Source of the DNA: a virus
DNA length: 56,471 nt
Virus record (IMG/VR): IMGVR_UViG_3300027851_000033
Coordinates: 1-56,471 of that record
Direction: 5' to 3' (one strand)
Shown here: piece after piece, positions 1-56,471 of the stretch
Layout: each line of letters opens with the position of its first letter
Numbering within the stretch: position 1 is the stretch's first letter
Notes under the pieces: model-generated
What the model was told of the DNA's origin: nothing
Databases searched by the model: none
Seen by the model: only the letters and a program-made list of their open reading frames with translations
Position numbers and translations under genes: made by a program

Positions 1-2
1 GC

Positions 3-134
3 GAGGCGTGCGCCAAAGCGGCAGAGGGATTCACAGACTACCGCGACGACCGCAAGTGGGTGCCGGGGAGCCTGTACGACACCCTGCGGCGCGAAACGGC
101 TGCATTCATTCGCAAGCGCTCTAACGTAAAGTAG
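3..134 (+). CDS. 3' end of cassette gene of unknown function (partial)
   Basis: The start lies left of the window. This frame gives 43 residues ending in RKRSNVK and is rich in Arg, Lys and Glu; the other two frames look non-coding. I do not recognise a family. Codons for Ser-Asn overlap CTCTAAC (119-125), an attC R'' box, as in the small genes of the array at the right end. The last three codons and the stop come from sequence after CTAACG, probably phage DNA. In the undisturbed cassette the frame would run on into attC, as the genes ending at 54776 and 56312 do. Confidence 0.6.
   Translation, partial: EACAKAAEGFTDYRDDRKWVPGSLYDTLRRETAAFIRKRSNVK
119..126 (+). other. attC R'' box split from its attC (left phage-integron junction)
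   Basis: CTCTAACG matches the R'' ends of attC sites at 54707 and 55004 exactly. No L''/L' palindrome or R' box follows; phage integrase sequence starts within 25 bases. The six bases CTAACG (121-126) recur at 51580-51585, the first attC on the right. I read this as the left boundary of the phage insertion. Confidence 0.65.
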
Positions 135-148
135 ACACCTAATCATAA

Positions 149-1147
149 TCAAATGCGTCCTGCTATATCCTCGGCGGATTCTCGATAGTAGACTTCCGAG
201 AGCATGCGAATATCCTTGTGTCCGCTGATCTTAGCTAGGGTTAGAACATCAACTTTACGCGCCAGCAAGGTCAAGGCTTCCGCTCTCGCATCGTGAAAAT
301 GCAGGTCATTGATCATTAATCTATCCCGCGCCTTGCGAAACAGCGCATCCAGCGAAGCAGAGGTAATGTGAAACCATTTGCCACGTCCCGCCATAGGGCG
401 CATCAGACGAATCGCCTTGCCTGTCAGCGGTATCAGTCGCGGCTTGCCAGTAGCGTGAAGTCGCTTATGGTTTCCGATGGTGCTGACCCGCTTGGTTAGA
501 TTAACCGTCGAATCCGATAATTGAAGCACCTCGCCAGCCCGCATTCCGGTACGAAGTGATATTAAAAAAGCCAGCGCCACCTCTTGCTGCTTGGTTTCTG
601 GTGGACGACCTGATCGGTACTCCAGCAAGCGACAAAGCGCCCGCACCTCGCACGGCAACACGCGCCTATCTCGTGATGGTTGTTTGGATGGCAAGCGCAA
701 CCCTACCCACGGGTTCTTATCCATCCAGCGCCATTCCTCACGGCAAACACGAAAGGCGTTTCGCAGCCAATTCACATCCCGCAGCACGGACGCAGCCGAC
801 ACGACTTTCAAGCGCGCATCACGCCATGCCACCAAATCAGGCGTATCGACTTCGGATAGCTTCTTGTCGGCTAATTCTGGAAAGTCACGCAGCAAGGCAT
901 TAATCCTGAGTCCTTCCGCCCGTTCACCGGCTTTCAAAGGCGTGATCTTGTCGAGGTAATTTTCCAGCATGCCCCGAACCGTATGCAACTCTGCCGGTGA
1001 GCGTTGCAGGTTGTCCCGTAGCTGGTTTTCTGTGGTGGAAGCCCACGCCTGCGCCTCTCGCTTCGTGCGACATATCCGTGTTAACCGCCGCTTGTTAACC
1101 GTGACAATCGCCCGCCAGCCCGACTTATGGGCAAAGATTGAAGCCAT
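149..1147 (-). CDS. int: Phage tyrosine recombinase (integrase)
   Basis: A 332-residue site-specific recombinase that should integrate and excise the phage. The catalytic set is visible: Arg in RTGMRAGEVLQL, Lys in the HATGKPRLIPL beta-hairpin region, HDAR (HxxR), the GHKD histidine and the C-terminal tyrosine in SEVYYRESA. The N-terminal part has an arm-binding-like segment followed by a core-binding region. Length and layout fit phage integrases. I see no extra segment typical of integron integrases, so this is not called IntI. The gene stops 23 bases from the left junction, and its start is 11 bases from the first TGTGCA repeat of an attP-like region. Confidence 0.93.
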   Translation of the reverse strand: MASIFAHKSGWRAIVTVNKRRLTRICRTKREAQAWASTTENQLRDNLQRSPAELHTVRGMLENYLDKITPLKAGERAEGLRINALLRDFPELADKKLSEVDTPDLVAWRDARLKVVSAASVLRDVNWLRNAFRVCREEWRWMDKNPWVGLRLPSKQPSRDRRVLPCEVRALCRLLEYRSGRPPETKQQEVALAFLISLRTGMRAGEVLQLSDSTVNLTKRVSTIGNHKRLHATGKPRLIPLTGKAIRLMRPMAGRGKWFHITSASLDALFRKARDRLMINDLHFHDARAEALTLLARKVDVLTLAKISGHKDIRMLSEVYYRESAEDIAGRI

Positions 1148-1157
1148 GACTCCCCCG

Positions 1158-1379
1158 TGTGCACCACCGTGTGCATTTTTTGTGCACCCGAATGTAATTT
1201 AAGTCGACTTGGAGTTCAACTTTATTACAGACTAGGTTAAAAGATTCTGCTTAACCTGCTGTTTTGAAAGGATTGATGTATTGACACTATCAACTCTTTC
1301 TTTTTCATGGTGCCCGGGACCGGAAACTAAGTTCTAGTATTTGCAATGGTATTGGTAATCTGTGTGCATTTCATGTGCA
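1158..1379. other. Putative phage attP region, unsplit
   Basis: This gene-free stretch between integrase and giant gene has five direct TGTGCA copies, at 1158, 1170, 1181, 1363 and 1374. Spacing within each group is 11-12 bases, about one helical turn, as for integrase arm sites. Between the two groups lies a tRNA-3'-end-like core (1308-1325). Arms flanking a tRNA-derived core are the usual layout of attP. Nothing else was recognised in this interval. Confidence 0.55.
1308..1325 (-). other. tRNA-Leu 3'-end identity block (putative attP core)
   Basis: On the minus strand this reads TTCCGGTCCCGGGCACCA. That fits the end of a T-loop, a T-stem 3' strand (CCGGT), an acceptor 3' strand (CCCGGGC), discriminator A and CCA. 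Betaproteobacterial tRNA-Leu genes commonly start GCCCGGG, which would pair with it. The rest of the tRNA is absent, so this is not a tRNA gene. Assignment to tRNA-Leu is from memory of the family. Confidence 0.5.
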
Positions 1380-1423
1380 AATTAGTAACGGCGCGAAAGC
1401 GGGAACCAGATAATAGTCTACTC

Positions 1424-4400
1424 TCAAGACCCTGCTACACGCTCCATGAATTCCTTCTCTACGGCTTGTTTTTTCTCTATCTGTGCTTTTGCCTTGGCGT
1501 TAAACTCGTCTCTATCTATACCTTTTTTCTGGAATTCACGCTTAAGCGCCGTGATATTTTTATCAATCTCCATCATCTTTGCCTGCGCCGCACGCTGAGC
1601 ATTAAGTCTCAGCACGTCAGGCGGATAGCTTCCGAGCTTGATCCCGACCGATGAGATGATTGACTGTGCCAAACTCTGCTCACGACCAAATGAATCAGTC
1701 TTCCCGCTTCCGGCATTGGAGATACCTGTCCATGCGTAAGTCCCAGGAAGGACAGCAATGTTCGGCGCGAACGCCTTGTAGAGGTAGTCGGTCAGCTTCG
1801 CTGCTTGTTCATAAGCGGTATCCGTTTCCAACGTAATGCTCTTGCCGGTAAATCCTTGCTTATTCAGCATCAGTTCTGCCATGAGCGCAAGTGGCCCGCC
1901 TGGTGTCATTGATGGGAGGATGGGCAACGCAGCGTGACTCTGACCAGCGTCAAATATATCGCCTACAGGTATCCAGCGCCGGATGTCCAAGAATACCGGT
2001 GATCCATTGGCATCATTCCATGGCATGCGTATCAGCTTGGGCGTAATACCCCAAATCCTACCAGCTTTTTCCTCCGGCAACAGTTTGCGTTCGTCGTCTT
2101 CATCGCCACCCGACAGCATGTAGCCAAGCGCGTTAATCGCTCCCGCCAGCAAACCCAGCTTAATTAGCTTCCACGGCTTCTTGGCTGCGATTTCCAGCAT
2201 CATCGGCGCTGCGCGATAAGTGAATGCAACGAACGGTAGCGCTGTGCTTCTCATCATCTGAACCCATGGTGCATTGATGTTGTAGTCGAGGAATGACTTA
2301 CGCGCCACCTTTCCAGCAACTTGGTCAGTCGCACCATCTTCCTTGGCCTTAAGCCAAGCCGCAAGACGGAAGACCTGATCCTCGGCTTCATAAAGATCAA
2401 TCATTGCGCGTGCCGTTTTGACGGTGATTTTTCCCGCTGCGCTTGGCTTAAGCGCATCCCATGCAGACGGGAAGCGCCCTTTGAGCGCCAACTGCAAAGC
2501 GGACATGACACCTACCTGGCCAGTCACATTACCCGCGATGCCAAGCTCTTTTCCCAGCGCATCTAATAATGGGCGCAGCTGCTCCTGCTGCAATTCCTTT
2601 GTTACCCATGTTCCGATAGAGCCGCCAGAATCACCGAAGCGTGCCAGCACCTCATCCGCCGCCGCGTCCTTGGAAGTCATCAGCCTGAGTGCCTTGAGGA
2701 CATGCCCAGCCGTCACATCATGCCAATCTGCCATGACAAAGTTCGCCATGACGTTGTTCATGTGGACAGCGGGGCTCAGGGCAGTTTTTGAAGCTTTCCA
2801 TGCGCGATGAATCGCGGCGTAGGTTTCGCCCAAGGGTTGATAGCGGAAGCCGATCGTCTGCCGCACATCATTCCAGATAGGTGCCGGTAGATAGCGGCCA
2901 GCCAGCGCCCCGTATCGCTTGACCTTCGTGCCTGGGACAACTACATCAGGCACTTTCACCCACTCACCTGTTTTGTATGTGTCACGCATGCGATCAGATG
3001 CCTCGACAATCTTGCCATCAATTGCTTCGCCGTCTATCTTGGCGTAATTCTGCCCAAGCCATTGCAGGTATTTACCCGTTTCAACATCGTGGATCATGCC
3101 GTGCAAGGTCTTGGCTATCGCGTAGCGCGCCTCATCAATCTCACCCATCAACTCGCGCTCTTGCTTGGTGAAGTCGCGCCAGACAATGAGATTATTTCCC
3201 TTGGTATCGCGGACTTCCCATGTTCCCATCTGATCCCATGCGCCATAACGCGCGGGGATGGCTTCTCCTGCTGGCCAGTAAGCCACCTCCAGCAGTCTTC
3301 CCTTGCTCTTGTCGCTCATGCCGGGAATCGCCGCCGTGCCTTCGCCGGAAGATGCCCGGCGTTCCAGCCGGATGAATCGCTCACCCTTCAACTGTTTGTC
3401 AGCCTTGCCTTGCTGTGTTTTGCGATTCCACCACTCTGGCGAACCGTTCTTGATCTTCGCCATATCCACGGCATCCGTCATCCCGCGACCTTTGTATTGA
3501 TCGCCCAGGACAGCAATAGCGCGTTTCCTTGCTGCCGTCTCGCCGCCGGTCAATTCTGCCGTATGCTTAGCATAGCTACGGTGCAGATAGGCGAATCGAT
3601 TGCGCTTGTAGGCTTCCTCATCCAATTGGCCGAGGCGTACCGCTTCTTTCGATAGGCCGTCAATCATTTTCTCAACTTCAGCCAGCGTCTTGATTGACTC
3701 GGGCGGCAACTGTTCCATGAACCAGTCGGAAGACTGCGGATTATCCGTGTTCATCCATTCATAGGCGATACGACTTTCTGCCCTGGTCAGGGTAGATAAC
3801 TTCTCAAGCAATGTGCCAGCCGCACGAAGCTGACGTTTCTGCCGCCCCTGAACGATAGCGCGCTGATCTATAACAGCCTCGGGGATGCCGTAATCAGACA
3901 CCATGCCAGCCTTGATGGTTTCCGGCGTCCAGCGATCCAGCAAGAAACCGGCCTTGTTGTAAGCCGCCATAGTCAGCTTGTCAATCTGTGCGGCCTGCAT
4001 GACACCTTTTATTAAAACATCGAAAGGACGTGGTGTGCCTGCTTTCGTTTGAATAATAGTCTCGGCACGCTGTTCAGAGGTCGGCGCTAGTGATACAGCG
4101 TGGGACAGGCGCGTTCCCGTTGATATGCTGCCACCCTTACCGGAACGCACCCATTCGCGTGCCGTGCCCAGCAAGTCGGCCACATATAAATCCGCCTGCT
4201 GCTGTTCGCTCAACCCGGCATTCAGCCATTGATCCAGCTTGGCCGCCAGTAATTTTGCCCCGGCCTTGTTCAACCAGTTGCGCACTACCTGCACCACCTT
4301 GCGCCAGCCGCGTAGCTTGGCGAGTTCAACATCTGGAATGTCCGCCAGCACTTCTTCAACTGCGTCCAGGTTTGACTTGAGTCCACGTGCATCACGCATC

Positions 4401-7400
4401 TGTATCGCGGCCTTGCGCACTTTGGCATTCATCAATAACACATGCTGGAGCGCAGAATCAAGCTCCTTGCCTACCGCGCCACGCAGTCCGTAGTGTGTTA
4501 TTTCATGAGTTGCCAGCACATGCTCGGCGCGCGCTTCGTCGGCCATGCCGGAGGCAAACAGGTAAATCTCGCCCTCGTGGGTTGCGCCCTCTACGTCATT
4601 CCAAGCGTCTGACTTCTTGATGAAGTCGCGCAATGCCTTCTGCGTCTGGTCATTGGTGGATAGATCAGCGGGCGATGCGAAGACATGCACCCGTGGCAGG
4701 TTCTTGAAGCCCTTGGAGACACGATCAACCACAGCATGCAGGTCGCGCAAGGCCATACCACGACCAGTTGATTTTGTATCAACGGCCTTGCCACGATAGG
4801 CGGTCATGAACAACGGATAAGCGGCCTCCGGCATGTAGTTCTTCGCCGTCAATCCCCGCGTTGCAAACAGCTCTGCCTTCTTCAGCATCAGCAGAGCTTC
4901 GGCATCTGTCTTTGCTTCGAGCGAATTGGCCAGCCGATGCAGCCCCATTGAACGAAGCAGGCTTTGCAATACTGCCGCGAACCGCTTCCATCCCTTCAGA
5001 GATTCACCTGTCTGCGCAATCTTCGCCAGCGCTTCGTCGATTGAGATATAGTGGATGTCGTTATCTGATAGGCTGTAGTCTGATTTCAGGTCGGCGATCA
5101 GGTCGATATTCTTGCTTCGCCACGCTGCCGCCATCAATCTCACGCGAGGATTAGCGTCATGAATCTCACCAAGCGCCGCATCAAGTGCCGAACCAAAGAA
5201 TCCCCGAAGGCCAAAATGAGCAAGTTCATGGAAGGTGACTTCCCTTACATCTTCCGCGCTTCGGATTCCACCAGCCACGAGGTAGAGCGTCCCCTTATAC
5301 ATAGCACCACGGGTATCACTGGGCGCATCGAAGGGAAGGTCAGACGGGCGCCAGACTACCTTTACATCCGGCGCATTTCCAAGGCCACCAAGTATATTAT
5401 CCGCCTCTTGACCCACGCTGGCGATTGAAACACCCCCCGCCAGCGGGTTGTCGGCACGCGATAGTCTCGGTGTATCTGTACTGTTATCCTGCTGATCCGT
5501 ATTTTCATCGGATGCCTGGTCTGCCATCATCGCCGCTTCCAGCGCATCAGCCTCGCTGATCCTGTTCGACAGTTCCTGAGCAAACTGGAATTTCGCATCC
5601 AGCCGATCCACCAGCGCCGCACGCTTGGCCTTGGCGTCCTCGATCCGCTGTTTGAGTTCAGATGGTTTGCGTGCCAGCGCTGCAAGCGTGTTGGTCGCAC
5701 GCATCGAGATACCTACGGGGTCATCATTGACATCGCGCACAAGGACATGCGCTTCCTCACCCAATGTCATACCCAGTTGCGAGCGGTATTCAGTCACTTT
5801 GTCATCAAAGTCACGCACGATCTTCCCGAAAAACTCAATAGGAAAACTGGAGATTTCACCGATCTTGAAGCGGCCATCTTTGCCGTGTGCAGCGCTCTCC
5901 TTGAATTTTGCCAACAGAGCTTCAGCCCACTCCTTGCGCTTGTCGAAAACCTTGTCCCCGGCTCTGGCCTTAAAGTTTTCTCCGGAAAGATCAACAACCT
6001 TTTTGGCCATCTTTTCAGCCGCAGGCAGTTGTCTATCCGCCGAAGCAATCCACTCGCCAGCCAGATCATAATCATGCCGCAACCGAGACCGGGTTTCTTC
6101 ATGGGCGCGGAACAGTCGCTGATACTTCGATATGTCTGCCTTGATGCCTGCCAATTGGATAGCACGCGGGTCGCCTGCCGTCATTGCGGTAGCAATCTGG
6201 AACTGGCTGACATCACTCAAGTCATCTATTGAGCGGACAGACGTATCACCCGATAGCGCCTGGTCAATAAACTGCTGTTTGCTGGCTAGCATTTGCCACA
6301 TCACCGCGTCATAGCTCCCCTTGGTCGAGAAAGCATAAATCTCCACCAGCGGGTTCTTGTTGCCCTGACGGATGATACGGCCTTCGCGCTGCTCCAAATC
6401 GGCTGGATACCATGGCGTATCAAGATGGTGCAAAGCGATCAATCGTTGTTGAGCATTAACCCCTGTGCCCATATTCTTGCTACTACCTACCAGAATGCGC
6501 ACCCGCCCGGCATTCACGTCCTTGAACAGCTTCAGTTTTGCTGTTGATTTCTTATGGTCGCCCATGAATGCAACCTGCTTGGCAGGAATGCCCGCATCAC
6601 GCAAGCGCTTTTCCATCCAGGCGCGGGCATTGAACCCACGATTTGCCGTCACACCAGCACCAAAGCCCAAGTCGGAAAACACCATCTGCGAACCACCCTT
6701 GTCCGGTTCCATCTGGCCATCCTTGCCCATGTATTCATTATTGGCCGTGCGCCGATAAACCTCGATCACGCCATCTATCATCTTGTTCAGCTTGGAATCC
6801 GGATCGGATGGCAGCGACGGATCAACAAACCGCATATCAATCGCCGCCAGTCGGCCATCGCCGATGATGCGAATGATCGGGTCTGGATTGTTTGGCTCGC
6901 CCTGGCTTGGCTTCCATGCCCGCGACTCTTCCAGCCGAAGAGCCAAAGCCTCCTTGTAGGCAGAATAATCTTCCGTTTGCGGCGTCACCTCCAGGCTACG
7001 CGAGCCGTTCTTGACCTTTGGCCGCTTGTCGCCCAACATCACCGCCAGATGGTCTGCCGTCAGTACATCGGAGAATTCACGAAACATCTGCGTCATTTCA
7101 GGCACATTCACGAACTTGGTGAACCGCGTCACCTGTGAGTATTTTCCAGAAGCATCCGCCTCGATCTCGGTATTTTCCTGGCCAAACATCGACGCCCAGG
7201 CATCGAAGTCCTGTAACCCTCTATCCTCTAGCGCTTGGGGTGACATGAATCGCTGCACAGAATAAAGCTCTGCCAGTGTGTTGGTAATCGGTGTGCCTGA
7301 CATCATGACCAATGAGCGCCCCGGCTTCTTCTGCTCCAGCCATCGGGTTTTCATCCACAAGTCAAACGCGCGGTCGGAGCCTGAAGAATCAATCCCCTTG

Positions 7401-10400
7401 ACCTGACGCAGGGTGGTGAAGGCCAGCTTGCGGAATTCATGCGCCTCATCAACATAAATTTGATCCACGCCCAACTGGTCAAAGCGCACATTCTTGTCCT
7501 TGCCGTCGGATGACATGGCCGCTTCCAGTTTTTGCTCCATCTTCTCGATGCGGTTTTGGATGTCGCGCACCTTGGGGTCGCGGCTACGCTGGCCCTCTTC
7601 GCCGCCCGCCTCTTCCAGTGCGGCACGCAGGTAATCCAGTTGCTCGGTAATCATCTTTTCCTTGAACTCCGGATCAAGGTCAAGCAACTTGAAAGCTGAA
7701 TGGGTAATGATGACGCCATCTACATCTGATAGCGCAACGCGCGACACGAAGCGGCGGCGGTTGTCGGTATGGAACTGCTTTTCATCAGCCACCATCAGTT
7801 TCGCAGTCGGATAAAGTTGCAGCCATTCCCGAGCAAACTGCTGGAGCATGTGGTTCGGCACTACCATCATAGGCTTCTTGACCAGACCAAGCCGCTTTTG
7901 CTCCATGGCAGAGATCACCGCTGCCCACGTTTTTCCAGCACCAACAGAGTGCGCCAGATAGGTGTTGCCCGACTGGATGATGCGCCATGCACCCCGTTTC
8001 ACATGGTCAAATACATTGATGGTCGACGTTTTCCCCGGCAAGGTCAGGTGGCGGCCATCGAAAGATCGGGAGACCGTGGTATTGAACTTGTCGTTATAGA
8101 CGCGTACCAACTCGTCAGTCCGTTGCCCATCTGTCCACAACCAGTCAGCAAAGGCTTCGCGCATCTGCGCCAGTTTCTGATTGGCCGCTTCGGTTGAGGC
8201 CGCATCGAATACGGACTTTTTATCTACCCCGCTGCCTTCGGTGCGCGTGATCCTGATCGGATTGCCTGACAGCGCATGCTGCAAGATTTCAGCAGCATTG
8301 CGATCTAGCGTGCCCCAGTCCGAAGTTGCAGCAGCCGAACTGTATCCCGACTTCGCCTCTACCGTCCATTGCCCGGTACGCTCGTTATAAGTAACCTTGG
8401 CCGTTATGCCTGCCTTTTCCTTGAGAAACTTCTCATAGTCGGATTCTGGAATCCAGTTCATGCCTATGGCTGCCGTAATATCCGATGGCGGCACTGGCGC
8501 AGGCTGCGCATTGATTAACGCCTCAATGTTGCGCTCATAGCGACGGTCAGTCTTGACAGATTCCTGCGCTTCTTTGAGTTTCTTCTTGACGTTGCCAGAC
8601 AGGTATTCGTCAGCCATCTGCCAACCGGCGGAAGGCGATTCATAAACCGCCGTGCCTAGCATTGCGATGGCTTCCTGCTCATCAATTCCCAGTCGTTCAG
8701 CGATCAACGGAATATCCACCTTGCCGGTATCGTTCAGCACCGACAGCAGCGCATCGTGCGGCGTCTCGATCCGTGGCGACGAAGGTTTGTTCAGGATGCG
8801 CGATGACAGCCACGGACTGGGCGTTATCTCTCCCGTCTCTTCATTTAGGACTTCCAGCGACTCAACCAGCGTTGAATCCGGATCATCGCTGATCTTGTTG
8901 CGCAAGTCGAATCGGCGCCATGTGACGGTATCCTCAATAGTTTCCCCGGTATCCTCATCCTGTTTCTTGGTGATGCGCTCAAAGGCCTTGTTTTGGAGAA
9001 GGTTGCCGTGCTTTTTAGTGAAGTCACGGTATGTCTTTTGCAACGCCTTCAGCGAGTCCTCCCATGGCCCATCATTCAACTGGTCGTAGTGGGATTGGAG
9101 CAGCGTATCGCGCAAGCGCACATAATCCTTGAGCAGCGCCACAGTCTTTTCGTTTTTACCGGCATCGGCACGCACCCCAACGCCGCCCTCGCGCTGCATC
9201 AGAATTCCTGCATCAGACAAGTAGTAGTTGCCTTCCTTCTGCGCTTTTGGGTTGAAGTCGATCTCTCGCACCTGCGCCGCTTTGGCGGCCGTTCCTGTTG
9301 CCTGGTAAATGTCTTTTGGCAGATTCTCTACCGCCGCATCGAATTGCGCCTCGATGTCGCCCTCCTTCGGCAGCACGGTGTATTCATCCTTCCCGTACAT
9401 CGACCCCTTCAGGCTATGTGTACCCAGCACCATTTCGGGGTGAGCGGCGAAGTATTCGTTGATGGTAGCCTGGCCTTCCGGCGTTTCGATCTGTTGCACG
9501 CCTATCCATGGCTGACGCGTAGTATTATTGCCATCAGTCGTTGCGCCCAAACGACCTCCGGGCGAGGATTGAAACTTACGCAGGAACAGCACATCGGTTA
9601 CGACCTCTGTGCCAGCGTTCTTCATGAATGCTGTTTGTGGTAAACGGATCGCGCCAATCAACTCGGCACGATCCGAAAGATACTTACGCGCCTTGTCGCC
9701 CTGTTTGTCCATGGTATAGCGGCTGGTCACATAGACCATCAGTCCGCCCGGCTTCACCTTGTCGATAGACTTGGCGAAGAAATAGTCATGGAGCGAAAAT
9801 GCCAGCCTCTTGTAACGTGGATCAGACAGAATCGGGATATTTGCAAACGGCGGGTTGCCAATCGCCACATCATAGAAGTTGTCCGGCAAGGCTGAGTCAA
9901 CGAAGCTCTCGACAGCAATGCGCTCATCCGGGAATAGTTGTTTGAGGATAGCGCCGGTGATGTTATCAAACTCGATACCGGTATATACAGAGTTGGTTGC
10001 CATGGCTGGCGTCATCAAGCCTGGGAATATGCCAATCCCCGCACCAGGTTCCAGAATAGCCCCGCCCTTGAATCCCATGCGATCCATGGCCTTCCACATG
10101 GATTGCACCACGGCGCGGCTGGTGTAATGCGCGTATTGCGTGGAACGCTCTGCCGTCGCCATCTCGTCTGCGGTCAACAGCCCGCGCACTCGCTCCCGTA
10201 GTTCTTTCCACTGCTTATCGAGTTCCCATGGACGAGTCGAAAAAATCTGGTTACGGATGCCGGAGGCACCCCAGCCGATGAACTTGGCCAAGATGGCTTG
10301 CTCGTCCCTGGTCGCCTGGCGCCCTTCGGCTTCGAGCTTCTTGATTAGTTCTACCGCGTCGACATTCTGTCGCGCCTTGGTCAGCCAGCCACCTTCATAA

Positions 10401-13400
10401 GTCAGATCGGCATCGCTGAACTGGTAGTTCAGTCCTGATTTTGCGGGGATGTCTCGTCCGGCGGGAATTCCAGTTGCTCGGCCAGCACGATTTCGCGTGC
10501 CGCCTGTATCGCGCTGTTCATTATCCCCGCTTTCTCCAGCGGGTCGTTGGTCTTTCCGTGCCCCTGGTTCGCTGCTATCTGGTGCGCCAAAGAGGTCGTC
10601 AGTGAATTGATTTCCTCCGCCCTGTCCTTGACGAACTCGTTGAGTTCCCCGTCTTCCTTGAGATCCTTGAGCAGTTCCGGAGCCTTGTTCTTGAGCGCTG
10701 CCAGAACCAGTTGTTCCATATTGTCCACTTGAGTCACTCCTTGACTTATTCTCAGTTTCAGTATATCCAGAATCTGATTTTTCTGCTACACTATCGCTGG
10801 AGGTTGATGATATGAAAGTTCCTGACAAATTCCCTGATGGATGCAAGTTCGGAATGGACTTGACCGATGACGACGGTGTTGAGTTGTTGTATGTCGAATT
10901 CCCAGGCGGAGAGAGATTCGTACTCAACGAAAAGTCACCTTGGGATGGCATGGAACCTACAACGTGGTGGCCGTTGCGCTGGTCAAAGATTTCCGAGGCT
11001 GACTTTTTAGAAGCCGCCAAGGCCGCCGCGTAAAGTTCTTTCTGCACCGAGTCTGATTCCGCTTTCTCTGGTGCTCCCTGCTGCGCGGCGCGGGAGATTT
11101 CATACAGCTTATGCCCTGATCCAGCCTTGGCGGCCATCATCGCCGGGATGTTGATCTGGATTTCGGCAACAGTTCCGTTCGGCATTGCGACATTGACAAG
11201 CACGTCCATGTAGCCGTCTGGTGATTTCTCCACAACCAGATTTGACGCATTCAGAGAAATGTCTGTTTTGTTCTTGACGCGCTGGATGGTGAATTCCTTG
11301 CCTATCTCATTCAACACAACCTTCGCGTCATCGTAGGAATTAACGACGATTGTCGAACGTATCAGGTCGCGCATCTTTGTGCTGTCAAACTTGTTATCAT
11401 TCACCAGCTTCTCGACTGACCGCTCGATTCGCTTTACAGGGGCCAGCATTTGACCGATAGCGCCTGTGCGCTTTGAAATGTCGATTATCTTTTGATCGAA
11501 AGCAACCTTGGCCTCTTCCGCAAGCTTGAGCATCGGACGAAGAATCCCGTAGCCCCTCTCCCGATCTTCTGGACTAACATGCAAGACTGGCGCTGACTCA
11601 CCATCAAAGAATTGGTCAATCATCCTTTTGGCTTTTGAAAGTATCTCTTCGCCAATGAATTTCGACTCATCCTGCGGAACGTAGTTATCTCGCTTCATGT
11701 CATACGGGCGGCCATCTATCATCGCCGTCTTGCCAGCACCGACTTTTGGTTGCGAGTCAAACAATCCACCCTGATCCGCTTTCGGTTTGCGCGCTGAAAA
11801 CAGATCGCCTTGCGGTGCAGCGTCGGTATTATCTAGTGCCTTGAGCGCAGCCTTTCGATAAGTCGCATTGTCGATCTTGTTCCAAACGGATTTGAATTCC
11901 GGGATTTTCTTGAGCGCGTTCTTGACGTGCGCCATCAACACCTTCATGTCATGGCCGACTTCGGCAATCCCTACCTCAAATAGCTTCACCAATGTCGGCA
12001 TCAGCCCTGGCGTATCCTCGGGTATCACCCGCGCTACGTTCGCATGATCCCGGACAATTGCCCCAAGATCGGCCAAGGCTTCATTCCATTGCTGGTTGAT
12101 CGCCTCGCGCCGCGCATCTACCGACACGCCTTCGGATCGCTTGACGCTAGGAAATTGATTAACCTCATCAAGTAGTTTTTTAATAGGCGCATCAAACTGG
12201 ATTACTTTTACTGGCTCATTCAAGGCCAGCGCCGCAACCCATTGATGATGTCCGTCCAATACGTGTCCATCAGATGAAGCCAGGACAGAACGATCAACCC
12301 CGTCCCGCACTTCCTTCCACGCCGCCGCCTTCTTTCTTGAAAACTCAGCCTGGGTCGGCTTAAGGTCAGCCGCTGGAATATCCAGGGTACGGCTTTCTAT
12401 GCCCCGCCCCTTGAGGAATTGAGTCAGCGCCCCGCGATGCTCGCTCTTAACCTGCGGCATTTCCGCGCGCGGAACGCCCAGCGTGCCGCTATCAGGTGGG
12501 AAAGCTACCCATTCGTTGTTGGGGTTTCCTTCGGCGGTTTCATTGCGGCTATTGCCTGCTTGATTGCCCTGCGCATCTTGGGGTTGGCTTCGATCTTCTT
12601 GAGTAACCCCATTGTTTTCGGCATCGGTACTACGGGTTGTTGGTTCGCCATTGACGGCCCTCCTCGCTACTTCCATTAAATCACTTTTGGCAGGCGTTGT
12701 CTTGCCCCCGAAAATATCCTCTTGCCCTGGATTCCCTGCCGCTGTCAGCGCATCCAAATATGACTGGATGAATTCAGCAATTCGGCGCGGGCTGCGCGCG
12801 GCTTCATTCAACAGCATCAAAATTTGCTTTGACTCTGGCGATAGCTTGTCGCCAAAAATTCCGGCCTGTGCCAGCGCATCTTCGACTGAAACACCCTTCT
12901 TCTTCAGTTCTGATAATTCCTCTACCGCCGCCATCAGGTCGGGCGTAATATCCGCATCATGCAGTGCCCCTTCGCCAATGGCCTCGCGTGCCTTGGCGAT
13001 GTTTGGTGCAACACGCAGTAGCGCCTTGCTCACATTACGCAAGTCGTCGTCGACGCTCTCCACCATGCGCAACAGGACGGGGGAATCCCCATAGGCTTTA
13101 GCCAGTACCGCATTGCGGATGCGCGTGTATCCTGTCTGCGAAAGCTGCCCGGACGAATCAATCAGCCCGGACTGCTCGGTCACTGGCAACTTGGCCATGA
13201 AGCGCCGCACGAAGGGCCGCGACGTACCTGACATGAAGTCGCCCTGCTCATCAGGATTCAGGTCATCCAAGCTGTCCATCTGCATTGCATCCGACTTGGC
13301 TTGTTCGCTGGGACTCATGCGCGCCACCGTTGAGGCGTTGGCTTGACGCGCGAACTCTGCTCGATTTACCGGGGTTTGCCTGATACGCACCAGCACAGGC

Positions 13401-15271
13401 TTTTGCATGGCGTCGACGGATTCAGGCGCAATACCGAAACGACTGGCGTTGTCCTTGATAAACTGCTTGTAGTCGCTGGCCTTTTGTCCGTTCGCCTGAT
13501 AAACACGTTTGAGCGCAATCGTGCGGGCGTTGCCTGATTCGACCAGTCCATCAGCGCCGACAATGGGCGCACCTGTCGCTACATCACCCGATTCACCCAA
13601 GCGTGCCGGATCAAGTCTGCCGACAATCTGCTGCACCTGCATTTCAGAGGCATGGCGCTCACGCTCGCGTGGCTGCAACTCCGTTGGGTACGTTTGTACA
13701 GGGCGTAGATTCTCATCGTGTGATGTCGTTAAATCACCGGCCTCCATTAAGGCATACTGCCCATTCAGCCGAGCCCCCGTCTCCGTTGAGAATGAAGTCT
13801 CTGCGCCCGGTGCCGCCTTTGGCCAAGACTCAGTAATGTGCTCGCGCTCATTGGTCAGTGCGTCTATCTCAGCCTGCGGCATATCGGGGGCGGATACGAG
13901 GCTGGTATCAATCTCATTCACCCGATCCAGAGCCGTCAGACTCTTTGGTGTGTAGAGCGCTTTGTCTGATTCTGTGGGCTGTACTGCACTGATGGGCTGC
14001 TCAGGCGCACCATAAATATCATCGGCAGAAACTTGTTCGCCAGTGGATTGATCGCCTGTCTCATTAGCGCCCACATTCTGATTATTCCTGTAGCCCCTGA
14101 CAATACCGCCACTGCCACCAAACACCCCGCCAGTGGCTGCCCCCACCGCCATGCCTTCCATGGCTTGAGACAAAACGCCATCAGTGGCATCTATCGCTGG
14201 GTCGATATACTTTTTCTTGGCTAGATTGGTGATATAGGCTTCCCCGCCAGACTGAGGAAACTCCTGAATAGCTTCTTCCTTTGACCCGCGAATGAATCCC
14301 TTTGCCCCCTCGATTAGCGCACCTTTCCCCCCGCTTGCCTTGACTGCGCGCGCGGCCCCGCCTAATGCCCCACCACCAGTAAGAATGCCAAAGCCGCCAG
14401 TAGAAATTGCTGTTCTTACCGCAACATCTTCAGCCGCTTCCTTGGCCAATCTGTTGCGCGCGGCCTCCATGTCGCCACCCGCTTCATCCGTATATTTAGC
14501 GAACAGCGGCGATGTTTCCGCCAGTTGATCAAACGGTATCTGCTCGATCTCAGAACGTATTTGGGCCGAGCTCTGTAACCCAGCCAATGCGCCTTCAGCG
14601 CCGCCGTATCCAATAGCTGTTGGAGCCAATGCCAGCGCACGATCAGTCAGTGCGCGGGTGATCCCTTGCTGTGCAATAGCCTGTCTGATTGAGTTGCCGC
14701 CAATCGGAGAAGCAGCGCCTGAGATGATTTTTCCGGCAACGCCTGGAATAACTGTACCACCGACCTTCGCAATACCACTGGCAACTGCACCACCAACAGG
14801 AGCAGTAACTACCATGCCAGGTAATGACCGCAATGCTTTTTGCCCTAGCGACGGTAGAAAATCCCCATCAAGATTAGGCACAACCCCGTCGAATAACTGC
14901 TTCTGATCCAGAGCCTGACCGCGCTCTGACATCGAATCGCTATATTCCTTGCCAATCTTTTGCTGGAATGTCCGCATATCGCGGCCAAATTCTTGCGCAT
15001 TGGGCGAGTCTGTTTTTTCGCCATAGAACTCAATGCCTGCCCCAATCGCATCACCAACACCGGCATGGACTCCGCCCATGATGGCCTTGCCACTATCTTT
15101 GATGGCATCCGTCCATGAGCGATTATCTTGTTCTACATGATCGCTTTTGGCATCATCCTGAACTCCTGTTTGCTGCTGCGCAAAAGACAGAATTTCATCT
15201 TCACTTGCACCGTCAGGCGCTGTAACCTCAAACCGTTTTCCATCCGGGGAAGTGATTTCAAACTTAGCCAT
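1424..15271 (-). CDS. Giant polyvalent protein (DarB-like; MTase-helicase, ParB-like, zincin domains)
   Basis: 4615 residues, the size of the giant virion protein of Bcep22-like phages. Such proteins are thought to be injected with the DNA and to counter host defences. Visible regions: N-terminal FEITSPDGKRFEV module (1-35); Gly/Ala-rich hydrophobic stretch (about 70-400); DdrB/ParB-like region (about 520-660, SGNARTIALKRVY); second ParB-like region with SDGHVLDGHHQW (about 1000); RelA/SpoT-like fold (about 1270-1400, RSTIVV and VAEIQINIPAM); low-complexity linker (about 1413-1615); adenine methyltransferase with LEPGAGIGIF and NPPF (about 1745-1810); Snf2-type helicase with HSVGAGKT (about 2444), VDEAHEF (about 2610), SGTPITNT and QREGRIIRQG (about 2965); two zincin-like motifs HELAHFG (about 3350) and HEITHYG (about 3590); and a C-terminal large region with a membrane-like segment. 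It starts 50 bases after the preceding gene. A 17-base repeat lies upstream. Confidence 0.9.
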   Translation of the reverse strand: MAKFEITSPDGKRFEVTAPDGASEDEILSFAQQQTGVQDDAKSDHVEQDNRSWTDAIKDSGKAIMGGVHAGVGDAIGAGIEFYGEKTDSPNAQEFGRDMRTFQQKIGKEYSDSMSERGQALDQKQLFDGVVPNLDGDFLPSLGQKALRSLPGMVVTAPVGGAVASGIAKVGGTVIPGVAGKIISGAASPIGGNSIRQAIAQQGITRALTDRALALAPTAIGYGGAEGALAGLQSSAQIRSEIEQIPFDQLAETSPLFAKYTDEAGGDMEAARNRLAKEAAEDVAVRTAISTGGFGILTGGGALGGAARAVKASGGKGALIEGAKGFIRGSKEEAIQEFPQSGGEAYITNLAKKKYIDPAIDATDGVLSQAMEGMAVGAATGGVFGGSGGIVRGYRNNQNVGANETGDQSTGEQVSADDIYGAPEQPISAVQPTESDKALYTPKSLTALDRVNEIDTSLVSAPDMPQAEIDALTNEREHITESWPKAAPGAETSFSTETGARLNGQYALMEAGDLTTSHDENLRPVQTYPTELQPRERERHASEMQVQQIVGRLDPARLGESGDVATGAPIVGADGLVESGNARTIALKRVYQANGQKASDYKQFIKDNASRFGIAPESVDAMQKPVLVRIRQTPVNRAEFARQANASTVARMSPSEQAKSDAMQMDSLDDLNPDEQGDFMSGTSRPFVRRFMAKLPVTEQSGLIDSSGQLSQTGYTRIRNAVLAKAYGDSPVLLRMVESVDDDLRNVSKALLRVAPNIAKAREAIGEGALHDADITPDLMAAVEELSELKKKGVSVEDALAQAGIFGDKLSPESKQILMLLNEAARSPRRIAEFIQSYLDALTAAGNPGQEDIFGGKTTPAKSDLMEVARRAVNGEPTTRSTDAENNGVTQEDRSQPQDAQGNQAGNSRNETAEGNPNNEWVAFPPDSGTLGVPRAEMPQVKSEHRGALTQFLKGRGIESRTLDIPAADLKPTQAEFSRKKAAAWKEVRDGVDRSVLASSDGHVLDGHHQWVAALALNEPVKVIQFDAPIKKLLDEVNQFPSVKRSEGVSVDARREAINQQWNEALADLGAIVRDHANVARVIPEDTPGLMPTLVKLFEVGIAEVGHDMKVLMAHVKNALKKIPEFKSVWNKIDNATYRKAALKALDNTDAAPQGDLFSARKPKADQGGLFDSQPKVGAGKTAMIDGRPYDMKRDNYVPQDESKFIGEEILSKAKRMIDQFFDGESAPVLHVSPEDRERGYGILRPMLKLAEEAKVAFDQKIIDISKRTGAIGQMLAPVKRIERSVEKLVNDNKFDSTKMRDLIRSTIVVNSYDDAKVVLNEIGKEFTIQRVKNKTDISLNASNLVVEKSPDGYMDVLVNVAMPNGTVAEIQINIPAMMAAKAGSGHKLYEISRAAQQGAPEKAESDSVQKELYAAALAASKKSASEIFDQRNGHHVVGSMPSQGDFSLSTNLSPPGNSTYNNSTPSSSVKSIPNLHPSGNLSGTFISSTSSDSVAEKSDSGYTETENKSRSDSSGQYGTTGSGSAQEQGSGTAQGSQGRRGTQRVRQGQGGGNQFTDDLFGAPDSSEPGARKDQRPAGESGDNEQRDTGGTRNRAGRATGIPAGRDIPAKSGLNYQFSDADLTYEGGWLTKARQNVDAVELIKKLEAEGRQATRDEQAILAKFIGWGASGIRNQIFSTRPWELDKQWKELRERVRGLLTADEMATAERSTQYAHYTSRAVVQSMWKAMDRMGFKGGAILEPGAGIGIFPGLMTPAMATNSVYTGIEFDNITGAILKQLFPDERIAVESFVDSALPDNFYDVAIGNPPFANIPILSDPRYKRLAFSLHDYFFAKSIDKVKPGGLMVYVTSRYTMDKQGDKARKYLSDRAELIGAIRLPQTAFMKNAGTEVVTDVLFLRKFQSSPGGRLGATTDGNNTTRQPWIGVQQIETPEGQATINEYFAAHPEMVLGTHSLKGSMYGKDEYTVLPKEGDIEAQFDAAVENLPKDIYQATGTAAKAAQVREIDFNPKAQKEGNYYLSDAGILMQREGGVGVRADAGKNEKTVALLKDYVRLRDTLLQSHYDQLNDGPWEDSLKALQKTYRDFTKKHGNLLQNKAFERITKKQDEDTGETIEDTVTWRRFDLRNKISDDPDSTLVESLEVLNEETGEITPSPWLSSRILNKPSSPRIETPHDALLSVLNDTGKVDIPLIAERLGIDEQEAIAMLGTAVYESPSAGWQMADEYLSGNVKKKLKEAQESVKTDRRYERNIEALINAQPAPVPPSDITAAIGMNWIPESDYEKFLKEKAGITAKVTYNERTGQWTVEAKSGYSSAAATSDWGTLDRNAAEILQHALSGNPIRITRTEGSGVDKKSVFDAASTEAANQKLAQMREAFADWLWTDGQRTDELVRVYNDKFNTTVSRSFDGRHLTLPGKTSTINVFDHVKRGAWRIIQSGNTYLAHSVGAGKTWAAVISAMEQKRLGLVKKPMMVVPNHMLQQFAREWLQLYPTAKLMVADEKQFHTDNRRRFVSRVALSDVDGVIITHSAFKLLDLDPEFKEKMITEQLDYLRAALEEAGGEEGQRSRDPKVRDIQNRIEKMEQKLEAAMSSDGKDKNVRFDQLGVDQIYVDEAHEFRKLAFTTLRQVKGIDSSGSDRAFDLWMKTRWLEQKKPGRSLVMMSGTPITNTLAELYSVQRFMSPQALEDRGLQDFDAWASMFGQENTEIEADASGKYSQVTRFTKFVNVPEMTQMFREFSDVLTADHLAVMLGDKRPKVKNGSRSLEVTPQTEDYSAYKEALALRLEESRAWKPSQGEPNNPDPIIRIIGDGRLAAIDMRFVDPSLPSDPDSKLNKMIDGVIEVYRRTANNEYMGKDGQMEPDKGGSQMVFSDLGFGAGVTANRGFNARAWMEKRLRDAGIPAKQVAFMGDHKKSTAKLKLFKDVNAGRVRILVGSSKNMGTGVNAQQRLIALHHLDTPWYPADLEQREGRIIRQGNKNPLVEIYAFSTKGSYDAVMWQMLASKQQFIDQALSGDTSVRSIDDLSDVSQFQIATAMTAGDPRAIQLAGIKADISKYQRLFRAHEETRSRLRHDYDLAGEWIASADRQLPAAEKMAKKVVDLSGENFKARAGDKVFDKRKEWAEALLAKFKESAAHGKDGRFKIGEISSFPIEFFGKIVRDFDDKVTEYRSQLGMTLGEEAHVLVRDVNDDPVGISMRATNTLAALARKPSELKQRIEDAKAKRAALVDRLDAKFQFAQELSNRISEADALEAAMMADQASDENTDQQDNSTDTPRLSRADNPLAGGVSIASVGQEADNILGGLGNAPDVKVVWRPSDLPFDAPSDTRGAMYKGTLYLVAGGIRSAEDVREVTFHELAHFGLRGFFGSALDAALGEIHDANPRVRLMAAAWRSKNIDLIADLKSDYSLSDNDIHYISIDEALAKIAQTGESLKGWKRFAAVLQSLLRSMGLHRLANSLEAKTDAEALLMLKKAELFATRGLTAKNYMPEAAYPLFMTAYRGKAVDTKSTGRGMALRDLHAVVDRVSKGFKNLPRVHVFASPADLSTNDQTQKALRDFIKKSDAWNDVEGATHEGEIYLFASGMADEARAEHVLATHEITHYGLRGAVGKELDSALQHVLLMNAKVRKAAIQMRDARGLKSNLDAVEEVLADIPDVELAKLRGWRKVVQVVRNWLNKAGAKLLAAKLDQWLNAGLSEQQQADLYVADLLGTAREWVRSGKGGSISTGTRLSHAVSLAPTSEQRAETIIQTKAGTPRPFDVLIKGVMQAAQIDKLTMAAYNKAGFLLDRWTPETIKAGMVSDYGIPEAVIDQRAIVQGRQKRQLRAAGTLLEKLSTLTRAESRIAYEWMNTDNPQSSDWFMEQLPPESIKTLAEVEKMIDGLSKEAVRLGQLDEEAYKRNRFAYLHRSYAKHTAELTGGETAARKRAIAVLGDQYKGRGMTDAVDMAKIKNGSPEWWNRKTQQGKADKQLKGERFIRLERRASSGEGTAAIPGMSDKSKGRLLEVAYWPAGEAIPARYGAWDQMGTWEVRDTKGNNLIVWRDFTKQERELMGEIDEARYAIAKTLHGMIHDVETGKYLQWLGQNYAKIDGEAIDGKIVEASDRMRDTYKTGEWVKVPDVVVPGTKVKRYGALAGRYLPAPIWNDVRQTIGFRYQPLGETYAAIHRAWKASKTALSPAVHMNNVMANFVMADWHDVTAGHVLKALRLMTSKDAAADEVLARFGDSGGSIGTWVTKELQQEQLRPLLDALGKELGIAGNVTGQVGVMSALQLALKGRFPSAWDALKPSAAGKITVKTARAMIDLYEAEDQVFRLAAWLKAKEDGATDQVAGKVARKSFLDYNINAPWVQMMRSTALPFVAFTYRAAPMMLEIAAKKPWKLIKLGLLAGAINALGYMLSGGDEDDERKLLPEEKAGRIWGITPKLIRMPWNDANGSPVFLDIRRWIPVGDIFDAGQSHAALPILPSMTPGGPLALMAELMLNKQGFTGKSITLETDTAYEQAAKLTDYLYKAFAPNIAVLPGTYAWTGISNAGSGKTDSFGREQSLAQSIISSVGIKLGSYPPDVLRLNAQRAAQAKMMEIDKNITALKREFQKKGIDRDEFNAKAKAQIEKKQAVEKEFMERVAGS
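10429..10719 (-). CDS. Nested small acidic protein inside the giant ORF
   Basis: 96 residues from ATG (MEQLVLAALKNKAPELL), read in another frame of the same strand as the giant gene. The composition is balanced and looks helical (AHQIAANQGHGKTNDPLEKA, IQAAREIVLAEQLEFPPDE). The giant frame here encodes a Ser/Gly/Gln/Arg-rich run without visible domain character. Its 3' end overlaps the codons for GRDIPAKSGLNYQF, where the conserved methyltransferase part of the giant protein begins. I infer this was once a separate gene upstream of a methyltransferase-helicase gene. Function unknown. A GTG start 18 bases further upstream is possible. Confidence 0.6.
   Translation of the reverse strand: MEQLVLAALKNKAPELLKDLKEDGELNEFVKDRAEEINSLTTSLAHQIAANQGHGKTNDPLEKAGIMNSAIQAAREIVLAEQLEFPPDETSPQNQD
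10812..11033 (+). CDS. Nested antisense small protein inside the giant ORF
   Basis: 73 residues starting MKVPDKFPDGCKFG, opposite to the giant gene. A near-perfect Shine-Dalgarno GGAGG lies 8 bases before the ATG. The protein looks like small phage/plasmid proteins with a KFPxGCxF start, a YVEFPGGERFVL centre and an ISEADFLEAAKAA end. On the other strand the giant ORF has only a Ser/Thr/Asn/Gly-rich linker. It is divergent from the nested gene at 10429-10719, with 92 bases between starts. Function unknown. The good ribosome binding site and amino-acid pattern make a chance shadow unlikely. Confidence 0.6.
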   Translation: MKVPDKFPDGCKFGMDLTDDDGVELLYVEFPGGERFVLNEKSPWDGMEPTTWWPLRWSKISEADFLEAAKAAA

Positions 15272-15301
15272 TGCGTACCCTCACCTTGAATAAGGTAACT
15301 G

Positions 15302-15318
15302 TGCCACGCATGGCGCGA
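15302..15318 (-). repeat. Late-region 17-base motif, copy 1
   Basis: Minus strand reads TCGCGCCATGCGTGGCA. It sits in the 49-base gap between two late genes, 31 bases before the giant gene start. It contains an inverted GCCA/TGGC pair. Four other copies lie at 19404, 28070, 29478 and 36866. Confidence 0.8.
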
Positions 15319-15320
15319 TG

Positions 15321-16781
15321 TTATTTGATCTGTTTAATTCCCCACCCCGGCAGCGTCTTGGCTGGCTTTTTCATTTCGGCTCCGGGGGCAGGGACAGAAG
15401 AAACTACCTGCCCTTTCTCATTGATTGTCTCTATCTGTCCGGTATTCTTATTAACGCGTGTGCCGCCCATCCCGAGCGGGTTCTGTGCAAATGAATACTC
15501 GTTGGTTACTTCTTTCGGCAATGCGCTCATCACACCAGACCGTACTGCCTCAATTTGCGCAGTACTCGCGCCTGGATTCTTTTCCTTGAACAAGGCGACG
15601 GCAGCTTCGGACTTGGATTTCTCTTTAGCGTTCGCTTCTGTATCTTTATTCTTCGCACGTTCCTCTGCTGCATTACCTCTTGCATCCGCATTGGCACCGC
15701 GCTTGTCTTGATTAACGGCAAAATGCGTGTTCAGTATTTTCTCGCCATCGCCTAGAGCCGCCAATTCCGAGGCAACAATAATTGGCGGCGCTCCCTTGAT
15801 CGATATGATCCGCGTCGGCACTTGCACCCCACGAATCATGGTTGTTCCCATGCGATCTGAAATAACATCCTTTACGTCAAACTTTGATTCACCAGACTCA
15901 GCAAATGTGTCGGCAATCTTCTGTATTGGCGCACCGCTATCCGCAAGCCTCAAGGCTTTATCATAGGATTCGTTTTTCACCTTTTTCATTTTTTCCGCCA
16001 TGGCATCCCATTTTTGCGGGTCATATTTCCCGTTCTCAGCCTCAAGCGCCAAATAACTCAACGAGTCATTGATGGATTCAGCAAAGCCAAGTGTTCTTGG
16101 TGATGGTTGCTTTGGAGGCAATCCAATGGCAGCCGGGTTTTCTCCGGCCTGTATCCGTGCATCATAGGCAGCCTTTGCCGATTGATAGTCTGCCACTTGC
16201 TTTTCATTTTCAGCCTTGATCCTGCCGAAGTTGGAATTTTTTATCCAGTCGGCTGTTTTCTTCTTGAGCGCTTCTTCATTCCTTGCGTTATTGATTTGGA
16301 TCCCTGCTAACTCTTGTTGCTGAATCCCTGATTCTTGTTGGTCTGCGGCAGAGTTCCATTTAAGCGCCTTCTCTTGATCTCCGGCATTTAAGTAAGTTGC
16401 CCCCATCGCCCGCATGCTGGCCAGTCTTTGCTGCTGCGGCGTAGGCATCGCATCAAACACCTGGCCTTCGTTCCCATCGCCACGGCCAAGGTAGAACTTG
16501 GTTCCTGTTTGCGCGGCCTTCGCGTAAGCGGCACTGGCCGCAGTGCGCTCCTCTGGCGTCATGCCCGCATCGCCTACTGTACCATCAGCAATTCCTTTGG
16601 CAGCGTCCTGGTAGCTCTGCACTGTCGCAGTATCTTCCGGGTTGGTAACGATGGCCGCTTGCTTGGCCGCTTCACCTGCCTGGGCATCAGTAATATCGCC
16701 AGCAATCTTCTTGCCCATGTTGTAGGTTCCATTGAACCCTTCTAGAAATTCGTTAAACCCATTACGCCGCCGCTTTGCCAT
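15321..16781 (-). CDS. Internal virion / DNA ejection protein (putative)
   Basis: 486 residues, hydrophilic and Ala-, Lys- and Gln-rich. It has a basic N-terminus (MAKRRRNGFNEFL) and long helical stretches such as ARNEEALKKKTADWIKN and ADARGNAAEERAKNKDTEAN, probably coiled coil. The C-terminus ends KTLPGWGIKQIK. No enzymatic motif is seen. Its place between the giant protein and the Ala-rich protein at 17500-18978 fits the internal virion protein block of podoviruses, whose products leave the capsid with the DNA. The assignment rests on composition and context, not on a recognised domain. Confidence 0.55.
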   Translation of the reverse strand: MAKRRRNGFNEFLEGFNGTYNMGKKIAGDITDAQAGEAAKQAAIVTNPEDTATVQSYQDAAKGIADGTVGDAGMTPEERTAASAAYAKAAQTGTKFYLGRGDGNEGQVFDAMPTPQQQRLASMRAMGATYLNAGDQEKALKWNSAADQQESGIQQQELAGIQINNARNEEALKKKTADWIKNSNFGRIKAENEKQVADYQSAKAAYDARIQAGENPAAIGLPPKQPSPRTLGFAESINDSLSYLALEAENGKYDPQKWDAMAEKMKKVKNESYDKALRLADSGAPIQKIADTFAESGESKFDVKDVISDRMGTTMIRGVQVPTRIISIKGAPPIIVASELAALGDGEKILNTHFAVNQDKRGANADARGNAAEERAKNKDTEANAKEKSKSEAAVALFKEKNPGASTAQIEAVRSGVMSALPKEVTNEYSFAQNPLGMGGTRVNKNTGQIETINEKGQVVSSVPAPGAEMKKPAKTLPGWGIKQIK

Positions 16782-16783
16782 GA

Positions 16784-17503
16784 TTAAATCCTCTCGTAAA
16801 CTTCGCTCTCTGATTTAATGGCAGAGCGAATCGTGTTAACTGAAAACATGAATGCCTTATGCTTTTCTGGATGACGATCCCTTAGCCAGCCAATCCGCCC
16901 ATCTGCTTCTCGCATGAATGCCGTACAGTTCCAGCAATCCATGGATGTGTCATGCTTTACTACTGAGTACCATTCCGGGATAGGCTCACCGCAAGAAGAC
17001 AGGAACTGATTAACGTCCTCATCCGACCAGTCTGCAATAGGCGAGATGTAGCGAATGCCGTCCACCATTGAATCAATAATATGTTGATTGCCGATGGCGT
17101 CCGCTTTCCTTGTTCCATGGAAAACAGTCTTTGCGCCCATGGCTTTTGTCACCTGGCTCATGGGCTTCCATAAATTATTTTCGCAGCAAGTAACAAATGG
17201 CTGCAACTTTAAGTCATTGCCCTTGCGCATATAGTGACCAAACCCGCTATGCATCACAGGTAGGACATCAACAGGCAATCCATGCGATTGAATCCATGCT
17301 GGCTGATCAGACTTGATGATATGGAATTCAGGCACGCTTGCAGCGAGATCATGGATAAACTCATCCACCTCTGGCAACTTTGCCTCAGTATCCACGTGCA
17401 AAATCTTGAACGCTCCCCAGTGCTCGCGCATAAGGTACAAGCAGGCAAGCGAGTCCTTTCCGCCAGAGAACCATAAAACCGATTTATTTGTGACGTTTAT
17501 CAT
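16784..17503 (-). CDS. PAPS-reductase-like (adenine nucleotide alpha hydrolase) protein
   Basis: 239 residues with the PP-loop motif FSGGKDSLACLYL at residues 12-24, followed by ILHVDTEAKLPEVDEFI, the usual second strand of this fold. The C-terminal part has several Cys residues (CCENN, SMDCWNCTAF) and the ISPIADWSDEDVNQFL segment typical of phosphoadenosine phosphosulfate reductase relatives. Phage members are of uncertain role: sulfur metabolism, nucleic-acid thiolation and base modification have all been suggested for the family. Only 2 bases separate it from the gene at 15321-16781 and it overlaps the gene at 17500-18978 by 4 bases, so it is cotranscribed with virion genes. Confidence 0.8.
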   Translation of the reverse strand: MINVTNKSVLWFSGGKDSLACLYLMREHWGAFKILHVDTEAKLPEVDEFIHDLAASVPEFHIIKSDQPAWIQSHGLPVDVLPVMHSGFGHYMRKGNDLKLQPFVTCCENNLWKPMSQVTKAMGAKTVFHGTRKADAIGNQHIIDSMVDGIRYISPIADWSDEDVNQFLSSCGEPIPEWYSVVKHDTSMDCWNCTAFMREADGRIGWLRDRHPEKHKAFMFSVNTIRSAIKSESEVYERI

Positions 17504-18978
17504 GCTGTATAGGCTGTATAGGCGGCAGCCCCGCCACCTAGCAGCGATCCCAATCCACCCATAAACCCGTCGCCGCTATCTTGGCTATTGTTGTAAATGC
17601 TGGTTTGCGCGTTAAGTATGCTACTCAAGCCACTGAGCTTCATATTTTGTCCCTGCATAGCGAGACTGCCTGCTGTCCCCATTCCCGCCACAAGCGCATT
17701 GCCCGGAGCCATTTGATTGTTTACCGCTGCATTCCCTGCATTCGTAGCGACAGAATAAGCGCCTTGAGATGCCCCAGGCATCCCTTTGGCCAAACCCACA
17801 GCGTCGAGTCTCTTGCCCCAGTTCAGCGTATCGTCCTGAATACGCATGCCACGCCGGGTAGTCAGCCTGCCGCGCGTTGAATCAATCCCCTGATTCCGTG
17901 TTCCATTGGCTGCCGCCGCAATCGCAGCCGCTTGATTTGTTGCGACACTACCCGCATTTGCAGCAATGGCATTGCCAGACAGCCCATAGCGCCTCCCCTG
18001 CCGAGCCATCTGATTCAGTGACCGTGTATAGCCTCCTTGAGTGTCCGCTACAGCGCGCGCTACATTGTTTTCAATGTCGCCTTTGTTGGTGTCATAAATC
18101 GCGGTATCGCTGCCAGTAACCAACTCCCGTTCCGCCGCATCGCGTGCTTGTAGCGCCGCTTGCCCCTGGCTTATGTACTTAGCCGACAACGCCGACGAAC
18201 CAGAACTATCCATCGAAATTCCGCTAGGGTCGAAAGCCTTCGGCGTCGCAACGGGAGCGGGTTGAGGTTTGACACCCCCAAGAGCAGCCCTAAGACGGGC
18301 GTTAGTCGCGTTTTGAGCAACAGCAGCATCTATTTCTGCCTGGTTAGTCGCTGTTGACATCCCTGGAACCCTGTTGGTTAGGGGGTTTCGCGGAGACGCG
18401 GACATGCCAAACCTAGTCGCATACACTGGCTTAGGAACTGCAACGTCAGCTACTTGCCCTAGATCAAATGTCGGGACTCCTGCGGCCGCAGCGGCGGCTG
18501 TCTGTCTAGCGATGTCAGTGTCGTACTGCTGTCGGGCAGTCGTTAGACGGTTCTGGTAGTCCTGAGTTTCTTGGGTCCGCAGTGCGTTTATTTCTGCTAC
18601 TTGCTCCGGGGACAGGCCATTAGCATCGTACAACAGCTGCTGTTCAGCCGGACGGTATTCCTTCAGATAGTCGTAATAATCATCCCCTTGCTGCTTTGTC
18701 TGGTTCATAATCCCCAGTTGTGCAGCAACGACAGGGGCAGCAACTGTTTGATTGGTATCGAATTGCCGTTGAGATTCAGCCAGCACGCGATCGGCTTGTT
18801 CTGCCCCGATTTTCGCCGCAGCTTCCGATGCTTGTGCAACAGGTGTGTAATCGGGTGGAGGCGGGGAGTCCCCCTTCCCGCCGCCGTGATAGATGCGACG
18901 ACGATCAACCGTCATTGATGACATATCGCCAATCGGCTCACCTAGTGACTCCAGCTTGCGCCTGCTAATGTATCCCAT
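17500..18978 (-). CDS. Virion-associated Ala/Gln-rich protein, putative ejection protein
   Basis: 492 residues. The N-terminal region has YHGGGKGDSPPPPDYTPVA, a segment I recall from structural-region proteins of podoviruses with N4-type capsids. The middle is Ala-, Gln- and Asn-rich helix (ARQTAAAAAAGVPTF, GRRYGLSGNAIAANAG). The C-terminus is Gly-rich (GDGFMGGLGSLLGGGAAAY) and may insert into a membrane. These features fit an internal virion protein ejected into the host. It overlaps the acetyltransferase gene at 18965 by 14 bases. No catalytic motif seen. Confidence 0.6.
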   Translation of the reverse strand: MGYISRRKLESLGEPIGDMSSMTVDRRRIYHGGGKGDSPPPPDYTPVAQASEAAAKIGAEQADRVLAESQRQFDTNQTVAAPVVAAQLGIMNQTKQQGDDYYDYLKEYRPAEQQLLYDANGLSPEQVAEINALRTQETQDYQNRLTTARQQYDTDIARQTAAAAAAGVPTFDLGQVADVAVPKPVYATRFGMSASPRNPLTNRVPGMSTATNQAEIDAAVAQNATNARLRAALGGVKPQPAPVATPKAFDPSGISMDSSGSSALSAKYISQGQAALQARDAAERELVTGSDTAIYDTNKGDIENNVARAVADTQGGYTRSLNQMARQGRRYGLSGNAIAANAGSVATNQAAAIAAAANGTRNQGIDSTRGRLTTRRGMRIQDDTLNWGKRLDAVGLAKGMPGASQGAYSVATNAGNAAVNNQMAPGNALVAGMGTAGSLAMQGQNMKLSGLSSILNAQTSIYNNSQDSGDGFMGGLGSLLGGGAAAYTAYTA

Positions 18979-19393
18979 GCTGTTCTCCTAGCCAGCGACA
19001 GTCAGTGCGCTGCATTTGAAATAGAACCAAGTCCTCTACACCATTCCATGCCAGTGGAATCCTGCATATCTCTGAGAAACCTATTTTCTCGGTAAAGCGC
19101 AATGAATCTTTGTTTTCAACTGAAACCACATTGATCAATACTTTCAGATCAAGAAAGTTAAACGCATAATCAAAACAGGCATACAAGAATTCACGGCGCA
19201 ACCAGTATTTGCCAACACCGGCACAGTGCATACTTGCCCTAGCCTTGCTAACATAACCATCAATCACAATCCCTGCGCGCAACTCTCCATGCTCTTCCCA
19301 CCCTAGGGCAGAAGCATTTTTCCATGGAACGTCTAATCCGATTCGCTCGGCAACCCATGCGCTAACCCTTTCTCGTTGATTAGTGATTAACAT
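18965..19393 (-). CDS. GNAT-family acetyltransferase-like protein
   Basis: 142 residues with the GNAT pattern: an N-terminal beta region (ELRAGIVIDGYVSKARASMH), a central LRREFLYACFDYAFNFL helix and the conserved VSVENKDSLRFTEKIGFSEI strand-helix-strand, where NxxSxRxxEKxGF binds acetyl-CoA. The substrate is unknown. In phages such genes may modify virion or host proteins. A copy of the 17-base late motif ends 11 bases before the ATG, and no good Shine-Dalgarno is seen. Confidence 0.75.
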   Translation of the reverse strand: MLITNQRERVSAWVAERIGLDVPWKNASALGWEEHGELRAGIVIDGYVSKARASMHCAGVGKYWLRREFLYACFDYAFNFLDLKVLINVVSVENKDSLRFTEKIGFSEICRIPLAWNGVEDLVLFQMQRTDCRWLGEQHGIH

Positions 19394-19403
19394 TGCTTGA
19401 TGT

Positions 19404-19420
19404 TGCCACGCATGGTGCGA
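19404..19420 (-). repeat. Late-region 17-base motif, copy 2
   Basis: TCGCACCATGCGTGGCA on the minus strand, one base different from the other four copies. It fills most of the 27-base gap between two genes and ends 11 bases from the acetyltransferase start. Confidence 0.8.
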
Positions 19421-19612
19421 CTACTGAATCAAAGCAAGAACCTCATTGATCTTGTTAATAATATCCGTGGTCGTCGCCTCGCTAGACAGCGGCTTTATCT
19501 TCCCGCCACGCAGCCCTGAAAGCACCTCAAACCTCTCCTTCACTGCCTCGTCAAACCCCCGGCGATCTCTATCTGCCGTTACGGGGACACGGGGGATAAC
19601 ACGTTTGCTCAA
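19421..19612 (-). CDS. Small phage protein, unknown function
   Basis: 63 residues starting at TTG, which overlaps the stop of the upstream tail gene. It has a basic N-terminus (MSKRVIPRVPVTADRDRRGF), a conserved-looking EAVKERFEVLSGLRGGKI segment and a C-terminal heptad-like helix DIINKINEVLALIQ. Similar small proteins with that ending occur next to tail genes. It may be a coiled-coil tail accessory protein; this is inference. Confidence 0.6.
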   Translation of the reverse strand: MSKRVIPRVPVTADRDRRGFDEAVKERFEVLSGLRGGKIKPLSSEATTTDIINKINEVLALIQ

Positions 19613-21612
19613 GATTGTCTCAACGCCAAGGGCGTTTCACCGAGTTCTACCGACTTTATGCGGCACTGGCTCTGCACGCGGAAAGAAACCGTGTCCGCCT
19701 TGTACCCCGAAGGCAACCGAAAAACATTGTTATCTTTGACAGTACGCGATGCTCGCAAGGCGCCATTCGTGTAGAGAGAAAAAATGACTTCGTTCGCTGG
19801 CGGATTGTCTGGTGGTGACTGTAAGTCAGAGTCGTTGTAGGGTAGCGTGTTGATAGTGGCGGCGTTCCACTCGCCGTGCGTGGTTCCCAGCGCAATCAAA
19901 GCGGCATTGGCTGCGTTCACTGCGGCAATCTTGGCATTTATTGCCGCCGACTGAAGCGGGTCGATTGCCTGAACAAAATTAACCTTAGCCGCTCCTAAAT
20001 TCTGGGGCGCTGGAAGGACAATCTCCTTGCTCTGCCAGTCCTGGGAAAGCGAGTACCCGTCCGCAGGGTCAAACGCAAAGATGTCAGAGTCCTTTGAGTA
20101 GTAGAGCTGACTATCCGTGCTATCCGCGTGAATATCGTCCGCGCTGAAATGGGCTTCTGTCAGATACTGATCATCGCCCAGCAAATTGAAGATGAGAATC
20201 TTATTCACCCCGTCCACGGTGTATTTCACATACAACCGCCTGCCGACCATCGCTGAAACCATCGTTTCAGGGGCGTAGTTGGGGAACTCCTTGTCGGTAA
20301 AGTAGGGTAGCGACCATAACTCGATACCTGCCCCGCTCATACGGATAAAGCCGCTTTCTGAGGCGTAGATCAGGGCATCCCCGAGGGATACCGCCGAGCG
20401 TTTTGAAACGCAGGGTAGAACTTCTTCCCAACTCTGCCCGCTCATTTGTCCCGGCTCAACGCCCTGGATGAGGAATGGCTTGGATACGGTCGCCAGCGCA
20501 ATCCCGGAACCAAAACTTCCCGCCGCCACAATCGGGTAGTCGGCCTGCATTTGATACTCAGGGGGCCAGGCGTGCGGCTGATTAGGCTCGGACACGCACA
20601 GCTTGTTATCAATGAACCCTGCCAATGCGCCACTGGGCAAAGAGAAAATCCCTTTAAGCCCCACGGGTGGCATTTCCCAAGTCCCTGAAATCAGTTCATC
20701 GCCGAGGATGGTGGCGTCGGTCAGGGTGTCGCTGTAGGTCGTGCCGGTGATAGCTTCGGCCACCAACTGAAACTGTCCTGTCGTGCCCGCACTGCGATAC
20801 AGCCGCTTGTAAAGCGTCCCGGCAAACGCGGCCTTTCTGGCCCACGTAGTCGCTGCGCTGTAGTTTCCAGCCACCTTGAACTTCAGGGTCGTGCCCACGG
20901 CAGTCACTGTGAGCGTTGCCCCAGAGATAACCACCTGTTCGCCGACCCGCAGCCAGTGTGGCACAGTGCCAGTGAATTCTGTTTCTGCCGCCGCGAAAAC
21001 CCCGGTCACCGTGCCGCTATTGGGGGGTGTCGCATCCATGCCAGAGATAGACCAAGTGGCATCCACCTTGCCTGTGACAGAGGTTGATACAGGAGAGACC
21101 GCTCCCTCGAACTCGACATCTCCCCAGACAGAGTAAAATGTGTAGGCATAAAACCGCGTCACCGCCGCCCCCACCCCCCCGGTTTGAGAGACTGCCGGGG
21201 CCGTTACGGGTTTAGGGGTGCCCAAGACATACGCCTTGCTGGGGTACATATCTCCGCCCCCAAAAACTGCATCCGCCATTGAGGTGATTCGGGGCTCCCC
21301 ATCCCCGGTAAAACACCAGCGCGCCGTACCAAAGAGAATGGCGCGCACCACATCTATGTCGTTCTGCCAGGCCAGCCAGGCCGAAGCGGCGCCGTCCTCA
21401 ATACGGTGGATAGTCTGAAACGGCCCGAGCTTGAAACTGCTATACACCCGCTCACCCTGGTTAAAGGGGATCAGTTCTCCAGACGACAGCCGACAATTCA
21501 CCGCAATCTGCGCGGCGTTGTCAGGAATCAATCGTTCGGCGGTTCGGGGAAGAACCCCGCCAAAGCTAGTTAAGCGGATTGCGCCCACAGGAGTCTCTCT
21601 TTCGTCGATCAA
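19609..21612 (-). CDS. Tail / head-completion protein (putative)
   Basis: 667 residues, rich in beta strands, Thr, Ser and Gly, with no signal peptide. It contains tail-like beta-sandwich segments (FTGTVPHWLRVGEQVVISGA) and beta-propeller-like repeats (FIDNKLCVSEPNQPHAWPPE, VSLGDALIYASESGFIRMSG, GRRLYVKYTVDG). The pattern resembles stabilisation or tail-hub proteins of P22- and N4-like podoviruses. The start MIDERETPVGAIRLTSFGGV overlaps the preceding membrane protein gene. It does not resemble a receptor-binding spike with an enzymatic domain. Exact role uncertain. Confidence 0.6.
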   Translation of the reverse strand: MIDERETPVGAIRLTSFGGVLPRTAERLIPDNAAQIAVNCRLSSGELIPFNQGERVYSSFKLGPFQTIHRIEDGAASAWLAWQNDIDVVRAILFGTARWCFTGDGEPRITSMADAVFGGGDMYPSKAYVLGTPKPVTAPAVSQTGGVGAAVTRFYAYTFYSVWGDVEFEGAVSPVSTSVTGKVDATWSISGMDATPPNSGTVTGVFAAAETEFTGTVPHWLRVGEQVVISGATLTVTAVGTTLKFKVAGNYSAATTWARKAAFAGTLYKRLYRSAGTTGQFQLVAEAITGTTYSDTLTDATILGDELISGTWEMPPVGLKGIFSLPSGALAGFIDNKLCVSEPNQPHAWPPEYQMQADYPIVAAGSFGSGIALATVSKPFLIQGVEPGQMSGQSWEEVLPCVSKRSAVSLGDALIYASESGFIRMSGAGIELWSLPYFTDKEFPNYAPETMVSAMVGRRLYVKYTVDGVNKILIFNLLGDDQYLTEAHFSADDIHADSTDSQLYYSKDSDIFAFDPADGYSLSQDWQSKEIVLPAPQNLGAAKVNFVQAIDPLQSAAINAKIAAVNAANAALIALGTTHGEWNAATINTLPYNDSDLQSPPDNPPANEVIFSLYTNGALRASRTVKDNNVFRLPSGYKADTVSFRVQSQCRIKSVELGETPLALRQS

Positions 21613-21865
21613 ACAAGATTAAGCCCGCGTTGCCAAACAAGAACAGCCACATAGCAAGAGTTAGATACCCGCCGTCCCGCGTCCACAGATAAATAAAGCT
21701 GCTCACAGCCGCAGAAGCCAAGCTGATATAAGTGCAGCCAAAAGCCCAAAAGAACCCCCGCCCGCAGAGACACTTGCTCCAATGGCTGTGATACAGCACG
21801 CATACGCTGCGCACGACCACAATCAGCGACAGCAAGGCGGCAATGATTATCATGAACGTACTCAC
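21566..21865 (-). CDS. Small membrane protein, possible lysis accessory
   Basis: 99 residues from a GTG that overlaps the stop of the gene at 21862-22230 (GTGA). Three hydrophobic helices are visible: FMIIIAALLSLIVVVRSVCV, FFWAFGCTYISLASAAVSSF and LTLAMWLFLFGNAGLILF, followed by a basic tail. It overlaps the tail gene start by 47 bases. Adjacent membrane proteins suggest a lysis or membrane function, but no family was recognised. Confidence 0.6.
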   Translation of the reverse strand: MSTFMIIIAALLSLIVVVRSVCVLYHSHWSKCLCGRGFFWAFGCTYISLASAAVSSFIYLWTRDGGYLTLAMWLFLFGNAGLILFDRRKRDSCGRNPLN

Positions 21866-22230
21866 TGGCCTTCTCCGTTAAAAAACCGCTTGCGAACAAT
21901 TGGAAGATGCACCCCTCCACCAATGGTTGCAGCAGCAGCAAATCGCAGGGAGTCGCTTCCGATAGCAGCGGCCCACTGGAAATAATTAACAATCGCCGCT
22001 GCGACTATTGGCGCAAAAATGCCTGACAAAAACGCGCTTCCCGCAACCAGAGCAAATATCCTCAACGGGGTTCGCGCGCCAGGCTTCGGAGGGACGTGCA
22101 TCAATGCAACCAACCCCGCCATGAACCCAATAAGTAGCGCGTCAGCGTGCATACCTAAGAGCATACCAAGACCTGTGGCTGCGGCGGCAGGGGCAACGCC
22201 GGTTAGAATCGTTTGTGCGGGTTCGGCCAT
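21862..22230 (-). CDS. Holin-like integral membrane protein
   Basis: 122 residues with four hydrophobic segments: ILTGVAPAAAATGLGMLLGM, ALLIGFMAGLVALMHV, IFALVAGSAFLSGIFAPIVAA and FAAAATIGGGVHLPIV. It has a short charged C-terminus. The layout resembles phage holin-superfamily proteins. A second holin candidate (32920-33426) sits beside the lysozyme, so this may be an accessory or antiholin. It is two bases downstream of the exported HNH gene's stop. Confidence 0.6.
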   Translation of the reverse strand: MAEPAQTILTGVAPAAAATGLGMLLGMHADALLIGFMAGLVALMHVPPKPGARTPLRIFALVAGSAFLSGIFAPIVAAAIVNYFQWAAAIGSDSLRFAAAATIGGGVHLPIVRKRFFNGEGQ

Positions 22231-22231
22231 A

Positions 22232-22561
22232 TCAAAAATCCTTTGTTGGGCAGCGGTTAATTTTTCTTTCCCAGCGGTCTTTGCACAGACTACCTGCGCA
22301 GGTTTTAATCTCGGTTTTCAACCACTGAAGGTTCTCCACCACATCACACCCACAGCTTGCCAGCGGGATGACATGGTCTACTTGCCAACCTGGGCAAGCG
22401 CCCGAGCGCCTTCCTGTAGAAGGGCATGCGTGATGGCTTCTGAATTCTGCTTTCGCTGCGTAGCCGCGCGTCTGGCGTGTATCACACAACCGGGAATCTG
22501 CCGCATAAGCAGTGCTCGAAAATAAACAGAAAGCAACGAATAGATTTTTATTCCAGCCCAC
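22232..22561 (-). CDS. Exported HNH endonuclease-like protein
   Basis: 109 residues starting at GTG. Residues 1-21 (KNLFVAFCLFSSTAYAAD) look like a Sec signal peptide with an AYA|A cleavage site. The mature part has YAAKAEFRSHHACPSTG, then WQVDHVIPLASCGCDVVENL, the beta-beta-alpha metal core of HNH nucleases (DH, N), followed by Cys residues (KTCAGSLCKDRW). Small HNH proteins with signal peptides occur in related prophages. An exported nuclease may act in the periplasm, for example on incoming DNA. The role is inferred. Confidence 0.75.
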   Translation of the reverse strand: MGWNKNLFVAFCLFSSTAYAADSRLCDTRQTRGYAAKAEFRSHHACPSTGRRSGACPGWQVDHVIPLASCGCDVVENLQWLKTEIKTCAGSLCKDRWERKINRCPTKDF

Positions 22562-22666
22562 GTGACTTTCTCACTTTCTCGAAAATAAAATCTTTCAAAT
22601 CATTCAATAAAATTCGGCAGAAGATCAATATGACCATTAAATCTGCTGCAACACTTAACAGCCGCC

Positions 22667-22852
22667 TCACCTCAACCGCCCGAAGCCAAACACGGTTGGC
22701 AATAGTGAGCAAATAACTACTAGCCATAAAATAAAAACCATGATGACGGCGATAACCACCTCCTGCCAGTCTGATCGCCGATAGGCGTTCAGCGCACCCA
22801 GCGCTGCGACTGTAACCACCATAAAAAATAAGATCGAAAGCGAGGAATTCAT
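22667..22852 (-). CDS. Small membrane protein
   Basis: 61 residues with two hydrophobic helices (SILFFMVVTVAALGALNAY and EVVIAVIMVFILWLVVICSL) separated by a short polar loop YRRSDWQ. It overlaps the stop of the gene at 22849-23103 by 4 bases. The 105 bases that follow, before the HNH gene, hold no gene I can support. No family recognised. Confidence 0.6.
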   Translation of the reverse strand: MNSSLSILFFMVVTVAALGALNAYRRSDWQEVVIAVIMVFILWLVVICSLLPTVFGFGRLR

Positions 22853-23103
22853 TTGAATTCTTCCGGCAAATGGATGCGATACCTTTCAGATAGGTAAGAC
22901 TTGAAGCAGTGGTCATCCTCGCCAAAGCGCCTGAAAATCCAGTCAATCACCGGGCGGAAGATTCGCCCGAACAACTTTCCTTTTTGTTCCGTGCGCCAAG
23001 CTGCGCTGCTCATGGTTTCGTCTGGCAAGCCGTTGCCAAAACTAATCCACACGTAAATGAATTGACTAACGCCGATGAGGATATTCAGAATCCGCTGTTT
23101 CAT
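22849..23103 (-). CDS. Small hydrophobic phage protein
   Basis: 84 residues. The N-terminus is hydrophobic (RILNILIGVSQFIYVWISF); the rest is polar and basic with GRIFRPVIDWIFRRFGEDDHC. It overlaps the preceding gene (23100-23780) by 4 bases and seems to form a unit with it. I recall this pair next to each other in podovirus genomes but know of no function. Confidence 0.6.
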   Translation of the reverse strand: MKQRILNILIGVSQFIYVWISFGNGLPDETMSSAAWRTEQKGKLFGRIFRPVIDWIFRRFGEDDHCFKSYLSERYRIHLPEEFK

Positions 23104-23780
23104 ACCTTCGCCCCGATCTTGATTGAAAACTTCAACGCCGCAACATAACTGTTTTTAGTGTCTGGGTTTTCAATAAACGGGTCGAACTGCCAGCCGATAT
23201 TAAAAAATATCGCACGGCTTAAAATAGGTATTTTGCGGACAATCATGTACTGGAAATAATTACCACACACCGCATAAAATGCCTGCCCCACATGCGCCGG
23301 GTTATTCTTGCTCAACCACGGATTGCCTGTGCATTTAATCTCGCTGATTGCGTTAAATCGCGCAGCCAATGGGCCATTAACCAGCCCATGCGCGCTATTC
23401 CTGACGAGCCACAGCCACTGCCCTGTGTAGCTCTTGTAATCCGGATAGTGGATCGTCTGCCATCCCTTATCACCATACAGCGAATTGTCTGGCGTCTGAA
23501 ACCAGCTTAACCAGCGAGGCAAGCGAGGTTCGACTAACAGCGCCTGCCCGTTATCGCTTAAACCTAATGCAGGCTTGGCGAAGACCGGGAGCAGGGGTGC
23601 TATAAGGTTGGCGAGTACATCAAAAGCGAAGTTAATCAGCAAATAGATAACGTATCGACACTCTGCGTGTTTTAAGTCCCTGAAAGCGATGCAGATGCCT
23701 AGCGGAATAATGGCGATCAGATTCAGCGCCAGAAGTAGCATCCGCGTTGCCAACATTAGAGGGTAGTCTAGGAGTTTCAT
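23100..23780 (-). CDS. Conserved phage membrane-associated protein (DUF7338-like)
   Basis: 226 residues. The first 75 include two hydrophobic stretches (MLLLALNLIAIIPLGICIAF and VIYLLINFAFDVLANLIAPL). The remainder is globular with many aromatic residues: LSWFQTPDNSLYGDKGWQ, GQWLWLVRNSAHGL and FNIGWQFDPF. The WLWLxRNxAHG segment resembles a conserved phage protein of unknown function that I recall as DUF7338; this needs a profile search. It is translationally coupled to its neighbours by 4-base overlaps. Confidence 0.6.
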   Translation of the reverse strand: MKLLDYPLMLATRMLLLALNLIAIIPLGICIAFRDLKHAECRYVIYLLINFAFDVLANLIAPLLPVFAKPALGLSDNGQALLVEPRLPRWLSWFQTPDNSLYGDKGWQTIHYPDYKSYTGQWLWLVRNSAHGLVNGPLAARFNAISEIKCTGNPWLSKNNPAHVGQAFYAVCGNYFQYMIVRKIPILSRAIFFNIGWQFDPFIENPDTKNSYVAALKFSIKIGAKV

Positions 23781-24778
23781 CTCACTCTGCGCGCGTCAAT
23801 CCGCCCATAGGCTGTCATCGTGCTCACCGTGAAGTTGGCTACCGCAACTAAATAAACCGTTGTTGTCACTGCAAAAGACATCCTCGTCGGGGGCAACGAA
23901 TACCCCATGTTTTCTCCGGGAACGAATGCGGCTGTTCTATGGATAAATTCAACATCTGGGTTGAAGGTTGCTGAAGTCGTGTTAATACTTCCGGCGAGCG
24001 ATGTAACGCTTGTTGATGCTGCCGGTTGAAATTGCACGATCCCCGATATATCCCAATCGCCTGCGGTCAGTGATATGTTTGTAATGTTAAGTATAGGGCC
24101 ATTAGAAATACTGAGCGCCGATGCTAGAGGGACAACAGAGCTAACATACTCACCAACATAGCCAGCGGCGGCGGAGTCATTCGTATTTGTTCCTTTTATC
24201 GCTGTCCCCCCAGTTCTGTTAATCGCAGTCAGCGCGGTCATGCTGGTGATGTCGGCATTGACCCCCGTCGCAGCGTTACCAGATGTACTAATATTCCAAG
24301 TACCTGTTGCGTTGGAACCGTCGACCTTCGTAAATAGCGTATTGAAATACGTTACCAGCGTCGATTTCAGGTTCGCCCAGGTCAGCTTCTTCAGTCCGAA
24401 GGAAGCGGCAGAATCGGTGACGCCAAGCTCGTCTGCATCAACAGGTGTCACCTTGCTCGTCGAATTAGTTATCTGCGGGCCTACTGCAAAATCGTTAAAC
24501 CCAGCTGCGCAAGGGCGGCAACCTATCGTATCGCCAATCGCCCAAGTTCGGGCCGCCGTACCATCCTGTGCGCGAACGACATTCAATACGTCGCCAGTCA
24601 CAGAGGTCAGTTTGACGATCTCGATGTTGCTAGAAGCATCTTGCAGTGTTAGGTAACTGTAATTCGCCCCCACAGCAAACTTAGCGCCGTGACCTACCTG
24701 AACAGAAATAGCGGTAGCAATCGAAGTCAGCCCCCCTGATAGCGTTGAGGCGGCGTTATTTAGCGCGACGTAGGGCAT
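23777..24778 (-). CDS. Tail fibre-like protein
   Basis: 333 residues. Residues 1-110 resemble the N-terminal part of phage fibre proteins (VGHGAKFAVGANYSYLTLQD, VNVVRAQDGTAARTWAIGD, IGCRPCAAGFNDF). The middle has FGLKKLTWANLKSTLVTYFNTLF, typical of a structural repeat in fibre proteins. The C-terminus is a beta-rich domain of the kind common at fibre ends (DWDISGIVQFQPAASTSVT). It probably contacts the host surface. It lies 3 bases after the adaptor gene. Confidence 0.65.
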   Translation of the reverse strand: MPYVALNNAASTLSGGLTSIATAISVQVGHGAKFAVGANYSYLTLQDASSNIEIVKLTSVTGDVLNVVRAQDGTAARTWAIGDTIGCRPCAAGFNDFAVGPQITNSTSKVTPVDADELGVTDSAASFGLKKLTWANLKSTLVTYFNTLFTKVDGSNATGTWNISTSGNAATGVNADITSMTALTAINRTGGTAIKGTNTNDSAAAGYVGEYVSSVVPLASALSISNGPILNITNISLTAGDWDISGIVQFQPAASTSVTSLAGSINTTSATFNPDVEFIHRTAAFVPGENMGYSLPPTRMSFAVTTTVYLVAVANFTVSTMTAYGRIDARRVR

Positions 24779-24781
24779 GGC

Positions 24782-25378
24782 TTACTCCTTGGCTCCGGTG
24801 CTGCGTGATGCGAATTGATTAAGAAACATCGTGGCTCTGCCACTTACAGCATGCTCATCGTCACGGCTCTCGGCCATGCCTACGATGTAGTCGGCAACTG
24901 CATCTTTCAGGCTTTCCGGTAGTCCGGTATCCTGATCTACGGTGTAAGTCGCAGGCACGCGCACATAGAGCACCGTGACTTGCTGTGCCGCTGGAGCTGG
25001 GGGGTAGAGGTAGAACCCGAACGGGTTGTCGGCATGAGGCATCCAGTGCTGCGCTGGTGCGGCTGCCATTTGCATCCACCCTGGAGAAAAGTTATCCAGC
25101 GTTGCTTTATCCACCGGCGTAATGACGTTGCCGTTCTTTATCGACGTGACGGAAACTAGAGAGTGCGTATCAGCGAACCCTAGAGTTTGCAGCGCTTTAC
25201 CCGTCACGCAAGTGACATCCCCCTCAGTGTAGAACAGGCTTGGCCGTAGTGTTACCAGCGACCGTAGCGCACCATTGCCATATTCCAGCAAGTCGGGGTC
25301 AGGGTAGCGGTAGTCCGGGGTTAAATCATTCAAGATACCCCGAGCAAGCGATATGGCGGAAGAGAGTTTCAGCCCCAT
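24782..25378 (-). CDS. Phage adaptor / head-tail connector (DUF6682-like)
   Basis: 198 residues from ATG at 25378, which shares its A with the upstream stop and follows GGGAGC. Features: SLARGILNDLTPDYRYPDPDL, LLEYGNGALRSLVTLRP, FYLYPPAPAAQQVTVLYVRVP and a C-terminal helix AVADYIVGMAESRDDEHAVSG. This pattern is that of phage adaptor proteins linking portal and tail. Its place among tail and capsid genes agrees. Confidence 0.75.
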   Translation of the reverse strand: MGLKLSSAISLARGILNDLTPDYRYPDPDLLEYGNGALRSLVTLRPSLFYTEGDVTCVTGKALQTLGFADTHSLVSVTSIKNGNVITPVDKATLDNFSPGWMQMAAAPAQHWMPHADNPFGFYLYPPAPAAQQVTVLYVRVPATYTVDQDTGLPESLKDAVADYIVGMAESRDDEHAVSGRATMFLNQFASRSTGAKE

Positions 25379-26010
25379 CAACAAAAGCTCCCTGAAAATC
25401 TTGGCCTGGCCATGCCAAATCCATTAGATGCGTTGCCCGTTGCCTTCATCACAGCATCCTCATAGGCAGATAGATTAATCGCCACATGGTCAGGACTTGC
25501 CCAAGGCACGTCGCGCATTGCCATCATTTTTGCTTTTGTGCCCGAGCAAAGCGCTTGCCGCCACTTGGCAAACAGCCAATCCTCTATCCCGATTGCGGCA
25601 ATCGACGGCTTGATCGCCGCCTGTATCTTGATTGCGCCTGTTGCATTCGCTGACGGCGCTGGCACAAGAAGCACATTGTCCAAATCCTGCTGAGTGTAAT
25701 AATCTGGCGCACCAACCTCACTACGCCAGTCAGGAAATCGGCTCTCAAGAAACTGTCTTGCCTTTGGGTCAATCAGTTTCCCGGAGAAAAATATCGACTT
25801 TATTTCAACCAAGTCTGTATTGGCAGGCAAGGTTAATGCGTACCCCATCTGCGAAGCAACAGCATCAATCGCCGCCAAATCCACAACGTAAGCCTTGGAG
25901 CGTTCAAAGAAATCAATCGCCGTGTTTCGCAGCCAGTGATCAATGATAGGGAGCGCCGCACCAGAAAGCTCTGGTACTAGATCAGGATAAAAGGCGCTCC
26001 ACAGCTTCAT
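25378..26010 (-). CDS. Tail tubular / adaptor protein
   Basis: 210 residues beginning MKLWSAFYPDLVPELSGAAL. It has helical N-terminal segments (IIDHWLRNTAIDFFERSKAY), a beta middle with VPAPSANATGAIKIQAAIKP and the C-terminal helix WLFAKWRQALCSGTKAKMMA. The organisation resembles gatekeeper proteins of the tail-tubular-A type. It overlaps the following adaptor by one base and lies 3 bases after the preceding small gene. Confidence 0.65.
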   Translation of the reverse strand: MKLWSAFYPDLVPELSGAALPIIDHWLRNTAIDFFERSKAYVVDLAAIDAVASQMGYALTLPANTDLVEIKSIFFSGKLIDPKARQFLESRFPDWRSEVGAPDYYTQQDLDNVLLVPAPSANATGAIKIQAAIKPSIAAIGIEDWLFAKWRQALCSGTKAKMMAMRDVPWASPDHVAINLSAYEDAVMKATGNASNGFGMARPRFSGSFC

Positions 26011-26013
26011 GGG

Positions 26014-26271
26014 TTACTTGCCTTTTTTCTTTGTAATTACTGGCTGGTCTGCCGCTTTGGATGCTTCGGTAAGCAAGGCAATCCCTCGCTCGATACCCTC
26101 TTCATCAACCGGGTAAAAATTACCAGACTCAATCAGCATGGCAATATCATCATCGCGGACATCACACGTCAAATGGCCGTCAGCATCTGGCATAAAAACG
26201 TATTCAGTTTTGCCAAACTCTGCCACAACATTCCCATCGCGACGGGGTTTTATGTCTGTTCCTAATTTCAT
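26014..26271 (-). CDS. Small phage protein, unknown function
   Basis: 85 residues. The start MKLGTDIKPRRDG was chosen because GGAGATTATT precedes it; the longer frame upstream would read through a terminator hairpin. It is acidic with a Lys-rich end (VITKKKGK). CDVRDDDIAMLIESGNFYPVD suggests a small fold found near capsid genes. Function unknown. Confidence 0.65.
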   Translation of the reverse strand: MKLGTDIKPRRDGNVVAEFGKTEYVFMPDADGHLTCDVRDDDIAMLIESGNFYPVDEEGIERGIALLTEASKAADQPVITKKKGK

Positions 26272-26283
26272 AATAATCTCCAG

Positions 26284-26308
26284 AAAAAAGGGGAGGCAAT
26301 ACCTCCCC
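26284..26308 (-). terminator. Rho-independent terminator
   Basis: On the minus strand GGGGAGG-loop-CCTCCCC is followed by TTTTTT. It lies between the 166-residue capsid-region protein and the gene at 26014-26271. It may reduce readthrough so capsid genes are expressed more than tail genes. Confidence 0.8.
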
Positions 26309-26342
26309 CGTGAAGCCACCCATGCGGATGGCAGAGGAGTTA

Positions 26343-26843
26343 TCAAGCAGGACGATAAGTGAGCGTCAGCCCGACTTTGCCTGCCGCAGCGGTTGCCGCA
26401 CCTGCTGTAAATTTAAGCAGAATGTACCGATCCCATGCGACAGGCGCGACGCGCGAGATCGCCTTGCTGGCAACGACTGATTGCCCGCCAGCCTGCCCAG
26501 TCGTCAGCCCGGTAATCCATGCGGCACCACCATCGGCAGCGGCAGTAGAGCTTGCTGTTCCGCCTTTGGCTTGCATGTTGTTCGACACCGCCGCATTCGA
26601 CAAGCCAATCTCGGCCACAATTGTCGGCGAGACATTCGTGTCAACGTCGTCCGCATCAAAATAAGCATCGACAGGGACGCAACCGGCAGGCAAGACGCCA
26701 ATCTCACCGATCTGGTTGGCCGCGAGTTCACTTGTCGCCAAGCTGAGTTCATAGCGGACAGCAACAGATTCAATTCCTGCTGGCGTAGGTATAGGCTTGC
26801 GCCCAGTTAAGTAGTCATTACTTGCATTCGCTGCAAAAGTCAT
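26343..26843 (-). CDS. Capsid-associated / head decoration-like protein
   Basis: 166 residues, Ala-, Gly-, Thr- and Val-rich with predicted beta strands (VAVRYELSLATSELAANQIG, DRYILLKFTAGAATAAAGKV). It lies directly downstream of the major capsid gene and before a terminator, which is where decoration or minor capsid genes are usually found. The central ADGGAAWITGLTTGQAGG region is low in charge. No domain recognised. Confidence 0.6.
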   Translation of the reverse strand: MTFAANASNDYLTGRKPIPTPAGIESVAVRYELSLATSELAANQIGEIGVLPAGCVPVDAYFDADDVDTNVSPTIVAEIGLSNAAVSNNMQAKGGTASSTAAADGGAAWITGLTTGQAGGQSVVASKAISRVAPVAWDRYILLKFTAGAATAAAGKVGLTLTYRPA

Positions 26844-26868
26844 GGCATATTCTCCTTATATCAATGAA

Positions 26869-27984
26869 TTAACGAGAGGCAGCGGCAGTATCTAGGGCGA
26901 ACACGCCAAAATCCTGCGCCCCTGCTTCTGTCGTGAAAGTGGTTTTCTTGCACCCGAAAATGGATGACGTGCTGATAACAACCTTGTCACCGTTATCACG
27001 GGTTTCCTCAAACCAAGTAAATCGGGTATTGGTTCCTGGCGATCCGTAGGCGCAAACACCCGCCTGCGCACCCATGAACAATGCGCGCGCAGCTTCGACG
27101 TTTGCGCCAGCGCCCGCCGTATTGAATCGGATAACCCCTTTGTTTGAATGCAGGACAACACCACGGTGCATGCCAAGATTGTTTTTGAACAATGGCGACT
27201 TAAGCCCCTCTGAGGCAGCGGCAGCTTTTTGTAAATCCAGCCAATCGCCCGTTGCTGTGCTCTTGCGCAGATCATCTTCCTGCCAAGTGTGCATTACACA
27301 GACAAACACTTCTGCACCGTCGATCTTGCATGACTGCATGACGGGGATACCAGAAATTCCACCACCCTGAACAGTTGCCCGGTTAAACGCATTGGTAATT
27401 GCGCCAAGCGACATCTTGTCAGTGGAAGCGATGTTGTTGAATGCCGTTGCTGTTCCGCCGTATAGCTGGTGTGCGGTATCCGGTGTCACCAATGGATTGT
27501 TGGCGCGCCCGGTATAGCCGACAGGCAATAGAAAGTCCGGGTTCATGCCGCGCGAACCGGAGAGGTAAATAAACAACAACTGATCTTGCAGTCGTGCCCA
27601 CCACGAGGATTGCTGGCGCTTGGCTTTTTCGCGCAGGTTATGAATCGTGCGCTTGCGCGTCATGCGTCCGCCAGTGTTAACCCCGCATCGCGCTTGGTCG
27701 ATATACACAGAGTCGGTGTAGAAGCGCTGCTTTTCTTCCTTGCCTTCCAGGTCATCTTCGCCTTCAATCGGCGCCATGACGAGTTCAGCCATCAGATCGT
27801 ATTTAATCTCTTCGCCTGCATCAGACTCAAGATCAGTTAACACCTGGACAGGGACTTCCGCCTCTGCACCGTAGGCCATGAACCGTGGCCCGAAGTAGGA
27901 TTTCAATGAGGTATCAATGGCAAGATTGCCAGAATACCGTTTTACTGCGCGGGGATCATTTACCCCAACAAGTGTTTGCGCCAT
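26869..27984 (-). CDS. Major capsid protein, N4-gp56 family
   Basis: 371 residues forming the phage head. It carries the marks of the N4-gp56 capsid family: VNDPRAVKRYSGNLAIDTSL, YFGPRFMAYGAEAEVPVQVL, DQARCGVNTGGRMTRKRTIH, NLREKAKRQQSSWWARLQDQ and a C-terminal part with IFGCKKTTFT. It starts at ATG 27984 with AAGGAG 8 bases upstream. That AAGGAG lies in a hairpin (27995-28018). A CsrA-like gene, a 17-base motif and a putative scaffold gene precede it. Confidence 0.9.
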   Translation of the reverse strand: MAQTLVGVNDPRAVKRYSGNLAIDTSLKSYFGPRFMAYGAEAEVPVQVLTDLESDAGEEIKYDLMAELVMAPIEGEDDLEGKEEKQRFYTDSVYIDQARCGVNTGGRMTRKRTIHNLREKAKRQQSSWWARLQDQLLFIYLSGSRGMNPDFLLPVGYTGRANNPLVTPDTAHQLYGGTATAFNNIASTDKMSLGAITNAFNRATVQGGGISGIPVMQSCKIDGAEVFVCVMHTWQEDDLRKSTATGDWLDLQKAAAASEGLKSPLFKNNLGMHRGVVLHSNKGVIRFNTAGAGANVEAARALFMGAQAGVCAYGSPGTNTRFTWFEETRDNGDKVVISTSSIFGCKKTTFTTEAGAQDFGVFALDTAAASR

Positions 27985-27993
27985 TAGAGTTGC

Positions 27994-28026
27994 TCCTTGG
28001 TTAAGTTATCAACCAAGGCACACTCC
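27994..28026 (-). promoter_or_regulatory. Hairpin over the capsid ribosome binding site, with GGA motifs
   Basis: Minus strand: CCTTGGTT, an 8-base loop, then AACCAAGG, a perfect 8-bp stem whose 3' arm contains the start of the AAGGAG Shine-Dalgarno. Two GGA triplets (27994-27996 and 28024-28026) flank it. CsrA-type proteins bind GGA, often one at the Shine-Dalgarno and one upstream. Translational control is inference. Confidence 0.55.
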
Positions 28027-28063
28027 TGCGCGCCTTGCTAAGGTAAAAAAATAAACTACATTG

Positions 28064-28255
28064 CTACTGTGCCACGCATGGCGCGAGGAGATTCCTCTCC
28101 TCGCGCTGTATCTTTATTGATCTTGGTGCGGTCACACGCAACCGCACCACCTTACCGCTTTTGTCTAGTACTTCGACCGTGATACGCCCTTCCTCTATCA
28201 GTAGATGCTCACCTGGCCTAACATCAATCGTCAGCTGCGAATCAATATCTGACAT
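28064..28255 (-). CDS. CsrA/RsmA-like RNA-binding protein
   Basis: 63 residues. Residues 13-54 follow the CsrA pattern: R-x-GE near the start (VRPGEHLLI), beta strands ITVEVLDKSGKVVRLRV, then APRSIKIQREE, matching the APxxVxVxREE of CsrA. Family members bind GGA in mRNA leaders and block or stimulate translation. It lies immediately before the capsid gene, and its start overlaps the scaffold stop by one base. Its last codons (LAPCVAQ) are encoded by a copy of the 17-base motif, so the C-terminus is probably recent or constrained by that motif. Confidence 0.75.
   Translation of the reverse strand: MSDIDSQLTIDVRPGEHLLIEEGRITVEVLDKSGKVVRLRVTAPRSIKIQREERNLLAPCVAQ
28070..28086 (-). repeat. Late-region 17-base motif, copy 3
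   Basis: TCGCGCCATGCGTGGCA on the minus strand, inside the last codons of the CsrA-like gene and 86 bases before the capsid start. Confidence 0.8.
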
Positions 28256-29175
28256 TACGCGGCTTTCAAATACCGATCTCGCTTTTCTTTGGACATGCTC
28301 GCTAATGCCCTTTCGTACTCCAGCCCGTCCAGCGCATCCAACTCCGAGAACTCATCACCACTAATATCACCAGGACCATCACCGCCCGGTACTTGTGCCA
28401 ATGTTGCTGGCAGTTTGTCGGTTGGCGGTTTCCTTGTCTTAGCGGCAGGGGTTTCTTTTTTCTGCTCTGTAATGCCATGCAGAACCTTGATTCGCTTATG
28501 CGCCTCATTCAAAAACCAGTCATAGTCTTTATCTGCGTTCGCTGGGTTATTGGCAAGCACCTTCACAAAAGTATCCAGATCAATCCCCTTGGCTTCATCG
28601 GTAGCGTAATCAATCCCCTCATCACGCTTCACTTTGCGCATGAAGTTGGTCACTGTAAAGTTCCACTCTTGTTCGGCAGTCTGCGCGCCCATTTCTCTGG
28701 CGATCTCTGCCTTGGTGCGCAGCGTGTCTAGCTCGCGCCTTTCATTCGATAGCCTGCGGTTTTCCACCACAAAGTCATCGGCTTCCAACTCGCCAGCTTT
28801 GAACTTTTCCAGCAATGCCGCTTCTCTGTCATCGACTGACTTGACCTGTTCGTCAAAATCATCTGGCATCGCCACTTGATAGCGCGGCTTGAATTCAGGC
28901 GACTTTTCTTTATCCTCGATTACCGGATCGGCATCGGTTGCCGTGGCAGCATCGTCAGTTGCTTTTGCAGTCGCAACAGTGGAATCACCATCTTCGCCAT
29001 CGTCTTTCTTATCATCATCGTCATCATCGTCATCATCAGCGTCACCATCAGCGGCGATGCTCTTGAGCGCCGCTTCTTCTTCTGGTGATAATGCGCTTTC
29101 TTCAAGCGATGCGCGCTCTTCCGGGCTTAACGTGGCTAATGCCGCCGCACGATCTGTATCAATTTCAGTATTCAT
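28255..29175 (-). CDS. Scaffold-like acidic phage protein
   Basis: 306 residues; ATG at 29175 is preferred because AAGG lies 9 bases upstream (an in-frame ATG 9 bases earlier has none). It is very acidic, with an Asp run (DADDDDDDDDDKKDDGEDGD, residues about 46-65), long helical charged segments (RREALLEKF-like) and a C-terminal KEKRDRYLKAA. Acidic helical proteins just upstream of the capsid gene are typically scaffolds. The Asp run is encoded by an imperfect GAT/GAC triplet repeat. Alternative: minor head protein. Confidence 0.7.
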   Translation of the reverse strand: MNTEIDTDRAAALATLSPEERASLEESALSPEEEAALKSIAADGDADDDDDDDDDKKDDGEDGDSTVATAKATDDAATATDADPVIEDKEKSPEFKPRYQVAMPDDFDEQVKSVDDREAALLEKFKAGELEADDFVVENRRLSNERRELDTLRTKAEIAREMGAQTAEQEWNFTVTNFMRKVKRDEGIDYATDEAKGIDLDTFVKVLANNPANADKDYDWFLNEAHKRIKVLHGITEQKKETPAAKTRKPPTDKLPATLAQVPGGDGPGDISGDEFSELDALDGLEYERALASMSKEKRDRYLKAA

Positions 29176-29202
29176 TGTAGTCATCCTTAACTATGGTTTA
29201 GA

Positions 29203-29382
29203 TTAATCACTTTCGCTGGCAACCGAGGCCAAATCCATCAACCGCTTTTTTGCCAACCACTTTACTGCCTTGAAACGCTTTTCATCCTTTTCGATCTTTT
29301 GGGCTTCCATTATTGTGCGCAGATCAGATTCAATCTGCCATTCTTTATCAGCCGGCATTGCCATCACGCTTCCCTTTGCCAT
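29203..29382 (-). CDS. Small helical phage protein
   Basis: 59 residues (MAKGSVMAMPADKEWQIESD onward), with AAGGGG 6 bases before the ATG. It is Lys/Glu-rich and helical, ending in KWLAKKRLMDLASVASESD. Small proteins with a WxIExDLxTIxxA pattern occur next to capsid and scaffold genes in phages. Function unknown. Copy 4 of the 17-base motif lies 96 bases upstream of its start. Confidence 0.7.
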   Translation of the reverse strand: MAKGSVMAMPADKEWQIESDLRTIMEAQKIEKDEKRFKAVKWLAKKRLMDLASVASESD

Positions 29383-29394
29383 CGCTTACCCCTT

Positions 29395-29769
29395 TCAATC
29401 TTCATCAATCAACATGACCAAAGCCGCAAGAATCAAAGGATCATTCATAACATCGGCTACCGTTGGTAACAATACTTTGCCACGCATGGCGCGAGGCTTG
29501 ATGTTCATTGCCTCTGCCAATGATTCAGGGATTTGCATGTCCATCGGAATGGTAATATCGCGCACCCCATGAACATCATCAGCAACCTGCACATGAATTT
29601 CGCGCAAGCCCTCGATATATTCCCAGTGGTCGCGATGCAGCGCATAGTCATCGTGTGTGCTTCCGCCGCCATACTCACCGGGCAATGACGAATCAGCTAC
29701 CTGCCCGAAGGCAAAAGCATCCGGGCTAAATGCCGTTACCGAAAACGCAGACGAGTCAAAGGCGATCAC
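29395..29769 (-). CDS. Hypothetical structural-region protein
   Basis: 124 residues starting at GTG directly after the stop of the fibre gene, with a G-rich Shine-Dalgarno. The N-terminus resembles small fibre- or collar-linked proteins (MIAFDSSAFSVTAFSPDAFA). The C-terminus is hydrophobic (VMNDPLILAALVMLIDED). Codons for PRAMRGK are the 17-base motif copy 4, so the motif is kept inside a coding region. No family recognised. Confidence 0.6.
   Translation of the reverse strand: MIAFDSSAFSVTAFSPDAFAFGQVADSSLPGEYGGGSTHDDYALHRDHWEYIEGLREIHVQVADDVHGVRDITIPMDMQIPESLAEAMNIKPRAMRGKVLLPTVADVMNDPLILAALVMLIDED
29478..29494 (-). repeat. Late-region 17-base motif, copy 4
   Basis: TCGCGCCATGCGTGGCA on the minus strand, wholly inside the coding region of 29395-29769 and 96 bases before the next start (29382). 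Confidence 0.8.
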
Positions 29770-31440
29770 TTACGCCCCCCGCCAGAGATCCCCTGCTGCT
29801 CCGGTTCCGTGAATAGTCGCCCCGTTCATTTTCCTGGCGTCGACGGGAATGGTCGTCGCGTTAAGCGCTGCCAGCACGGCGGCTGCGATTTCTGCTGTCG
29901 TTGGGACTGCCATGTTGTTCTCCATGTACCAAAGCAAATAAGCGACGTCCCGCTGGGAGAGCGAAGTCCCCATCACGGCCCCTGTAACCAAAGCGGCTTG
30001 CCCGATTAAGTTTCCCGTCGCGGCGTGCGTGGGGACCGCCGCTGAACGCGCCGCTGCGCCAACAATAATAGCGTTCGTCCCGCTGAGTACCCCAGTGGTG
30101 GTATGCTTAACCTTGTGCGCTGAGGTTCCAGTAACCGTTGAACCAACACCCGTTAAAACCCCTGTAGTGACGCGCTTGGCTTTATGGGTAGAGGCTCCGG
30201 CAATAGCACCGATTTGCCCCGCCAAAACCCCAGTGGTGGTGTGCTTGGCTTTGTGAGCGGATACTCCGGCGATACCGGCACCGGGGCCAGTCAAGTTCCC
30301 GGTAGTTGCGTGTACCCCCGCTGAACTTCGGGCCGCAGCCCCCGCAATAGTCGCCGTCTGCCCCGTCAGTACCCCCGTGCTCGGATGCTGTCTGGTTCTC
30401 GCCGCGGTTCCCGTGACCGTTGAACCGGCACCCGTTAAAACCCCTGCGCCTGGATGTTGTCTAGTTCTTGACGAGGCTCCTGCTACTAGGCTACCAGCAC
30501 CCGTTACAACACCCGTTGTGATGTGCTTGGCTTTGTGCGCGGAAGTTCCAGCGACCGTTGACCCTGCGCCCGTTAAAACCCCTGTAGCGGCGTGTTTTGC
30601 CCTGTGCGCGGAAGTTCCAGTAACCGCGCTACCCTGACCCGCCAGTGCTGCGCTTGTACTGTGGGTGGTGCTGCCCCCCGCCGATGCAACAAATATCCTG
30701 CTGGGTTTCGCCTCCAGCGAGTAGGGATAATTGCTCTCATAGAGGTACTTGGCAAACTCATCCGACATCAACCCGTCGGTGCCCGACGTGCCTGCCTTGG
30801 GCAAATAAATCAGCGCGGCCCACTCGATGGTGCCTTTGAACTGCCTTAAATAACCCGCGCTGCGATGCTGTGCGCCAATGACTATTTCATTAACCGTGCC
30901 AATGCTTCCGCCAGCAGCCCCCTGACTCGTCGTGGCCGGATTGCCGTTGATCCAGCCGTACTGGTTGGTGTTGGATAACCTTTGCGCGAAAACCGTGTAA
31001 TAGGTATTCAATGCCCCCGCGCTGTAGCCCTTCAACCCGGCAGCGCCATTGTCCAGAAAGGCATGCCCCACGTTGTTCGACGGATCGAATCCCACGCCGA
31101 TACCCGTCTGCACTCCGGTGCTGTCAGCGATACCAAAAGCCGCCCCAGGAGTCCCCGCTTGTGCGGCAGTGGCCTTGATTCGCGCCGCGACGATGATATT
31201 ACTTTGATCAAACCCTGCGGGAAAGACTATCGTCTTATTCTGTTGCTGTGAACCGTTGAACGTGGCGACAGACCCGCCTTCATCAATGGCAAACCCGCCG
31301 GGGTTGGCAATATCTTGACCGCCTACCAAGTCGCGGACAAGCTTCCCTTCCTGGAACAGAGACAGCCAGAACGTGCCGGTTTGTGCTGCCTTGGCTCGGT
31401 CGAGAAGGAATATCCTGCCCTGCTTATTCTTGGCAGGCAT
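29770..31440 (-). CDS. Repeat-rich tail fibre protein with LamG-like domain
   Basis: 556 residues. Residues about 30-230 resemble a concanavalin/LamG sandwich (GFAIDEGGSVATFNG, AALIYLPKAGTSGTDGLMSD). Residues about 258-490 hold about ten tandem repeats of roughly 22 residues with consensus TTGVLTGAGSTVTGTSAHKA. The C-terminus has RDVAYLLWYMENNMAVPTTA and an end seen in many phage surface proteins (ARKMNGATIHGTGAAGDLWR). The repeats likely form a shaft. It sits 6 bases after the gene at 31447-31812. Probably a receptor-facing fibre. Confidence 0.75.
   Translation of the reverse strand: MPAKNKQGRIFLLDRAKAAQTGTFWLSLFQEGKLVRDLVGGQDIANPGGFAIDEGGSVATFNGSQQQNKTIVFPAGFDQSNIIVAARIKATAAQAGTPGAAFGIADSTGVQTGIGVGFDPSNNVGHAFLDNGAAGLKGYSAGALNTYYTVFAQRLSNTNQYGWINGNPATTSQGAAGGSIGTVNEIVIGAQHRSAGYLRQFKGTIEWAALIYLPKAGTSGTDGLMSDEFAKYLYESNYPYSLEAKPSRIFVASAGGSTTHSTSAALAGQGSAVTGTSAHRAKHAATGVLTGAGSTVAGTSAHKAKHITTGVVTGAGSLVAGASSRTRQHPGAGVLTGAGSTVTGTAARTRQHPSTGVLTGQTATIAGAAARSSAGVHATTGNLTGPGAGIAGVSAHKAKHTTTGVLAGQIGAIAGASTHKAKRVTTGVLTGVGSTVTGTSAHKVKHTTTGVLSGTNAIIVGAAARSAAVPTHAATGNLIGQAALVTGAVMGTSLSQRDVAYLLWYMENNMAVPTTAEIAAAVLAALNATTIPVDARKMNGATIHGTGAAGDLWRGA
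29960..30665 (-). repeat. Tandem ~66-base repeats coding a 22-residue unit
   Basis: About ten degenerate units inside the fibre gene. The best conserved codons spell TGVLTG and GTSAHKAKH. Units differ by small length changes (two have two to three extra residues), so copy number could change by recombination. Confidence 0.75.
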
Positions 31441-31446
31441 GGTGGA

Positions 31447-31812
31447 TTAAATCCCCGTCAGCTTGGTTACATCTGCCTGAACAGTCACGGCCTGCGCGGT
31501 ATTTCCAGTGAACACAACTCTGGCATACATCGTGTCTTCCGGCAGGCTGAATTCCGCCGCATATGTCGTGCTAGCCGTAATACCCGCCTGAAATGCTCCT
31601 CCGGCTCCGGTATATATCGTTGTGCCGTTGTCGGGCGAGAGATCAATCCGTGCCGTACAAGCCACAGTTGGCCCAGTTCCTCCATTGGTTATCAATGCCA
31701 GAATTGATGCCTTATACGCAGCTGTTAGGTCGATCCATGAACCCGTTGTCGTTCCTGCAGCGGCGTTTGAGGCACTGGCTTGTGCTGCTACGGTTGCGTG
31801 TGCGATAGCCAT
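31447..31812 (-). CDS. Small structural protein (putative)
   Basis: 121 residues, Ala/Thr-rich and beta-strand-rich (LITNGGTGPTVACTARIDLS, YAAEFSLPEDTMYARVVFTG). It has no charged clusters. It lies between the fibre gene and the gene at 31822-32247, 9 bases from it, so it may be a fibre-associated or decoration protein. No domain recognised. Confidence 0.6.
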   Translation of the reverse strand: MAIAHATVAAQASASNAAAGTTTGSWIDLTAAYKASILALITNGGTGPTVACTARIDLSPDNGTTIYTGAGGAFQAGITASTTYAAEFSLPEDTMYARVVFTGNTAQAVTVQADVTKLTGI

Positions 31813-31821
31813 ATTTTCTCC

Positions 31822-32247
31822 TTAAAATAACCAGGTGCCATCATCTGACCAACAGACAGCCGCGACTTCATGTGCGGTTACTACGTCTGGCACTACGGCC
31901 AATGCTTTGAGTGCTGCTGCACCTTCTGCACTCAAAACACCGGCCATCACCAGCCCATCAATCCCGTCCCGTGTAGCTTGTTCGCCAAGGTCGAATGACT
32001 CATTTTCGATGGTCTTGAGTGTCCATTTAAGGTCAGGATCGACTGTGTTGCCAAGCTCCTCAAGCGTGTTGAGGAATGCCCCACCAACGCCACGGCCAAG
32101 CGTGGCGAGCACTGTGCCGTAACCAATGGGCTTGCTGATGATCTTGGTGCGCCCAACTGAAAGGATTGCCGCCAGCGCGCCACAATCTCTTGCGGCAAGC
32201 GCGTCGGCACAGTCTGATCTTGATAGGATTTCGTCGCGGATGGTCAT
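31822..32247 (-). CDS. Hypothetical phage protein
   Basis: 141 residues; start MTIRDEILSRSDCADALAAR chosen because the longer upstream frame is only the shadow of the next gene. It contains ILSVGRTKIISKPIGYGTVL, a motif seen in phage proteins near tail genes, and ends in SDDGTWLF. The start lies 3 bases after the preceding stop, consistent with translational coupling. Function unknown. Confidence 0.6.
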   Translation of the reverse strand: MTIRDEILSRSDCADALAARDCGALAAILSVGRTKIISKPIGYGTVLATLGRGVGGAFLNTLEELGNTVDPDLKWTLKTIENESFDLGEQATRDGIDGLVMAGVLSAEGAAALKALAVVPDVVTAHEVAAVCWSDDGTWLF

Positions 32248-32249
32248 GG

Positions 32250-32639
32250 TTAAGCGCTCAAGGCTGTATACGTCAATGACGAACAGGTTACCGTATCGCC
32301 CGCAGCAATAATCAATCCATTGGTCATGTTGATATCCGACGCCGACGCTGCCACGGCGCAATGAATCACCACTACTCCTGCCGAAGTCTCCAGCGTCGCT
32401 GTGGCGACGGCAGTGGCATTACCCGCCGCATTGGTATCTGACGTGATCGCGTTGGCGGTCGCGGTGCCTGCCGCCGAAGCGCCGAAGCCTGTAGCAGAGA
32501 GCGGCAGGGTGGCGACAGCGGCACCTGGCGCAGCGACCGTACCTGCCAATCGAAACTTGAGGTTGCCACTCGCCCCGATCAGCGCGGTGACGGCATCTGT
32601 TGCAGCATTACGCGCTGCGGTGCTATGAGTTACTGACAT
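32250..32639 (-). CDS. Hypothetical Ala-rich structural protein
   Basis: 129 residues from the second of two ATGs, giving AAGGAG the better spacing. Ala/Thr-rich with predicted beta strands (IGASGNLKFRLAGTVAAPGA, GVVVIHCAVAASASDINMT). The composition is like minor virion proteins. It overlaps the preceding 53-residue gene by 17 bases. No family recognised. Confidence 0.6.
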   Translation of the reverse strand: MSVTHSTAARNAATDAVTALIGASGNLKFRLAGTVAAPGAAVATLPLSATGFGASAAGTATANAITSDTNAAGNATAVATATLETSAGVVVIHCAVAASASDINMTNGLIIAAGDTVTCSSLTYTALSA

Positions 32640-32784
32640 CATCTATCTCCTTGGGTTGGGGTTCTGCTTGGGTCTGTGGCTGGATATGTCCGACCATGTG
32701 AACGGTTTCGGTTTCCCCCGTTGCCGCTCGGGTTATCTGTAGGGTAAAAGCAAGTTCTGCCGGTGGTGCGGTGAGCTCGATCAT
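32623..32784 (-). CDS. Small phage protein, 53 residues
   Basis: Starts MIELTAPPAELAFTLQITRA with AAAGGAG 5 bases upstream and ends EPQPKEIDDVSNS. It has a beta-like first half and a Gln/Pro-rich tail. The stop lies inside the next gene. The good ribosome binding site and operon position support it. Function unknown. Confidence 0.6.
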   Translation of the reverse strand: MIELTAPPAELAFTLQITRAATGETETVHMVGHIQPQTQAEPQPKEIDDVSNS

Positions 32785-32814
32785 TGTTTCTCCTTTTTCC
32801 AGGTAACTAGTTAT

Positions 32815-32923
32815 TTACTGGGTGCCGTCATAGGCGGCGTAGCAGGCAGCAAGGTGGGTGTCGTACTGGGCAGCGATACACCTCGGCTCCAGTGGCCGTT
32901 TCAGTCACTAAGTACGTAGTCAT
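32815..32923 (-). pseudogene. Small ORF with apparent frameshift
   Basis: ATG at 32923 overlaps the holin stop (ATGA). The first frame gives MTTYLVTETATGAEVYR and then becomes Cys/Arg/Leu-rich up to a stop at 32828. Moving one base gives IAAQYDTHLAACYAAYDGTQ and a stop at 32815, which looks like a natural C-terminus. This suggests a frameshift mutation, a programmed shift or a sequencing error. Function unknown. Confidence 0.35.
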
Positions 32924-33426
32924 TTTTTTCCCAGCCTCTCGATGATCGCGTTCTTTTGGTTGCTGCCTGAACTTGATCCGAAATAGTAAGCCAGTACACT
33001 CGCAAACCCCGTCCCAAGGCTGCCCAGCATGACGAGCAACGCATCGCCTCCTTTTTCCGGTGTTCCAAACTGGAGCATGTACGTCAGGACGCCGAAAAAT
33101 CCGCCAGTGAGCAGTATCGCCAGTGTGCCGGGTATCCAGTCCTTGACCGCAACTTCACGGGCACGGGCGCTGCTGCGGTCTTCCACATCCAGCTTGGCCA
33201 GTTCGATCTTGTTGGTTTCTAGGAATTTCCTGAATTCAATCTCGGCGAGCTTCAGCGAAGCGATTTGATCCGCACTCATCTTCCCGCTGTTCAAAACCTC
33301 GCTCACAGCCTCGATGGTCTTTTCCTGAATGCCGAGCTTATCCGCAATGAATGAAGCCGCCGCACCACCTAACGGCCCGCCTAGCGCCGTCCCTAAAAGT
33401 GGGGCCAGAGCCTTTAGCCAATCCAT
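32920..33426 (-). CDS. Holin, 3-TM type (putative)
   Basis: 168 residues. N-terminal amphipathic/hydrophobic segment LAPLLGTALGGPLGGAAASF, charged central helix (KLAEIEFRKFLETNKIELAK), then two clear membrane segments (WIPGTLAILLTGGFFGVLTY and LLVMLGSLGTGFASVLAYYF) and a basic end. This matches the three-segment holins found in gene transfer agents and phages. It would make pores that release the neighbouring lysozyme. Confidence 0.8.
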   Translation of the reverse strand: MDWLKALAPLLGTALGGPLGGAAASFIADKLGIQEKTIEAVSEVLNSGKMSADQIASLKLAEIEFRKFLETNKIELAKLDVEDRSSARAREVAVKDWIPGTLAILLTGGFFGVLTYMLQFGTPEKGGDALLVMLGSLGTGFASVLAYYFGSSSGSNQKNAIIERLGKK

Positions 33427-33427
33427 G

Positions 33428-33844
33428 TCATTCCCCCTTTGCCATCATGGCCGCCAATCGTTTAGCGCGTTCGCCCACCTGCGTCGCCCATTTGGATGCA
33501 AGCATGCCCCCCGCCGCATCCGCGTAGCGTCCTGCCTTCATCGCCGCCAGCGTGTTCTTGAATCCCAGCAACCCGGCGACGCCCAAGTTAAACGCCATAT
33601 TCACCACGACGCGCTGGCGTACATCATTCAGGCTTCGCCACCACGGAATTGCTTTGTCCAGCGCCGCAGTGGTGCGCGCAATATCGTTATCCAGCAGGTG
33701 CATCGCTTCGTCCTGGCTAATCCCTACATCGTCCAGATTGCGACCAATGCCGATGGTGAGCTTGCCTACCGTGTCACGATAGGGTTTAAGCCTTAACCCT
33801 TCGTCCCGCGTCAGCTCTATTTTCAAATCTAGGCTTTGCATCAC
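33428..33844 (-). CDS. Endolysin, T4-type lysozyme (GH24)
   Basis: 138 residues that cleave peptidoglycan. The catalytic region is visible as RDEGLRLKPYRDTVGKLTIG IGR: Glu in RDEG, Asp in YRDT and Thr in KLTIGIG, the E-D-T triad of this family. LNDVRQRVVVNMAFNLG and GLLGFKNTLAAM follow the usual fold. No signal peptide or membrane anchor, so it needs a holin. One base from the holin gene; its start overlaps the portal stop by 4 bases. Confidence 0.9.
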   Translation of the reverse strand: MMQSLDLKIELTRDEGLRLKPYRDTVGKLTIGIGRNLDDVGISQDEAMHLLDNDIARTTAALDKAIPWWRSLNDVRQRVVVNMAFNLGVAGLLGFKNTLAAMKAGRYADAAGGMLASKWATQVGERAKRLAAMMAKGE

Positions 33845-36420
33845 TTTTCTTCCTTGCTTTGAATTGATCCAGTCACCGTCTGATCCCCGGAACGGAGAGT
33901 GATGGTCTTGTTTCCCGGCTGCGACTTGGCGTCCACTTGGAAAGCGCCCGCCTCAAAGGTAATGGGGACGGTGATATTGGGCGGCGCAGCGGGTTCTTTA
34001 TATGCGGTCTTCGTCTCTTTCTCGCTTGGTTTCTCTGCGTTCTTCGCCATCTGCTCGGCCTGTTCTGCCAGCTTTGCTGCATCCTCTGCCGCCTTGGTCG
34101 CTTCCTGGGCTACCTTGTTCGCCTCATTGACGGCTTGGCTCATTTCATCCAGTCTTTTCATCAGCCCATCTATTTGCCTTTCAGCCACCCCCTGAATCTC
34201 GGCAACGCGCTCACGACTTGCGGCCTCAATCCTTGCCGCCTGTATCTTGAAGTCTGCTTCTTTGTTGATTGCCATTGTCTTGTTGGCGGCCTCCATCTGT
34301 GCCTTGCGCAACTGTTCGGCCATGGATTCGAGCTTTGTTGCGGCCTGCTCTTGCACTTTGCGCAGGGCTTGCTCCATTTCTATGGAAGCGCCATTACCTG
34401 CGTTGGCACGAGCCATGATCTCTGCCACCTCGGCATTGAGCTTATCCACTTTGGCTCTTTGCTCAGCCATCGCCAGCATCGCAGAGTCTCTTTGCATCTG
34501 CAAAGCATCTGCCTGATCGCGCATCTGTTGCTCTGCCTGCTGCGCCTCTTCCGGCGTCATCGGCTTGTTATCGTCACGCTCCCCAGTGAGCTTGCGTATC
34601 TCGTCGGCGATAGCATCTTTATTGGGCATATCCGAATACTCGTATGCCATGCGTAAGAAGCGAACAGCCAATTCTGGTGGAAGACTCTCAGCCAATTTCG
34701 ACATGGTGTCAAACATGACCTGCCGCAACGTCCCCGCATAATCCTGCTCAGACACCACAAAATCTGCCGAGCTTGATGTAATGTCGTTTATGTAGCGGAC
34801 AGACCCATCCGGCTGAATCTCTGGCTCATTGACCTTTAACCACTCCATCTGGCCGCGTGTTCCTGTCAAACGAATAACCTTTTCCTCTGTGTAGAACTGC
34901 TCCACAAGAGAGAGTAGCTTTTCCCCCTGAATTTGAGTTGTCAGACGGTGATTGTCAAATGGCTCTGTTGTTGCAACGCTGCCCTGCATTTGTCGGGCTT
35001 TAATGGCCTCACCTGAAGTCGCATTGGTTTGCCGCCCCAGGTTCTCGTTATTCACCCCTGCAGCGCGCTGGATAGTCTGGGCATCCAGCGTCATCATTTG
35101 AATTTGCCCACTCGCAGCATCCGTGTCACGCCGTATACTGAATTCCTTGCCAGACTTCTTTTCTATGTAGCCATCTGGACGGTCAGCTTCTTCACGAGCC
35201 ACATTCTTGTCTGCAACTGCGCCTTCATCGGCAATAATCTGATTAGTGGACAGCATGAACAGCGCCTTGCTTGCGCGCTTGTTCAAATCTTGCTGAATAT
35301 CCCTTACACGACGAACTGCCCCATAAGGCAAGCGCGTGCGGCCATTGCGATAGCACCACAAGGGCGTCAAGCTGAACTTGTTGTGCCGATAGATGGATGC
35401 TCCCATCGAGAGCATGCATTCCTCGGTGAAGACTGCGAAATGCGTGCGCATCATTACACGCTCAACAATATCGGCAGGGTTTGTTTCCAGCGCTTGAACC
35501 AGCGCCGCATCATGTTCGGTGTAGTGCGCCCCCTTGAGCGCGCCATTCGCAATGATTTTTGAATTCGTCGGCTGGCGGAACTGGCATTCAATCAGCCTGA
35601 TCCTGCGCCTGGATGCCTCTCCATGAATTCCCCCGTTGGACGAGTAAAGCGATCCGCTACTGACAATAGGCATGCCAAGATAGAACTCATCCGTTCCTGC
35701 CTCATCAATGCTGTCCACATCTACTATTGCGCGCCTAATCTGGGCCTTGCGACTTGGGAACATCATTTCCGCAACATCTGCATCTACCCAGCGCCAGCGA
35801 AAGATATAGCGCGCATCGGACAAATCCATGTCATAACTGGAAGAATCCCACAGCACATTGCGCCAATCTTCGTAACGCGAATACAGCACATCTTCCGATG
35901 GATCATTCCTCGCACCATCGTCCAGCCAGCCAACGCCGGACTTGACGGCATCAGAAAAAGCGCGAGAGCGTGCAAATGTCACATGGTTAATATCGGAAAC
36001 GAACTTAAGCACCTTGGTCTTGGCATCCGCCGAATCAACATCATCCTCTGTCCTTGGCAACACCTTCCAGTCAATGCGCGTTCGCCGCTCCGTGCCGATC
36101 AACCAATCAACCATTGGCGCGACCTCGTTGAACACCAAGGGCATTTGGCCTCGCGCAGTCACCTCATTTTGATCTTCTGCACTCCACTGGAGTCCGTCAT
36201 AGAAATCCGCATCCAGCGCCATTTGCATGCGGTTATCCGACTGCCTTGAGCGCTCATGGAAATACCAATCCATCAGCTTTCTGTGCAGCTTGCGCGACTC
36301 CTCGCTATCCAGTGGGTCAGCCGCCGCCTCCTTGGTCTGGTTCAGCGCTTCATCAATCGAATCACTGTAATGATCGCCTCCAACACGGCGCTTGACACCA
36401 ATCTCAAATGGGTCAGCCAT
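33841..36420 (-). CDS. Portal protein, P22-like
   Basis: 859 residues forming the dodecameric DNA gate of the head. Conserved segments: LMDWYFHERSRQSDNRMQMA, FNEVAPMVDWLIGTERRTRI, DWRNVLWDSSSYDMDLSDAR, LPYGAVRRVRDIQQDLNKRA and NNENLGRQTNATSGEAIKAR. Residues about 640-800 are a long charged helix or coiled coil (AEQMRDQADALQMQRDSAML onward), as in the extended barrel of P22-type portals. Its start overlaps the next gene by 8 bases. Confidence 0.9.
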   Translation of the reverse strand: MADPFEIGVKRRVGGDHYSDSIDEALNQTKEAAADPLDSEESRKLHRKLMDWYFHERSRQSDNRMQMALDADFYDGLQWSAEDQNEVTARGQMPLVFNEVAPMVDWLIGTERRTRIDWKVLPRTEDDVDSADAKTKVLKFVSDINHVTFARSRAFSDAVKSGVGWLDDGARNDPSEDVLYSRYEDWRNVLWDSSSYDMDLSDARYIFRWRWVDADVAEMMFPSRKAQIRRAIVDVDSIDEAGTDEFYLGMPIVSSGSLYSSNGGIHGEASRRRIRLIECQFRQPTNSKIIANGALKGAHYTEHDAALVQALETNPADIVERVMMRTHFAVFTEECMLSMGASIYRHNKFSLTPLWCYRNGRTRLPYGAVRRVRDIQQDLNKRASKALFMLSTNQIIADEGAVADKNVAREEADRPDGYIEKKSGKEFSIRRDTDAASGQIQMMTLDAQTIQRAAGVNNENLGRQTNATSGEAIKARQMQGSVATTEPFDNHRLTTQIQGEKLLSLVEQFYTEEKVIRLTGTRGQMEWLKVNEPEIQPDGSVRYINDITSSSADFVVSEQDYAGTLRQVMFDTMSKLAESLPPELAVRFLRMAYEYSDMPNKDAIADEIRKLTGERDDNKPMTPEEAQQAEQQMRDQADALQMQRDSAMLAMAEQRAKVDKLNAEVAEIMARANAGNGASIEMEQALRKVQEQAATKLESMAEQLRKAQMEAANKTMAINKEADFKIQAARIEAASRERVAEIQGVAERQIDGLMKRLDEMSQAVNEANKVAQEATKAAEDAAKLAEQAEQMAKNAEKPSEKETKTAYKEPAAPPNITVPITFEAGAFQVDAKSQPGNKTITLRSGDQTVTGSIQSKEEK

Positions 36421-36832
36421 ACGCGACCCCGTCGTCCTTCGTCAGCCGTATCTCTTCCTGTGCCATCAACGCGCCATCCGCGCGTAGCTGCATTTCACCA
36501 ATCGCCGACCTCATCATCTCGCGTTCAGGCGCAGACGGCATCTCCAACAGGTCGGGGATCCCCTCAATGATGATTGAGGCCAGCTTGAACCAGTTGTTGG
36601 GTGACGGCTCCATGCCAAGCACTTCGGCAGCCGTTCGGCACTGGCGCGCCAAATAGTCATCGTTATCGTATTTGTAAGCAGCCGAATCCTTGAGGATGTA
36701 CCAAGCCGCGCCCTTGCGGTAAGCGGGGATAAGAATCAATGCTCTCTCGTCATCAACCCATGTATAGACGGCCAGCAGGTCGCCGTGTTGCCGCGTGAGA
36801 AATGCTTTACTTAGGTCGAGGTTTGCACCCAT
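36413..36832 (-). CDS. Hypothetical head-region protein
   Basis: 139 residues; MGANLDLSKAFLTRQHGDLL start chosen over a GTG 39 bases upstream because AGGAG lies 10 bases before this ATG. It has an alpha/beta look with YTWVDDERALILIPAYRKGA and DDYLARQCRTAAEVLGMEPS. It lies between terminase and portal genes, where small head-packaging proteins occur. No family recognised. Confidence 0.65.
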   Translation of the reverse strand: MGANLDLSKAFLTRQHGDLLAVYTWVDDERALILIPAYRKGAAWYILKDSAAYKYDNDDYLARQCRTAAEVLGMEPSPNNWFKLASIIIEGIPDLLEMPSAPEREMMRSAIGEMQLRADGALMAQEEIRLTKDDGVAYG

Positions 36833-36865
36833 AGACAACTCACTCCTAATGAATATAGGATAGAG

Positions 36866-36882
36866 TGCCACGCATGGCGCGA
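36866..36882 (-). repeat. Late-region 17-base motif, copy 5
   Basis: TCGCGCCATGCGTGGCA on the minus strand in the 68-base gap after the terminase stop, 34 bases before the start at 36832. Confidence 0.8.
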
Positions 36883-36900
36883 GACTTTGGCTGCTTGTCC

Positions 36901-38271
36901 TTACCTAGCCATACCTGAACCGCGCCGTATTAATGGCCTATTCTTTGATTTTTCGCCCTCATACCCCTGCGCGAACTGGCGAAACGCATCGGATGGATGA
37001 GACGCCCAGTCGTGCAATGGCGTCGGCTTGTAGTCGCCAAGCCTGTCATCCCATTCCTGCCGGTAGTTCTCTAGCCCAGCAATTCCATCAGCACACCTGT
37101 CCTCGTCGAAATAGCAAGAAGGAAACACTGATCGCGTCTGCTGAATGCCGATGATCAGGTTATTCACGCGATCAACAACCTCAAACCGCCAGTTCGGGGC
37201 CATTTCCTGAAGCAGATCGAGCATGCTTTTACCCTTCGACGCCAGGTGGCCATGCTCGGCATCATGTGGCAAGTAGTGCGTTCCCCAAAGGTAGTTTTTC
37301 AACTGCATCTGTTGGACGAAATACTCCAACTGCTTCTTGCTTCCCCCCTCATAGTCGATGAAACGATTCTCCATCCCGAGCCGCTGGTGGAACCATATCG
37401 AGGTGCCATCGCCACCCAAATCCCAGAAGGTGTTGACTGGAATGTTCGGGAGGATCGGTATCTTGCAAACACGCCCCTCCAGGCGTGCCGCTTCCATTTG
37501 CTTCGTGTAGTACGCACCGCGAATTGACGGCGATTCCCACCGGCCACGCAGCAGCGCTTTCTGTTCCTCGAGTGGCATGGCTAGCAATGTCTGCCGATAC
37601 CCTGAATCCCGTAGATACGGGTTATCTGCCAGCCGGGCCGGGATAAAGGCTCGCACGCGGGTGAAAACCTCGCCGGTTTCTTCGTCGCGCACCTCGACCT
37701 TGAACCTGGTCGCGGTTCCCTCTGTCGGGATACTCCAGTAATCCTTGACCCACTTGAAGCCGGGTCCGTCCGGGTTCGTGGTCGCACGTACGTAACAGGT
37801 GATCATCGGATCAACAGTCCGCAACCGGGACAGCATGTACAGGTACGGCACCGACGTGGGGAACAGCGTCAGCTCATCCCAACCGATGTATTGAAAGGCG
37901 CGGCCGCGATACTTGAAGCGGTCGCTGTCGTACTGCATGTGCCCCAGTTCAATGCGCGCACCGGACGGGAATGTCCAGACGTGGCCCTGTTTATCGTACT
38001 TGGCACCCGGAATTATCTCTGGATAGAGCTCCTTCGACCGGTCAATCAAGTCCTTCAGGTCGGGGAACGTGCGGCGGAATATGATTGCCTGATACTTGCG
38101 ATTATCAATAGCTCCTTGATGCAGTCCGAGAGCATCAATCAGCAAGGCGTCTGATTTGCCCCCTCCAGCTGCGCCGCCATATAGAACTTCCTCATGGGGA
38201 GACTCAAGGAATAAAGCCTGCCGATCGAATGGCTGCCAAACAATGACTTCCTCGCTGTCAGTCATCGGCAT
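36901..38271 (-). CDS. terL: Terminase large subunit
   Basis: 456 residues; the packaging ATPase/nuclease. The Walker A motif is VLYGGAAGGGKSDALLID (about residues 29-46). FIGWDELTLF-like sequence (FQYIGWDELTLFP) is the Walker B/DE motif, and RATTNPDGPG is the coupling motif. The nuclease part includes FWDLGGDGTSIWF and HYLPHDAEHGH, with the acidic residues expected of the RNase-H-like domain. It overlaps the small subunit gene by 14 bases. Confidence 0.93.
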   Translation of the reverse strand: MPMTDSEEVIVWQPFDRQALFLESPHEEVLYGGAAGGGKSDALLIDALGLHQGAIDNRKYQAIIFRRTFPDLKDLIDRSKELYPEIIPGAKYDKQGHVWTFPSGARIELGHMQYDSDRFKYRGRAFQYIGWDELTLFPTSVPYLYMLSRLRTVDPMITCYVRATTNPDGPGFKWVKDYWSIPTEGTATRFKVEVRDEETGEVFTRVRAFIPARLADNPYLRDSGYRQTLLAMPLEEQKALLRGRWESPSIRGAYYTKQMEAARLEGRVCKIPILPNIPVNTFWDLGGDGTSIWFHQRLGMENRFIDYEGGSKKQLEYFVQQMQLKNYLWGTHYLPHDAEHGHLASKGKSMLDLLQEMAPNWRFEVVDRVNNLIIGIQQTRSVFPSCYFDEDRCADGIAGLENYRQEWDDRLGDYKPTPLHDWASHPSDAFRQFAQGYEGEKSKNRPLIRRGSGMAR

Positions 38272-38830
38272 TGCGCTTTGGCGGAACCATGACTACTTTG
38301 GTGACAGGGCGAGACTGGTTATTATCCGCCTCGTACATGCCCCTTTGCTTCTCAAGCGAAGTCAGGCTGGCATTCTTGTCGGCAACCTTGTATTCCTTGA
38401 TCGTGGTAACCGGCACATCACCGCCGCCCGTCTGTGAAATCTTGATCCCGCAAATCACCGCCGCAGTATCGTCGTCCAGCAAGTGCAGTGGGATCGGCTC
38501 CCCGTCTTGGTCGAGGAACTTGCGCGGATCATAGAATGCCAAACGGGCGCGCTCTTTCAGGATGCGCTCGGTCGTGATCTTGAGGTTGTCGAATACTTCT
38601 GCTGTCCTTTGGCTAAGAATTAGCTTAACTCTAGCATCTTTTAGCATCTTCGCCCCGGTTACACCCGCCGTCTTGGCGCTGTAACCCGCTGATACTGCGG
38701 CTTGCGAGGCATTTGAACCATTAGCAAGAAACGCCTCAACAAAGGCTAACCGCTTGCACTCGGCGGCCTCTCTTGATGTCCCGGCTTTAGTGCGCTTCTT
38801 CTTCGCTATAACCCCTCTTGGTTTGATCAT
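38258..38830 (-). CDS. terS: Terminase small subunit
   Basis: 190 residues from MIKPRGVIAKKKRTKAG; this ATG overlaps the upstream stop (ATGA). RLAFVEAFLANGSNASQAAVSAGYSAKTA is the helix-turn-helix of Terminase_2-type small subunits, which recognise phage DNA, followed by oligomerisation helices. The C-terminus (TKVVMVPPKRNADD) is basic then acidic. It precedes the large subunit, as is usual. Confidence 0.85.
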   Translation of the reverse strand: MIKPRGVIAKKKRTKAGTSREAAECKRLAFVEAFLANGSNASQAAVSAGYSAKTAGVTGAKMLKDARVKLILSQRTAEVFDNLKITTERILKERARLAFYDPRKFLDQDGEPIPLHLLDDDTAAVICGIKISQTGGGDVPVTTIKEYKVADKNASLTSLEKQRGMYEADNNQSRPVTKVVMVPPKRNADD

Positions 38831-39141
38831 CCCGCCACCTTCAGCCATTGGTTGTTGAAATACAGCGCCATAGTCCTCTCCCATCCTTCCTGCCAGAATC
38901 CTCGCTTCTCATCTTTTGTGAATCTCCTACCCCGATCCAGCTCAGCATGACACGCATGGCAGGCAGCCACATGGTAAAAGTCTGCCGCCTTGTGCCCTGT
39001 GCCCTTCCCGTGCCTTATTTGGTTCGAGTGAGCTGGCTCGCAACCATGCGCAGAATGCCCCAGGCAGACACCCGGAAGGCGCAACTGGCATTCAGTTACC
39101 CGGTGAGCAAGGTCAAGCAGTGGTCGGGAGCGATAGGTCAA
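38827..39141 (-). CDS. HNH-like nuclease-domain protein (DUF1364 type)
   Basis: 104 residues starting MTYRSRPLLDLAHRVTECQL. Contains Cys/His metal-site residues (CQLRLPGVCLG, HSAHGCEPAHSNQ, AACHACHAELDRG) in the arrangement of DUF1364 proteins of lambdoid phages, which belong to the HNH superfamily. It sits right before the terminase genes, where HNH proteins often assist packaging cleavage. Overlaps both neighbours by 4 bases. Confidence 0.8.
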   Translation of the reverse strand: MTYRSRPLLDLAHRVTECQLRLPGVCLGHSAHGCEPAHSNQIRHGKGTGHKAADFYHVAACHACHAELDRGRRFTKDEKRGFWQEGWERTMALYFNNQWLKVAG

Positions 39142-39680
39142 GAAACAAACCCCAGCAGTTTTTCCACAACCTCATCCAACTCATCGCGCCCTGAATAATT
39201 CACCAGAACGCCCGCCAACAACACATTAGCTACCGCCGAATACAGCATCTCGAACTCTGCATCGCCCATATTGGCAAAACTGATACTCTTCGCCCGTAGC
39301 TGCATCCGCCCCTTGAGATCAAAGGTCTGCTCATAGAACCCTGCAGCAATAGTCACATCCTCGCGGAATCTTTCAAAGTTCTTCTGCACCGGATGCCCCT
39401 TGTAGCTTTGGCGCTTTCTTGGTGGCTCCCAAGCATCGAAGCCGAGAGTCAGCAGGGCAAAAAACTTGCGATGGAATTTACTGTTTCTTGGCACAACTGC
39501 CTCGATGCGCGCAAGTTCCCCCGGCTCCATGCTCATCAGACGCTTGAGGAATCGCCGCCAGCCGCGCTTATCGTCTTGGCTCATGCCGTCGATATATCCG
39601 GTTAGGAATTGACGCAGTACGTCGCGATCCCGCTCCGTTGGCGGAGACATATTAGTTTTCACGAGATTGATCGTGGTCAC
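39138..39680 (-). CDS. DUF1367-like early phage protein
   Basis: 180 residues. The central segment NSKFHRKFFALLTLGFDAWE and the later LRAKSISFANMGDAEFEMLYS match what I recall of DUF1367, found near NinB/RusA genes of lambdoid phages. Basic N-terminal half (KRGWRRFLKRLMSM) suggests nucleic-acid contact. Function unknown. Overlaps RusA by 4 bases, supporting a joint role in DNA metabolism. Confidence 0.7.
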   Translation of the reverse strand: MTTINLVKTNMSPPTERDRDVLRQFLTGYIDGMSQDDKRGWRRFLKRLMSMEPGELARIEAVVPRNSKFHRKFFALLTLGFDAWEPPRKRQSYKGHPVQKNFERFREDVTIAAGFYEQTFDLKGRMQLRAKSISFANMGDAEFEMLYSAVANVLLAGVLVNYSGRDELDEVVEKLLGFVS

Positions 39681-40027
39681 GCCACCCCCGCACTTAATCG
39701 CACTTCAACCGCACCACCGACCCGCACCTCAGTGTGCAGGAATGGATGCAGCACAAACCGCGAATCGTCGATACCAAGCGCCATTGCAATGCCATCGCGG
39801 CCACTTTTGAAGGCGGATATAACATTGTCATCATCGCGAGGACGCCGATCTGGCGGTAAAAATGTCACCCAAAGATGCACTGCCCCATCCCAATCAACCT
39901 TGAACCTGGCTTCTTTTGCCAGCGCCCAGCAGGTGTGTTTGTAGGCTTTCGCGGCCTTTGCCTTTTTGCTCCAATGGACACGGGCATTTGGCGAGCACTC
40001 CTTTGGCGGCCAAGGAACAGTCACCAT
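39677..40027 (-). CDS. rusA: RusA-like Holliday junction resolvase
   Basis: 116 residues. The family pattern is clear: N-terminal VPWPPKECSPNARVHWSKK, LWVTFLPPDRRPRDDDNVISAFKSGRDG (the DxDN-type acidic cluster DDDN and the following Lys) and a late D (GIDDSRF). RusA is a homodimer that cuts four-way junctions, resolving recombination or replication intermediates before packaging. Fits beside the replication genes. Confidence 0.9.
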   Translation of the reverse strand: MVTVPWPPKECSPNARVHWSKKAKAAKAYKHTCWALAKEARFKVDWDGAVHLWVTFLPPDRRPRDDDNVISAFKSGRDGIAMALGIDDSRFVLHPFLHTEVRVGGAVEVRLSAGVA

Positions 40028-40137
40028 GACAAACTCACCAATACCGCCATGAATAAGCCAAGAACATAGCCTGCCCAGAACATCCCGACAGCCGAAAATT
40101 CAGTCACCATTTCTGGTTTTTGATGAATTTCAATCAT
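40021..40137 (-). CDS. Small single-pass membrane protein
   Basis: 38 residues: MIEIHQKPEMVTEF then a hydrophobic helix (MFWAGYVLGLFMAVLVSLSW). GGAGATAATA precedes the ATG. It overlaps the methyltransferase end (8 bases) and the RusA start (7 bases), so translation is coupled. Function unknown. Confidence 0.6.
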   Translation of the reverse strand: MIEIHQKPEMVTEFSAVGMFWAGYVLGLFMAVLVSLSW

Positions 40138-41068
40138 TATTATCTCCACTCAAAATCCGCCATGCTGCTGCTCGAACACGCGGAACCTGTCCGTTGCCAA
40201 TGGCTTTAATTCGGTTTGCCCGATTGGCCATCCCATTAACCACTCGACCCAATCCGGATTTAGGCGCATCGGCGGGGTCTGCTGGCCATGGCTGAATCCC
40301 TCGCGCTCTATCGTGTAGTCCAGCCGGTCGTCCGTGTCCGCTCGGTTGTGATTCGGACTCCAGCCCTTGTACGCAGTCGCAGTCGCAGTCGGATAGATGC
40401 GCTGGCTTACCGCAGTTGCAAGGCCGTCCCCGCTGTTCGCACTCACGCTCTTTCGGTTGTAGTTCCCGCAGACTGTCTGAGTTGGCCACTTCGCAGGCGT
40501 ATTTACCATCTGCACCAACGACTGACCCGTCATTTTTTCGGTAATCGTGCCGCCCCGCGTCCCGTCCGAAGCTGCGGGAGTAGCCCAATATCCAGACTCG
40601 TTCCCGCTTATGCGGGGCACCAACGTCGGACGCTCCCATAATTCCCCATCGCGCATCAAACCCGAGCGCGGCAAGGTCGGAGAGCACTCGGTCGAGTCCG
40701 CGATTAATGAGCGCTGGGCTGTTTTCAATGAATGCGTAGCGGGGTCGTACTTCCCCAATGATCCGAGCCATTTCTGACCATAACCCTGACCGCTCGCCGT
40801 CCAGTCCGGCCCCTTTACCGGCAACGCTGATGTCCTGGCACGGGAAGCCGCCAGAAACCACGTCAACAATCCCGCGCCATGGTCTTCCGTCAAAGGTACG
40901 CACATCATCCCAAACCGGGAAAGGCGGGAATGTTCCATCGGTTTGTCGGGCCAGTAAAACTGATCTGGCATAGGCATCACACTCGACTGCACACACGGTT
41001 CTGTGCCCAAGCAACATTGAGCCGAGTATTCCTCCACCAGCGCCCGCGAAAAGCTCCAACTCATTCAT
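40130..41068 (-). CDS. C5 cytosine DNA methyltransferase
   Basis: 312 residues from ATG at 41068. Motif I ELFAGAGGGILGSMLLGHRT, motif IV GGFPCQDIS with catalytic Cys, motif VI FIENSPAL, motif VIII-like VGAPHKRERVWIL and motif X AIGNGQVP are all present. The region between VIII and X is short and variable and would carry target recognition. It may protect phage DNA from restriction or alter host methylation; no partner endonuclease is seen. The whole gene is overlapped in another frame by a second conserved-looking ORF (40150-41064). Confidence 0.9.
   Translation of the reverse strand: MNELELFAGAGGGILGSMLLGHRTVCAVECDAYARSVLLARQTDGTFPPFPVWDDVRTFDGRPWRGIVDVVSGGFPCQDISVAGKGAGLDGERSGLWSEMARIIGEVRPRYAFIENSPALINRGLDRVLSDLAALGFDARWGIMGASDVGAPHKRERVWILGYSRSFGRDAGRHDYRKNDGSVVGADGKYACEVANSDSLRELQPKERECEQRGRPCNCGKPAHLSDCDCDCVQGLESESQPSGHGRPAGLHDRARGIQPWPADPADAPKSGLGRVVNGMANRANRIKAIGNGQVPRVRAAAWRILSGDNND
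40150..41064 (-). CDS. Overprinted conserved phage protein in the methyltransferase gene
   Basis: 304 residues in another frame of the same strand. Its ATG is 4 bases after that of the methyltransferase. The sequence has marks of a recurrent phage protein: MSWSFSRALVEEYSAQ at the start, HSRLSRFGMMCVPLTEDHGA, LLTWFLAASRARTSALP, KYDPATHSLKTAQRSL, WATPAASDGTRGG and the C-terminal LNPDWVEWLMGWPIGQTELK with FRVFEQQHGGF. I recall standalone homologues annotated as hypothetical or methyltransferase-associated. Both frames look functional. Alternative: a conserved shadow of C5 methyltransferase codon constraints. Confidence 0.55.
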   Translation of the reverse strand: MSWSFSRALVEEYSAQCCLGTEPCVQSSVMPMPDQFYWPDKPMEHSRLSRFGMMCVPLTEDHGAGLLTWFLAASRARTSALPVKGPDWTASGQGYGQKWLGSLGKYDPATHSLKTAQRSLIADSTECSPTLPRSGLMRDGELWERPTLVPRISGNESGYWATPAASDGTRGGTITEKMTGQSLVQMVNTPAKWPTQTVCGNYNRKSVSANSGDGLATAVSQRIYPTATATAYKGWSPNHNRADTDDRLDYTIEREGFSHGQQTPPMRLNPDWVEWLMGWPIGQTELKPLATDRFRVFEQQHGGF

Positions 41069-41322
41069 GGCCGCCAATCGCCCGACTCCCCTTTATTTCC
41101 CCGCCCCCACTGCTCAGCCGCTTCCCGCCTGAACGCATCGGCGGCAGCCCGTCCCCTGTGCTTTGCCAGTAGCTCAAGGTAAGATTGACCATTGCCTTCG
41201 CGTTGTGCTGCATGGCGGATAAACCAACGGATTTCACATCGGTGCCGGTGCTCTTCATCATTGAGCGTATCGCCAATCATTGAGCGTTGGTCGTCCTGTT
41301 GCGCTAAAAAACAGCAATCCAT
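41065..41322 (-). CDS. Small phage protein (DUF7696-like)
   Basis: 85 residues from MDCCFLAQQDDQRSMIGD, chosen for AGAGGA 8 bases upstream. The C-terminal half SYLELLAKHRGRAAADAFRR, ending EQWGRGNKGESGDWRP, is what I recall as DUF7696, often next to phage methyltransferases. The stop overlaps the methyltransferase ATG. Function unknown. Confidence 0.65.
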   Translation of the reverse strand: MDCCFLAQQDDQRSMIGDTLNDEEHRHRCEIRWFIRHAAQREGNGQSYLELLAKHRGRAAADAFRREAAEQWGRGNKGESGDWRP

Positions 41323-41464
41323 TGCATTCGTCCTCTGCCATGCGTTGCGTGTGAGTTTTTCCGCACTCGCGGCATTTGTAGCGCACGCCGACAAGGCGTT
41401 TGTCTGCCGCGTATCTGGTCAAGCCATGGCGCAGTAGATCGCCGCCGCATGCGCAGTTTTTCAT
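41258..41464 (-). CDS. Small zinc-ribbon protein
   Basis: 68 residues. MKNCACGGDLLRHGLTRY and YKCRECGKTHTQR give a CxC...CxxC zinc ribbon like those of transposase or regulator N-termini. Its 3' end overlaps the next gene by 65 bases in another frame. Start overlaps the upstream stop by 4 bases. Probably nucleic-acid binding; the role is inferred. Confidence 0.6.
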   Translation of the reverse strand: MKNCACGGDLLRHGLTRYAADKRLVGVRYKCRECGKTHTQRMAEDECNGLLFFSATGRPTLNDWRYAQ

Positions 41465-41856
41465 GCAGACATCCTCCGGCTGAGTCCTTCAACCATCTGC
41501 CGCGCACGCTCCTTGTTTCGCTCGATGTCTTCAGGGGTCAGCTTGTGCTCAAGCGCTACCAGCTTAGGGCGCGAGTAGCTCTTCCGGCACAGCGCAACAA
41601 ACTCGGGCAGCGTCGGCGGGAATTTGCACTCGCTCACCATCGCCTTGAGCGCCAAGCCGTAGCATTCCGGGTTATCGGAAAAGCTCGAAAGCTCTTCTGC
41701 CCAAACCTCCTTGACCTCAGCAAGGTCACAATCACGCCACCGATCCGAGAATAACGTCCCGTACAACGAAGACATCTTCGAGAAAATTTTCTCGATCCAG
41801 CTATCCGGTAATACGGACAGCTTCACCGGTAATGTCACGTTCGCTTCGCTGCTCAT
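41461..41856 (-). CDS. Replication protein P-like / helicase-loader-like
   Basis: 131 residues. WIEKIFSKMSSLYGTLFSDR, WAEELSSFSDNPECYGLALK and CKFPPTLPEFVALCRKSY match a family of small phage replication proteins that follow DUF1376 proteins and resemble lambda P in context. It overlaps the DUF1376 gene by 56 bases. Likely recruits host helicase to the phage origin. Confidence 0.65.
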   Translation of the reverse strand: MSSEANVTLPVKLSVLPDSWIEKIFSKMSSLYGTLFSDRWRDCDLAEVKEVWAEELSSFSDNPECYGLALKAMVSECKFPPTLPEFVALCRKSYSRPKLVALEHKLTPEDIERNKERARQMVEGLSRRMSA

Positions 41857-42646
41857 TTCTACCTCCTCCTGTCAAAACTTCAAGAACCTTCCGCCTGCCT
41901 TCGTCACGAGAATTTGCTGCTGGCGAAGCTCTCGCCCCACCACCACCATACTGACCGGCTCGACCAAACTCCACCGCCTTGTCGCACCACGTTCGCCACG
42001 CGGCTTGCCAATCCTTCATCGTCGTGCCTTTGGCCTGGTGCCAGTTTCGGAACGAGGCAAGCTCGGTTTCCAGCGATAGCCTCCGGGTGACGGCATAAGC
42101 GATGCCGGTTTCGGCAGGGGAGAAATCTTCCGGCAAAGCCGTGGGCCTTTTCTGGCGAGACGGCTTTGCCGACTCAATCGCCTCCAGCGGAGATCCTCCC
42201 CCTGCACCCCCTCCTATCTCAACTACAGAGTGTTTACTCTTATCTGTATCTGTATCTGTATCTGTATCTGTATCTGTATGGTTCAACGTTCGTTCAACGT
42301 TCGTTGCTTTTACCTCGGCACGCCTTGCCGCAGAAGCCTTCCCAGCCACACTCGCTTTCCCGGATTTTGAATTTACAGCAAGCAAATCGCGCTCAATTCG
42401 TTCATGCCTCCACTCGTCGCCATCGATTTCAAAGAATTCTGCGAGCACTGGTTTGGCAGTTGCCCACTCTTCGTTTGTCATGCGTGCAACGTTCGTTAAA
42501 CGTTCGTTGGAATTGTTCAGCGGCTTCCCGCGCTGCCAGTAGTTGAAAATCAGCAACAGATATGCGCCATGCTGTGCGGCGGTCAGGTGCGCGGTGTCAG
42601 CAAGGTACTCGGCCACATAGAGTTGCATGTAAGGAAGGGCGGCCAT
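41801..42646 (-). CDS. YdaU/DUF1376 replication initiator-like protein
   Basis: 281 residues from MAALPYMQLYVAEYLADTAH, whose ATG shares a base with the stop of a 22-residue ORF. The N-terminal ADTAHLTAAQHGAYLLLIFNYW is the DUF1376 winged-helix domain used by phage O-like initiators. A linker with (TD)n repeats (HTDTDTDTDTDTDKSK) and a C-terminal helical part (WQAAWRTWCDKAVEFGR) follow. The linker is coded by a hexanucleotide repeat. Acts at the phage replication origin by inference. Confidence 0.8.
   Translation of the reverse strand: MAALPYMQLYVAEYLADTAHLTAAQHGAYLLLIFNYWQRGKPLNNSNERLTNVARMTNEEWATAKPVLAEFFEIDGDEWRHERIERDLLAVNSKSGKASVAGKASAARRAEVKATNVERTLNHTDTDTDTDTDTDKSKHSVVEIGGGAGGGSPLEAIESAKPSRQKRPTALPEDFSPAETGIAYAVTRRLSLETELASFRNWHQAKGTTMKDWQAAWRTWCDKAVEFGRAGQYGGGGARASPAANSRDEGRRKVLEVLTGGGRNEQRSERDITGEAVRITG
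42241..42279 (-). repeat. Hexanucleotide tandem repeat (TATCTG x 6.5)
   Basis: Six perfect TATCTG units plus TAT on the plus strand, giving Thr-Asp repeats in the initiator linker. Unit length is a multiple of three, so changes alter linker length without frameshift. Confidence 0.9.
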
Positions 42647-42714
42647 TACTCGCGCCTCCAATGCGACCACCCGGTGAGCATGTCATGCCACAACCTGAGC
42701 CATTGGTTAGCCAT
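42646..42714 (-). CDS. 22-residue coupling ORF
   Basis: Encodes MANQWLRLWHDMLTGWSHWR plus two residues. Its ATG overlaps the upstream stop and its TAA overlaps the next ATG (TAATG). NQWLRLWHD resembles the N-terminus of a phage replication-protein family, so it may be a relic or a translational coupler. Confidence 0.4.
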   Translation of the reverse strand: MANQWLRLWHDMLTGWSHWRRE

Positions 42715-43027
42715 TCTTTGAAATCCTCATATCCACCCCGAAAATATCCCCCTGCACATCACGCAAGCGCACGGCCTCGACATGCTTGTTTGTTATGGGA
42801 CATCGCAGCATGCCGACAACCTCAAGCTGCTGCATTTCCAGTAATTCATTCACCCGGCCAGCAACGCAGGATGTTTCGAGACCAGTCAGTTTCGATAGCT
42901 CCCGCCGCGAATAGAGACGGCCTGGGCGCATCTTGTGGAGGATCAGTAGTTGCTTGGGTGCAATTTGTCCAAACATTTGCATGGCATGGTATTGGTGGAT
43001 GCTCGTGGCGGAAACAGCTGTTTTCAT
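42707..43027 (-). CDS. Winged-helix DNA-binding protein (putative)
   Basis: 106 residues. APKQLLILHKMRPGRLYSRRELSKLTGLETSCVAGRVNEL has the layout of a winged helix-turn-helix, followed by a wing (LEVVGMLRCPITNKHVEAVR). AAGGATACAAA precedes the ATG. It sits at the head of the replication genes, so it may be a replication or transcription factor. Confidence 0.7.
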   Translation of the reverse strand: MKTAVSATSIHQYHAMQMFGQIAPKQLLILHKMRPGRLYSRRELSKLTGLETSCVAGRVNELLEMQQLEVVGMLRCPITNKHVEAVRLRDVQGDIFGVDMRISKNG

Positions 43028-43365
43028 TTTGTATCCTTAATAACCGCCCTATACCTGAGATACTGGCGGTTCTTCATCGAACTGAAAGCCTGCACCAGGC
43101 CATTTGCCTGCAAATACCTCATGCCCCACGCAATCGCACCGCGTGATCTGCCGGTGATCTGCATTAACTGCCAGTGCTCCAGACAGCTTGGGTGTGCTGC
43201 TTTGAGTGCATGCAGAACTTTTTCTGTTGCGGATCCTGTGCGGATACCTTTTGGGAACGGATTGGGTGGCCATGGCCGGTTCATCTGAGCAACTGCTGGC
43301 GAACGTACTGAAAGCGACTCCACTTGCTCTACAAGGGAAGGCAATTTCCGGCCATGGGCGGGCAT
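43024..43365 (-). CDS. Helix-turn-helix phage protein
   Basis: 113 residues from MPAHGRKLPSLVEQ, 2 bases after the preceding stop. The C-terminal half EKVLHALKAAHPSCLEHWQL, MQITGRSRGAIAWGMRYLQ and ANGLVQAFSSMKNRQYLRYR is a winged-helix fold. It overlaps the next gene by 4 bases. Probably an early regulator or replication accessory; function unknown. Confidence 0.6.
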   Translation of the reverse strand: MPAHGRKLPSLVEQVESLSVRSPAVAQMNRPWPPNPFPKGIRTGSATEKVLHALKAAHPSCLEHWQLMQITGRSRGAIAWGMRYLQANGLVQAFSSMKNRQYLRYRAVIKDTK

Positions 43366-43367
43366 TG

Positions 43368-43622
43368 TCAGGGGTTCCCAGTACATTCATCGGACATTCC
43401 CGACACCAATTGCAAGCGTCTTTCGTATAACCTGCGAACAGAATCAATTCCATGGGCACGAATCATGAGCAATTCCCTTACAAACTCACCCAAGCCAAGG
43501 CCGCACTCTCTTGCCTGCCGATCAAGCTCATCCCTTGTGTCTTCACTGACACGCACCTCCACCTTTGCCGACAGCTTTCCAAGGGGCGACGAACTACCGC
43601 TTCTTGCCAGATGTGTGGTCAT
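43368..43622 (-). CDS. Ribbon-helix-helix-like DNA-binding protein
   Basis: 84 residues from MTTHLARSGSSSPL. The core AKVEVRVSEDTRDELDRQAR and ECGLGLGEFVRELLMIRAHG is a strand-helix-helix of the ribbon-helix-helix type, as in Arc/MetJ-like repressors. Its ATG is separated by a single base from the start of the opposite-strand lipoprotein gene, so any promoter must lie inside the lipoprotein gene or further up at the Cro promoter. Confidence 0.7.
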   Translation of the reverse strand: MTTHLARSGSSSPLGKLSAKVEVRVSEDTRDELDRQARECGLGLGEFVRELLMIRAHGIDSVRRLYERRLQLVSGMSDECTGNP

Positions 43623-43623
43623 A

Positions 43624-43938
43624 ATGAGGTCACTTTCCGTAATAGGTTTGGTTGGAGTCTTGGTGGGAATGCTGACGGCCTGTGGAAAAACGTCTGCGGA
43701 AATTTGCGAGGAAAAGAACGCAAAACTCGATAGCTTGATGCGCGAAGCCCAAGCGAACATCCTTCGCCAGCGCGGTGAATGCCAAGCAATAGCGCATGAA
43801 CTTCAAGATCAGAAAATGACCGAATCTTGCGTTGATACGCTGCGTTTCGTTGTTGACGCCGCACAATCCACGAGAGAAATCGTTGCCAAACGAAGGGAGG
43901 AAAACGATATGGTGAAATGCGGTGAGATGGCACATTAA
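43624..43938 (+). CDS. Putative prophage lipoprotein
   Basis: 104 residues. Residues 1-20 are a lipoprotein signal peptide (RSLSVIGLVGVLVGMLTAC) with an LTAC lipobox. The mature part is helical, with Cys residues (EICEEK, GECQAI, ESCVDTL, MVKCGEM) that could form disulfides. It lies on the opposite strand inside the leftward early region and overlaps the cro stop. A surface lipoprotein expressed from a lysogen would fit superinfection exclusion or host-fitness roles; this is inference. No Shine-Dalgarno seen. Confidence 0.6.
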   Translation: MRSLSVIGLVGVLVGMLTACGKTSAEICEEKNAKLDSLMREAQANILRQRGECQAIAHELQDQKMTESCVDTLRFVVDAAQSTREIVAKRREENDMVKCGEMAH

Positions 43939-44162
43939 GCACTCTTCACCCCGTCACCTTTACCGGGTCGCCCTCGCCGATTTTTTTTGTGAGACAAATT
44001 GTGAGACAAAAATAGTTCTGGAAATTCGACCTTGACCCGATATGGGATACCGCGTGTTATCCAGTTATGCACACGCTGGACACCACCGTGCTTTGTGTAC
44101 CCGAGCCGTTTGGCTAATTGGGCCGGGCCACCTAATGATTCAATTTTTTCTTTGTCTTCCAT
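43935..44162 (-). CDS. cro: Cro-like repressor
   Basis: 75 residues. The helix-turn-helix SLGGPAQLAKRLGYTKHGGV, then QRVHNWITRGIPYRVKVEF, is of the YdaS/Cro kind. It is divergent from the CI-like gene. The ATG lies only 7 bases after the -10 box, so its mRNA is probably leaderless. It would repress the CI promoter and tune early transcription. Confidence 0.75.
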   Translation of the reverse strand: MEDKEKIESLGGPAQLAKRLGYTKHGGVQRVHNWITRGIPYRVKVEFPELFLSHNLSHKKNRRGRPGKGDGVKSA

Positions 44163-44169
44163 AAATCAT

Positions 44170-44198
44170 ATTAAACGTCATGTTTAAGAAAATGTCAA
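44170..44198 (-). promoter_or_regulatory. Leftward early promoter overlapping two operators
   Basis: Minus strand TTGACA (44193-44198), 17-base spacer, TTTAAT (44170-44175). Operator 1 (44171-44187) is TTAAACGTCATGTTTAA, a perfect 6-5-6 palindrome. Operator 2 (44195-44211) is the degenerate TCAAACATTACGTGTAA. Both elements lie in or next to operators. Confidence 0.8.
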
Positions 44199-44245
44199 AC
44201 ATTACGTGTAACCCCAGTTTATTAAGTTATGGCAGTCTTGACTCC

Positions 44246-44911
44246 ATGCACGAATCAATGAAAAGGCTGTATCAAGCCGCGCTGGAAATTAAGCAGGTCA
44301 TTGGCCAGACAGAGGCGGCCAAGATGCTCGGTCAATCACCTCAAACGCTTAATAACTGGGAAACCAGGGGAATATCAAAAGCCGGGGCGATCAATGCCCA
44401 AACAATTATTGGATGTGATGCAGTATGGATAATGAGTGGCGCAGGCAGTATGGTAGCCGCAGGCGGAAAACAAAGCTCCAATACAAGTGCTAGCGAAAAG
44501 ACTTATAGTTCTGTACCGCTCATTTCATGGGTTCAGGCAGGGGAATGGTCGGATATTATTGATAGCTTTTCCCCTGGTGATGCGGAAGAATGGTTCCCCT
44601 GCCCCGTTAGTCACGGGCCGCGTACTTTTGTCTTGACGGTTCGAGGCGAATCCATGAACAACCCTCACGGACAGCCCTCTTTCAGTGCAGGCGACTTAAT
44701 CTTTATTGATCCTGACCGGCAATGGGAAAATGGCTCTTTGGTCGTCGTGAGGCTGGATGATGAAAAAGAAGCCACCTTTAAAAAACTGATTGTGGAAGGG
44801 AATCGCAAGTTTTTGCGCCCGCTCAATCCCGCATGGCCGGATCAGGTGATTGAAATTAATGGGAATGCTACTATTTGCGGCGTTGCGATTTTCAAGGGTG
44901 GAAAGCTTTAA
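44246..44911 (+). CDS. CI-like phage repressor (S24 peptidase family)
   Basis: 221 residues. Start at ATG 44246 is preferred because in-frame upstream ATGs (44180, 44192) lie within the operators. N-terminal HTH: QVIGQTEAAKMLGQSPQTLN NW. The C-terminal S24 domain has an Ala-Gly cleavage site (WVQAGEWSD), catalytic Ser in VRGESMNNPHG and Lys in EATFKKLIV. Such proteins hold lysogeny and self-cleave with RecA after DNA damage. No strong Shine-Dalgarno; the mRNA may be leaderless. Downstream follows the YHYH gene before a terminator. Confidence 0.9.
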   Translation: MHESMKRLYQAALEIKQVIGQTEAAKMLGQSPQTLNNWETRGISKAGAINAQTIIGCDAVWIMSGAGSMVAAGGKQSSNTSASEKTYSSVPLISWVQAGEWSDIIDSFSPGDAEEWFPCPVSHGPRTFVLTVRGESMNNPHGQPSFSAGDLIFIDPDRQWENGSLVVVRLDDEKEATFKKLIVEGNRKFLRPLNPAWPDQVIEINGNATICGVAIFKGGKL

Positions 44912-44956
44912 GCGCAACGGCATCGCTCATGCCGTATTTTTTGTAGGAGGAGTCGC

Positions 44957-45082
44957 ATGAAGAAGTTCTTTGTAATATTGGCAACAATTGCTTTATCAGC
45001 AACAGCCTTCGCCCATTCTGGCGGAACCGATAGTTATGGGTGTCACCACGACCACAAGAATGGGGGATACCATTGTCACTAA
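44957..45082 (+). CDS. Small secreted YHYH-type His/Cys protein
   Basis: 41 residues, too short for most callers. AGGAGG lies 6 bases before the ATG. MKKFFVILATIALSATAFA is a Sec signal peptide (AFA|H). The mature 22 residues HSGGTDSYGCHHDHKNGGYH CH follow the YHYH-type pattern GGTDxxGCHxDxKxGxYHCH, with two Cys and many His that could bind metal. It lies between CI and a terminator, so it should be expressed in the lysogen as a conversion gene. Confidence 0.75.
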   Translation: MKKFFVILATIALSATAFAHSGGTDSYGCHHDHKNGGYHCH

Positions 45083-45112
45083 TCTGATGTAACAGAAAAA
45101 AATCCATACCCC

Positions 45113-45136
45113 AACCCGCTACGGCGGGTTTTTTTT
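45113..45136 (+). terminator. Rho-independent terminator
   Basis: AACCCGC, TACG loop, GCGGGTT, then a T run. Ends the repressor-YHYH transcript before the rightward promoter. Confidence 0.9.
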
Positions 45137-45174
45137 CGTCCTGATTTTAAAGCAGATGAACATTTTTAAAATAA

Positions 45175-45216
45175 TTAAACAAAATGTTTGACATTTTTAT
45201 AAACATAGTGTTTAAT
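45175..45216 (+). promoter_or_regulatory. Rightward early promoter with two operators
   Basis: TTGACA (45188-45193), 17-base spacer, TTTAAT (45211-45216). Operator 3 (45175-45191) is TTAAACAAAATGTTTGA and operator 4 (45199-45215) is ATAAACATAGTGTTTAA. They cover the -35 and -10 boxes. The module differs from the leftward one at about five of 32 bases. It drives the recombination operon. Confidence 0.85.
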
Positions 45217-45245
45217 GCACTCACACCACAAACAAGGAGAGCGAG

Positions 45246-45299
45246 ATGAACAGCACAATAGAAATCGACCCTATTGCCAACATACAGGAGACTGCGTGA
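45246..45299 (+). CDS. 17-residue leader ORF
   Basis: Encodes MNSTIEIDPIANIQETA after AAGGAG. Its TGA overlaps the next ATG. It may couple translation; function unknown. Confidence 0.45.
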   Translation: MNSTIEIDPIANIQETA

Positions 45300-45469
45300 T
45301 GGGCACATATACACCACCCGCACCAAGGCCGATAGGCGATTGGCAGCAGAGAAACTCTGATTTTAATTGCCGCTGCACCCGGTGTGAAGAAGCGCGACGG
45401 GATGAACAAAAGCAAGCGGTTGTCCGAGCAATTGCCTTGTTCAAAAAGGAGCCGCTATGTTTGATCTAA
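45299..45469 (+). CDS. Small Cys-containing early protein
   Basis: 56 residues (MGTYTPPAPRPIGDWQQRNS). The motif NCRCTRCEEARRDEQK suggests a small zinc-binding knuckle. AGGAG 9 bases upstream. Overlaps the following gene by 13 bases. Function unknown. Confidence 0.6.
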   Translation: MGTYTPPAPRPIGDWQQRNSDFNCRCTRCEEARRDEQKQAVVRAIALFKKEPLCLI

Positions 45470-45768
45470 TTGATCAGCCAGTTAATGAGCCTGAATTATC
45501 CCCAGTCGAGCAAGCCGCCGTTGATAAATTTGCAAGGCTGAAAGATCAAAGAATCGAAGAAGTCGTTATGGATCGAATGCTTGATCCTGAGTATGTGGTT
45601 GATGCAATCCTGACTTGCCTGCAGGATAACGTGTCAACGCAAAAGCACTTTGCGGATTTAATCATGGGCCATGGCGATAAATTAATCAACATCGCTAATC
45701 TGCGGTTGGATGTCATGGAATGGATACGCTCTCAGGCAAAAAAAGAGGCTGAATGGGGATGTCTATGA
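45457..45768 (+). CDS. Hypothetical early phage protein
   Basis: 103 residues, acidic and helical (FARLKDQRIEEVVMDRMLDP, EWIRSQAKKEAEWGCL). AAGGAG precedes the ATG. No family recognised. It is the first mid-sized gene of the recombination operon. Confidence 0.6.
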   Translation: MFDLIDQPVNEPELSPVEQAAVDKFARLKDQRIEEVVMDRMLDPEYVVDAILTCLQDNVSTQKHFADLIMGHGDKLINIANLRLDVMEWIRSQAKKEAEWGCL

Positions 45769-45839
45769 AGCTGACTGACCGAGATGTGTTTTTTATCGTA
45801 GTGATCGGCTATGCCGTATCTATTGTTTTTGGGATTTAG
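45765..45839 (+). CDS. 24-residue membrane peptide
   Basis: MKLTDRDVFFIVVIGYAVSI followed by VFGI: a short charged start and one hydrophobic helix. It overlaps the upstream gene by 4 bases and lies 11 bases before recT. Function unknown. Confidence 0.45.
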   Translation: MKLTDRDVFFIVVIGYAVSIVFGI

Positions 45840-45850
45840 GAGAAATAAAA

Positions 45851-46822
45851 ATGAATGCACCAGCAACTCAAAATCCCATAGCCGCTTTTAGCGGGTTTAT
45901 GGACAAACTAAAACCGCAACTCGCCTTGGCGCTGCCCAAGCACATGACGGCTGACCGTATGGCCAGGCTTGCGCTAACTGCATTCAGTTCTAGCGCACAA
46001 ATGCAGGAATGCTCACCCAGGAGCATTGCTGCGGCAATAATGACAGCCGGGCAGCTTGGGCTTGAGCCGGGGGTTAACGGGGCAGGCTACTTGATCCCCT
46101 ATAAAGGCACCTGCACATTTGTGCCTGGCTGGAAAGGATTGGTTGACCTTGTCTCTCGCTCTGGACGCGGAACGGTTTATACCGGCGTGATTTTTAGAGA
46201 TCAGCAATACACCTTTACCGACGGTGCCAAACGCGACCTAATCATCCACAACGAGACTGATCTTGATGCGCCAGAAGACATGACCCATGCCTACGCGATT
46301 GGTTGGGTACGCGATGCCACCATGCCCATCATTGAATTGTGGAGCGTCGAGAAAATCCGCAAGCACCGAGACAAATACAACAAGGTGGGCAGCAAGCACT
46401 ACAGTTTCCGAGACTGGGAAATGTATTGCCGCAAGGTGCCTCTGCTACAGGTACTCAAGTACATGCCCGCATCCATTGAGATGGCCAATGCCATAGACAT
46501 TAGCAACGCGGCAGAGGCCGGTCGCGGAGCAACGATTGAAAACGGCATCGTCATTGATCCAGATACCGGCGCACCAGAAGAGCCTCAGTTCTACCCGCAA
46601 GAAGATTTTGACAAATCGCTGCCCAACTGGGAAAAGCTGATCCTTAATGGAAATAAAACGCCTGAGCAAATAATCATGGTCGCCAGCTCGAAAGCGCCGC
46701 TTACAAAAGAGCAGAAGGCAGTGATCATGGCCGTCAAGCCTTCGGCAACGGGCGAAATGAGCGAAGAAGAGATTGCCGAAGCGCGTGCCAGAGAACTTGC
46801 TGAATCTAAAAATGGAGCCTGA
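45851..46822 (+). CDS. recT: RecT single-strand annealing protein
   Basis: 323 residues. Conserved RecT features: SFSAQ-like CSPRSIAAAIMTAGQLGLEP, VNGAGYLIPYKGTCTFVPGW KGL, and YSFRDWEMYCRKVPLLQVLK YMP. RecT anneals complementary strands made by a partner exonuclease, here encoded 1 base downstream. AGGAGAAATAAAA leads the ATG. Acidic, Glu-rich C-terminus. Confidence 0.93.
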   Translation: MNAPATQNPIAAFSGFMDKLKPQLALALPKHMTADRMARLALTAFSSSAQMQECSPRSIAAAIMTAGQLGLEPGVNGAGYLIPYKGTCTFVPGWKGLVDLVSRSGRGTVYTGVIFRDQQYTFTDGAKRDLIIHNETDLDAPEDMTHAYAIGWVRDATMPIIELWSVEKIRKHRDKYNKVGSKHYSFRDWEMYCRKVPLLQVLKYMPASIEMANAIDISNAAEAGRGATIENGIVIDPDTGAPEEPQFYPQEDFDKSLPNWEKLILNGNKTPEQIIMVASSKAPLTKEQKAVIMAVKPSATGEMSEEEIAEARARELAESKNGA

Positions 46823-46823
46823 T

Positions 46824-48422
46824 ATGACCTATCAACAACACGACCTAAAGCAAGGCACATTGGATTGGGCGGCCTTTCGAGCTACCCACTTCGGCGCATC
46901 AGAAGCCGCCGCCATGCTAGGACTATCGCCTTACGCGACGCGCAATGATCTTCTCAAACTTAAGTCGACTGGCCTTGCGCCAGAAGTCGATGCAGCCACG
47001 CAGCGCATCTTTGATCGCGGGCATGAAACGGAAATCGGCGGGCGCTCTATGGCAGAGGACTTGATTGATGACGACCTCTACCCGGTCGTCGTTTCCTCCG
47101 GGAGACTATCGGCATCCTGTGACGGATTGACTATGGATGAATCTATCGCATTCGAGCATAAGCAGTGGTCTGTAAAGCTCGCCGACAGCCTGCGTGCTGG
47201 CATTCTCCCGGAACACCACCAGCCACAAGCTCAGCAGGTGATGATGCTCACCAGAGCGCCTCGCTTGCTGTTCATGTGTTCTGACGGCACGCCGGAAAAC
47301 TGCGTGCACTTGTGGGTAGATAGCGATCCAGAATGGCACGATCGCTTGCGCAACGGGTGGCAACAATTCGGCGAAGACTTAGCCAACTACCAACATATTG
47401 AGCATGCGCCCGCTATTGTGGTCGCTCCGATTGATGACCTGCCCGCCCTCACAGTCGAGCTTGTCGGCCAAGTCACTAGCAGCAATCTTGCTTTGTTCAA
47501 GTCGGCAGCACTTGCCAGAATCGAGAGCATTAACACCGATCTGCAAACCGATGAAGATTTTGCAGTCGCCAAAAAAACTGTCAAGTTCCTCGATGACGGC
47601 GAAAAACGGTTAGTACTTGTCAAGCAGCAGGCACTGAGCCAGACCGCCAGCATCGACGAACTATTCCGCACAATGGACGCTTTGCGCGAGGAAATGAAAG
47701 CCAAGCGCATCACGCTGGACAAGCTAGTGACAGCGCGCGAAGCATCCATCAAGATCGAGATCATGCAAGCAGGTAAAGATGCGCTGGCAGTCCATATCGC
47801 CACACTGAACAAGCGGCTGGCGACAGTTCAAATGCCACCGATCGTTGCCGATTTTGCCACCGCCATCAAGGGCAAACGCAATCTCGAATCCATGCGCGGC
47901 GCAGTTGATGACTTGGTGGCGGCAAAGAAAATCGAATCAAATGCTATTGCAGACAAGATACAGATCAACTTGGCAACACTGGATGAAGCCAAAGAATATG
48001 GGTTCCTTTTCAGCGACCGCGCCACACTGGTGGCGAAGGAAGCCGACGATCTTGCGCTCGTCATCAGGTCGCGCATCGCAGACCATAAATCTGCCGAAGA
48101 AAAACGACTAGCCGAAGAACGCGAAAAGATGCGCAAGGAAGAAGAGGCCAAGGCGGAGGCCAAGATCAAGGCAGAACAAGCCGAATCACAGCGAAAGGCA
48201 GCAGCCGAAGCCGCCGCAAAGATCGAAGCCGACCGCAAAGAGTTCGCAGCACCGCCGAAGCAACCTGAAAATGTAACGAAGCGGTCAGAGACTCAAAAAG
48301 TCACGAGAGACCAACTTCTAACTTACCTGGAAAACATTGTGCGCGAGCTAACAACCAATGAGTTGGGCGAGCTAATTGCTCATGCAGATCACATGATTCT
48401 TAACCGAGAGGAGGACGCATGA
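46824..48422 (+). CDS. YqaJ-type exonuclease with coiled-coil C-terminus
   Basis: 532 residues; MTYQQHDLKQGTLDWAAFRA start. The N-terminal 200 residues are a YqaJ/lambda-exonuclease-like domain: GTLDWAAFRATHFGASEAAA, GHETEIGGRSMAED and SCDGLTMDESIAFEHKQW (acidic active site and QxxxQ region PQAQQVMM). The rest is long coiled coil (ESINTDLQTDEDFAVAKKTV; RLAEEREKMRKEEEAKAEAK), like a DUF1351-type helical region. It makes the single strands RecT anneals. A fusion of the two parts is common in phages. Confidence 0.85.
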   Translation: MTYQQHDLKQGTLDWAAFRATHFGASEAAAMLGLSPYATRNDLLKLKSTGLAPEVDAATQRIFDRGHETEIGGRSMAEDLIDDDLYPVVVSSGRLSASCDGLTMDESIAFEHKQWSVKLADSLRAGILPEHHQPQAQQVMMLTRAPRLLFMCSDGTPENCVHLWVDSDPEWHDRLRNGWQQFGEDLANYQHIEHAPAIVVAPIDDLPALTVELVGQVTSSNLALFKSAALARIESINTDLQTDEDFAVAKKTVKFLDDGEKRLVLVKQQALSQTASIDELFRTMDALREEMKAKRITLDKLVTAREASIKIEIMQAGKDALAVHIATLNKRLATVQMPPIVADFATAIKGKRNLESMRGAVDDLVAAKKIESNAIADKIQINLATLDEAKEYGFLFSDRATLVAKEADDLALVIRSRIADHKSAEEKRLAEEREKMRKEEEAKAEAKIKAEQAESQRKAAAEAAAKIEADRKEFAAPPKQPENVTKRSETQKVTRDQLLTYLENIVRELTTNELGELIAHADHMILNREEDA

Positions 48423-48688
48423 AAACCAAGCAACCCACCATTCCAATGCACAACGTCAAGTCAAGCCAGATTGAATCCGTCGGGCATCACGGTGACACGC
48501 TGGCCGTGAAGTTCAAATCTGGAGGCACCTATCACTATCACGGCATCACTCCCGCTCAATTCGCTGACCTGCAAAAAGCTGAGTCGGTAGGCGCTCACCT
48601 GGGCAAATTCATCAAACCACATCACAAATTTACAAAACTAGAAGACCCATCATCGAGTAGTAATAACACCCACCCAAAGGAGTATTGA
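48419..48688 (+). CDS. KTSC-domain protein
   Basis: 89 residues. MHNVKSSQIESVGHHGDTLAVKFKSGGTYHYHGI is the KTSC core (V-x-S-S-x-I, L-x-V-x-F-x-x-G-x-x-Y-x-Y). In this family the domain is implicated in RNA-related or recombination contexts, with no firm role. Good Shine-Dalgarno (GAGGAGGA). Overlaps the exonuclease stop by 4 bases. Confidence 0.85.
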   Translation: MKTKQPTIPMHNVKSSQIESVGHHGDTLAVKFKSGGTYHYHGITPAQFADLQKAESVGAHLGKFIKPHHKFTKLEDPSSSSNNTHPKEY

Positions 48689-48689
48689 A

Positions 48690-49043
48690 ATGACAAAGCC
48701 CATTAATGAAAATATCCGCGACGTTCGTATCGAGGACGAAAACGGCGACCTGTATTCAATCCTTGATATTGCCGGAGCGAAGCTGTCGGAACTCATCGCC
48801 GCCGTGGTCAACACCAACAAGGCCGGAAGTTTAACCATGAAGATCGACATCAAGCCTAGCACGGCAGGTGCCCTCGCCGTCAAAGGAGATGTGAATATCA
48901 AAAAACCCAAGGGCTTGCCACCTGAGTCGCTTTTGTGGCCAACACCAGAAGGCAACCTCATGTCCGACGATCCGCGACAGACCAAACTGGAACTCAAGCC
49001 CGTTGCCGTCGAGCCCCGCGAACTCAAGCAAGCTGCCAATTAA
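48690..49043 (+). CDS. Hypothetical recombination-operon protein
   Basis: 117 residues, alpha/beta with LTMKIDIKPSTAGALAVKGD and VNIKKPKGLPPESLLWPTPE. This pattern is common in phage proteins encoded between exonuclease and DUF2303 genes. AAGGAG precedes the ATG. Function unknown. Confidence 0.7.
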   Translation: MTKPINENIRDVRIEDENGDLYSILDIAGAKLSELIAAVVNTNKAGSLTMKIDIKPSTAGALAVKGDVNIKKPKGLPPESLLWPTPEGNLMSDDPRQTKLELKPVAVEPRELKQAAN

Positions 49044-49078
49044 GTTTCGGTCAGAGCACAAATTTTAAGGAACCAAAA

Positions 49079-49930
49079 ATGAATGATGCACCAAACCCAC
49101 GCGGCGACGCCGAAACGATGATCCGCGCCGGAACAGCCCTCACCCTTCCCAGCTCCCCGCTCGATGGCATCCAACTGAAAAACGGCATCCCTTACACAGT
49201 TATTCCCAAAGAATACATCGTGCACAGCCTGGAGGATCTGCTACCGGCCCCATCGCGAAAACGCGCCACCGTCACCACATCTACTACGGAAAGCTTCATC
49301 GCTTATGTAAAAAAGCACGGTAGCCCTGATGAGTGCGTTATTTACGCCAACATTGACAGCCAGAAGTCACACTGCACACTCGAAGCTGTGATCAATGATC
49401 ATGCCGCCGAATTCCAACAATGGCGCGACCATCGCTGCACCTTCGCGCCAGCCCTGTCCGTCGAATGGAAGCGATGGCTTGGAAGCAACGATTCCAAGAT
49501 GAATCAAGCGGACTTCGCTACCTGGCTCGAAGATAACTTGGGGGATGTCGCCAACGTCCCCGGCATGCCGACAGGCGCTCAAATGCTCACCCTGGCGTTG
49601 GCTTTCGAGGCGACGGCCGATAAGAAACTAAAAAGCCGCATCAATCTGCAATCGGGCGGCATGCGCTTTGATTACGTAGATGACGAAGACAAGGAAACCC
49701 GCACCAGCATGGAGGTTTTTCAGCGATTCACTCTCGGTCTGCCTGTGTTTGAAGGTAGTAGCGACGCCTATCCCATTGAAGCGCGCCTGAAATATCGGGA
49801 AAACAGCGGAAAATTAACATTCTGGTACGAGTTAATACGCCCAGATCGCGCCTTCAAGACGGCTGTTAATTCTTCCCTTGAGCAAATAAAAGCCGCCACC
49901 GGATTCATGATTCTGCAAGGGACGCCCTGA
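49079..49930 (+). CDS. DUF2303-like phage protein
   Basis: 283 residues from MNDAPNPRGDAETMIRAGTA; AAGGAACC precedes. Features FIAYVKKHGSPDECVIYANI, FEATADKKLKSRINLQSGGM and AYPIEARLKYRENSGKLTFW resemble DUF2303, found next to recombination and SSB genes in phages. Probably a DNA-metabolism accessory; function unknown. Confidence 0.75.
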   Translation: MNDAPNPRGDAETMIRAGTALTLPSSPLDGIQLKNGIPYTVIPKEYIVHSLEDLLPAPSRKRATVTTSTTESFIAYVKKHGSPDECVIYANIDSQKSHCTLEAVINDHAAEFQQWRDHRCTFAPALSVEWKRWLGSNDSKMNQADFATWLEDNLGDVANVPGMPTGAQMLTLALAFEATADKKLKSRINLQSGGMRFDYVDDEDKETRTSMEVFQRFTLGLPVFEGSSDAYPIEARLKYRENSGKLTFWYELIRPDRAFKTAVNSSLEQIKAATGFMILQGTP

Positions 49931-49933
49931 ATC

Positions 49934-50410
49934 ATGGCCAGCGTTAATAAGGTGATTCTGGTTGGTAACCTGGGTAAAGACCCCGAGTCGCGCTATATGC
50001 CCAATGGTGACGCCGTGGTGAATATCACGCTGGCGACCACCGATACATGGAAAGATAAAGGGACAGGAGAAAAGAAAGAGGCGACCGAATGGCATCGCGT
50101 GGTTTTTTTTCGCAAATTAGCTGAAATTGCGGGGCAATACCTGAAAAAAGGCTCACAGGTGTATATCGAAGGCGCGCTGAAAACTCGCAAGTGGGAGAAA
50201 GACGGACATACCAACTACACCACCGAAATCTTCGCTGATTCGATGCAGATGCTGGGTAACCGACAAGGGATGAGTTCAGGTAGTGGTTCAAATGACTACC
50301 CTACGCGCGAGAGCAGTTATGGGGCTACCACTACCGCCACAGGCAAACCAGACCCTGCAGCACAGGCGAGTAGCAACTTCAATGATTTCGATGATGAAAT
50401 TCCATTCTAG
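49934..50410 (+). CDS. ssb: Single-stranded DNA-binding protein
   Basis: 158 residues. The OB-fold is clear: [57 protein letters not shown] and [12 protein letters not shown]. The acidic C-terminal tip ([10 protein letters not shown]) recruits partner proteins. It protects single strands during phage replication and works with RecT. Three bases after the DUF2303 gene. Confidence 0.95.
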
Positions 50411-50423
50411 GGACTAACTACCC

Positions 50424-50633
50424 ATGATGAACGAACAACAATCTCTTATTCTGGCAACCATCCGGATCTACGCCGCGACACATCCCCGCCCTGCAAGCGT
50501 TACGCAAAAACAAGCAGCCGAAATGATGGAGGTGAGCGAGGCAACGGTTAGCCGGATGGTTGCCAGACGCATATTCAGGCTCAACAAGCTGGGAAGAATA
50601 CCCATAGCTCAAGTTGATGCAGTTTTAGCATGA
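50424..50633 (+). CDS. Small helix-turn-helix protein (excisionase-like)
   Basis: 69 residues. VTQKQAAEMMEVSEATVSRMVARRIFRLNKLGRIPIAQVD is a MerR/excisionase-type winged HTH ending with a strand typical of DNA-binding excisionases. It may direct excision or act as a regulator. It lies immediately after ssb. Confidence 0.65.
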   Translation: MMNEQQSLILATIRIYAATHPRPASVTQKQAAEMMEVSEATVSRMVARRIFRLNKLGRIPIAQVDAVLA

Positions 50634-50663
50634 GATTAGAAAGGCGGAAAAAAGGAGACGTAA

Positions 50664-50942
50664 TTGAACAAGGCAGACGAGAACGCATTGACCGAATACT
50701 GGCACCGCGAAACGCGGTACGTAAACGATAAGGTGGATGAAGCATTCAAGGACGCGCAAGACCACGCCTACGCACTTGGACTGAAACGCGGCAAGGAGGA
50801 GATGCTGGACTATGCGAAGAGACTGGTTGCGGCCAGAGACGCCGAAGACCAGCGCGAATGGACGGCGATCATCAGCGCGATCTGCAAACTCGGCGCTGAC
50901 AAGACGGAGAACTGGAATGACAGACTACAAAACCCTGTTTGA
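50664..50942 (+). CDS. Hypothetical early protein
   Basis: 92 residues starting at TTG with AAAAGGAG 7 bases upstream. Helical and charged (TEYWHRETRYVNDKVDEAFK, EEMLDYAKRLVAARDAEDQR). The 3' end overlaps the next gene by 26 bases. No family recognised. Confidence 0.6.
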   Translation: MNKADENALTEYWHRETRYVNDKVDEAFKDAQDHAYALGLKRGKEEMLDYAKRLVAARDAEDQREWTAIISAICKLGADKTENWNDRLQNPV

Positions 50943-51393
50943 GCAGGCAGTACGCACGCTGGCCGCGATTGATGAGGCGCTTGGCATCGGTGATGACGGA
51001 TGCGGCGACCCCGACCAGACGCTGCACGCGATTGCAGAACTGAAGGCTCTCCAAAAAATGGAGGCCCCACAACTGCGCAAGATTCACCCGCTAGATTTTC
51101 CGATTGAAGTGTTTTTGGCTGACCTGACAACACGAACGGCAAACATCATCCGAGCCGAATTGGCAGGGTTCGCCTCATTCGCCGGAACAGGAACATTCGA
51201 CATTGAGCCGCCATTTACTGTGCGCCATCTGTGCATGTTCAGCCGTAGTGAAATTCGAAAGTGGCCGAACTTCGGGCGCAAGAGTTTAAACGAAGTGGAG
51301 GAAATGCTGCGGGCTAGAGGCTTGCAGTTGTGGGAGAAGCACGACGATAGATCGCTGCGCCTGCTACGTGAACATAAGGAGTATTTCAAATGA
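50917..51393 (+). CDS. RNA polymerase alpha-CTD-like small protein
   Basis: 158 residues from MTDYKTLFEQAVRTLAAIDE, with GGAGAACTGGA upstream. Residues about 85-150 match the RpoA C-terminal domain pattern: TARTANII, then TVRHLCMFSRSEIRKWPNFG and RKSLNEVEEMLRARGLQL, the (HhH)2-type fold that contacts UP elements and activators. The N-terminal half is a different helical region. It may act as a decoy or transcription modulator; this is inference. Confidence 0.7.
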   Translation: MTDYKTLFEQAVRTLAAIDEALGIGDDGCGDPDQTLHAIAELKALQKMEAPQLRKIHPLDFPIEVFLADLTTRTANIIRAELAGFASFAGTGTFDIEPPFTVRHLCMFSRSEIRKWPNFGRKSLNEVEEMLRARGLQLWEKHDDRSLRLLREHKEYFK

Positions 51394-51647
51394 CGACCGT
51401 GACCAAGGAAATGATCGGCGCTGCGCATGACGTGACGCTCGAAAGTGGCGATGGACGCAGCGCGATGAAAACGTGTGCGACCTGCAACGCCAGCCACAAG
51501 AACACCGTTGAGCGCGTGCTGCGCTGCATGGGTTGCGTGGCAAAGCCGAGCGGCAACAGCAACTGGCGGCCATTGGTGCCTAACGATGCAGTTCAGGGGC
51601 GCGAGGCGGCCTTATCGGCGGAGCGTCCCTCTCGAACGCAGGGTTAG
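51390..51647 (+). CDS. Small zinc-knuckle protein reading into attC
   Basis: 85 residues starting MTTVTKEMIGAAHDVTLESG, overlapping the upstream gene by 4 bases. TCATCNASHKNTVERVLRCMGC gives two CxxC pairs, probably one zinc site. Codons after Asn64 are attC sequence. Joined instead to the sequence after CTAACG at the left end, the frame would stop after three codons (PNVK), a plausible native end. So the last part is probably foreign. Confidence 0.6.
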   Translation: MTTVTKEMIGAAHDVTLESGDGRSAMKTCATCNASHKNTVERVLRCMGCVAKPSGNSNWRPLVPNDAVQGREAALSAERPSRTQG

Positions 51648-51649
51648 AA
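51578..51649 (+). other. attC site 1 (phage-array junction)
   Basis: R'' GCCTAAC, spacer GATGCA, L'' GTTCAGGG, matching arm CCCT...GAAC, R' GTTAGAA. CTAACG (51580-51585) is shared with the left junction, so its R'' is probably half phage DNA. Confidence 0.75.
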
Positions 51650-51652
51650 ATC

Positions 51653-51748
51653 ATGGCGATAGTGAAAACTGGCGATTGCCCCTATTGCGGAGCGCCGAAC
51701 AAGCGCAAATGTTTTTGTAAACGGAGATCGAGATGCAAGAACTACTGA
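51653..51748 (+). CDS. 31-residue Cys-rich cassette protein
   Basis: MAIVKTGDCPYCGAPNKRKC followed by FCKRRSRCKNY. The CPYCG...CFC set suggests one zinc site. It starts 4 bases after the R' box of attC 1 and overlaps the next gene by 16 bases. Function unknown. Confidence 0.5.
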   Translation: MAIVKTGDCPYCGAPNKRKCFCKRRSRCKNY

Positions 51749-51999
51749 TGATGTACGACCCGGCAACCGGAATGCAAAAGCCCTACCCGAGCCACGCCGA
51801 GCAATGGCGGAAGTTTCACGGCGAGATGGCATGGCTGTTCAATCCTTGGACAGGCACAAGGCGGCACGCTCTTGATGTTGGTAGCGACACCTTTGGGCGT
51901 GGTATTCGCATAGAGGATTGCTTAGAGCGCGCGGCAGTGATGAGCCAAGCGCAGGGATCAAGCCAACAAATACGCGGAGGAATTCTCCGTGACGCATAA
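51733..51999 (+). CDS. Cassette protein of unknown function
   Basis: 88 residues, MQELLMMYDPATGMQKPYPS to GGILRDA. WLFNPWTGTRRHALDVGSDT is conserved-looking. GGAG 8 bases upstream. Its TAA stop is inside the R'' box of attC 2, a common cassette feature. No family recognised. Confidence 0.65.
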   Translation: MQELLMMYDPATGMQKPYPSHAEQWRKFHGEMAWLFNPWTGTRRHALDVGSDTFGRGIRIEDCLERAAVMSQAQGSSQQIRGGILRDA

Positions 52000-52075
52000 C
52001 GTAGAGCTAAGGGGCCGAGCCGCAGGCGAAGGTCCCGTGGAGCGAAGCGGAACGAACTTGAGCGCCGGGTTAGGC
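51994..52075 (+). other. attC site 2
   Basis: R'' GCATAAC, internal palindrome around GAGCCGCAGGCGAAGG, R' GTTAGGC. R'' does not match the 5' border of its own cassette (GTTAGAA), unlike all later sites. Confidence 0.85.
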
Positions 52076-52098
52076 GGCGCAGACATTGGAGACAGCAA

Positions 52099-52350
52099 AT
52101 GAGACAACCTCACGAATTGATGGCAGATGACTATTGCGGACCCTCGAAAGTGATTAACTTGGGCCAGATTCAAAACCGCGATGGGTTCAGATTCATCGGT
52201 ATCGACAAGCACGGCAAAGAGCATTTTTGCATTGTCCGCAAGGGTGACGGCGGATCGTTTTACATGAACAGCAACACGGCGCTGTTTGAGGATTTGTGCG
52301 GATGGCTGCCCGATCCTGATGCGCCGACTTTTGGAGGTAGCGAAACATGA
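52099..52350 (+). CDS. Cassette protein of unknown function
   Basis: 83 residues. MRQPHELMADDYCGPSKVIN, then GFRFIGIDKHGKEHFCIVRK and FEDLCGWLPDPDAPTF: a small alpha/beta protein without signal peptide. It is followed by a second gene overlapping by 4 bases. No family recognised. Confidence 0.6.
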   Translation: MRQPHELMADDYCGPSKVINLGQIQNRDGFRFIGIDKHGKEHFCIVRKGDGGSFYMNSNTALFEDLCGWLPDPDAPTFGGSET

Positions 52351-52556
52351 GCATTCACGTTTGCAAATGCACTCACAACGGGCGCGAGGAATACCACCTG
52401 CGTTACCCCGGAATGACCGAAGCGGAGGCGCGAGAACTGGCCGACAGAATCAACGGCGGATGGCTCCGGCCACCAGAGAAGCCGAAGGGCGGATTGGCCG
52501 AAGCGGTCAAGATAGCAAGGGGCGGGGATGCACCGATACCGTTCAAGAGATCGTGA
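52347..52556 (+). CDS. Small cassette protein
   Basis: 69 residues. MSIHVCKCTHNGREEYHLRY, PGMTEAEARELADRINGGWL and a basic C-terminus. GGAGGTAGCGAAAC before the ATG. Ends 1 base before the R'' box of attC 3. Function unknown. Confidence 0.6.
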   Translation: MSIHVCKCTHNGREEYHLRYPGMTEAEARELADRINGGWLRPPEKPKGGLAEAVKIARGGDAPIPFKRS

Positions 52557-52557
52557 C

Positions 52558-52635
52558 CCCTAACGCCGGAGTTAAGGCGGCTGCCGAAGGCAGTCCGGCG
52601 ACCGAAGGGAGCGAACCTTGAACGACTTGTTATGC
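52558..52635 (+). other. attC site 3
   Basis: R'' CCCTAAC; central perfect palindrome CTGCCGAAGGCAG; R' GTTATGC. R'' pairs at 6/7 with the 5' border GTTAGGC of its cassette. Confidence 0.9.
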
Positions 52636-52755
52636 GCTGACGGTTACTGGTGCGTGGTTTGTGGGCGATACCTGCCCGACGATGACGGGGTGGTTGTTCA
52701 CGACGACGTGCCACACCCGGAGATGACTTTCGACGAAGAGGAAAGGCCGCAATGA
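52618..52755 (+). CDS. Small Cys-containing cassette protein
   Basis: 45 residues from TTG inside the preceding attC: MNDLLCADGYWCVVCGRYLP, then DDDGVVVHDDVPHPEMTFDE. A CxxC pair and acidic tail. A later TTG (52627) would also do. Overlaps the next gene by 4 bases. It resembles small phage/cassette proteins; function unknown. Confidence 0.5.
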   Translation: MNDLLCADGYWCVVCGRYLPDDDGVVVHDDVPHPEMTFDEEERPQ

Positions 52756-52946
52756 GCGAGAACGGAATTACCCACTACTGCCTCGGCAACGGGGAGTTGA
52801 AGTGCGACGGCTGCGGGCAGGAAAAGAACTGGCAGACGTTGAACCAGATGCCCGACGCGCTGCGGAAGACGCTGCAAGCGCAGGCGCAACGGATCGACGA
52901 CACCGACTGCATCCTGTCCGGGCGCCCGTGGTATGTGGGCGCATAA
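52752..52946 (+). CDS. Small zinc-ribbon-like cassette protein
   Basis: 64 residues. MSENGITHYCLGNGELKCDG CGQEKNW gives C-x7-C-x2-C metal-site residues, followed by the helix MPDALRKTLQAQAQRIDDTDC. The TAA stop lies in the R'' box of attC 4. Function unknown. Confidence 0.6.
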   Translation: MSENGITHYCLGNGELKCDGCGQEKNWQTLNQMPDALRKTLQAQAQRIDDTDCILSGRPWYVGA

Positions 52947-52996
52947 CGCTTGAATTCAGCGGCGGCGAAGCCGTCCGCTGGAATGATTAGTTGGGC
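52941..52996 (+). other. attC site 4
   Basis: R'' GCATAAC is exactly complementary to the 5' border GTTATGC of its cassette. Arms AATTCAGCGG and CCGCTGGAAT; R' GTTGGGC. Short, 56 bases. Confidence 0.92.
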
Positions 52997-53021
52997 CTCG
53001 ACGGCCCGGAAAGGAAACGAC

Positions 53022-53381
53022 ATGAGCTTGCACGATGAAATTCGGAGTGCCCAGATACGAGCGGGCGAGGACGCGGTGATTCGCAACCTGGAACGCTTGG
53101 GATTCGCGCCATCTGCGCCGCAAACGGAAAGCCGACTGGAAGTGCTGGAGCGCGAACACCAAGAGTTTTTCGAGCGCTGGCATGCCGAGCGACGCAAACG
53201 CGAAGAGCTGGAGGATGCGATACGCGACATATTCCCGGCAGCGCACCGGCTGGCACTGGAGTTGGAATGCCTGCTGCTCGACACCAAGGACACAGCAGCG
53301 GTAAGCAAGTGGTGGGACTCGGCAAACGAAGCGCTGGAACAGTGGCGCGAGTTCTGCCGGGAAGAGACGCACAACGCTTAG
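53022..53381 (+). CDS. Coiled-coil cassette protein
   Basis: 119 residues, MSLHDEIRSAQIRAGEDAVI. Charged helices (LEVLEREHQEFFERWHAERR KREELEDAIRD) suggest coiled coil; then a second helical part ends in EEALEQWREFCREETHNA-like sequence. AAAGGAAACGAC before the ATG. The stop lies within attC 5. Similar proteins occur in phages. Function unknown. Confidence 0.65.
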   Translation: MSLHDEIRSAQIRAGEDAVIRNLERLGFAPSAPQTESRLEVLEREHQEFFERWHAERRKREELEDAIRDIFPAAHRLALELECLLLDTKDTAAVSKWWDSANEALEQWREFCREETHNA

Positions 53382-53431
53382 GTGAGGCGCGGGCGGCTTT
53401 TCGCCCGTCGCGCTCGACCGATGGGTTAGGG
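53369..53431 (+). other. attC site 5
   Basis: R'' GCACAAC pairs 6/7 with its cassette border GTTGGGC. Palindrome GGGCGGCTTTTCGCCC; R' GTTAGGG. Confidence 0.88.
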
Positions 53432-53460
53432 GTGCGGTGGATAACAGAAAGGATGAAGCG

Positions 53461-53724
53461 ATGAAATCACAGATGCGCATGGAGTTTGAAGCACGACATG
53501 GGTTTGAGGTTTGCGACGACATGGATATTCAAACATCCGTTGCATGGGACAACTGGAAAGAGGCGTGGAAGGCGGCAATAGATCACGCCCGCTACAAAGC
53601 CAACGAGTGCGCCGACAACAACGCATACACGCCTGCGCAGAAACGGGCGCTTGGCGCTTGGCTGCAACGGGTTGCACTGACGGTCGAAGACGAAACCCCT
53701 AACGCTGAGGTAACCGGCGCATGA
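53461..53724 (+). CDS. Cassette protein ending in attC
   Basis: 87 residues from MKSQMRMEFEARHGFEV; AAAGGATGAAGCG precedes. Central WDNWKEAWKAAIDHARYKAN helix. The last codons TPNAEVTGA come from attC 6, a pattern shared by several cassette genes here. No family recognised; similar proteins are common in environmental cassettes and phages. Confidence 0.65.
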   Translation: MKSQMRMEFEARHGFEVCDDMDIQTSVAWDNWKEAWKAAIDHARYKANECADNNAYTPAQKRALGAWLQRVALTVEDETPNAEVTGA

Positions 53725-53775
53725 CAGCAAGCGAAGCGCCGCTGGCAGGCGTCCGCGTTGATTGATTAGTTATGT
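53697..53775 (+). other. attC site 6
   Basis: R'' CCCTAAC exactly complementary to its cassette border GTTAGGG. Internal imperfect palindrome (CAGCAAGCGAAGCGCCGCTG); R' GTTATGT. Confidence 0.9.
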
Positions 53776-53800
53776 TTCTTTGCGTAGATACACAAACAGC

Positions 53801-53829
53801 TTGACATTGTTTGATTGCGTGACTACACT
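53801..53829 (+). promoter_or_regulatory. Cassette promoter
   Basis: TTGACA, 17-base spacer, TACACT, 26 bases after the R' box. Very similar to the promoter at 55339-55367. It would make this cassette expressed independently of an integron Pc. Confidence 0.7.
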
Positions 53830-53860
53830 AACAATATCAACAACGCAAACGGAGAACGAA

Positions 53861-54058
53861 ATGAAAACAGCCTACGAACTTCTGATGACCGCCCCGGATA
53901 GCCAAGTGAAGCGGGCACAGATCGCCTTCAGGGCGGTGGCCGATGGTCAGTGGCTTGACGCGGCGCACAGCCTGCGCAATGCGGCGAACGAGGAAACCGG
54001 CCAGTGGGCGAACGAAGCCCGCGAACTGGCGGAACACTGCGAACAGGTGGCAGCGTGA
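53861..54058 (+). CDS. Small helical cassette protein
   Basis: 65 residues, MKTAYELLMTAPDSQVKRAQ onward; Ala/Glu-rich helices (WLDAAHSLRNAANEETGQWA). GGAG before ATG; 32 bases after a strong promoter. First gene of a three-gene cassette with one-to-four-base overlaps. Function unknown. Confidence 0.65.
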   Translation: MKTAYELLMTAPDSQVKRAQIAFRAVADGQWLDAAHSLRNAANEETGQWANEARELAEHCEQVAA

Positions 54059-54213
54059 TGTGGAAGGTTGAACGAGACAAGGTTGTTGTGTGCCGCCAAG
54101 TGGTCGCCCCCTACATCGTCGGGACGTACCGCTGGCGGTGGGTTGCGGTTGTTGTTGCGTGGGCGCTGGCGCATGGTTGGTGGGGTTGTTATGTGAGCGA
54201 GGCCGACGAATGA
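54058..54213 (+). CDS. Small membrane cassette protein
   Basis: 51 residues, MWKVERDKVVVCRQVVAPY, then one hydrophobic helix (WVAVVVAWALAHGWWGCY) and an acidic end. TGATG overlap with the upstream gene and ATGA overlap with the next. Function unknown. Confidence 0.6.
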   Translation: MWKVERDKVVVCRQVVAPYIVGTYRWRWVAVVVAWALAHGWWGCYVSEADE

Positions 54214-54386
54214 ACGCGCAACGTGGCGGGCCGGGACGCGGCCAAGGACGCAAGCCGATAGCCAAGGACGGCGAACTGATGCGCGCCCGCCCGGTGCGAA
54301 TGACCGACGAGGAATGGGCGAAGTGCAAACGCCTCGGCGGGGCAGCATGGGTGCGGGCGAAGATCAAGGCTGCCCGTGAAACATAA
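54210..54386 (+). CDS. GRGQGRKP-type small basic protein
   Basis: 58 residues. MNAQRGGPGRGQGRKPIAKD, then RPVRMTDEEWAKCKRLGGAA WVRAKI. A basic N-terminus and a helix pair resemble small ribbon-helix-helix-like or nucleic-acid-binding proteins of phages. A relative lies in cassette 11 (55712-55897). TAA stop inside the R'' box. Confidence 0.65.
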   Translation: MNAQRGGPGRGQGRKPIAKDGELMRARPVRMTDEEWAKCKRLGGAAWVRAKIKAARET

Positions 54387-54449
54387 CGTGTAGGTAAGCG
54401 GCCGTGAGCGGCCTTATTGCGAACGGTCCGCTTGACCGTAGGGTTAGAG
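54381..54449 (+). other. attC site 7
   Basis: R'' ACATAAC exactly complementary to its cassette border GTTATGT. Palindrome AAGCGGCCGTGAGCGGCC; R' GTTAGAG. Confidence 0.92.
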
Positions 54450-54461
54450 GTCAACTTGACT

Positions 54462-54776
54462 ATGGCAAATTTACTGGAACAACAACGATACATCACGGAC
54501 GTTATTGCCCCCGCTGCCCGTAAAGCGGCTTCTGGATACCCACGCGCTCACCAGATGCGAAGCGAGAGGCAAGACGGATACAACATGCTCCACGGACGAC
54601 CGCACGGCTTCAAGTGGCGACCGATCTACAGCGTTACCGTTGAGTTCGAGAGCGCAGAAAAGGCGCAGGAGTTTTTCGAGTCGCTGCACGAGAGTGGGAT
54701 TGTGACCTCTAACGCAGAGTTCAGGCCGCTGGACGCGGCTTCATCGCGGCCAGTCGCGCCTGGAACGACGGGTTAG
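54462..54776 (+). CDS. Cassette protein ending in attC
   Basis: 104 residues from MANLLEQQRYITDVIAPAAR. RPIYSVTVEFESAEKAQEFF looks like a small beta-alpha fold. C-terminal SNAEFRPLDAASSRPVAPGT is coded by attC 8. No clear Shine-Dalgarno. Function unknown. Confidence 0.6.
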   Translation: MANLLEQQRYITDVIAPAARKAASGYPRAHQMRSERQDGYNMLHGRPHGFKWRPIYSVTVEFESAEKAQEFFESLHESGIVTSNAEFRPLDAASSRPVAPGTTG

Positions 54777-54778
54777 AG
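54707..54778 (+). other. attC site 8
   Basis: R'' CTCTAAC exactly complementary to its cassette border GTTAGAG. Internal GCCGCTGGACGCGGC; R' GTTAGAG. Confidence 0.92.
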
Positions 54779-54811
54779 CGCCGCTGACGACAATAAAGAA
54801 AGGAACGAATC

Positions 54812-55009
54812 ATGACCGAAGACCAGTACAAGAACGCGAAGCAATTGAAGTCCGAAATCGGCAACTACAAGGGGGCGCTTGATTCCCTGATTGACGAGCG
54901 GAACTACCTCGATTTGCCACAGGAGATGTACGACCGCCACATGACCGAAAAGAAAGCGTTCCTAGAAGCGGAGCTGGCGCGGCTGGAGGCGGCATTTGCT
55001 GCGCTCTAA
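54812..55009 (+). CDS. Coiled-coil cassette protein
   Basis: 65 residues: MTEDQYKNAKQLKSEIGNYK, then helices EKKAFLEAELARLEAAFAAL. AAAGGAACGAATC before ATG. TAA stop in the R'' box of attC 9. Function unknown. Confidence 0.65.
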   Translation: MTEDQYKNAKQLKSEIGNYKGALDSLIDERNYLDLPQEMYDRHMTEKKAFLEAELARLEAAFAAL

Positions 55010-55074
55010 CGCCCGAAATGAGGGGGCGGACGCAGGTTTATCGCGGACGCTCCCTCTCGATTGACTGGTTCGGC
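55004..55074 (+). other. attC site 9
   Basis: R'' CTCTAAC exactly complementary to its cassette border GTTAGAG. Arms GCGGACGCAGG and CGCGGACGCTC region; R' is the unusual GTTCGGC. Confidence 0.9.
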
Positions 55075-55110
55075 GGCGTCTTACCAGCGCCGACTTTTGA
55101 AAGGGTGGTG

Positions 55111-55248
55111 ATGAAGCCATTTTTGATAGCTGTGCTGTTGTTCACTTCCGGCTTCGCCGTGCTGCTGTTTTTTATACTCTGGTGGGAACGCGGATTTGAT
55201 GGTGCATGGGCGACCTTTGAGCGATTCGCAGAGGATGTATTGAGATGA
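55111..55248 (+). CDS. Small membrane cassette protein
   Basis: 45 residues: MKPFLIAVLLFTSGFAVLLF, FILWWERGFDGAWATFERF. One long hydrophobic helix then a cytoplasmic amphipathic tail. GAAAGGGTGGTG before the ATG. Function unknown. Confidence 0.65.
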   Translation: MKPFLIAVLLFTSGFAVLLFFILWWERGFDGAWATFERFAEDVLR

Positions 55249-55249
55249 C

Positions 55250-55307
55250 GCCGAACGCCGAAATCACCGGCCGCCGGTAGGCGGTCCGGTGGATTGTGGA
55301 GTTAGGT
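55250..55307 (+). other. attC site 10
   Basis: R'' GCCGAAC exactly complementary to the rare border GTTCGGC. Arms CACCGGCC and GGTCCGGTG region; R' GTTAGGT. The matching of the unusual base shows the rule is not chance. Confidence 0.92.
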
Positions 55308-55338
55308 TGCACGTTGATTGCTGTAACACAAATAATGC

Positions 55339-55367
55339 TTGACATGGCTTGATTGATGTATTACAGT
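55339..55367 (+). promoter_or_regulatory. Cassette promoter
   Basis: TTGACA, 17-base spacer, TACAGT. Similar to the promoter at 53801. It lies 48 bases before the first gene of its cassette. Confidence 0.7.
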
Positions 55368-55415
55368 AACAACCATGCGATGCACGTTGCAGCGCAGACA
55401 ACCAAGGAGCCGAAA

Positions 55416-55715
55416 ATGCAAAACCTGACCGCCGAACAAATGATGCAGCGCCCGGAAGTGCTCGCGTACCTGAATGAGTTGGCGGCCGATATTGCGGCAC
55501 ATGGCGGCCTTGAAGGAAAGACGATGGAGCAAGCCGTACAAGAGGCGCACAACCGCCGCCAGTTGTTCGCGGCAGAGATGGTGTCCGGTGAGACGCGCCG
55601 CGCAAAGATGGCACGGAAGGCTATTTGCACGTCTGTTTGGATTGATGTGACCGTGCAGCACTCGAAGGAAAAAATGGTGCAGGCGTGCGAATGGATCGAG
55701 GCGGGGCGCGCATGA
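55416..55715 (+). CDS. Cassette protein of unknown function
   Basis: 99 residues from MQNLTAEQMMQRPEVLAYLN, with AAGGAGCC upstream. Helical N-terminal half; KMARKAICTSVWIDVTVQHS and KEKMVQACEWIEAGRA follow. The next gene overlaps by 4 bases. No family recognised. Confidence 0.65.
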   Translation: MQNLTAEQMMQRPEVLAYLNELAADIAAHGGLEGKTMEQAVQEAHNRRQLFAAEMVSGETRRAKMARKAICTSVWIDVTVQHSKEKMVQACEWIEAGRA

Positions 55716-55897
55716 AGGCCAAGGCTCCACACGGAGGCCCAGGAAGGGGTCAAGGCCGCAAGCCACTGCCGGACGAGGAGCGCACCGTTGTTGTGACGGT
55801 GCGACTCACCCAAGCGCGGAGGGACAAGCTGCGGCGCTTGGGCGCGCACTGGCTTGCAAAGGCGGTTGATCGGGCGAAAGAGCCTGATGCAACCTAA
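55712..55897 (+). CDS. GRGQGRKP-type small basic protein
   Basis: 61 residues: MKAKAPHGGPGRGQGRKPLP, then RTVVVTVRLTQARRDKLRRL GAHWLAKAVDRAK. TVVVTVRLT as strand followed by two helices fits a ribbon-helix-helix-like fold. Relative of 54210-54386. TAA stop in R'' of attC 11. Confidence 0.7.
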   Translation: MKAKAPHGGPGRGQGRKPLPDEERTVVVTVRLTQARRDKLRRLGAHWLAKAVDRAKEPDAT

Positions 55898-55960
55898 CGC
55901 ATAGGTAAGCGGCCTTCGCCGGTCTTATGGCGAAGGTCGCGCTTGACCGCCGGGTTGGGC
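55892..55960 (+). other. attC site 11
   Basis: R'' ACCTAAC exactly complementary to its cassette border GTTAGGT. Palindromic arms AAGCGGCCTTCGCC and GGCGAAGGTCGCGCTT; R' GTTGGGC. Confidence 0.92.
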
Positions 55961-55997
55961 GGCGTATCACCAGCACCGACTTTTGAAAGGGAACGAT

Positions 55998-56312
55998 ATG
56001 GCAACACAGAAGGAAGCAACGCTGCGGCTCTACACGGCCCTGAACGCACCGGCCAAAGCAGGCAGGGTGTGGGTGCAGTACGAGCGCAAAACCATTGACG
56101 CGGCACTGGATGTGCTGAAGCAGTTGATGGTGGCGCAGGGCTACGAATTCCGCCCGGCTGACGCGCTGCCTGCGGAGCGCGAGTGCTGCGGGACTTTCCC
56201 CGGCTCCAAACACCGGAGCACATGCGCGGCCAAGACGCCCAACGCAGAAGTGAGCCGATCTGCGCCGCTTTTGGCGCAGGTCGGCTCGACTGACGGGTTA
56301 GAGCGCGGTTGA
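55998..56312 (+). CDS. Cassette protein ending in attC
   Basis: 104 residues from MATQKEATLRLYTALNAPAK. ERKTIDAALDVLKQLMVAQG helix; CCGTFPGSKHRSTCAAK. C-terminal TPNAEVSRSAPLLAQVGSTD is attC-coded and the frame runs past the R' box. AAAGGGAACGAT upstream. Function unknown. Confidence 0.6.
   Translation: MATQKEATLRLYTALNAPAKAGRVWVQYERKTIDAALDVLKQLMVAQGYEFRPADALPAERECCGTFPGSKHRSTCAAKTPNAEVSRSAPLLAQVGSTDGLERG
56237..56303 (+). other. attC site 12
   Basis: R'' GCCCAAC exactly complementary to its cassette border GTTGGGC. Palindrome AGCCGATCTGCGCC...GGCGCAGGTCGGCT; R' GTTAGAG. Confidence 0.92.
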
Positions 56313-56326
56313 CACGGAGAAAGAAC

Positions 56327-56471
56327 ATGACACCGGAAGAAGCTGACAAGGCACAGAACTGGCTCGGCATGGACGGAGCCACGGCTTGGCACTTGATAGA
56401 CCGGCACGCCGATAACTGGAATGAGGTGGGCGAGTTGATGAATTCCTGGCTACGGGCGAACGTCCTTGCAG
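56327..56471 (+). CDS. Cassette protein, 3' end outside window
   Basis: At least 48 residues: MTPEEADKAQNWLGMDGATA, then WHLIDRHADNWNEVGELMNS WLRANVLA, open at the right edge. GGAGAAAGAAC before the ATG. Its cassette starts with GTTAGAG, so its attC should begin CTCTAAC. Function unknown. Confidence 0.6.
   Translation, partial: MTPEEADKAQNWLGMDGATAWHLIDRHADNWNEVGELMNSWLRANVLA

Follow-up and report, generated by a model that had tools for sequence, protein, structure and literature searches.

Two small open reading frames (ORFs) that lie in the linker of a giant phage gene, one on the giant's own strand and one opposite to it, are very probably genuine and expressed genes that share their DNA with the gene of a giant polyvalent virion protein; selection and conserved signals were found for both, from which we infer their expression. 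Judged by sequence, the same-strand gene, which is TnpV-like, is kept by dozens of distantly related phages and the opposite-strand gene, sgA, by about twenty. The nested arrangement is ancient and widespread and is no local accident. We consider probable the explanation as a whole, in which the nested genes are real, each would be a partner of its adjoining module, sgA would provide immunity, and fusion would have enclosed both within the giant.

The giant gene and its two nested ORFs

The DNA analyzed (the window) is the whole of IMG/VR record IMGVR_UViG_3300027851_000033 (56 kb; 56,471 nt), which also codes for integrase, head, portal, and RecE/RecT genes. The best phage family for its giant ORF is phrog_10089, DarB-like antirestriction. 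Residues 1413-1615 of the giant, encoded by 10429-11033, form a Ser/Gly/Gln-rich linker, in which the preliminary description had placed a 96-aa ORF and a 73-aa ORF with a GGAGG site; its coordinates, lengths and account of the linker are correct. The features of the region are as follows.

1424..15271, minus strand: giant polyvalent DarB-like ORF (4615 aa), its frame uninterrupted over both nested genes
13379..13777, minus strand: ddrB-like ParB domain of the giant (domain match)
11036..11539, minus strand: RelA/SpoT-type (toxSAS, Tas1-like) domain of the giant (domain HMM and phmmer to Tas1; PF04607 below cut-off)
10812..11033, plus strand: sgA, antisense nested gene (73 aa, ATG at 10812), candidate immunity protein
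10799..10803, plus strand: GGAGG Shine-Dalgarno site of sgA
10784..10792, plus strand: extended -10 (TGC TACACT) of sgA, the hexamer starting 25 nt before the ATG
10760..10765, minus strand: TATACT, a -10-like hexamer 5' of the TnpV-like gene
10737..10742, minus strand: AAGGAG Shine-Dalgarno site of the TnpV-like gene
10429..10728, minus strand: TnpV-like nested gene in the giant's +1 frame (99 aa from GTG 10728)
9836..10432, minus strand: LPD36 and N-terminal methylase region of the giant, beginning where the TnpV-like gene stops
9659..9886, minus strand: Eco57I-type adenine methylase match in the giant
7187..7975, minus strand: SNF2-related helicase match in the giant

The last two matches are domain matches. 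The giant thus joins disparate domains in one polypeptide, together with an N-terminal GWGAS motif region, as do polyvalent LPD36-methylase-SNF2 (DarB-like) proteins; the domain name LPD36 is taken from Iyer et al. 2017 (PMC5512222). A giant of the same kind, JC1 gp69, is present in virions, as detected by mass spectrometry with 51 unique peptides (PMC9144972), and injection of polyvalent giants into the host has been proposed (PMC5512222). A phosphoadenosine phosphosulfate (PAPS) reductase-like gene lies at 16784-17503 within the virion gene block of the window, and BcepIL02 also has a PAPS reductase-like gene, located a few genes upstream of its giant.

Besides GTG 10728, the TnpV-like ORF has alternative starts at GTG 10737 (102 aa) and ATG 10719 (96 aa); the best Shine-Dalgarno site, AAGGAG, belongs to GTG 10728. 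The TATACT hexamer is found also in three other loci (L002, L017, and L019). The 102-aa ORF exceeds the gathering score of Pfam TnpV (PF14198; 28.7 vs 27 bits, E 1.4e-6), and AlphaFold confidently predicts a protein of four helices (pLDDT 82.3, pTM 0.65), for which a fold search retrieved generic helical bundles only. No match was obtained by tblastn of the 102-aa protein against phages and plasmids, by a DNA-level search of phages, or by an NCBIfam search; relatives came from IMG/VR and profile searches.

Conservation of the TnpV-like gene and selection on the overlapping frames

A survey of 96 LPD36-methylase loci from viral contigs, phages, plasmids, and genomes found an HMM-supported nested TnpV-like gene in 85. 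Among the 71 non-redundant fused methylase-helicase giants whose frame is open for >250 aa upstream of LPD36, 66 contain a TnpV-like gene that has HMM support and occupies the same +1 frame, mostly directly upstream of the LPD36-methylase, and 70 contain a +1-frame ORF of at least 70 aa before LPD36. The median ORF before LPD36 is 112 aa in the +1 frame vs 14 in the +2 frame, and the +1 median falls to 63 aa in 1,050-bp stretches taken elsewhere in these giants. At a few of these loci the +1 ORF next to LPD36 overlies a PBECR-like domain and is noise; the true nested gene lies farther upstream there. Four of the giants outside those 66 (L026, L087, L095, and L098) have a different small family (MIPPLQ.VRLRSI.RWL...) at the same +1 nested place before LPD36, which looks unrelated to the TnpV-like family. 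Shine-Dalgarno sites precede 51% of nested ATGs, which were picked by profile and not by their Shine-Dalgarno sites, vs 5% of control ATGs.

The TnpV-like family is loosely united: the window-family profile picks up 59 of the 81 sequences at first pass, and the iterated HMM also matches some reversed sequences, weakly (E about 1e-3 to 1e-4). Most other nested members score under the Pfam cut-off, and the protein of an Acaryochloris plasmid is above it at 29.5 bits. The region upstream in P1 DarB was checked and contains no TnpV-like gene. Only the giant is annotated over the nested gene in the records of BcepIL02, Y7, PEp14, SopranoGao, VvAW1, Atu_ph08, Mwe-JY07, and POI1126; for Bcep22-like, Erwinia, Klebsiella, and Vibrio phages, the public records annotate the giant and omit the nested gene. 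The deposited annotation of Pseudomonas phage Itty13 (L024) shows hypothetical proteins facing the DarB-like giant ORF from the other strand, and hence the giant itself is apparently unannotated there.

In a +1 overlap, position 3 of the small gene is position 1 of the giant, and position 3 of the giant is position 2 of the small gene. Over 20 disjoint pairs (1,898 codons), drawn like the loci counted below from relatives that are not independent of one another, differences at small-gene positions 3/1/2 numbered 432/280/256 (432 vs 256, p 2e-11), position 3 exceeding position 2 in 18 of the 20 pairs. The flanking giant sequence has the usual excess at the giant's third position. The small frame is therefore the constrained one within the overlap, and purifying selection acts on a nested frame inside a gene that stays open.

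That the nested ORFs are no genes at all, and stand open by chance through the giant's codon usage and low-complexity composition, is very improbable. The openness of the small frame was rejected as evidence, being weak: given the giant's residues it is not improbable at single loci, and these GC-rich regions often contain antisense ORFs of >70 aa, both as a chance origin would have it. The case for real genes accordingly rests on homology, conserved signals, and the substitution pattern, not on ORF length. The Pfam TnpV match, the position-specific substitutions, the Shine-Dalgarno enrichment, the fixed -10 distance of sgA described below, and the confidently predicted folds all argue against chance, as does the survival of both ORFs in a Silanimonas relic in which the giant is broken. 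The suggestion of the preliminary description that both ORFs are real and perhaps still made is strongly supported by these sequence comparisons and structural models and by the nested homologues.

We also weighed, as distinctly improbable, that the giant is untranslated through the linker, with two large proteins, the small genes between them, and an open linker that is incidental. The linker is indeed of low complexity with drifting amino acids, and a continuous giant frame is lacking in the Silanimonas relic and in phage PBC5. However, the no-stop chance of the giant frame has a geometric mean P of 0.021 per nested gene under giant codon usage, and its openness over 66 nested genes corresponds to a summed log10 P of about -111 by the same measure. 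For the window alone P is 0.0009 by giant codon usage and 0.04 by a conservative permutation of codons within the gene; shuffling codons within the small gene is a weak test (0.04 in the window, 0.2-0.7 elsewhere), and the strong openness result needs giant codon usage. At each viral locus found, moreover, a single unbroken giant frame encloses the small genes, whose phase relative to it is constant. Spacers between sgA and the TnpV-like gene measure 74, 83, 89, 104, and 134 nt in intact giants, all 2 mod 3, so that they change by multiples of 3 only in every phage with an intact giant, whereas the spacer in the Silanimonas relic is 100 nt (1 mod 3); this is what translation of the giant across the spacer would lead one to expect. 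Over the nested genes, selection keeps the giant's frame free of stops while the encoded amino acids drift. Conservation of the linker amino acids but not of the nested frames, which the preliminary description had named as evidence against its reading, was not found; the nested frames are conserved and the linker drifts.

The TnpV-like frame might alternatively be read through programmed frameshifting from the upstream half, yielding a shorter TnpV-ended product beside the full giant, although we regard this as improbable. In Sinorhizobium phage PBC5 (L123, 1903-2479), orf33, the upstream half, ends in the TnpV-like frame, and the methylase frame begins inside the TnpV-like sequence; phrog_938 holds such a C-terminus, seemingly inherited from PBC5 orf33. 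PBC5 is nevertheless a single old record that differs from its continuous relatives by one frameshift, which could be a natural variant or a sequencing error, and both the Shine-Dalgarno sites of the nested ATGs and the free-standing TnpV-like gene of the Acaryochloris plasmid speak against frameshifting. Under the reading that we prefer, the giant's mRNA would most likely serve also for translation of the TnpV-like protein, initiated at a Shine-Dalgarno site of its own, and the protein would be the small partner of the LPD36-methylase-SNF2 module, a proposal whose chances we judge to be evenly balanced; it is a candidate partner or inhibitor of the methylase-helicase.

sgA and the toxSAS domain

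Relatives sharing 35-83% identity with sgA lie at 12 loci of IMG/VR and on one contig from Silanimonas. A TAnAnT hexamer precedes the ATG of sgA at a fixed distance, beginning 25 nt away, in 15 of the 16 loci vs 1.35 in shuffles, and the extended -10 is present in 12 of the 16 vs 0.9 in shuffles, a signal that is visible by comparison of loci only; a consensus promoter scan returned no classical sigma-70 site. The openness of the sgA frame in the giant was rejected as evidence because it is uninformative: third positions of the two genes face each other, and sgA is poor in Tyr/His/Gln. Of 104 changes at sgA third positions, 9 are nonsynonymous for sgA (27% expected) and 16 for the giant (20% expected).

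AlphaFold confidently predicts five strands and one helix for sgA (pLDDT 85.3, pTM 0.72). The fold search gave no convincing match (Aichivirus 2A at Z 5.9 over 63 residues, rmsd 3.0), and no match was found among PDB sequences. Neither sequence nor fold likeness to Tis1 or any antitoxin was detected; Tis1 is not among the fold matches listed, an absence that carries no weight.

In the window, the toxSAS domain of the giant ends 3 bp from the sgA stop codon. The domain is homologous to the solved toxSAS enzyme Tas1 (6OX6_A; phmmer E 1.6e-6 over 118 residues), and its match to PF04607 (E 4.3e-4) scores 21 vs 27 bits, below the cut-off. Every locus with a strong toxSAS-domain match has sgA antisense at the end of the domain, and the strong domain was never seen without sgA; at one locus (L015) sgA was found there only through reading by eye. 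The diverged toxSAS domain of L032 lies elsewhere in the giant, far from the TnpV-like gene, and there too an sgA-like antisense ORF follows it. In L017 the domain is deleted, and sgA and its promoter are retained. Several loci (L004, L005, and L007-L013) have sgA and no adjoining methylase module. The presence of sgA with the domain wherever that is placed, and in loci without the methylase, indicates that sgA is tied to the toxSAS domain, as the TnpV-like gene is to the methylase.

From its placement and sequence, sgA is a candidate immunity protein of the toxin-like toxSAS domain, whose activity is itself predicted; we hold this assignment tentatively, at a little under an even chance. The protein would be made from its own extended -10 promoter and Shine-Dalgarno site and may keep the toxSAS domain harmless in the cell that builds the virions, and the injected giant would arrive in the next cell without sgA. 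It is possible, if rather doubtful, that sgA instead regulates the giant mRNA in antisense, or that it is an accessory protein with no relation to the toxSAS domain and is simply carried along next to it. Its transcription against the giant from a predicted promoter of its own and the lack of any antitoxin match are consistent with such roles, but sgA follows one enzyme domain wherever that domain sits. As its protein sequence is conserved and its predicted fold confident, an RNA alone is insufficient as an explanation.

Probable fusion history and relation to known systems

The Silanimonas contig NZ_JAPZSC010000013.1 (L021) carries the relic, in which the toxSAS domain is truncated and sgA and the TnpV-like gene are intact. 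By eye, the relic adjoins the C-terminal part of a restriction-type methyltransferase-like gene, and an integrase-like ORF lies on the same contig. Wide searches of the Silanimonas genome's class found sgA in this relic only, and TnpV in the relic and one prophage-like giant only. On the Acaryochloris plasmid, a separate annotated TnpV gene directly precedes the methylase-helicase, with an 8-bp overlap and in a different phase, which suggests an old operon neighbor that was enclosed by fusion.

The preliminary description had proposed that two large genes fused through an intergenic region that held both small genes. That the giant was carried through small genes stands; that the two came from one old intergenic region does not, each being tied to its adjoining module. 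The separate, intact halves with both small genes between them that this history called for were found in no genome, the nearest cases being the relic with its broken giant, the Acaryochloris TnpV gene, and PBC5. The best reading is that the small partner genes came in with their respective modules and that the giant frame was then extended through both, in which case the frame would have been carried through the nested genes during module fusion.

Nested +1 phage genes, polyvalent giants, and toxSAS partners are known already. The embedded spanin genes of lambda, Rz/Rz1 (PMC6139136), likewise comprise a small gene wholly nested in the +1 frame of a larger one, both conserved and usually overlooked by gene callers; here, in contrast, the enclosing gene encodes a giant virion effector, its nested product is TnpV-like, and the opposite strand adds another nested gene. 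The TnpV family (PF14198), which the window and Acaryochloris proteins match above the cut-off, comprises small helical proteins of mobile elements, whereas in phages the gene shares DNA with a polyvalent giant, in its +1 frame, and is no separate transposon gene. Polyvalent proteins of the DarB kind (Iyer et al. 2017, PMC5512222) share the ParB-like and RelA/SpoT domains and the LPD36-methylase-SNF2 dyad, and in that paper we found no mention of TnpV, gene overlap, the opposite strand, or an immunity protein. Tas1 is a type VI effector that makes (pp)pApp, and its structure has been determined together with the immunity protein Tis1 (6OX6; PMC11782079). Tas1-Tis1 and toxSAS modules resemble the present case in that a toxSAS enzyme is delivered to another cell and a small partner is encoded alongside, but here the partner, which has no detected Tis1 homology, is antisense within the effector's own frame, and its neutralizing role is a prediction. 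A limited literature search found no report of small genes nested in polyvalent giants.

These results add a conserved gene family that is absent from the annotation of well-studied phages (Bcep22-like, PEp14, SopranoGao, and VvAW1) and indicate that giant polyvalent genes can fuse straight across intact neighbor genes. We suggest, guardedly and as something that may well prove otherwise, that phages injecting toxic alarmone-synthetase domains shield the producer cell by an antisense immunity gene within the effector frame and that the methylase-helicase likewise has a nested partner, so that fused modules would carry their partners inside. Neutralization of the toxSAS domain by sgA, if it does occur, would explain how a phage can produce a toxin for injection while its factory cell stays unharmed.

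Follow-up and report, generated by a model that had tools for sequence, protein, structure and literature searches.

Can one gene of a phage encode two proteins over almost its whole length, and if so, what does the second protein do beside the first? This question was raised by a C5 cytosine DNA methyltransferase (MTase) gene, here called F1, and a second open frame, F2, that runs through it in the +1 frame. Both lie in the window, by which we mean the whole stretch of DNA that was analysed, which is a virus record 56,471 bases long.

Two reading frames at one locus

Inspection of the locus confirmed the coordinates in the earlier note, which had described two frames of 312 and 304 residues with starts four bases apart. 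Its overlap of more than 900 bases was also borne out, with F2 nested wholly within F1 across 915 bp and starting 4 nt after the F1 start. The features at the front of the locus are as follows.

41068..40130, minus strand: F1, C5 cytosine DNA methyltransferase, putative catalytic subunit, 312 amino acids
41064..40150, minus strand: F2, proposed recognition and motif IX subunit, 304 amino acids in F1's +1 frame
41061..41068, minus strand: double start ATGAATGA, with the F1 ATG at 41068 and the F2 ATG at 41064
41065..41394, minus strand: upstream ORF in F2's frame, matching phrog_14931 (E = 3e-5)

Both starts, four bases apart, are held in the sequence ATGAATGAG. The upstream ORF ends in a TGA (41067-41065) that shares bases with the F1 start and lies directly before the F2 ATG, so it is possible that F1 and F2 are translated by coupling to this ORF. 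At the other end, a small ORF of 42 amino acids with a hydrophobic stretch (40021-40149 of the window, minus strand) overlaps F1's end and sits between F1 and the RusA gene; a search of the PHROG families gave no match for it. The ten neighbouring genes encode terminase, NinB, RusA, primosome proteins, an HNH endonuclease from a family common in phages, and unknown products; a type II restriction enzyme was not recognised among them.

Both frames are under constraint

We counted stops in the F2 frame and compared them with the number expected when each F1's own synonymous codons were reshuffled. For the window gene, 6.2 F2 stops were predicted and zero were seen, a result reached in 0 of 100 shuffles. 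Over 140 distinct loci, 7 F2 stops were observed vs. 574 expected under a null that ignores ancestry, most loci being about 40-50% different from the window in F1. The other four frames, used as controls, gave observed/expected stop ratios of 1.23, 1.00, 1.01, and 1.06. F2 was free of stops in 132 of the 140 loci, where 4.4 were expected per locus, and its N-terminal half had 1 stop vs. 313 expected. These statistics rest on the closest relatives, which form one broad subfamily picked by similarity.

Constraint was also visible at single codons. At F1 residues that hardly vary, the silent third base was fixed where F2 needs it: G136 of F1 is encoded by GGG in 139/139 loci, a codon that accounts for 19% of glycine codons in these genes, and the codon of A133 ends in C in 123/123. 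Per-column z-scores are inflated (ancestry is ignored, and labels are in F1 numbering), and the stop counts with their control frames constitute the safer evidence.

Searches from either side gave the same picture. An F2-based search of viral contigs retrieved at least 599 relatives; in the best 80 of these, F1 was present in the other frame in 80/80, with its start exactly 4 nt upstream in nearly all. A search with F1 alone, which applies no selection for F2, supplied 80 more loci, and in nearly all of them F2 could be read through almost to its end, whereas the +2 frame of the same loci contained 9-26 stops each.

The F2 start itself is kept as ATG or GTG at +4 in 133/139 relatives. The usual start is missing in six loci (L021, L108, L124, L126, L128, and L143), where F2 starts instead 35 nt upstream of the F1 reference point. 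The N-terminus formed there once more fits the pattern M[AST]W[TSL][IF]S[NR]A, as in MAWTISNAMMKAYE vs. MSWSFSRALVEEYS, over different DNA. In the window, the corresponding feature is the following.

41020..41064, minus strand: F2 N-terminal motif MSWSFSRALVEEYSA, re-formed at the new upstream start in the six loci

It is difficult to see why a protein motif should re-form on different DNA if the F2 protein did not start at that point.

These results clearly show that F1 and F2 are both under constraint, as the earlier note had proposed from the window alone, with F2 strongly depleted of stops and the control frames undepleted. Its view that such an overlap is rare was wrong for this MTase family, in which hundreds of contigs have the same layout. 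It had further reasoned that F2 would be doubtful if its homologues occurred only where an MTase overlaps and if stops were tolerated in close relatives. The first of these is what we found, since no F2 encoded without an overlapping MTase was detected in the viral and bacterial collections (105/105 further loci overlap); the second is not, as stops in relatives were not tolerated.

F1 has a catalytic core without recognition domain or motif IX

F1 matched PF00145 over residues 1-167 (E = 1.2e-32; 114 bits against a cut-off of 22) and phrog_363 over almost its full length (E = 1.2e-65). Over about 170 residues, F1 also resembled M.HhaI and M.HaeIII in both sequence and fold. The motifs are I (FAGAGGG), IV (GGFPCQDIS), VI (ENS), VIII (HKRERVW), and X (IKAIGNGQVP), among which FAGAGGG, PCQ, ENS, HxRxRxW, and GNG are conserved. 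An AlphaFold model gave a confident core (residues 1-170), pLDDT below 50 over residues 188-264 and 272-284, and a confidently predicted motif X helix at residues 295-307. Two features of the distal part were defined.

40217..40522, minus strand: F1 residues 183-284, variable, predicted disordered, without a recognition domain (AlphaFold and diversity)
40181..40213, minus strand: F1 motif X, RIKAIGNGQVP, conserved in F1, pLDDT 75-93

Compared with what PF00145 describes for C5 MTases, F1 has the catalytic core with motifs I, IV, VI, VIII, and X, and its chain includes neither a recognition domain nor motif IX. The earlier statement that F1 has all C5 MTase motifs is therefore correct for I-VIII and X, whereas F1 has no motif IX and no structured recognition domain, which by profile lie in F2.

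F1 and F2 divide the labour

Diversity by codon position was F1-like over residues 1-160. Over residues 161-260, the F1 amino acids were nearly free (diversity about 0.80), F2 was better kept (about 0.57-0.76), and F2's third codon position was the most variable. The strongest F2 signal was at residues 261-280, with LNPxWVEWLMGWP of F2; here, as in the RLNPDWVEWLMGWPIGQT region, amino acid diversity was 0.14 in F2 vs. 0.35 in F1. Over residues 281-300 F1, with its motif X, was again better kept than F2. The predicted disorder of F1 coincides with the middle segment where F2 is better conserved. These results show that labour is divided between F1 and F2. The parts of F2 that would take over are as follows.

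40279..40593, minus strand: F2 residues 158-262, WATPAASD...IYPTATATAYKG, proposed target-recognition region, F2 being the more conserved frame
40213..40266, minus strand: F2 residues 267-284, RLNPDWVEWLMGWPIGQT, putative motif IX equivalent, in register with motif IX of in-frame MTases

We then compared F2 with known families. F2 matched phrog_1008, a family labelled DNA methyltransferase (E = 1.8e-21), and more weakly four further families, most of them of unknown function; no match was obtained in Pfam, NCBIfam, or PADLOC, or with the F2 profile among PDB sequences. By hhalign, the C-terminal half of F2 matched the recognition/IX segment of single-frame actinophage MTases with a probability of 97.4% (E = 1e-11, 81 columns including motif IX), its recognition region aligning with their LLPTPxAxD region, and motif IX alone gave 98.4% when split enzymes were included. 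The N-terminal half did not match the MTase segments tested (hhalign 0.1%). Similarity at F2 residues of about 100-180 is weak evidence, because the same stretch is echoed in the +1 frame of single-frame MTases (L274 and L276). Modelled alone with AlphaFold, F2 was poor (pLDDT 57, pTM 0.26), with the best local confidence in strands near residues 101-120 and in a helix at 270-277; a poor single-chain model is expected if F2 folds on a partner, and it proves nothing by itself. The earlier note had offered a specificity, anti-restriction, or regulatory factor as the second protein. Specificity is favoured by the match of the C-terminal half, and nothing points to a separate regulator.

Placement of motifs among relatives

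In single-frame actinophage MTases (prophiT49-1 gp22, L274, L276, and Raleigh), the order is motifs I-VIII, a variable region, a RLxAxFxEWMMGWPxGW-type motif, and then motif X with GNGVV; LLPTPxAxD-like repeats lie in the variable region of prophiT49-1 gp22, L274, and L276. In the split actinophage genes of DarthPhader, Euratis, phiBT1, and ArV1, F1 ends after motif VIII and a +1-frame gene has the region with IX and X. A tally by motif placed IX in F2 and X in F1 at 195 loci, both in F2 at 23 loci including L220 and L226, and all in a single frame at 4 loci, while about two dozen loci fit no class under the motif patterns used. Judged by these patterns, motif X moves between the polypeptides, and nearly all split loci keep IX in F2.

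Several loci deserve separate description. In L220 and L226, F1 ends past motif VIII and motif X is in F2's frame, which makes them natural intermediates between overprinted and split layouts. The record of phiBT1 (L174:732-1232) states that its DNA methylase 'may be inactive'; this gene is the F1 half, the +1-frame half being unannotated there, and a split enzyme would explain the remark. In Klebsiella phage BUCT711 (L285:1501-2177), F1 has apparently recombined and has a different C5 MTase segment from motif IV on, and F2 is open across the foreign stretch and keeps the motif IX-like NQSWLMGFPLGW. In Pseudomonas phage phPA-G (L284:1501-2229), only F2 is annotated, as a hypothetical protein, and the overlapping F1 MTase was missed; most other records looked at have only F1 annotated. 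A stop lies in F1 between motifs VIII and X in L019, L107, L178, and L225, with F2 intact, and these loci may represent pseudogenes, errors, or a third small piece. A frame change near position 3260 of L001 (L001:3200-3300) shifts both F1 and F2, either by a sequencing error or by a real mutation.

A proposed two-polypeptide enzyme and its alternatives

On the basis of these observations, we consider it likely that F1 and F2 constitute a two-polypeptide C5 MTase similar to M.EcoHK31I, with F1 as the catalytic subunit and F2 as the recognition/motif IX subunit. What the sequence itself holds is the selection on both frames, the division of labour, and the F2 profile match. From these we infer translation of F2, a complex, methylation, and a role, in the following way. 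SAM binding and catalysis (core motifs I-VIII) would reside in F1, as would motif X. F2, in the +1 frame, would be a separate translation product with a start of its own, 4 nt downstream, and would hold the target-recognition region and motif IX. The two would assemble into an active enzyme in which F2 reads the DNA site and F1 flips and methylates the cytosine. The F1 stretch over F2's recognition region would be mostly a linker that takes the frame to motif X. The N-terminal half of F2 would be mostly carried by F1 constraint, and would have to stay open because this lets F2 start at the front of the gene. The two-polypeptide model explains the openness of this half, and does not explain its further conservation.

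The likely role is protection of the phage DNA from host restriction, in view of the absence of a recognised type II restriction gene nearby and of the phage replication/packaging module around the locus, and the enzyme probably serves this purpose. Protection against restriction enzymes has been demonstrated for other phage MTases (PMC4190342), and genes 77 and 78 of phage Kampy, annotated as DNA methylases, show strong early transcription (PMC4626039). As for origin, the series of layouts would be accounted for if the frame of a single-frame ancestor had changed twice around the recognition/IX segment and F2 had then been extended upstream. We put forward more tentatively, as a possibility that we would not yet favour, that same-strand double coding from start to end is the standard encoding of catalytic and recognition subunits in a large class of phages, and that the N-terminal half of F2 is a de novo region with a function of its own, for instance in docking to F1 or in counteracting restriction by the host.

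Alternatively, F1 and F2 could be joined by a programmed +1 ribosomal frameshift after motif VIII, so that core and recognition/IX segments end up in one chain. Such frameshifting is a known means of joining segments of this kind, and prophiT49-1 gp22, L274, and L276 carry the same segments in one frame. However, a joined chain does not need an open N-terminal half of F2, yet that half is almost without stops, and F2 start codons are retained or replaced. It would also be without motif X in most loci, where X is in F1. Expression by frameshifting only is disfavoured by the open N-terminal half and the kept starts, and we regard a joined product as improbable.

F2 could also be overprinted on F1 for a separate job (anti-restriction, regulation, or other), the two having nothing in common but the DNA. 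This would be in keeping with the N-terminal half, which has a motif of its own and for which no relation to MTase segments was detected. The C-terminal half, however, matches the recognition/IX segment that is absent from F1, motif X switches between F1 and F2, and F2 was not found without an MTase in the collections searched, all of which make a separate job quite improbable. That F2 is untranslated, its apparent conservation being a by-product of F1 motifs and codon usage, would agree with the echo of residues 100-180 in single-frame MTases, but it is hardly credible and, as far as sequence allows, is ruled out by the codon reshuffling with its undepleted control frames and by F2 conservation exceeding that of F1 over residues 161-280.

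Comparison with known systems

The two-polypeptide enzyme proposed here has a close parallel. In M.EcoHK31I (YGGCCR), the gene of the small subunit, of about 176 amino acids, lies inside that of the large one in another frame. F2 differs in its length of 304 amino acids and in spanning F1 from 4 nt past its start. The motif layout is alike, with I-VIII and X on one polypeptide and IX on another at the window locus, and with I-VIII and X on the larger and only IX on the smaller polypeptide of M.EcoHK31I (PMC3404938). The recognition region of M.EcoHK31I is reported to lie in the larger and not in the smaller subunit (PMC3404938), whereas here F1 is without an ordered one and F2 is conserved there. 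Restriction-modification systems of the M.EcoHK31I type also have a cognate restriction endonuclease alongside, whereas no type II restriction enzyme was recognised among the ten neighbours here.

M.AquI has I-VIII on one polypeptide, and the distal variable region with IX and X on the smaller (PMC3404938). The window locus is similar in the separation of I-VIII from the distal variable region and IX, but its X is in F1, not with IX; L220, L226, and the split actinophage enzymes, with IX and X together, resemble the M.AquI layout. The split actinophage 'DNA methylase' pairs (phiBT1, Euratis, DarthPhader, and ArV1) share with the window an F1 with I-VIII and a +1-frame F2 with LPTPxAxD and IX; in them, however, F2 also has X and its overlap with F1 is only partial. 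The annotations list two methylases or, for phiBT1, a single gene that may be inactive. M.HhaI and M.HaeIII resemble F1 in the core of about 170 residues, but each is a single chain that includes a small domain for recognition, a part that F1 does not have.

A literature search for this full overlap in phages found no description among the papers searched, which does not show that none exists. Both readings are intact in hundreds of phages and prophages, and most gene catalogues list only one. If the proposal is right, an overlap of more than 900 bp with both frames selected would be routine in phages, many of the 'DNA cytosine methyltransferases' annotated in phages and prophages would be half enzymes with the other half unlisted or hypothetical, and F1 cloned alone would probably be inactive. 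The natural stages from single-frame through split to fully overprinted genes would offer a series for studying the origin of overlapping genes. Compared with the known two-polypeptide C5 MTases, the locus is best explained as encoding a second subunit that is overprinted from start codon to end, in a layout that is common among phages.

Follow-up and report, generated by a model that had tools for sequence, protein, structure and literature searches.

A temperate P22-type podophage (record IMGVR_UViG_3300027851_000033, whose full 56,471 nt are the window analyzed here) carries a tandem array of attC sites and small genes that is very likely the cassette array of a phage-borne integron, with cassettes that carry their genes backwards. 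Integrons are gene-capture platforms of bacteria, and such cassettes spread antibiotic resistance. The array, made up of 12 whole cassettes with a border on the attI side, extends across the record ends and has the early operon on one side and the phage integrase on the other (Table 1). None of its genes was assigned to resistance by Pfam, PHROGs, or NCBIfam, in agreement with the earlier note.

The record holds the structural, packaging, repressor, and integrase genes of a temperate phage, and its capsid, portal, and large terminase genes identify it as a phage. Its portal matches those of Parlo, Itty13, and PBC5 at 41 to 45%, and the capsid and a 4615-aa ORF are likewise common to P22-type temperate podophages, of which those of ~60 kb with a giant ORF are presumably Bcep22-like. 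A portal-based scan for sister phages returned one near fragment, and megablast of the array region against phage records gave no match.

Table 1. Features of the window. A cassette is an attC site plus the ORF 3' of it, with borders at gene-sense AA^C and polarity taken from the L114/L115 indels and the class 1 integron control; attC sites are listed by their canonical top strand, which runs counter to the ORFs. Scores are for covariance model R1.
Feature	Position	Strand	Details
Phage-type tyrosine integrase (phrog_1), not IntI	149..1147	-	end 24 bp from array border
Major capsid (PF13252), P22-type portal (PF16510), large terminase	26869..38271	-	mark the record as a phage
Early genes 5' of array: recT, exonuclease, KTSC-like, DUF2303-like, ssb	45851..50410	+	KTSC-like and DUF2303-like labels from sequence reading alone
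Gene left of attC1	51390..51577	+	86% DNA identity to a cassette gene of intI-bearing phage contig L139
attC1	51578..51649	-	52.0 bits
attC2	51994..52075	-	31.4 bits
attC3	52558..52635	-	18.5 bits
attC4	52941..52996	-	37.2 bits
attC5	53369..53431	-	69.9 bits (training set)
attC6	53697..53775	-	18.4 bits
attC7	54381..54449	-	74.6 bits (training set)
attC8	54707..54778	-	42.9 bits
attC9	55004..55074	-	41.8 bits
attC10	55250..55307	-	52.4 bits (training set)
attC11	55892..55960	-	69.8 bits (training set)
attC12	56237..56303	-	70.5 bits (training set)
Cassette 1	51584..51999	+	attC1, ORF 51733-51999 (88 aa)
Cassette 2	52000..52563	+	attC2, ORFs 52099-52350 and 52347-52556
Cassette 3	52564..52946	+	attC3, ORF 52752-52946
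Cassette 4	52947..53374	+	attC4, ORF 53022-53381
Cassette 5	53375..53702	+	attC5, ORF 53461-53724
Cassette 6	53703..54386	+	attC6, ORFs 53861-54058 (phrog_34498) and 54210-54386; own sigma70-like promoter TTGACA-TACACT
Cassette 7	54387..54712	+	attC7, ORF 54462-54776
Cassette 8	54713..55009	+	attC8, ORF 54812-55009
Cassette 9	55010..55255	+	attC9, small membrane-like ORF 55111-55248
Cassette 10	55256..55897	+	attC10, ORFs 55416-55715 and 55712-55897; sigma70-like TTGACA-TACAGT
Cassette 11	55898..56242	+	attC11, ORF 55998-56312
Cassette 12, left part	56243..56471	+	attC12, ORF from 56327; goes on at base 1
Cassette 12, right part	1..124	+	ORF to 135; R'' CTCTAAC (119-125), the attI-side border of the array

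attC sites and their polarity

The tandem sites between positions 51578 and 56303 have the R and L boxes and the extrahelical base of attC, with the same anatomy as the aadA attC. The earlier note had counted twelve and had proposed a covariance-model search as a check. Such a model (R1), built from five array sites (attC5, 7, 10, 11, and 12) and two sites of another phage, recovered 12/12 (E values of 6e-20 to 4e-3), exactly the number claimed, and had no match elsewhere in the 56-kb record. Seven of these sites lay outside the training set and are therefore independent finds, and nine of the 12 passed a hand-written structure finder at a threshold giving 0 hits in 20 shuffled genomes. The attC structure was set by hand; since the MAFFT alignment was out of register by one base, RNAalifold predicted none. 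A strict RYYYAAC...GTTRRRY scan of the whole record returned 1 of the 12 sites plus three chance pairs, and no Rfam family matched the array sites.

The borders of the cassettes match each other. When R' of each site was compared with R'' of the next, the ten intervals after site 2 gave the values reported previously (7/7 in eight and 6/7 in two), and the odd GTTCGGC border was indeed matched by GCCGAAC. The match at the site-3 R'' (site start 52558) is 6/7 and that of the first interval 4/7, and the permutation P value for self-matching is ~1e-5 or less (from a run with the site-3 R'' shifted by 2 bases). A further closed border pairs CTCTAAC (119 to 125) with GTTAGAG of site 12 at 7/7 across the record ends, which join in one open gene starting at 56327 and continuing into bases 1 to 135. 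These matches support the earlier proposal that each cassette gene was once part of a circle that had been closed at the cassette's own core; the further proposal of repeated single-cassette capture may hold for this array. They do not make the array special, as bacterial integrons also give 7/7 in 75 of 111 intervals; self-matching is an ordinary integron property.

In a class 1 resistance integron used as a control, R1 marked the gene-sense strand at 5/5 sites, whereas in the window array it marks the strand opposite to gene sense. The attC sites therefore run antisense to the ORFs, so that a gene's own attC is the upstream one, not the downstream one; this control and the indels of relatives described below overturn the gene-to-attC assignment of the earlier note. 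By the usual, though not strictly defining, criterion, ORFs share the orientation of their attC and are read from Pc, and the array has the opposite orientation. ORFs lay opposite to the attC strand by 89:10 in phages with intI, 22:2 in phages without it, and 9:0 in the window. In 24 bacterial integrons, where the R1 strand relative to intI is canonical, ORFs favored that strand by 66:27. Strand calls by this simple rule are noisy, with 29% of bacterial intervals also called reverse. A codon-use strand test placed ORFs towards intI by 67:4 in the intI phages, and it gave 7:6 in bacterial integrons, where it has little power. Nearly all attC hits (176/177) in 80 viral intI loci shared one orientation. 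An unusual position of intI relative to attC was considered and dropped: attC and intI are arranged in the canonical way, and it is the ORFs that are flipped.

Whole-cassette exchange among related phages

Many phage contigs in IMG/VR carry such arrays together with an integron integrase, and similar arrays were present in 7 of 20 records picked from holders of a related RecT. In the relatives L095, L102, L114, and L115, intI is in the same element, and relatives with an intact intI are among the array carriers. The flanks of L114 and L115 are 99 to 99.9% identical, and the two differ by three whole cassettes, with all breaks at the gene-sense AA^C of R'' and attC moving with the gene 3' of it; L112 and L113 differ by one extra cassette, located exactly at attI. 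Cassettes in these two pairs, as distinct from the window array itself, were gained or lost as units at the canonical cut (G^TT, read on the strand opposite to the genes) or at attI, showing that such arrays change in length by one or more entire cassettes. The position of the cuts confirms the inverted unit, and the mobile unit is thus attC plus the ORF downstream of the site.

An attI-like motif, AAC|TTAAATTC, lies 5' of intI, at the 3' end of the array, and is conserved in 42 of 53 relatives, and the genes flanking the relatives' arrays encode tail, primase, RecE, and ParB proteins. Among 80 integrases fetched from IMG/VR, 67 fell in one phage group and about 12 grouped among bacterial ones; L148, whose IntI is one of the latter kind, has inverted cassettes too. 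In a larger tree, the phage IntI group was well supported only when it included a MAG prophage, one bacterial, and three other viral IntIs. We did not accept the lack of a LexA box as a trait of the phage group, since the difference (1/53 phage versus 7/49 bacterial) was too weak.

Cassette genes also recur among phages, with 50 of 149 phage cassette ORFs present in other phage arrays. The cassette-6 gene at 53861 to 54058 has a counterpart of 92% DNA identity in L095, an intI-bearing, tail-fibre-J phage contig, and a search of 369 bacterial genomes, run without a positive control, did not return its protein. None of the 149 phage ORFs but intI itself was shared with 23 bacterial arrays, and none of 91 bacterial ORFs was found in the phage arrays. 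Judging from these comparisons, phage and bacterial cassette pools are apparently separate. Many phage cassettes encode DNA methylases; family searches of 90 phage cassette ORFs gave 13 hits to DNA-modification enzymes and a single hit to Acb2/Tad1. The gene left of attC1 is probably the remnant of an older cassette, because of its identity to the L139 cassette gene.

Origin of the array and competing explanations

We consider it likely that these phages have an integron system of their own, comprising an IntI group, attI, and a private pool of reversed-ORF cassettes rich in counter-defence genes. These cassettes would be expressed at the tail end of the early operon and would pass between unrelated phages, without exchange with bacterial integrons. 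IntI from another phage, from a prophage, or from the host would fold the canonical bottom strand of attC and integrate circular cassettes at attI. All cassette genes run with the early operon as a result of the ORF reversal. Transcription from that operon, aided by a few cassette promoters, may cover these genes and, where present, intI. Phages would in this way trade small early-expressed genes, including those for DNA methylases and other counter-defence functions, from a pool that bacterial integrons presumably could not express from Pc.

No intI was found in the record, and the clade attI motif is absent from the attI-side border, so current activity in the window phage is unproven. A complete integron has intI in the element and attI beside it, a combination that the window does not show; as an attC cluster without intI, the array has the form of a CALIN. 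It is possible, if rather doubtful, that this lineage never had intI and that cassettes of the phage pool entered a secondary (attG-like) site through the IntI of a host or another phage, in which case the inverted polarity would stand and the phage would be only a user. Both absences fit such a history, as does the occurrence of IntI in a related bacterial order (80 of 200 genomes). However, the cassettes belong to the inverted pool that elsewhere lies beside phage IntIs, and loss of attI and intI by one deletion is equally simple.

Capture of a piece of host chromosomal integron by aberrant prophage excision (specialized transduction), as a one-off passenger, is very unlikely and has been largely refuted. 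The array does adjoin a phage integrase gene, and pieces of host integrons are described in Vibrio and Shewanella prophages (PMC9892861), but the inversion of ORFs relative to attC is unlike host integrons, the 7 of 20 RecT-linked records and the many contigs with a phage-group IntI speak against a single event, and the cassette genes are common to other phages, not to bacterial arrays. It is hardly tenable that the hairpins, instead of being recombination sites, serve between the early genes as conserved terminators or as structures for replication. Weak termination by attC-like hairpins is conceivable and the genes are all co-oriented, but such structures do not account for the box anatomy and extrahelical base shared with aadA attC or for the self-matching cores, and in the relatives the whole-cassette indels at the exact cut site refute this reading.

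Relation to known integrons

With class 1 and chromosomal integrons the array has in common its attC anatomy, the G^TT cut, self-matching cores, and tandem cassettes, and its phage relatives also share the IntI family (TIGR02249) and an attI beside the intI start. Unlike in those integrons, the phage ORFs run towards intI, antisense to attC and in line with the early operon. In Treponema-type reversed integrons (PMC3607928), cassette genes likewise share a strand with intI, but that intI is directed towards attI and has the array on its 3' side. In the phage integrons the array is 5' of intI, with canonical attC-intI geometry and flipped ORFs.

The survey of 10,705 genomes by Qi et al. 2023 (PMC9892861) recovered 3 complete integrons, a single In0, and 17 CALINs, with examples in TJE1, PH101, P12002L, V. 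anguillarum p16, Shewanella M16-3, and P1. These too are phage attC arrays, and DNA methylases occur in some of them; the portion of the paper compared here contains no description of inverted polarity or of a phage IntI group. R1 did not detect the sites of TJE1, which therefore gave no polarity reading. Within the literature compared, which excludes preprints, an inverted, phage-specific integron appears to be new.

If this interpretation is correct, a phage integron with flipped cassettes would explain why small early genes and anti-restriction genes are common to unrelated phages, and it would keep a gene pool mechanically apart from that of bacteria. It would also provide a system, open to testing, where the reshuffling of cassettes goes along with the infection cycle, and the strand of ORFs relative to attC polarity provides a sequence rule for finding such genes in virus collections.

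The window record and its attC array

The window is a virus record from IMG/VR, 56,471 bases long. Its structural and packaging genes are those for a major capsid protein, a P22-type portal, and the large and small terminase subunits. Genes for RecT, SSB, an exonuclease, a LexA-like S24 repressor, and a tyrosine integrase of phage type are also present, and on account of this gene content the record is that of a temperate podophage. An ORF crossing the record end continues in frame into the record start, and the two ends therefore belong together; no terminal repeat is present at them. The record is apparently a closed circle opened within a cassette gene, which bears on the reading of any feature close to either end. 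Its single very long minus-strand ORF resembles the giant protein of Bcep22-like podophages.

The attC sites were first listed by hand and then searched with R1, a covariance model trained on five window sites and two from another phage. With 7 of the 12 sites left out of model building, the search recovered all 12 and nothing else in the record, in agreement with the twelve-site array of the earlier note. As read from the sequence, all share an R box, a 5-nt spacer, a 3-bp arm, one extrahelical base, a stem, and a variable loop, with an imperfect arm in site 6. The note's claim that, for ten cassettes after site 2, the R'' box is complementary to the core at the cassette's own 5' end (eight 7/7, two 6/7) also held, and an additional cassette, spanning the record ends, matches 7/7. 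This self-matching is not special to the window, since 75 of 111 intervals in bacterial integrons and 90 of 124 in phage arrays with an integron integrase gene (intI) also match 7/7.

Coordinates of features in the window and in other loci
Sequence	Position	Strand	Feature
Window	1424-15271	minus	Single ORF of 4615 aa
Window	51578-56303		attC array
Window	53861-54058		Cassette gene leading to L095
Window	54210-54386		Small GGPGRGQGRKP protein ending a cassette
Window	55712-55897		Related GGPGRGQGRKP protein ending a cassette
Window	56327-56471 and 1-135		Cassette-gene ORF across the record ends
L045	about 14570-15093		Chimeric integrase
L100	6001-6252		Burkholderia phage Mica homologue, 64% identical to window cassette gene
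L148	7062-10951		Viral contig, IntI and inverted cassettes
L292	7702-8700		Prophage-like region of bacterial MAG

Orientation of cassette genes relative to attC

R1 was trained on sites read antisense to the ORFs. Its five hits in a class 1 integron within a P1 phage record all lie on the strand that codes for the resistance genes, and its calls in 24 chromosomal integrons of bacteria keep the canonical strand with respect to intI, one weak stray match apart. ORFs on the opposite versus the same strand as attC number 9:0 for the window, 22:2 for all phages lacking an intact intI, the window among them, and 89:10 for intI phages versus 27:66 for bacteria (intI phages versus bacteria, Fisher P = 6e-19); a codon-usage test of ORF strand gave 67:4 in intI phages and had little power in bacteria. 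Because the controls are canonical while the phage ORFs lie on the other strand, the mobile unit here is an attC and the gene 3' of it, read against attC polarity. The reversal known from Treponema integrons is of a different kind (PMC3607928).

In one phage contig (L008 and L009), oppositely oriented attC sites stand on both sides of the recT region, and the ORF strands of L009 are mixed (two canonical, three opposite). The integrase of L148 falls among those of bacteria, yet the cassettes of this contig are inverted too, which suggests that the arrangement arose there separately.

Phage integron integrases and a putative attI

A window cassette gene was the lead to intI-bearing phages through L095. 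In L095 the cassettes precede an ORF that reaches 474.6 bits with the integron-integrase family, for which the cut-off is 265, and a phage integrase comes after that ORF. Searching IMG/VR with a profile of IntI gave 258 relatives, 80 of which were fetched. In these loci, 176 of 177 attC matches share one orientation, mostly upstream of intI, and flanking ORFs include tail fibre, tape measure, primase, helicase, RecE, and ParB proteins. In a tree with 34 bacterial IntIs, the 57 distinct IntIs of phages separate as a single group (SH-aLRT, 99), to which 67 of the 80 loci were assigned, near-identical copies counted. Adding another 45 bacterial IntIs left the group largely in place, its support being weak unless four other sequences were included, and one MAG sequence fell inside it, located by inspection in an apparent prophage. 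The phage-group IntI of L292 has SbcC/SbcD-like genes around it and a single weak attC. The 369 genomes of the class that were searched contained no IntI more than 65% identical to that of L115.

A conserved motif, YAAC|TTAAATTCAACGACACC, stands between intI and the last cassette; 42 of 53 loci have it in a loose form, and it behaves as attI, the insertion site. In L045 intI is disrupted: the N-terminal portion of IntI continues in frame into the C-terminal end of another tyrosine recombinase, as would result from a deletion that joined intI to the phage int behind it.

Comparisons of related phages show the cut point and polarity independently of any model. Over 4,084 bases around intI, L115 is 99.9% identical to L114 and L116, and over 2.1-2.5 kb upstream the identity is 99%; these three phages, from three metagenomes, differ by whole cassettes at three places. 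Each break in co-linearity falls at AA^C of the R'' box as read in gene sense, equivalent to the canonical G^TT of the opposite strand, and the moving piece is an attC and the gene 3' of it. Relative to L112, L113 has one extra cassette exactly between GCACAA of the last gene and C|TTAAATTC, the putative attI, and a second at an R'' box. L141 and L144 have long flanks in common and different arrays, with co-linearity returning at attI.

Cassette pools and a proposed route of capture

Integrons and CALINs (attC clusters without intI) have been described in 21 phages, with attC activity demonstrated for three lytic phages (Qi et al. 2023, PMC9892861); the sections of that paper that were consulted describe neither inverted polarity nor an attI or IntI group peculiar to phages. 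In open-access journal literature, phrase searches on phage integrons gave a single editorial on another subject.

In these small samples (149 phage cassette ORFs; 91 bacterial ORFs from 23 arrays), 50 phage ORFs have a relative in another phage array and only one has a relative in a bacterial array; judged by its position, this one is the intI of L119 itself, picked up because it stands between attC sites. The 91 bacterial ORFs are without relatives in phage arrays, and 4 of them have one in another bacterial array. Family matches among 90 intI-phage cassette ORFs include DNA modification (C5, 5; N6/N4, 3; Dam, 2; Mom, 2; D12, 1), PAPS reductase (4), DHH (2), and Acb2/Tad1 hairpin (1). The window cassettes matched no named family except phrog_34498; two of them end in related small proteins carrying the motif GGPGRGQGRKP, which occurs in L095 and L096 too. 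R1 found no attC in L097, the locus matching the Mica sequence L100.

In integrons generally, IntI acts on attC as a folded bottom strand and recombines it with attI, which is double-stranded. A cassette circle would thus enter at attI beside intI, and its ORF, once inserted, would be directed towards intI and co-oriented with the early genes of the phage. Within two window cassettes, promoter-like sequences can be read that face the same way as the ORFs. For the window phage, IntI may have been lost or may be provided by a co-resident prophage or the host. Transcription from the early promoter would span all cassettes and intI.
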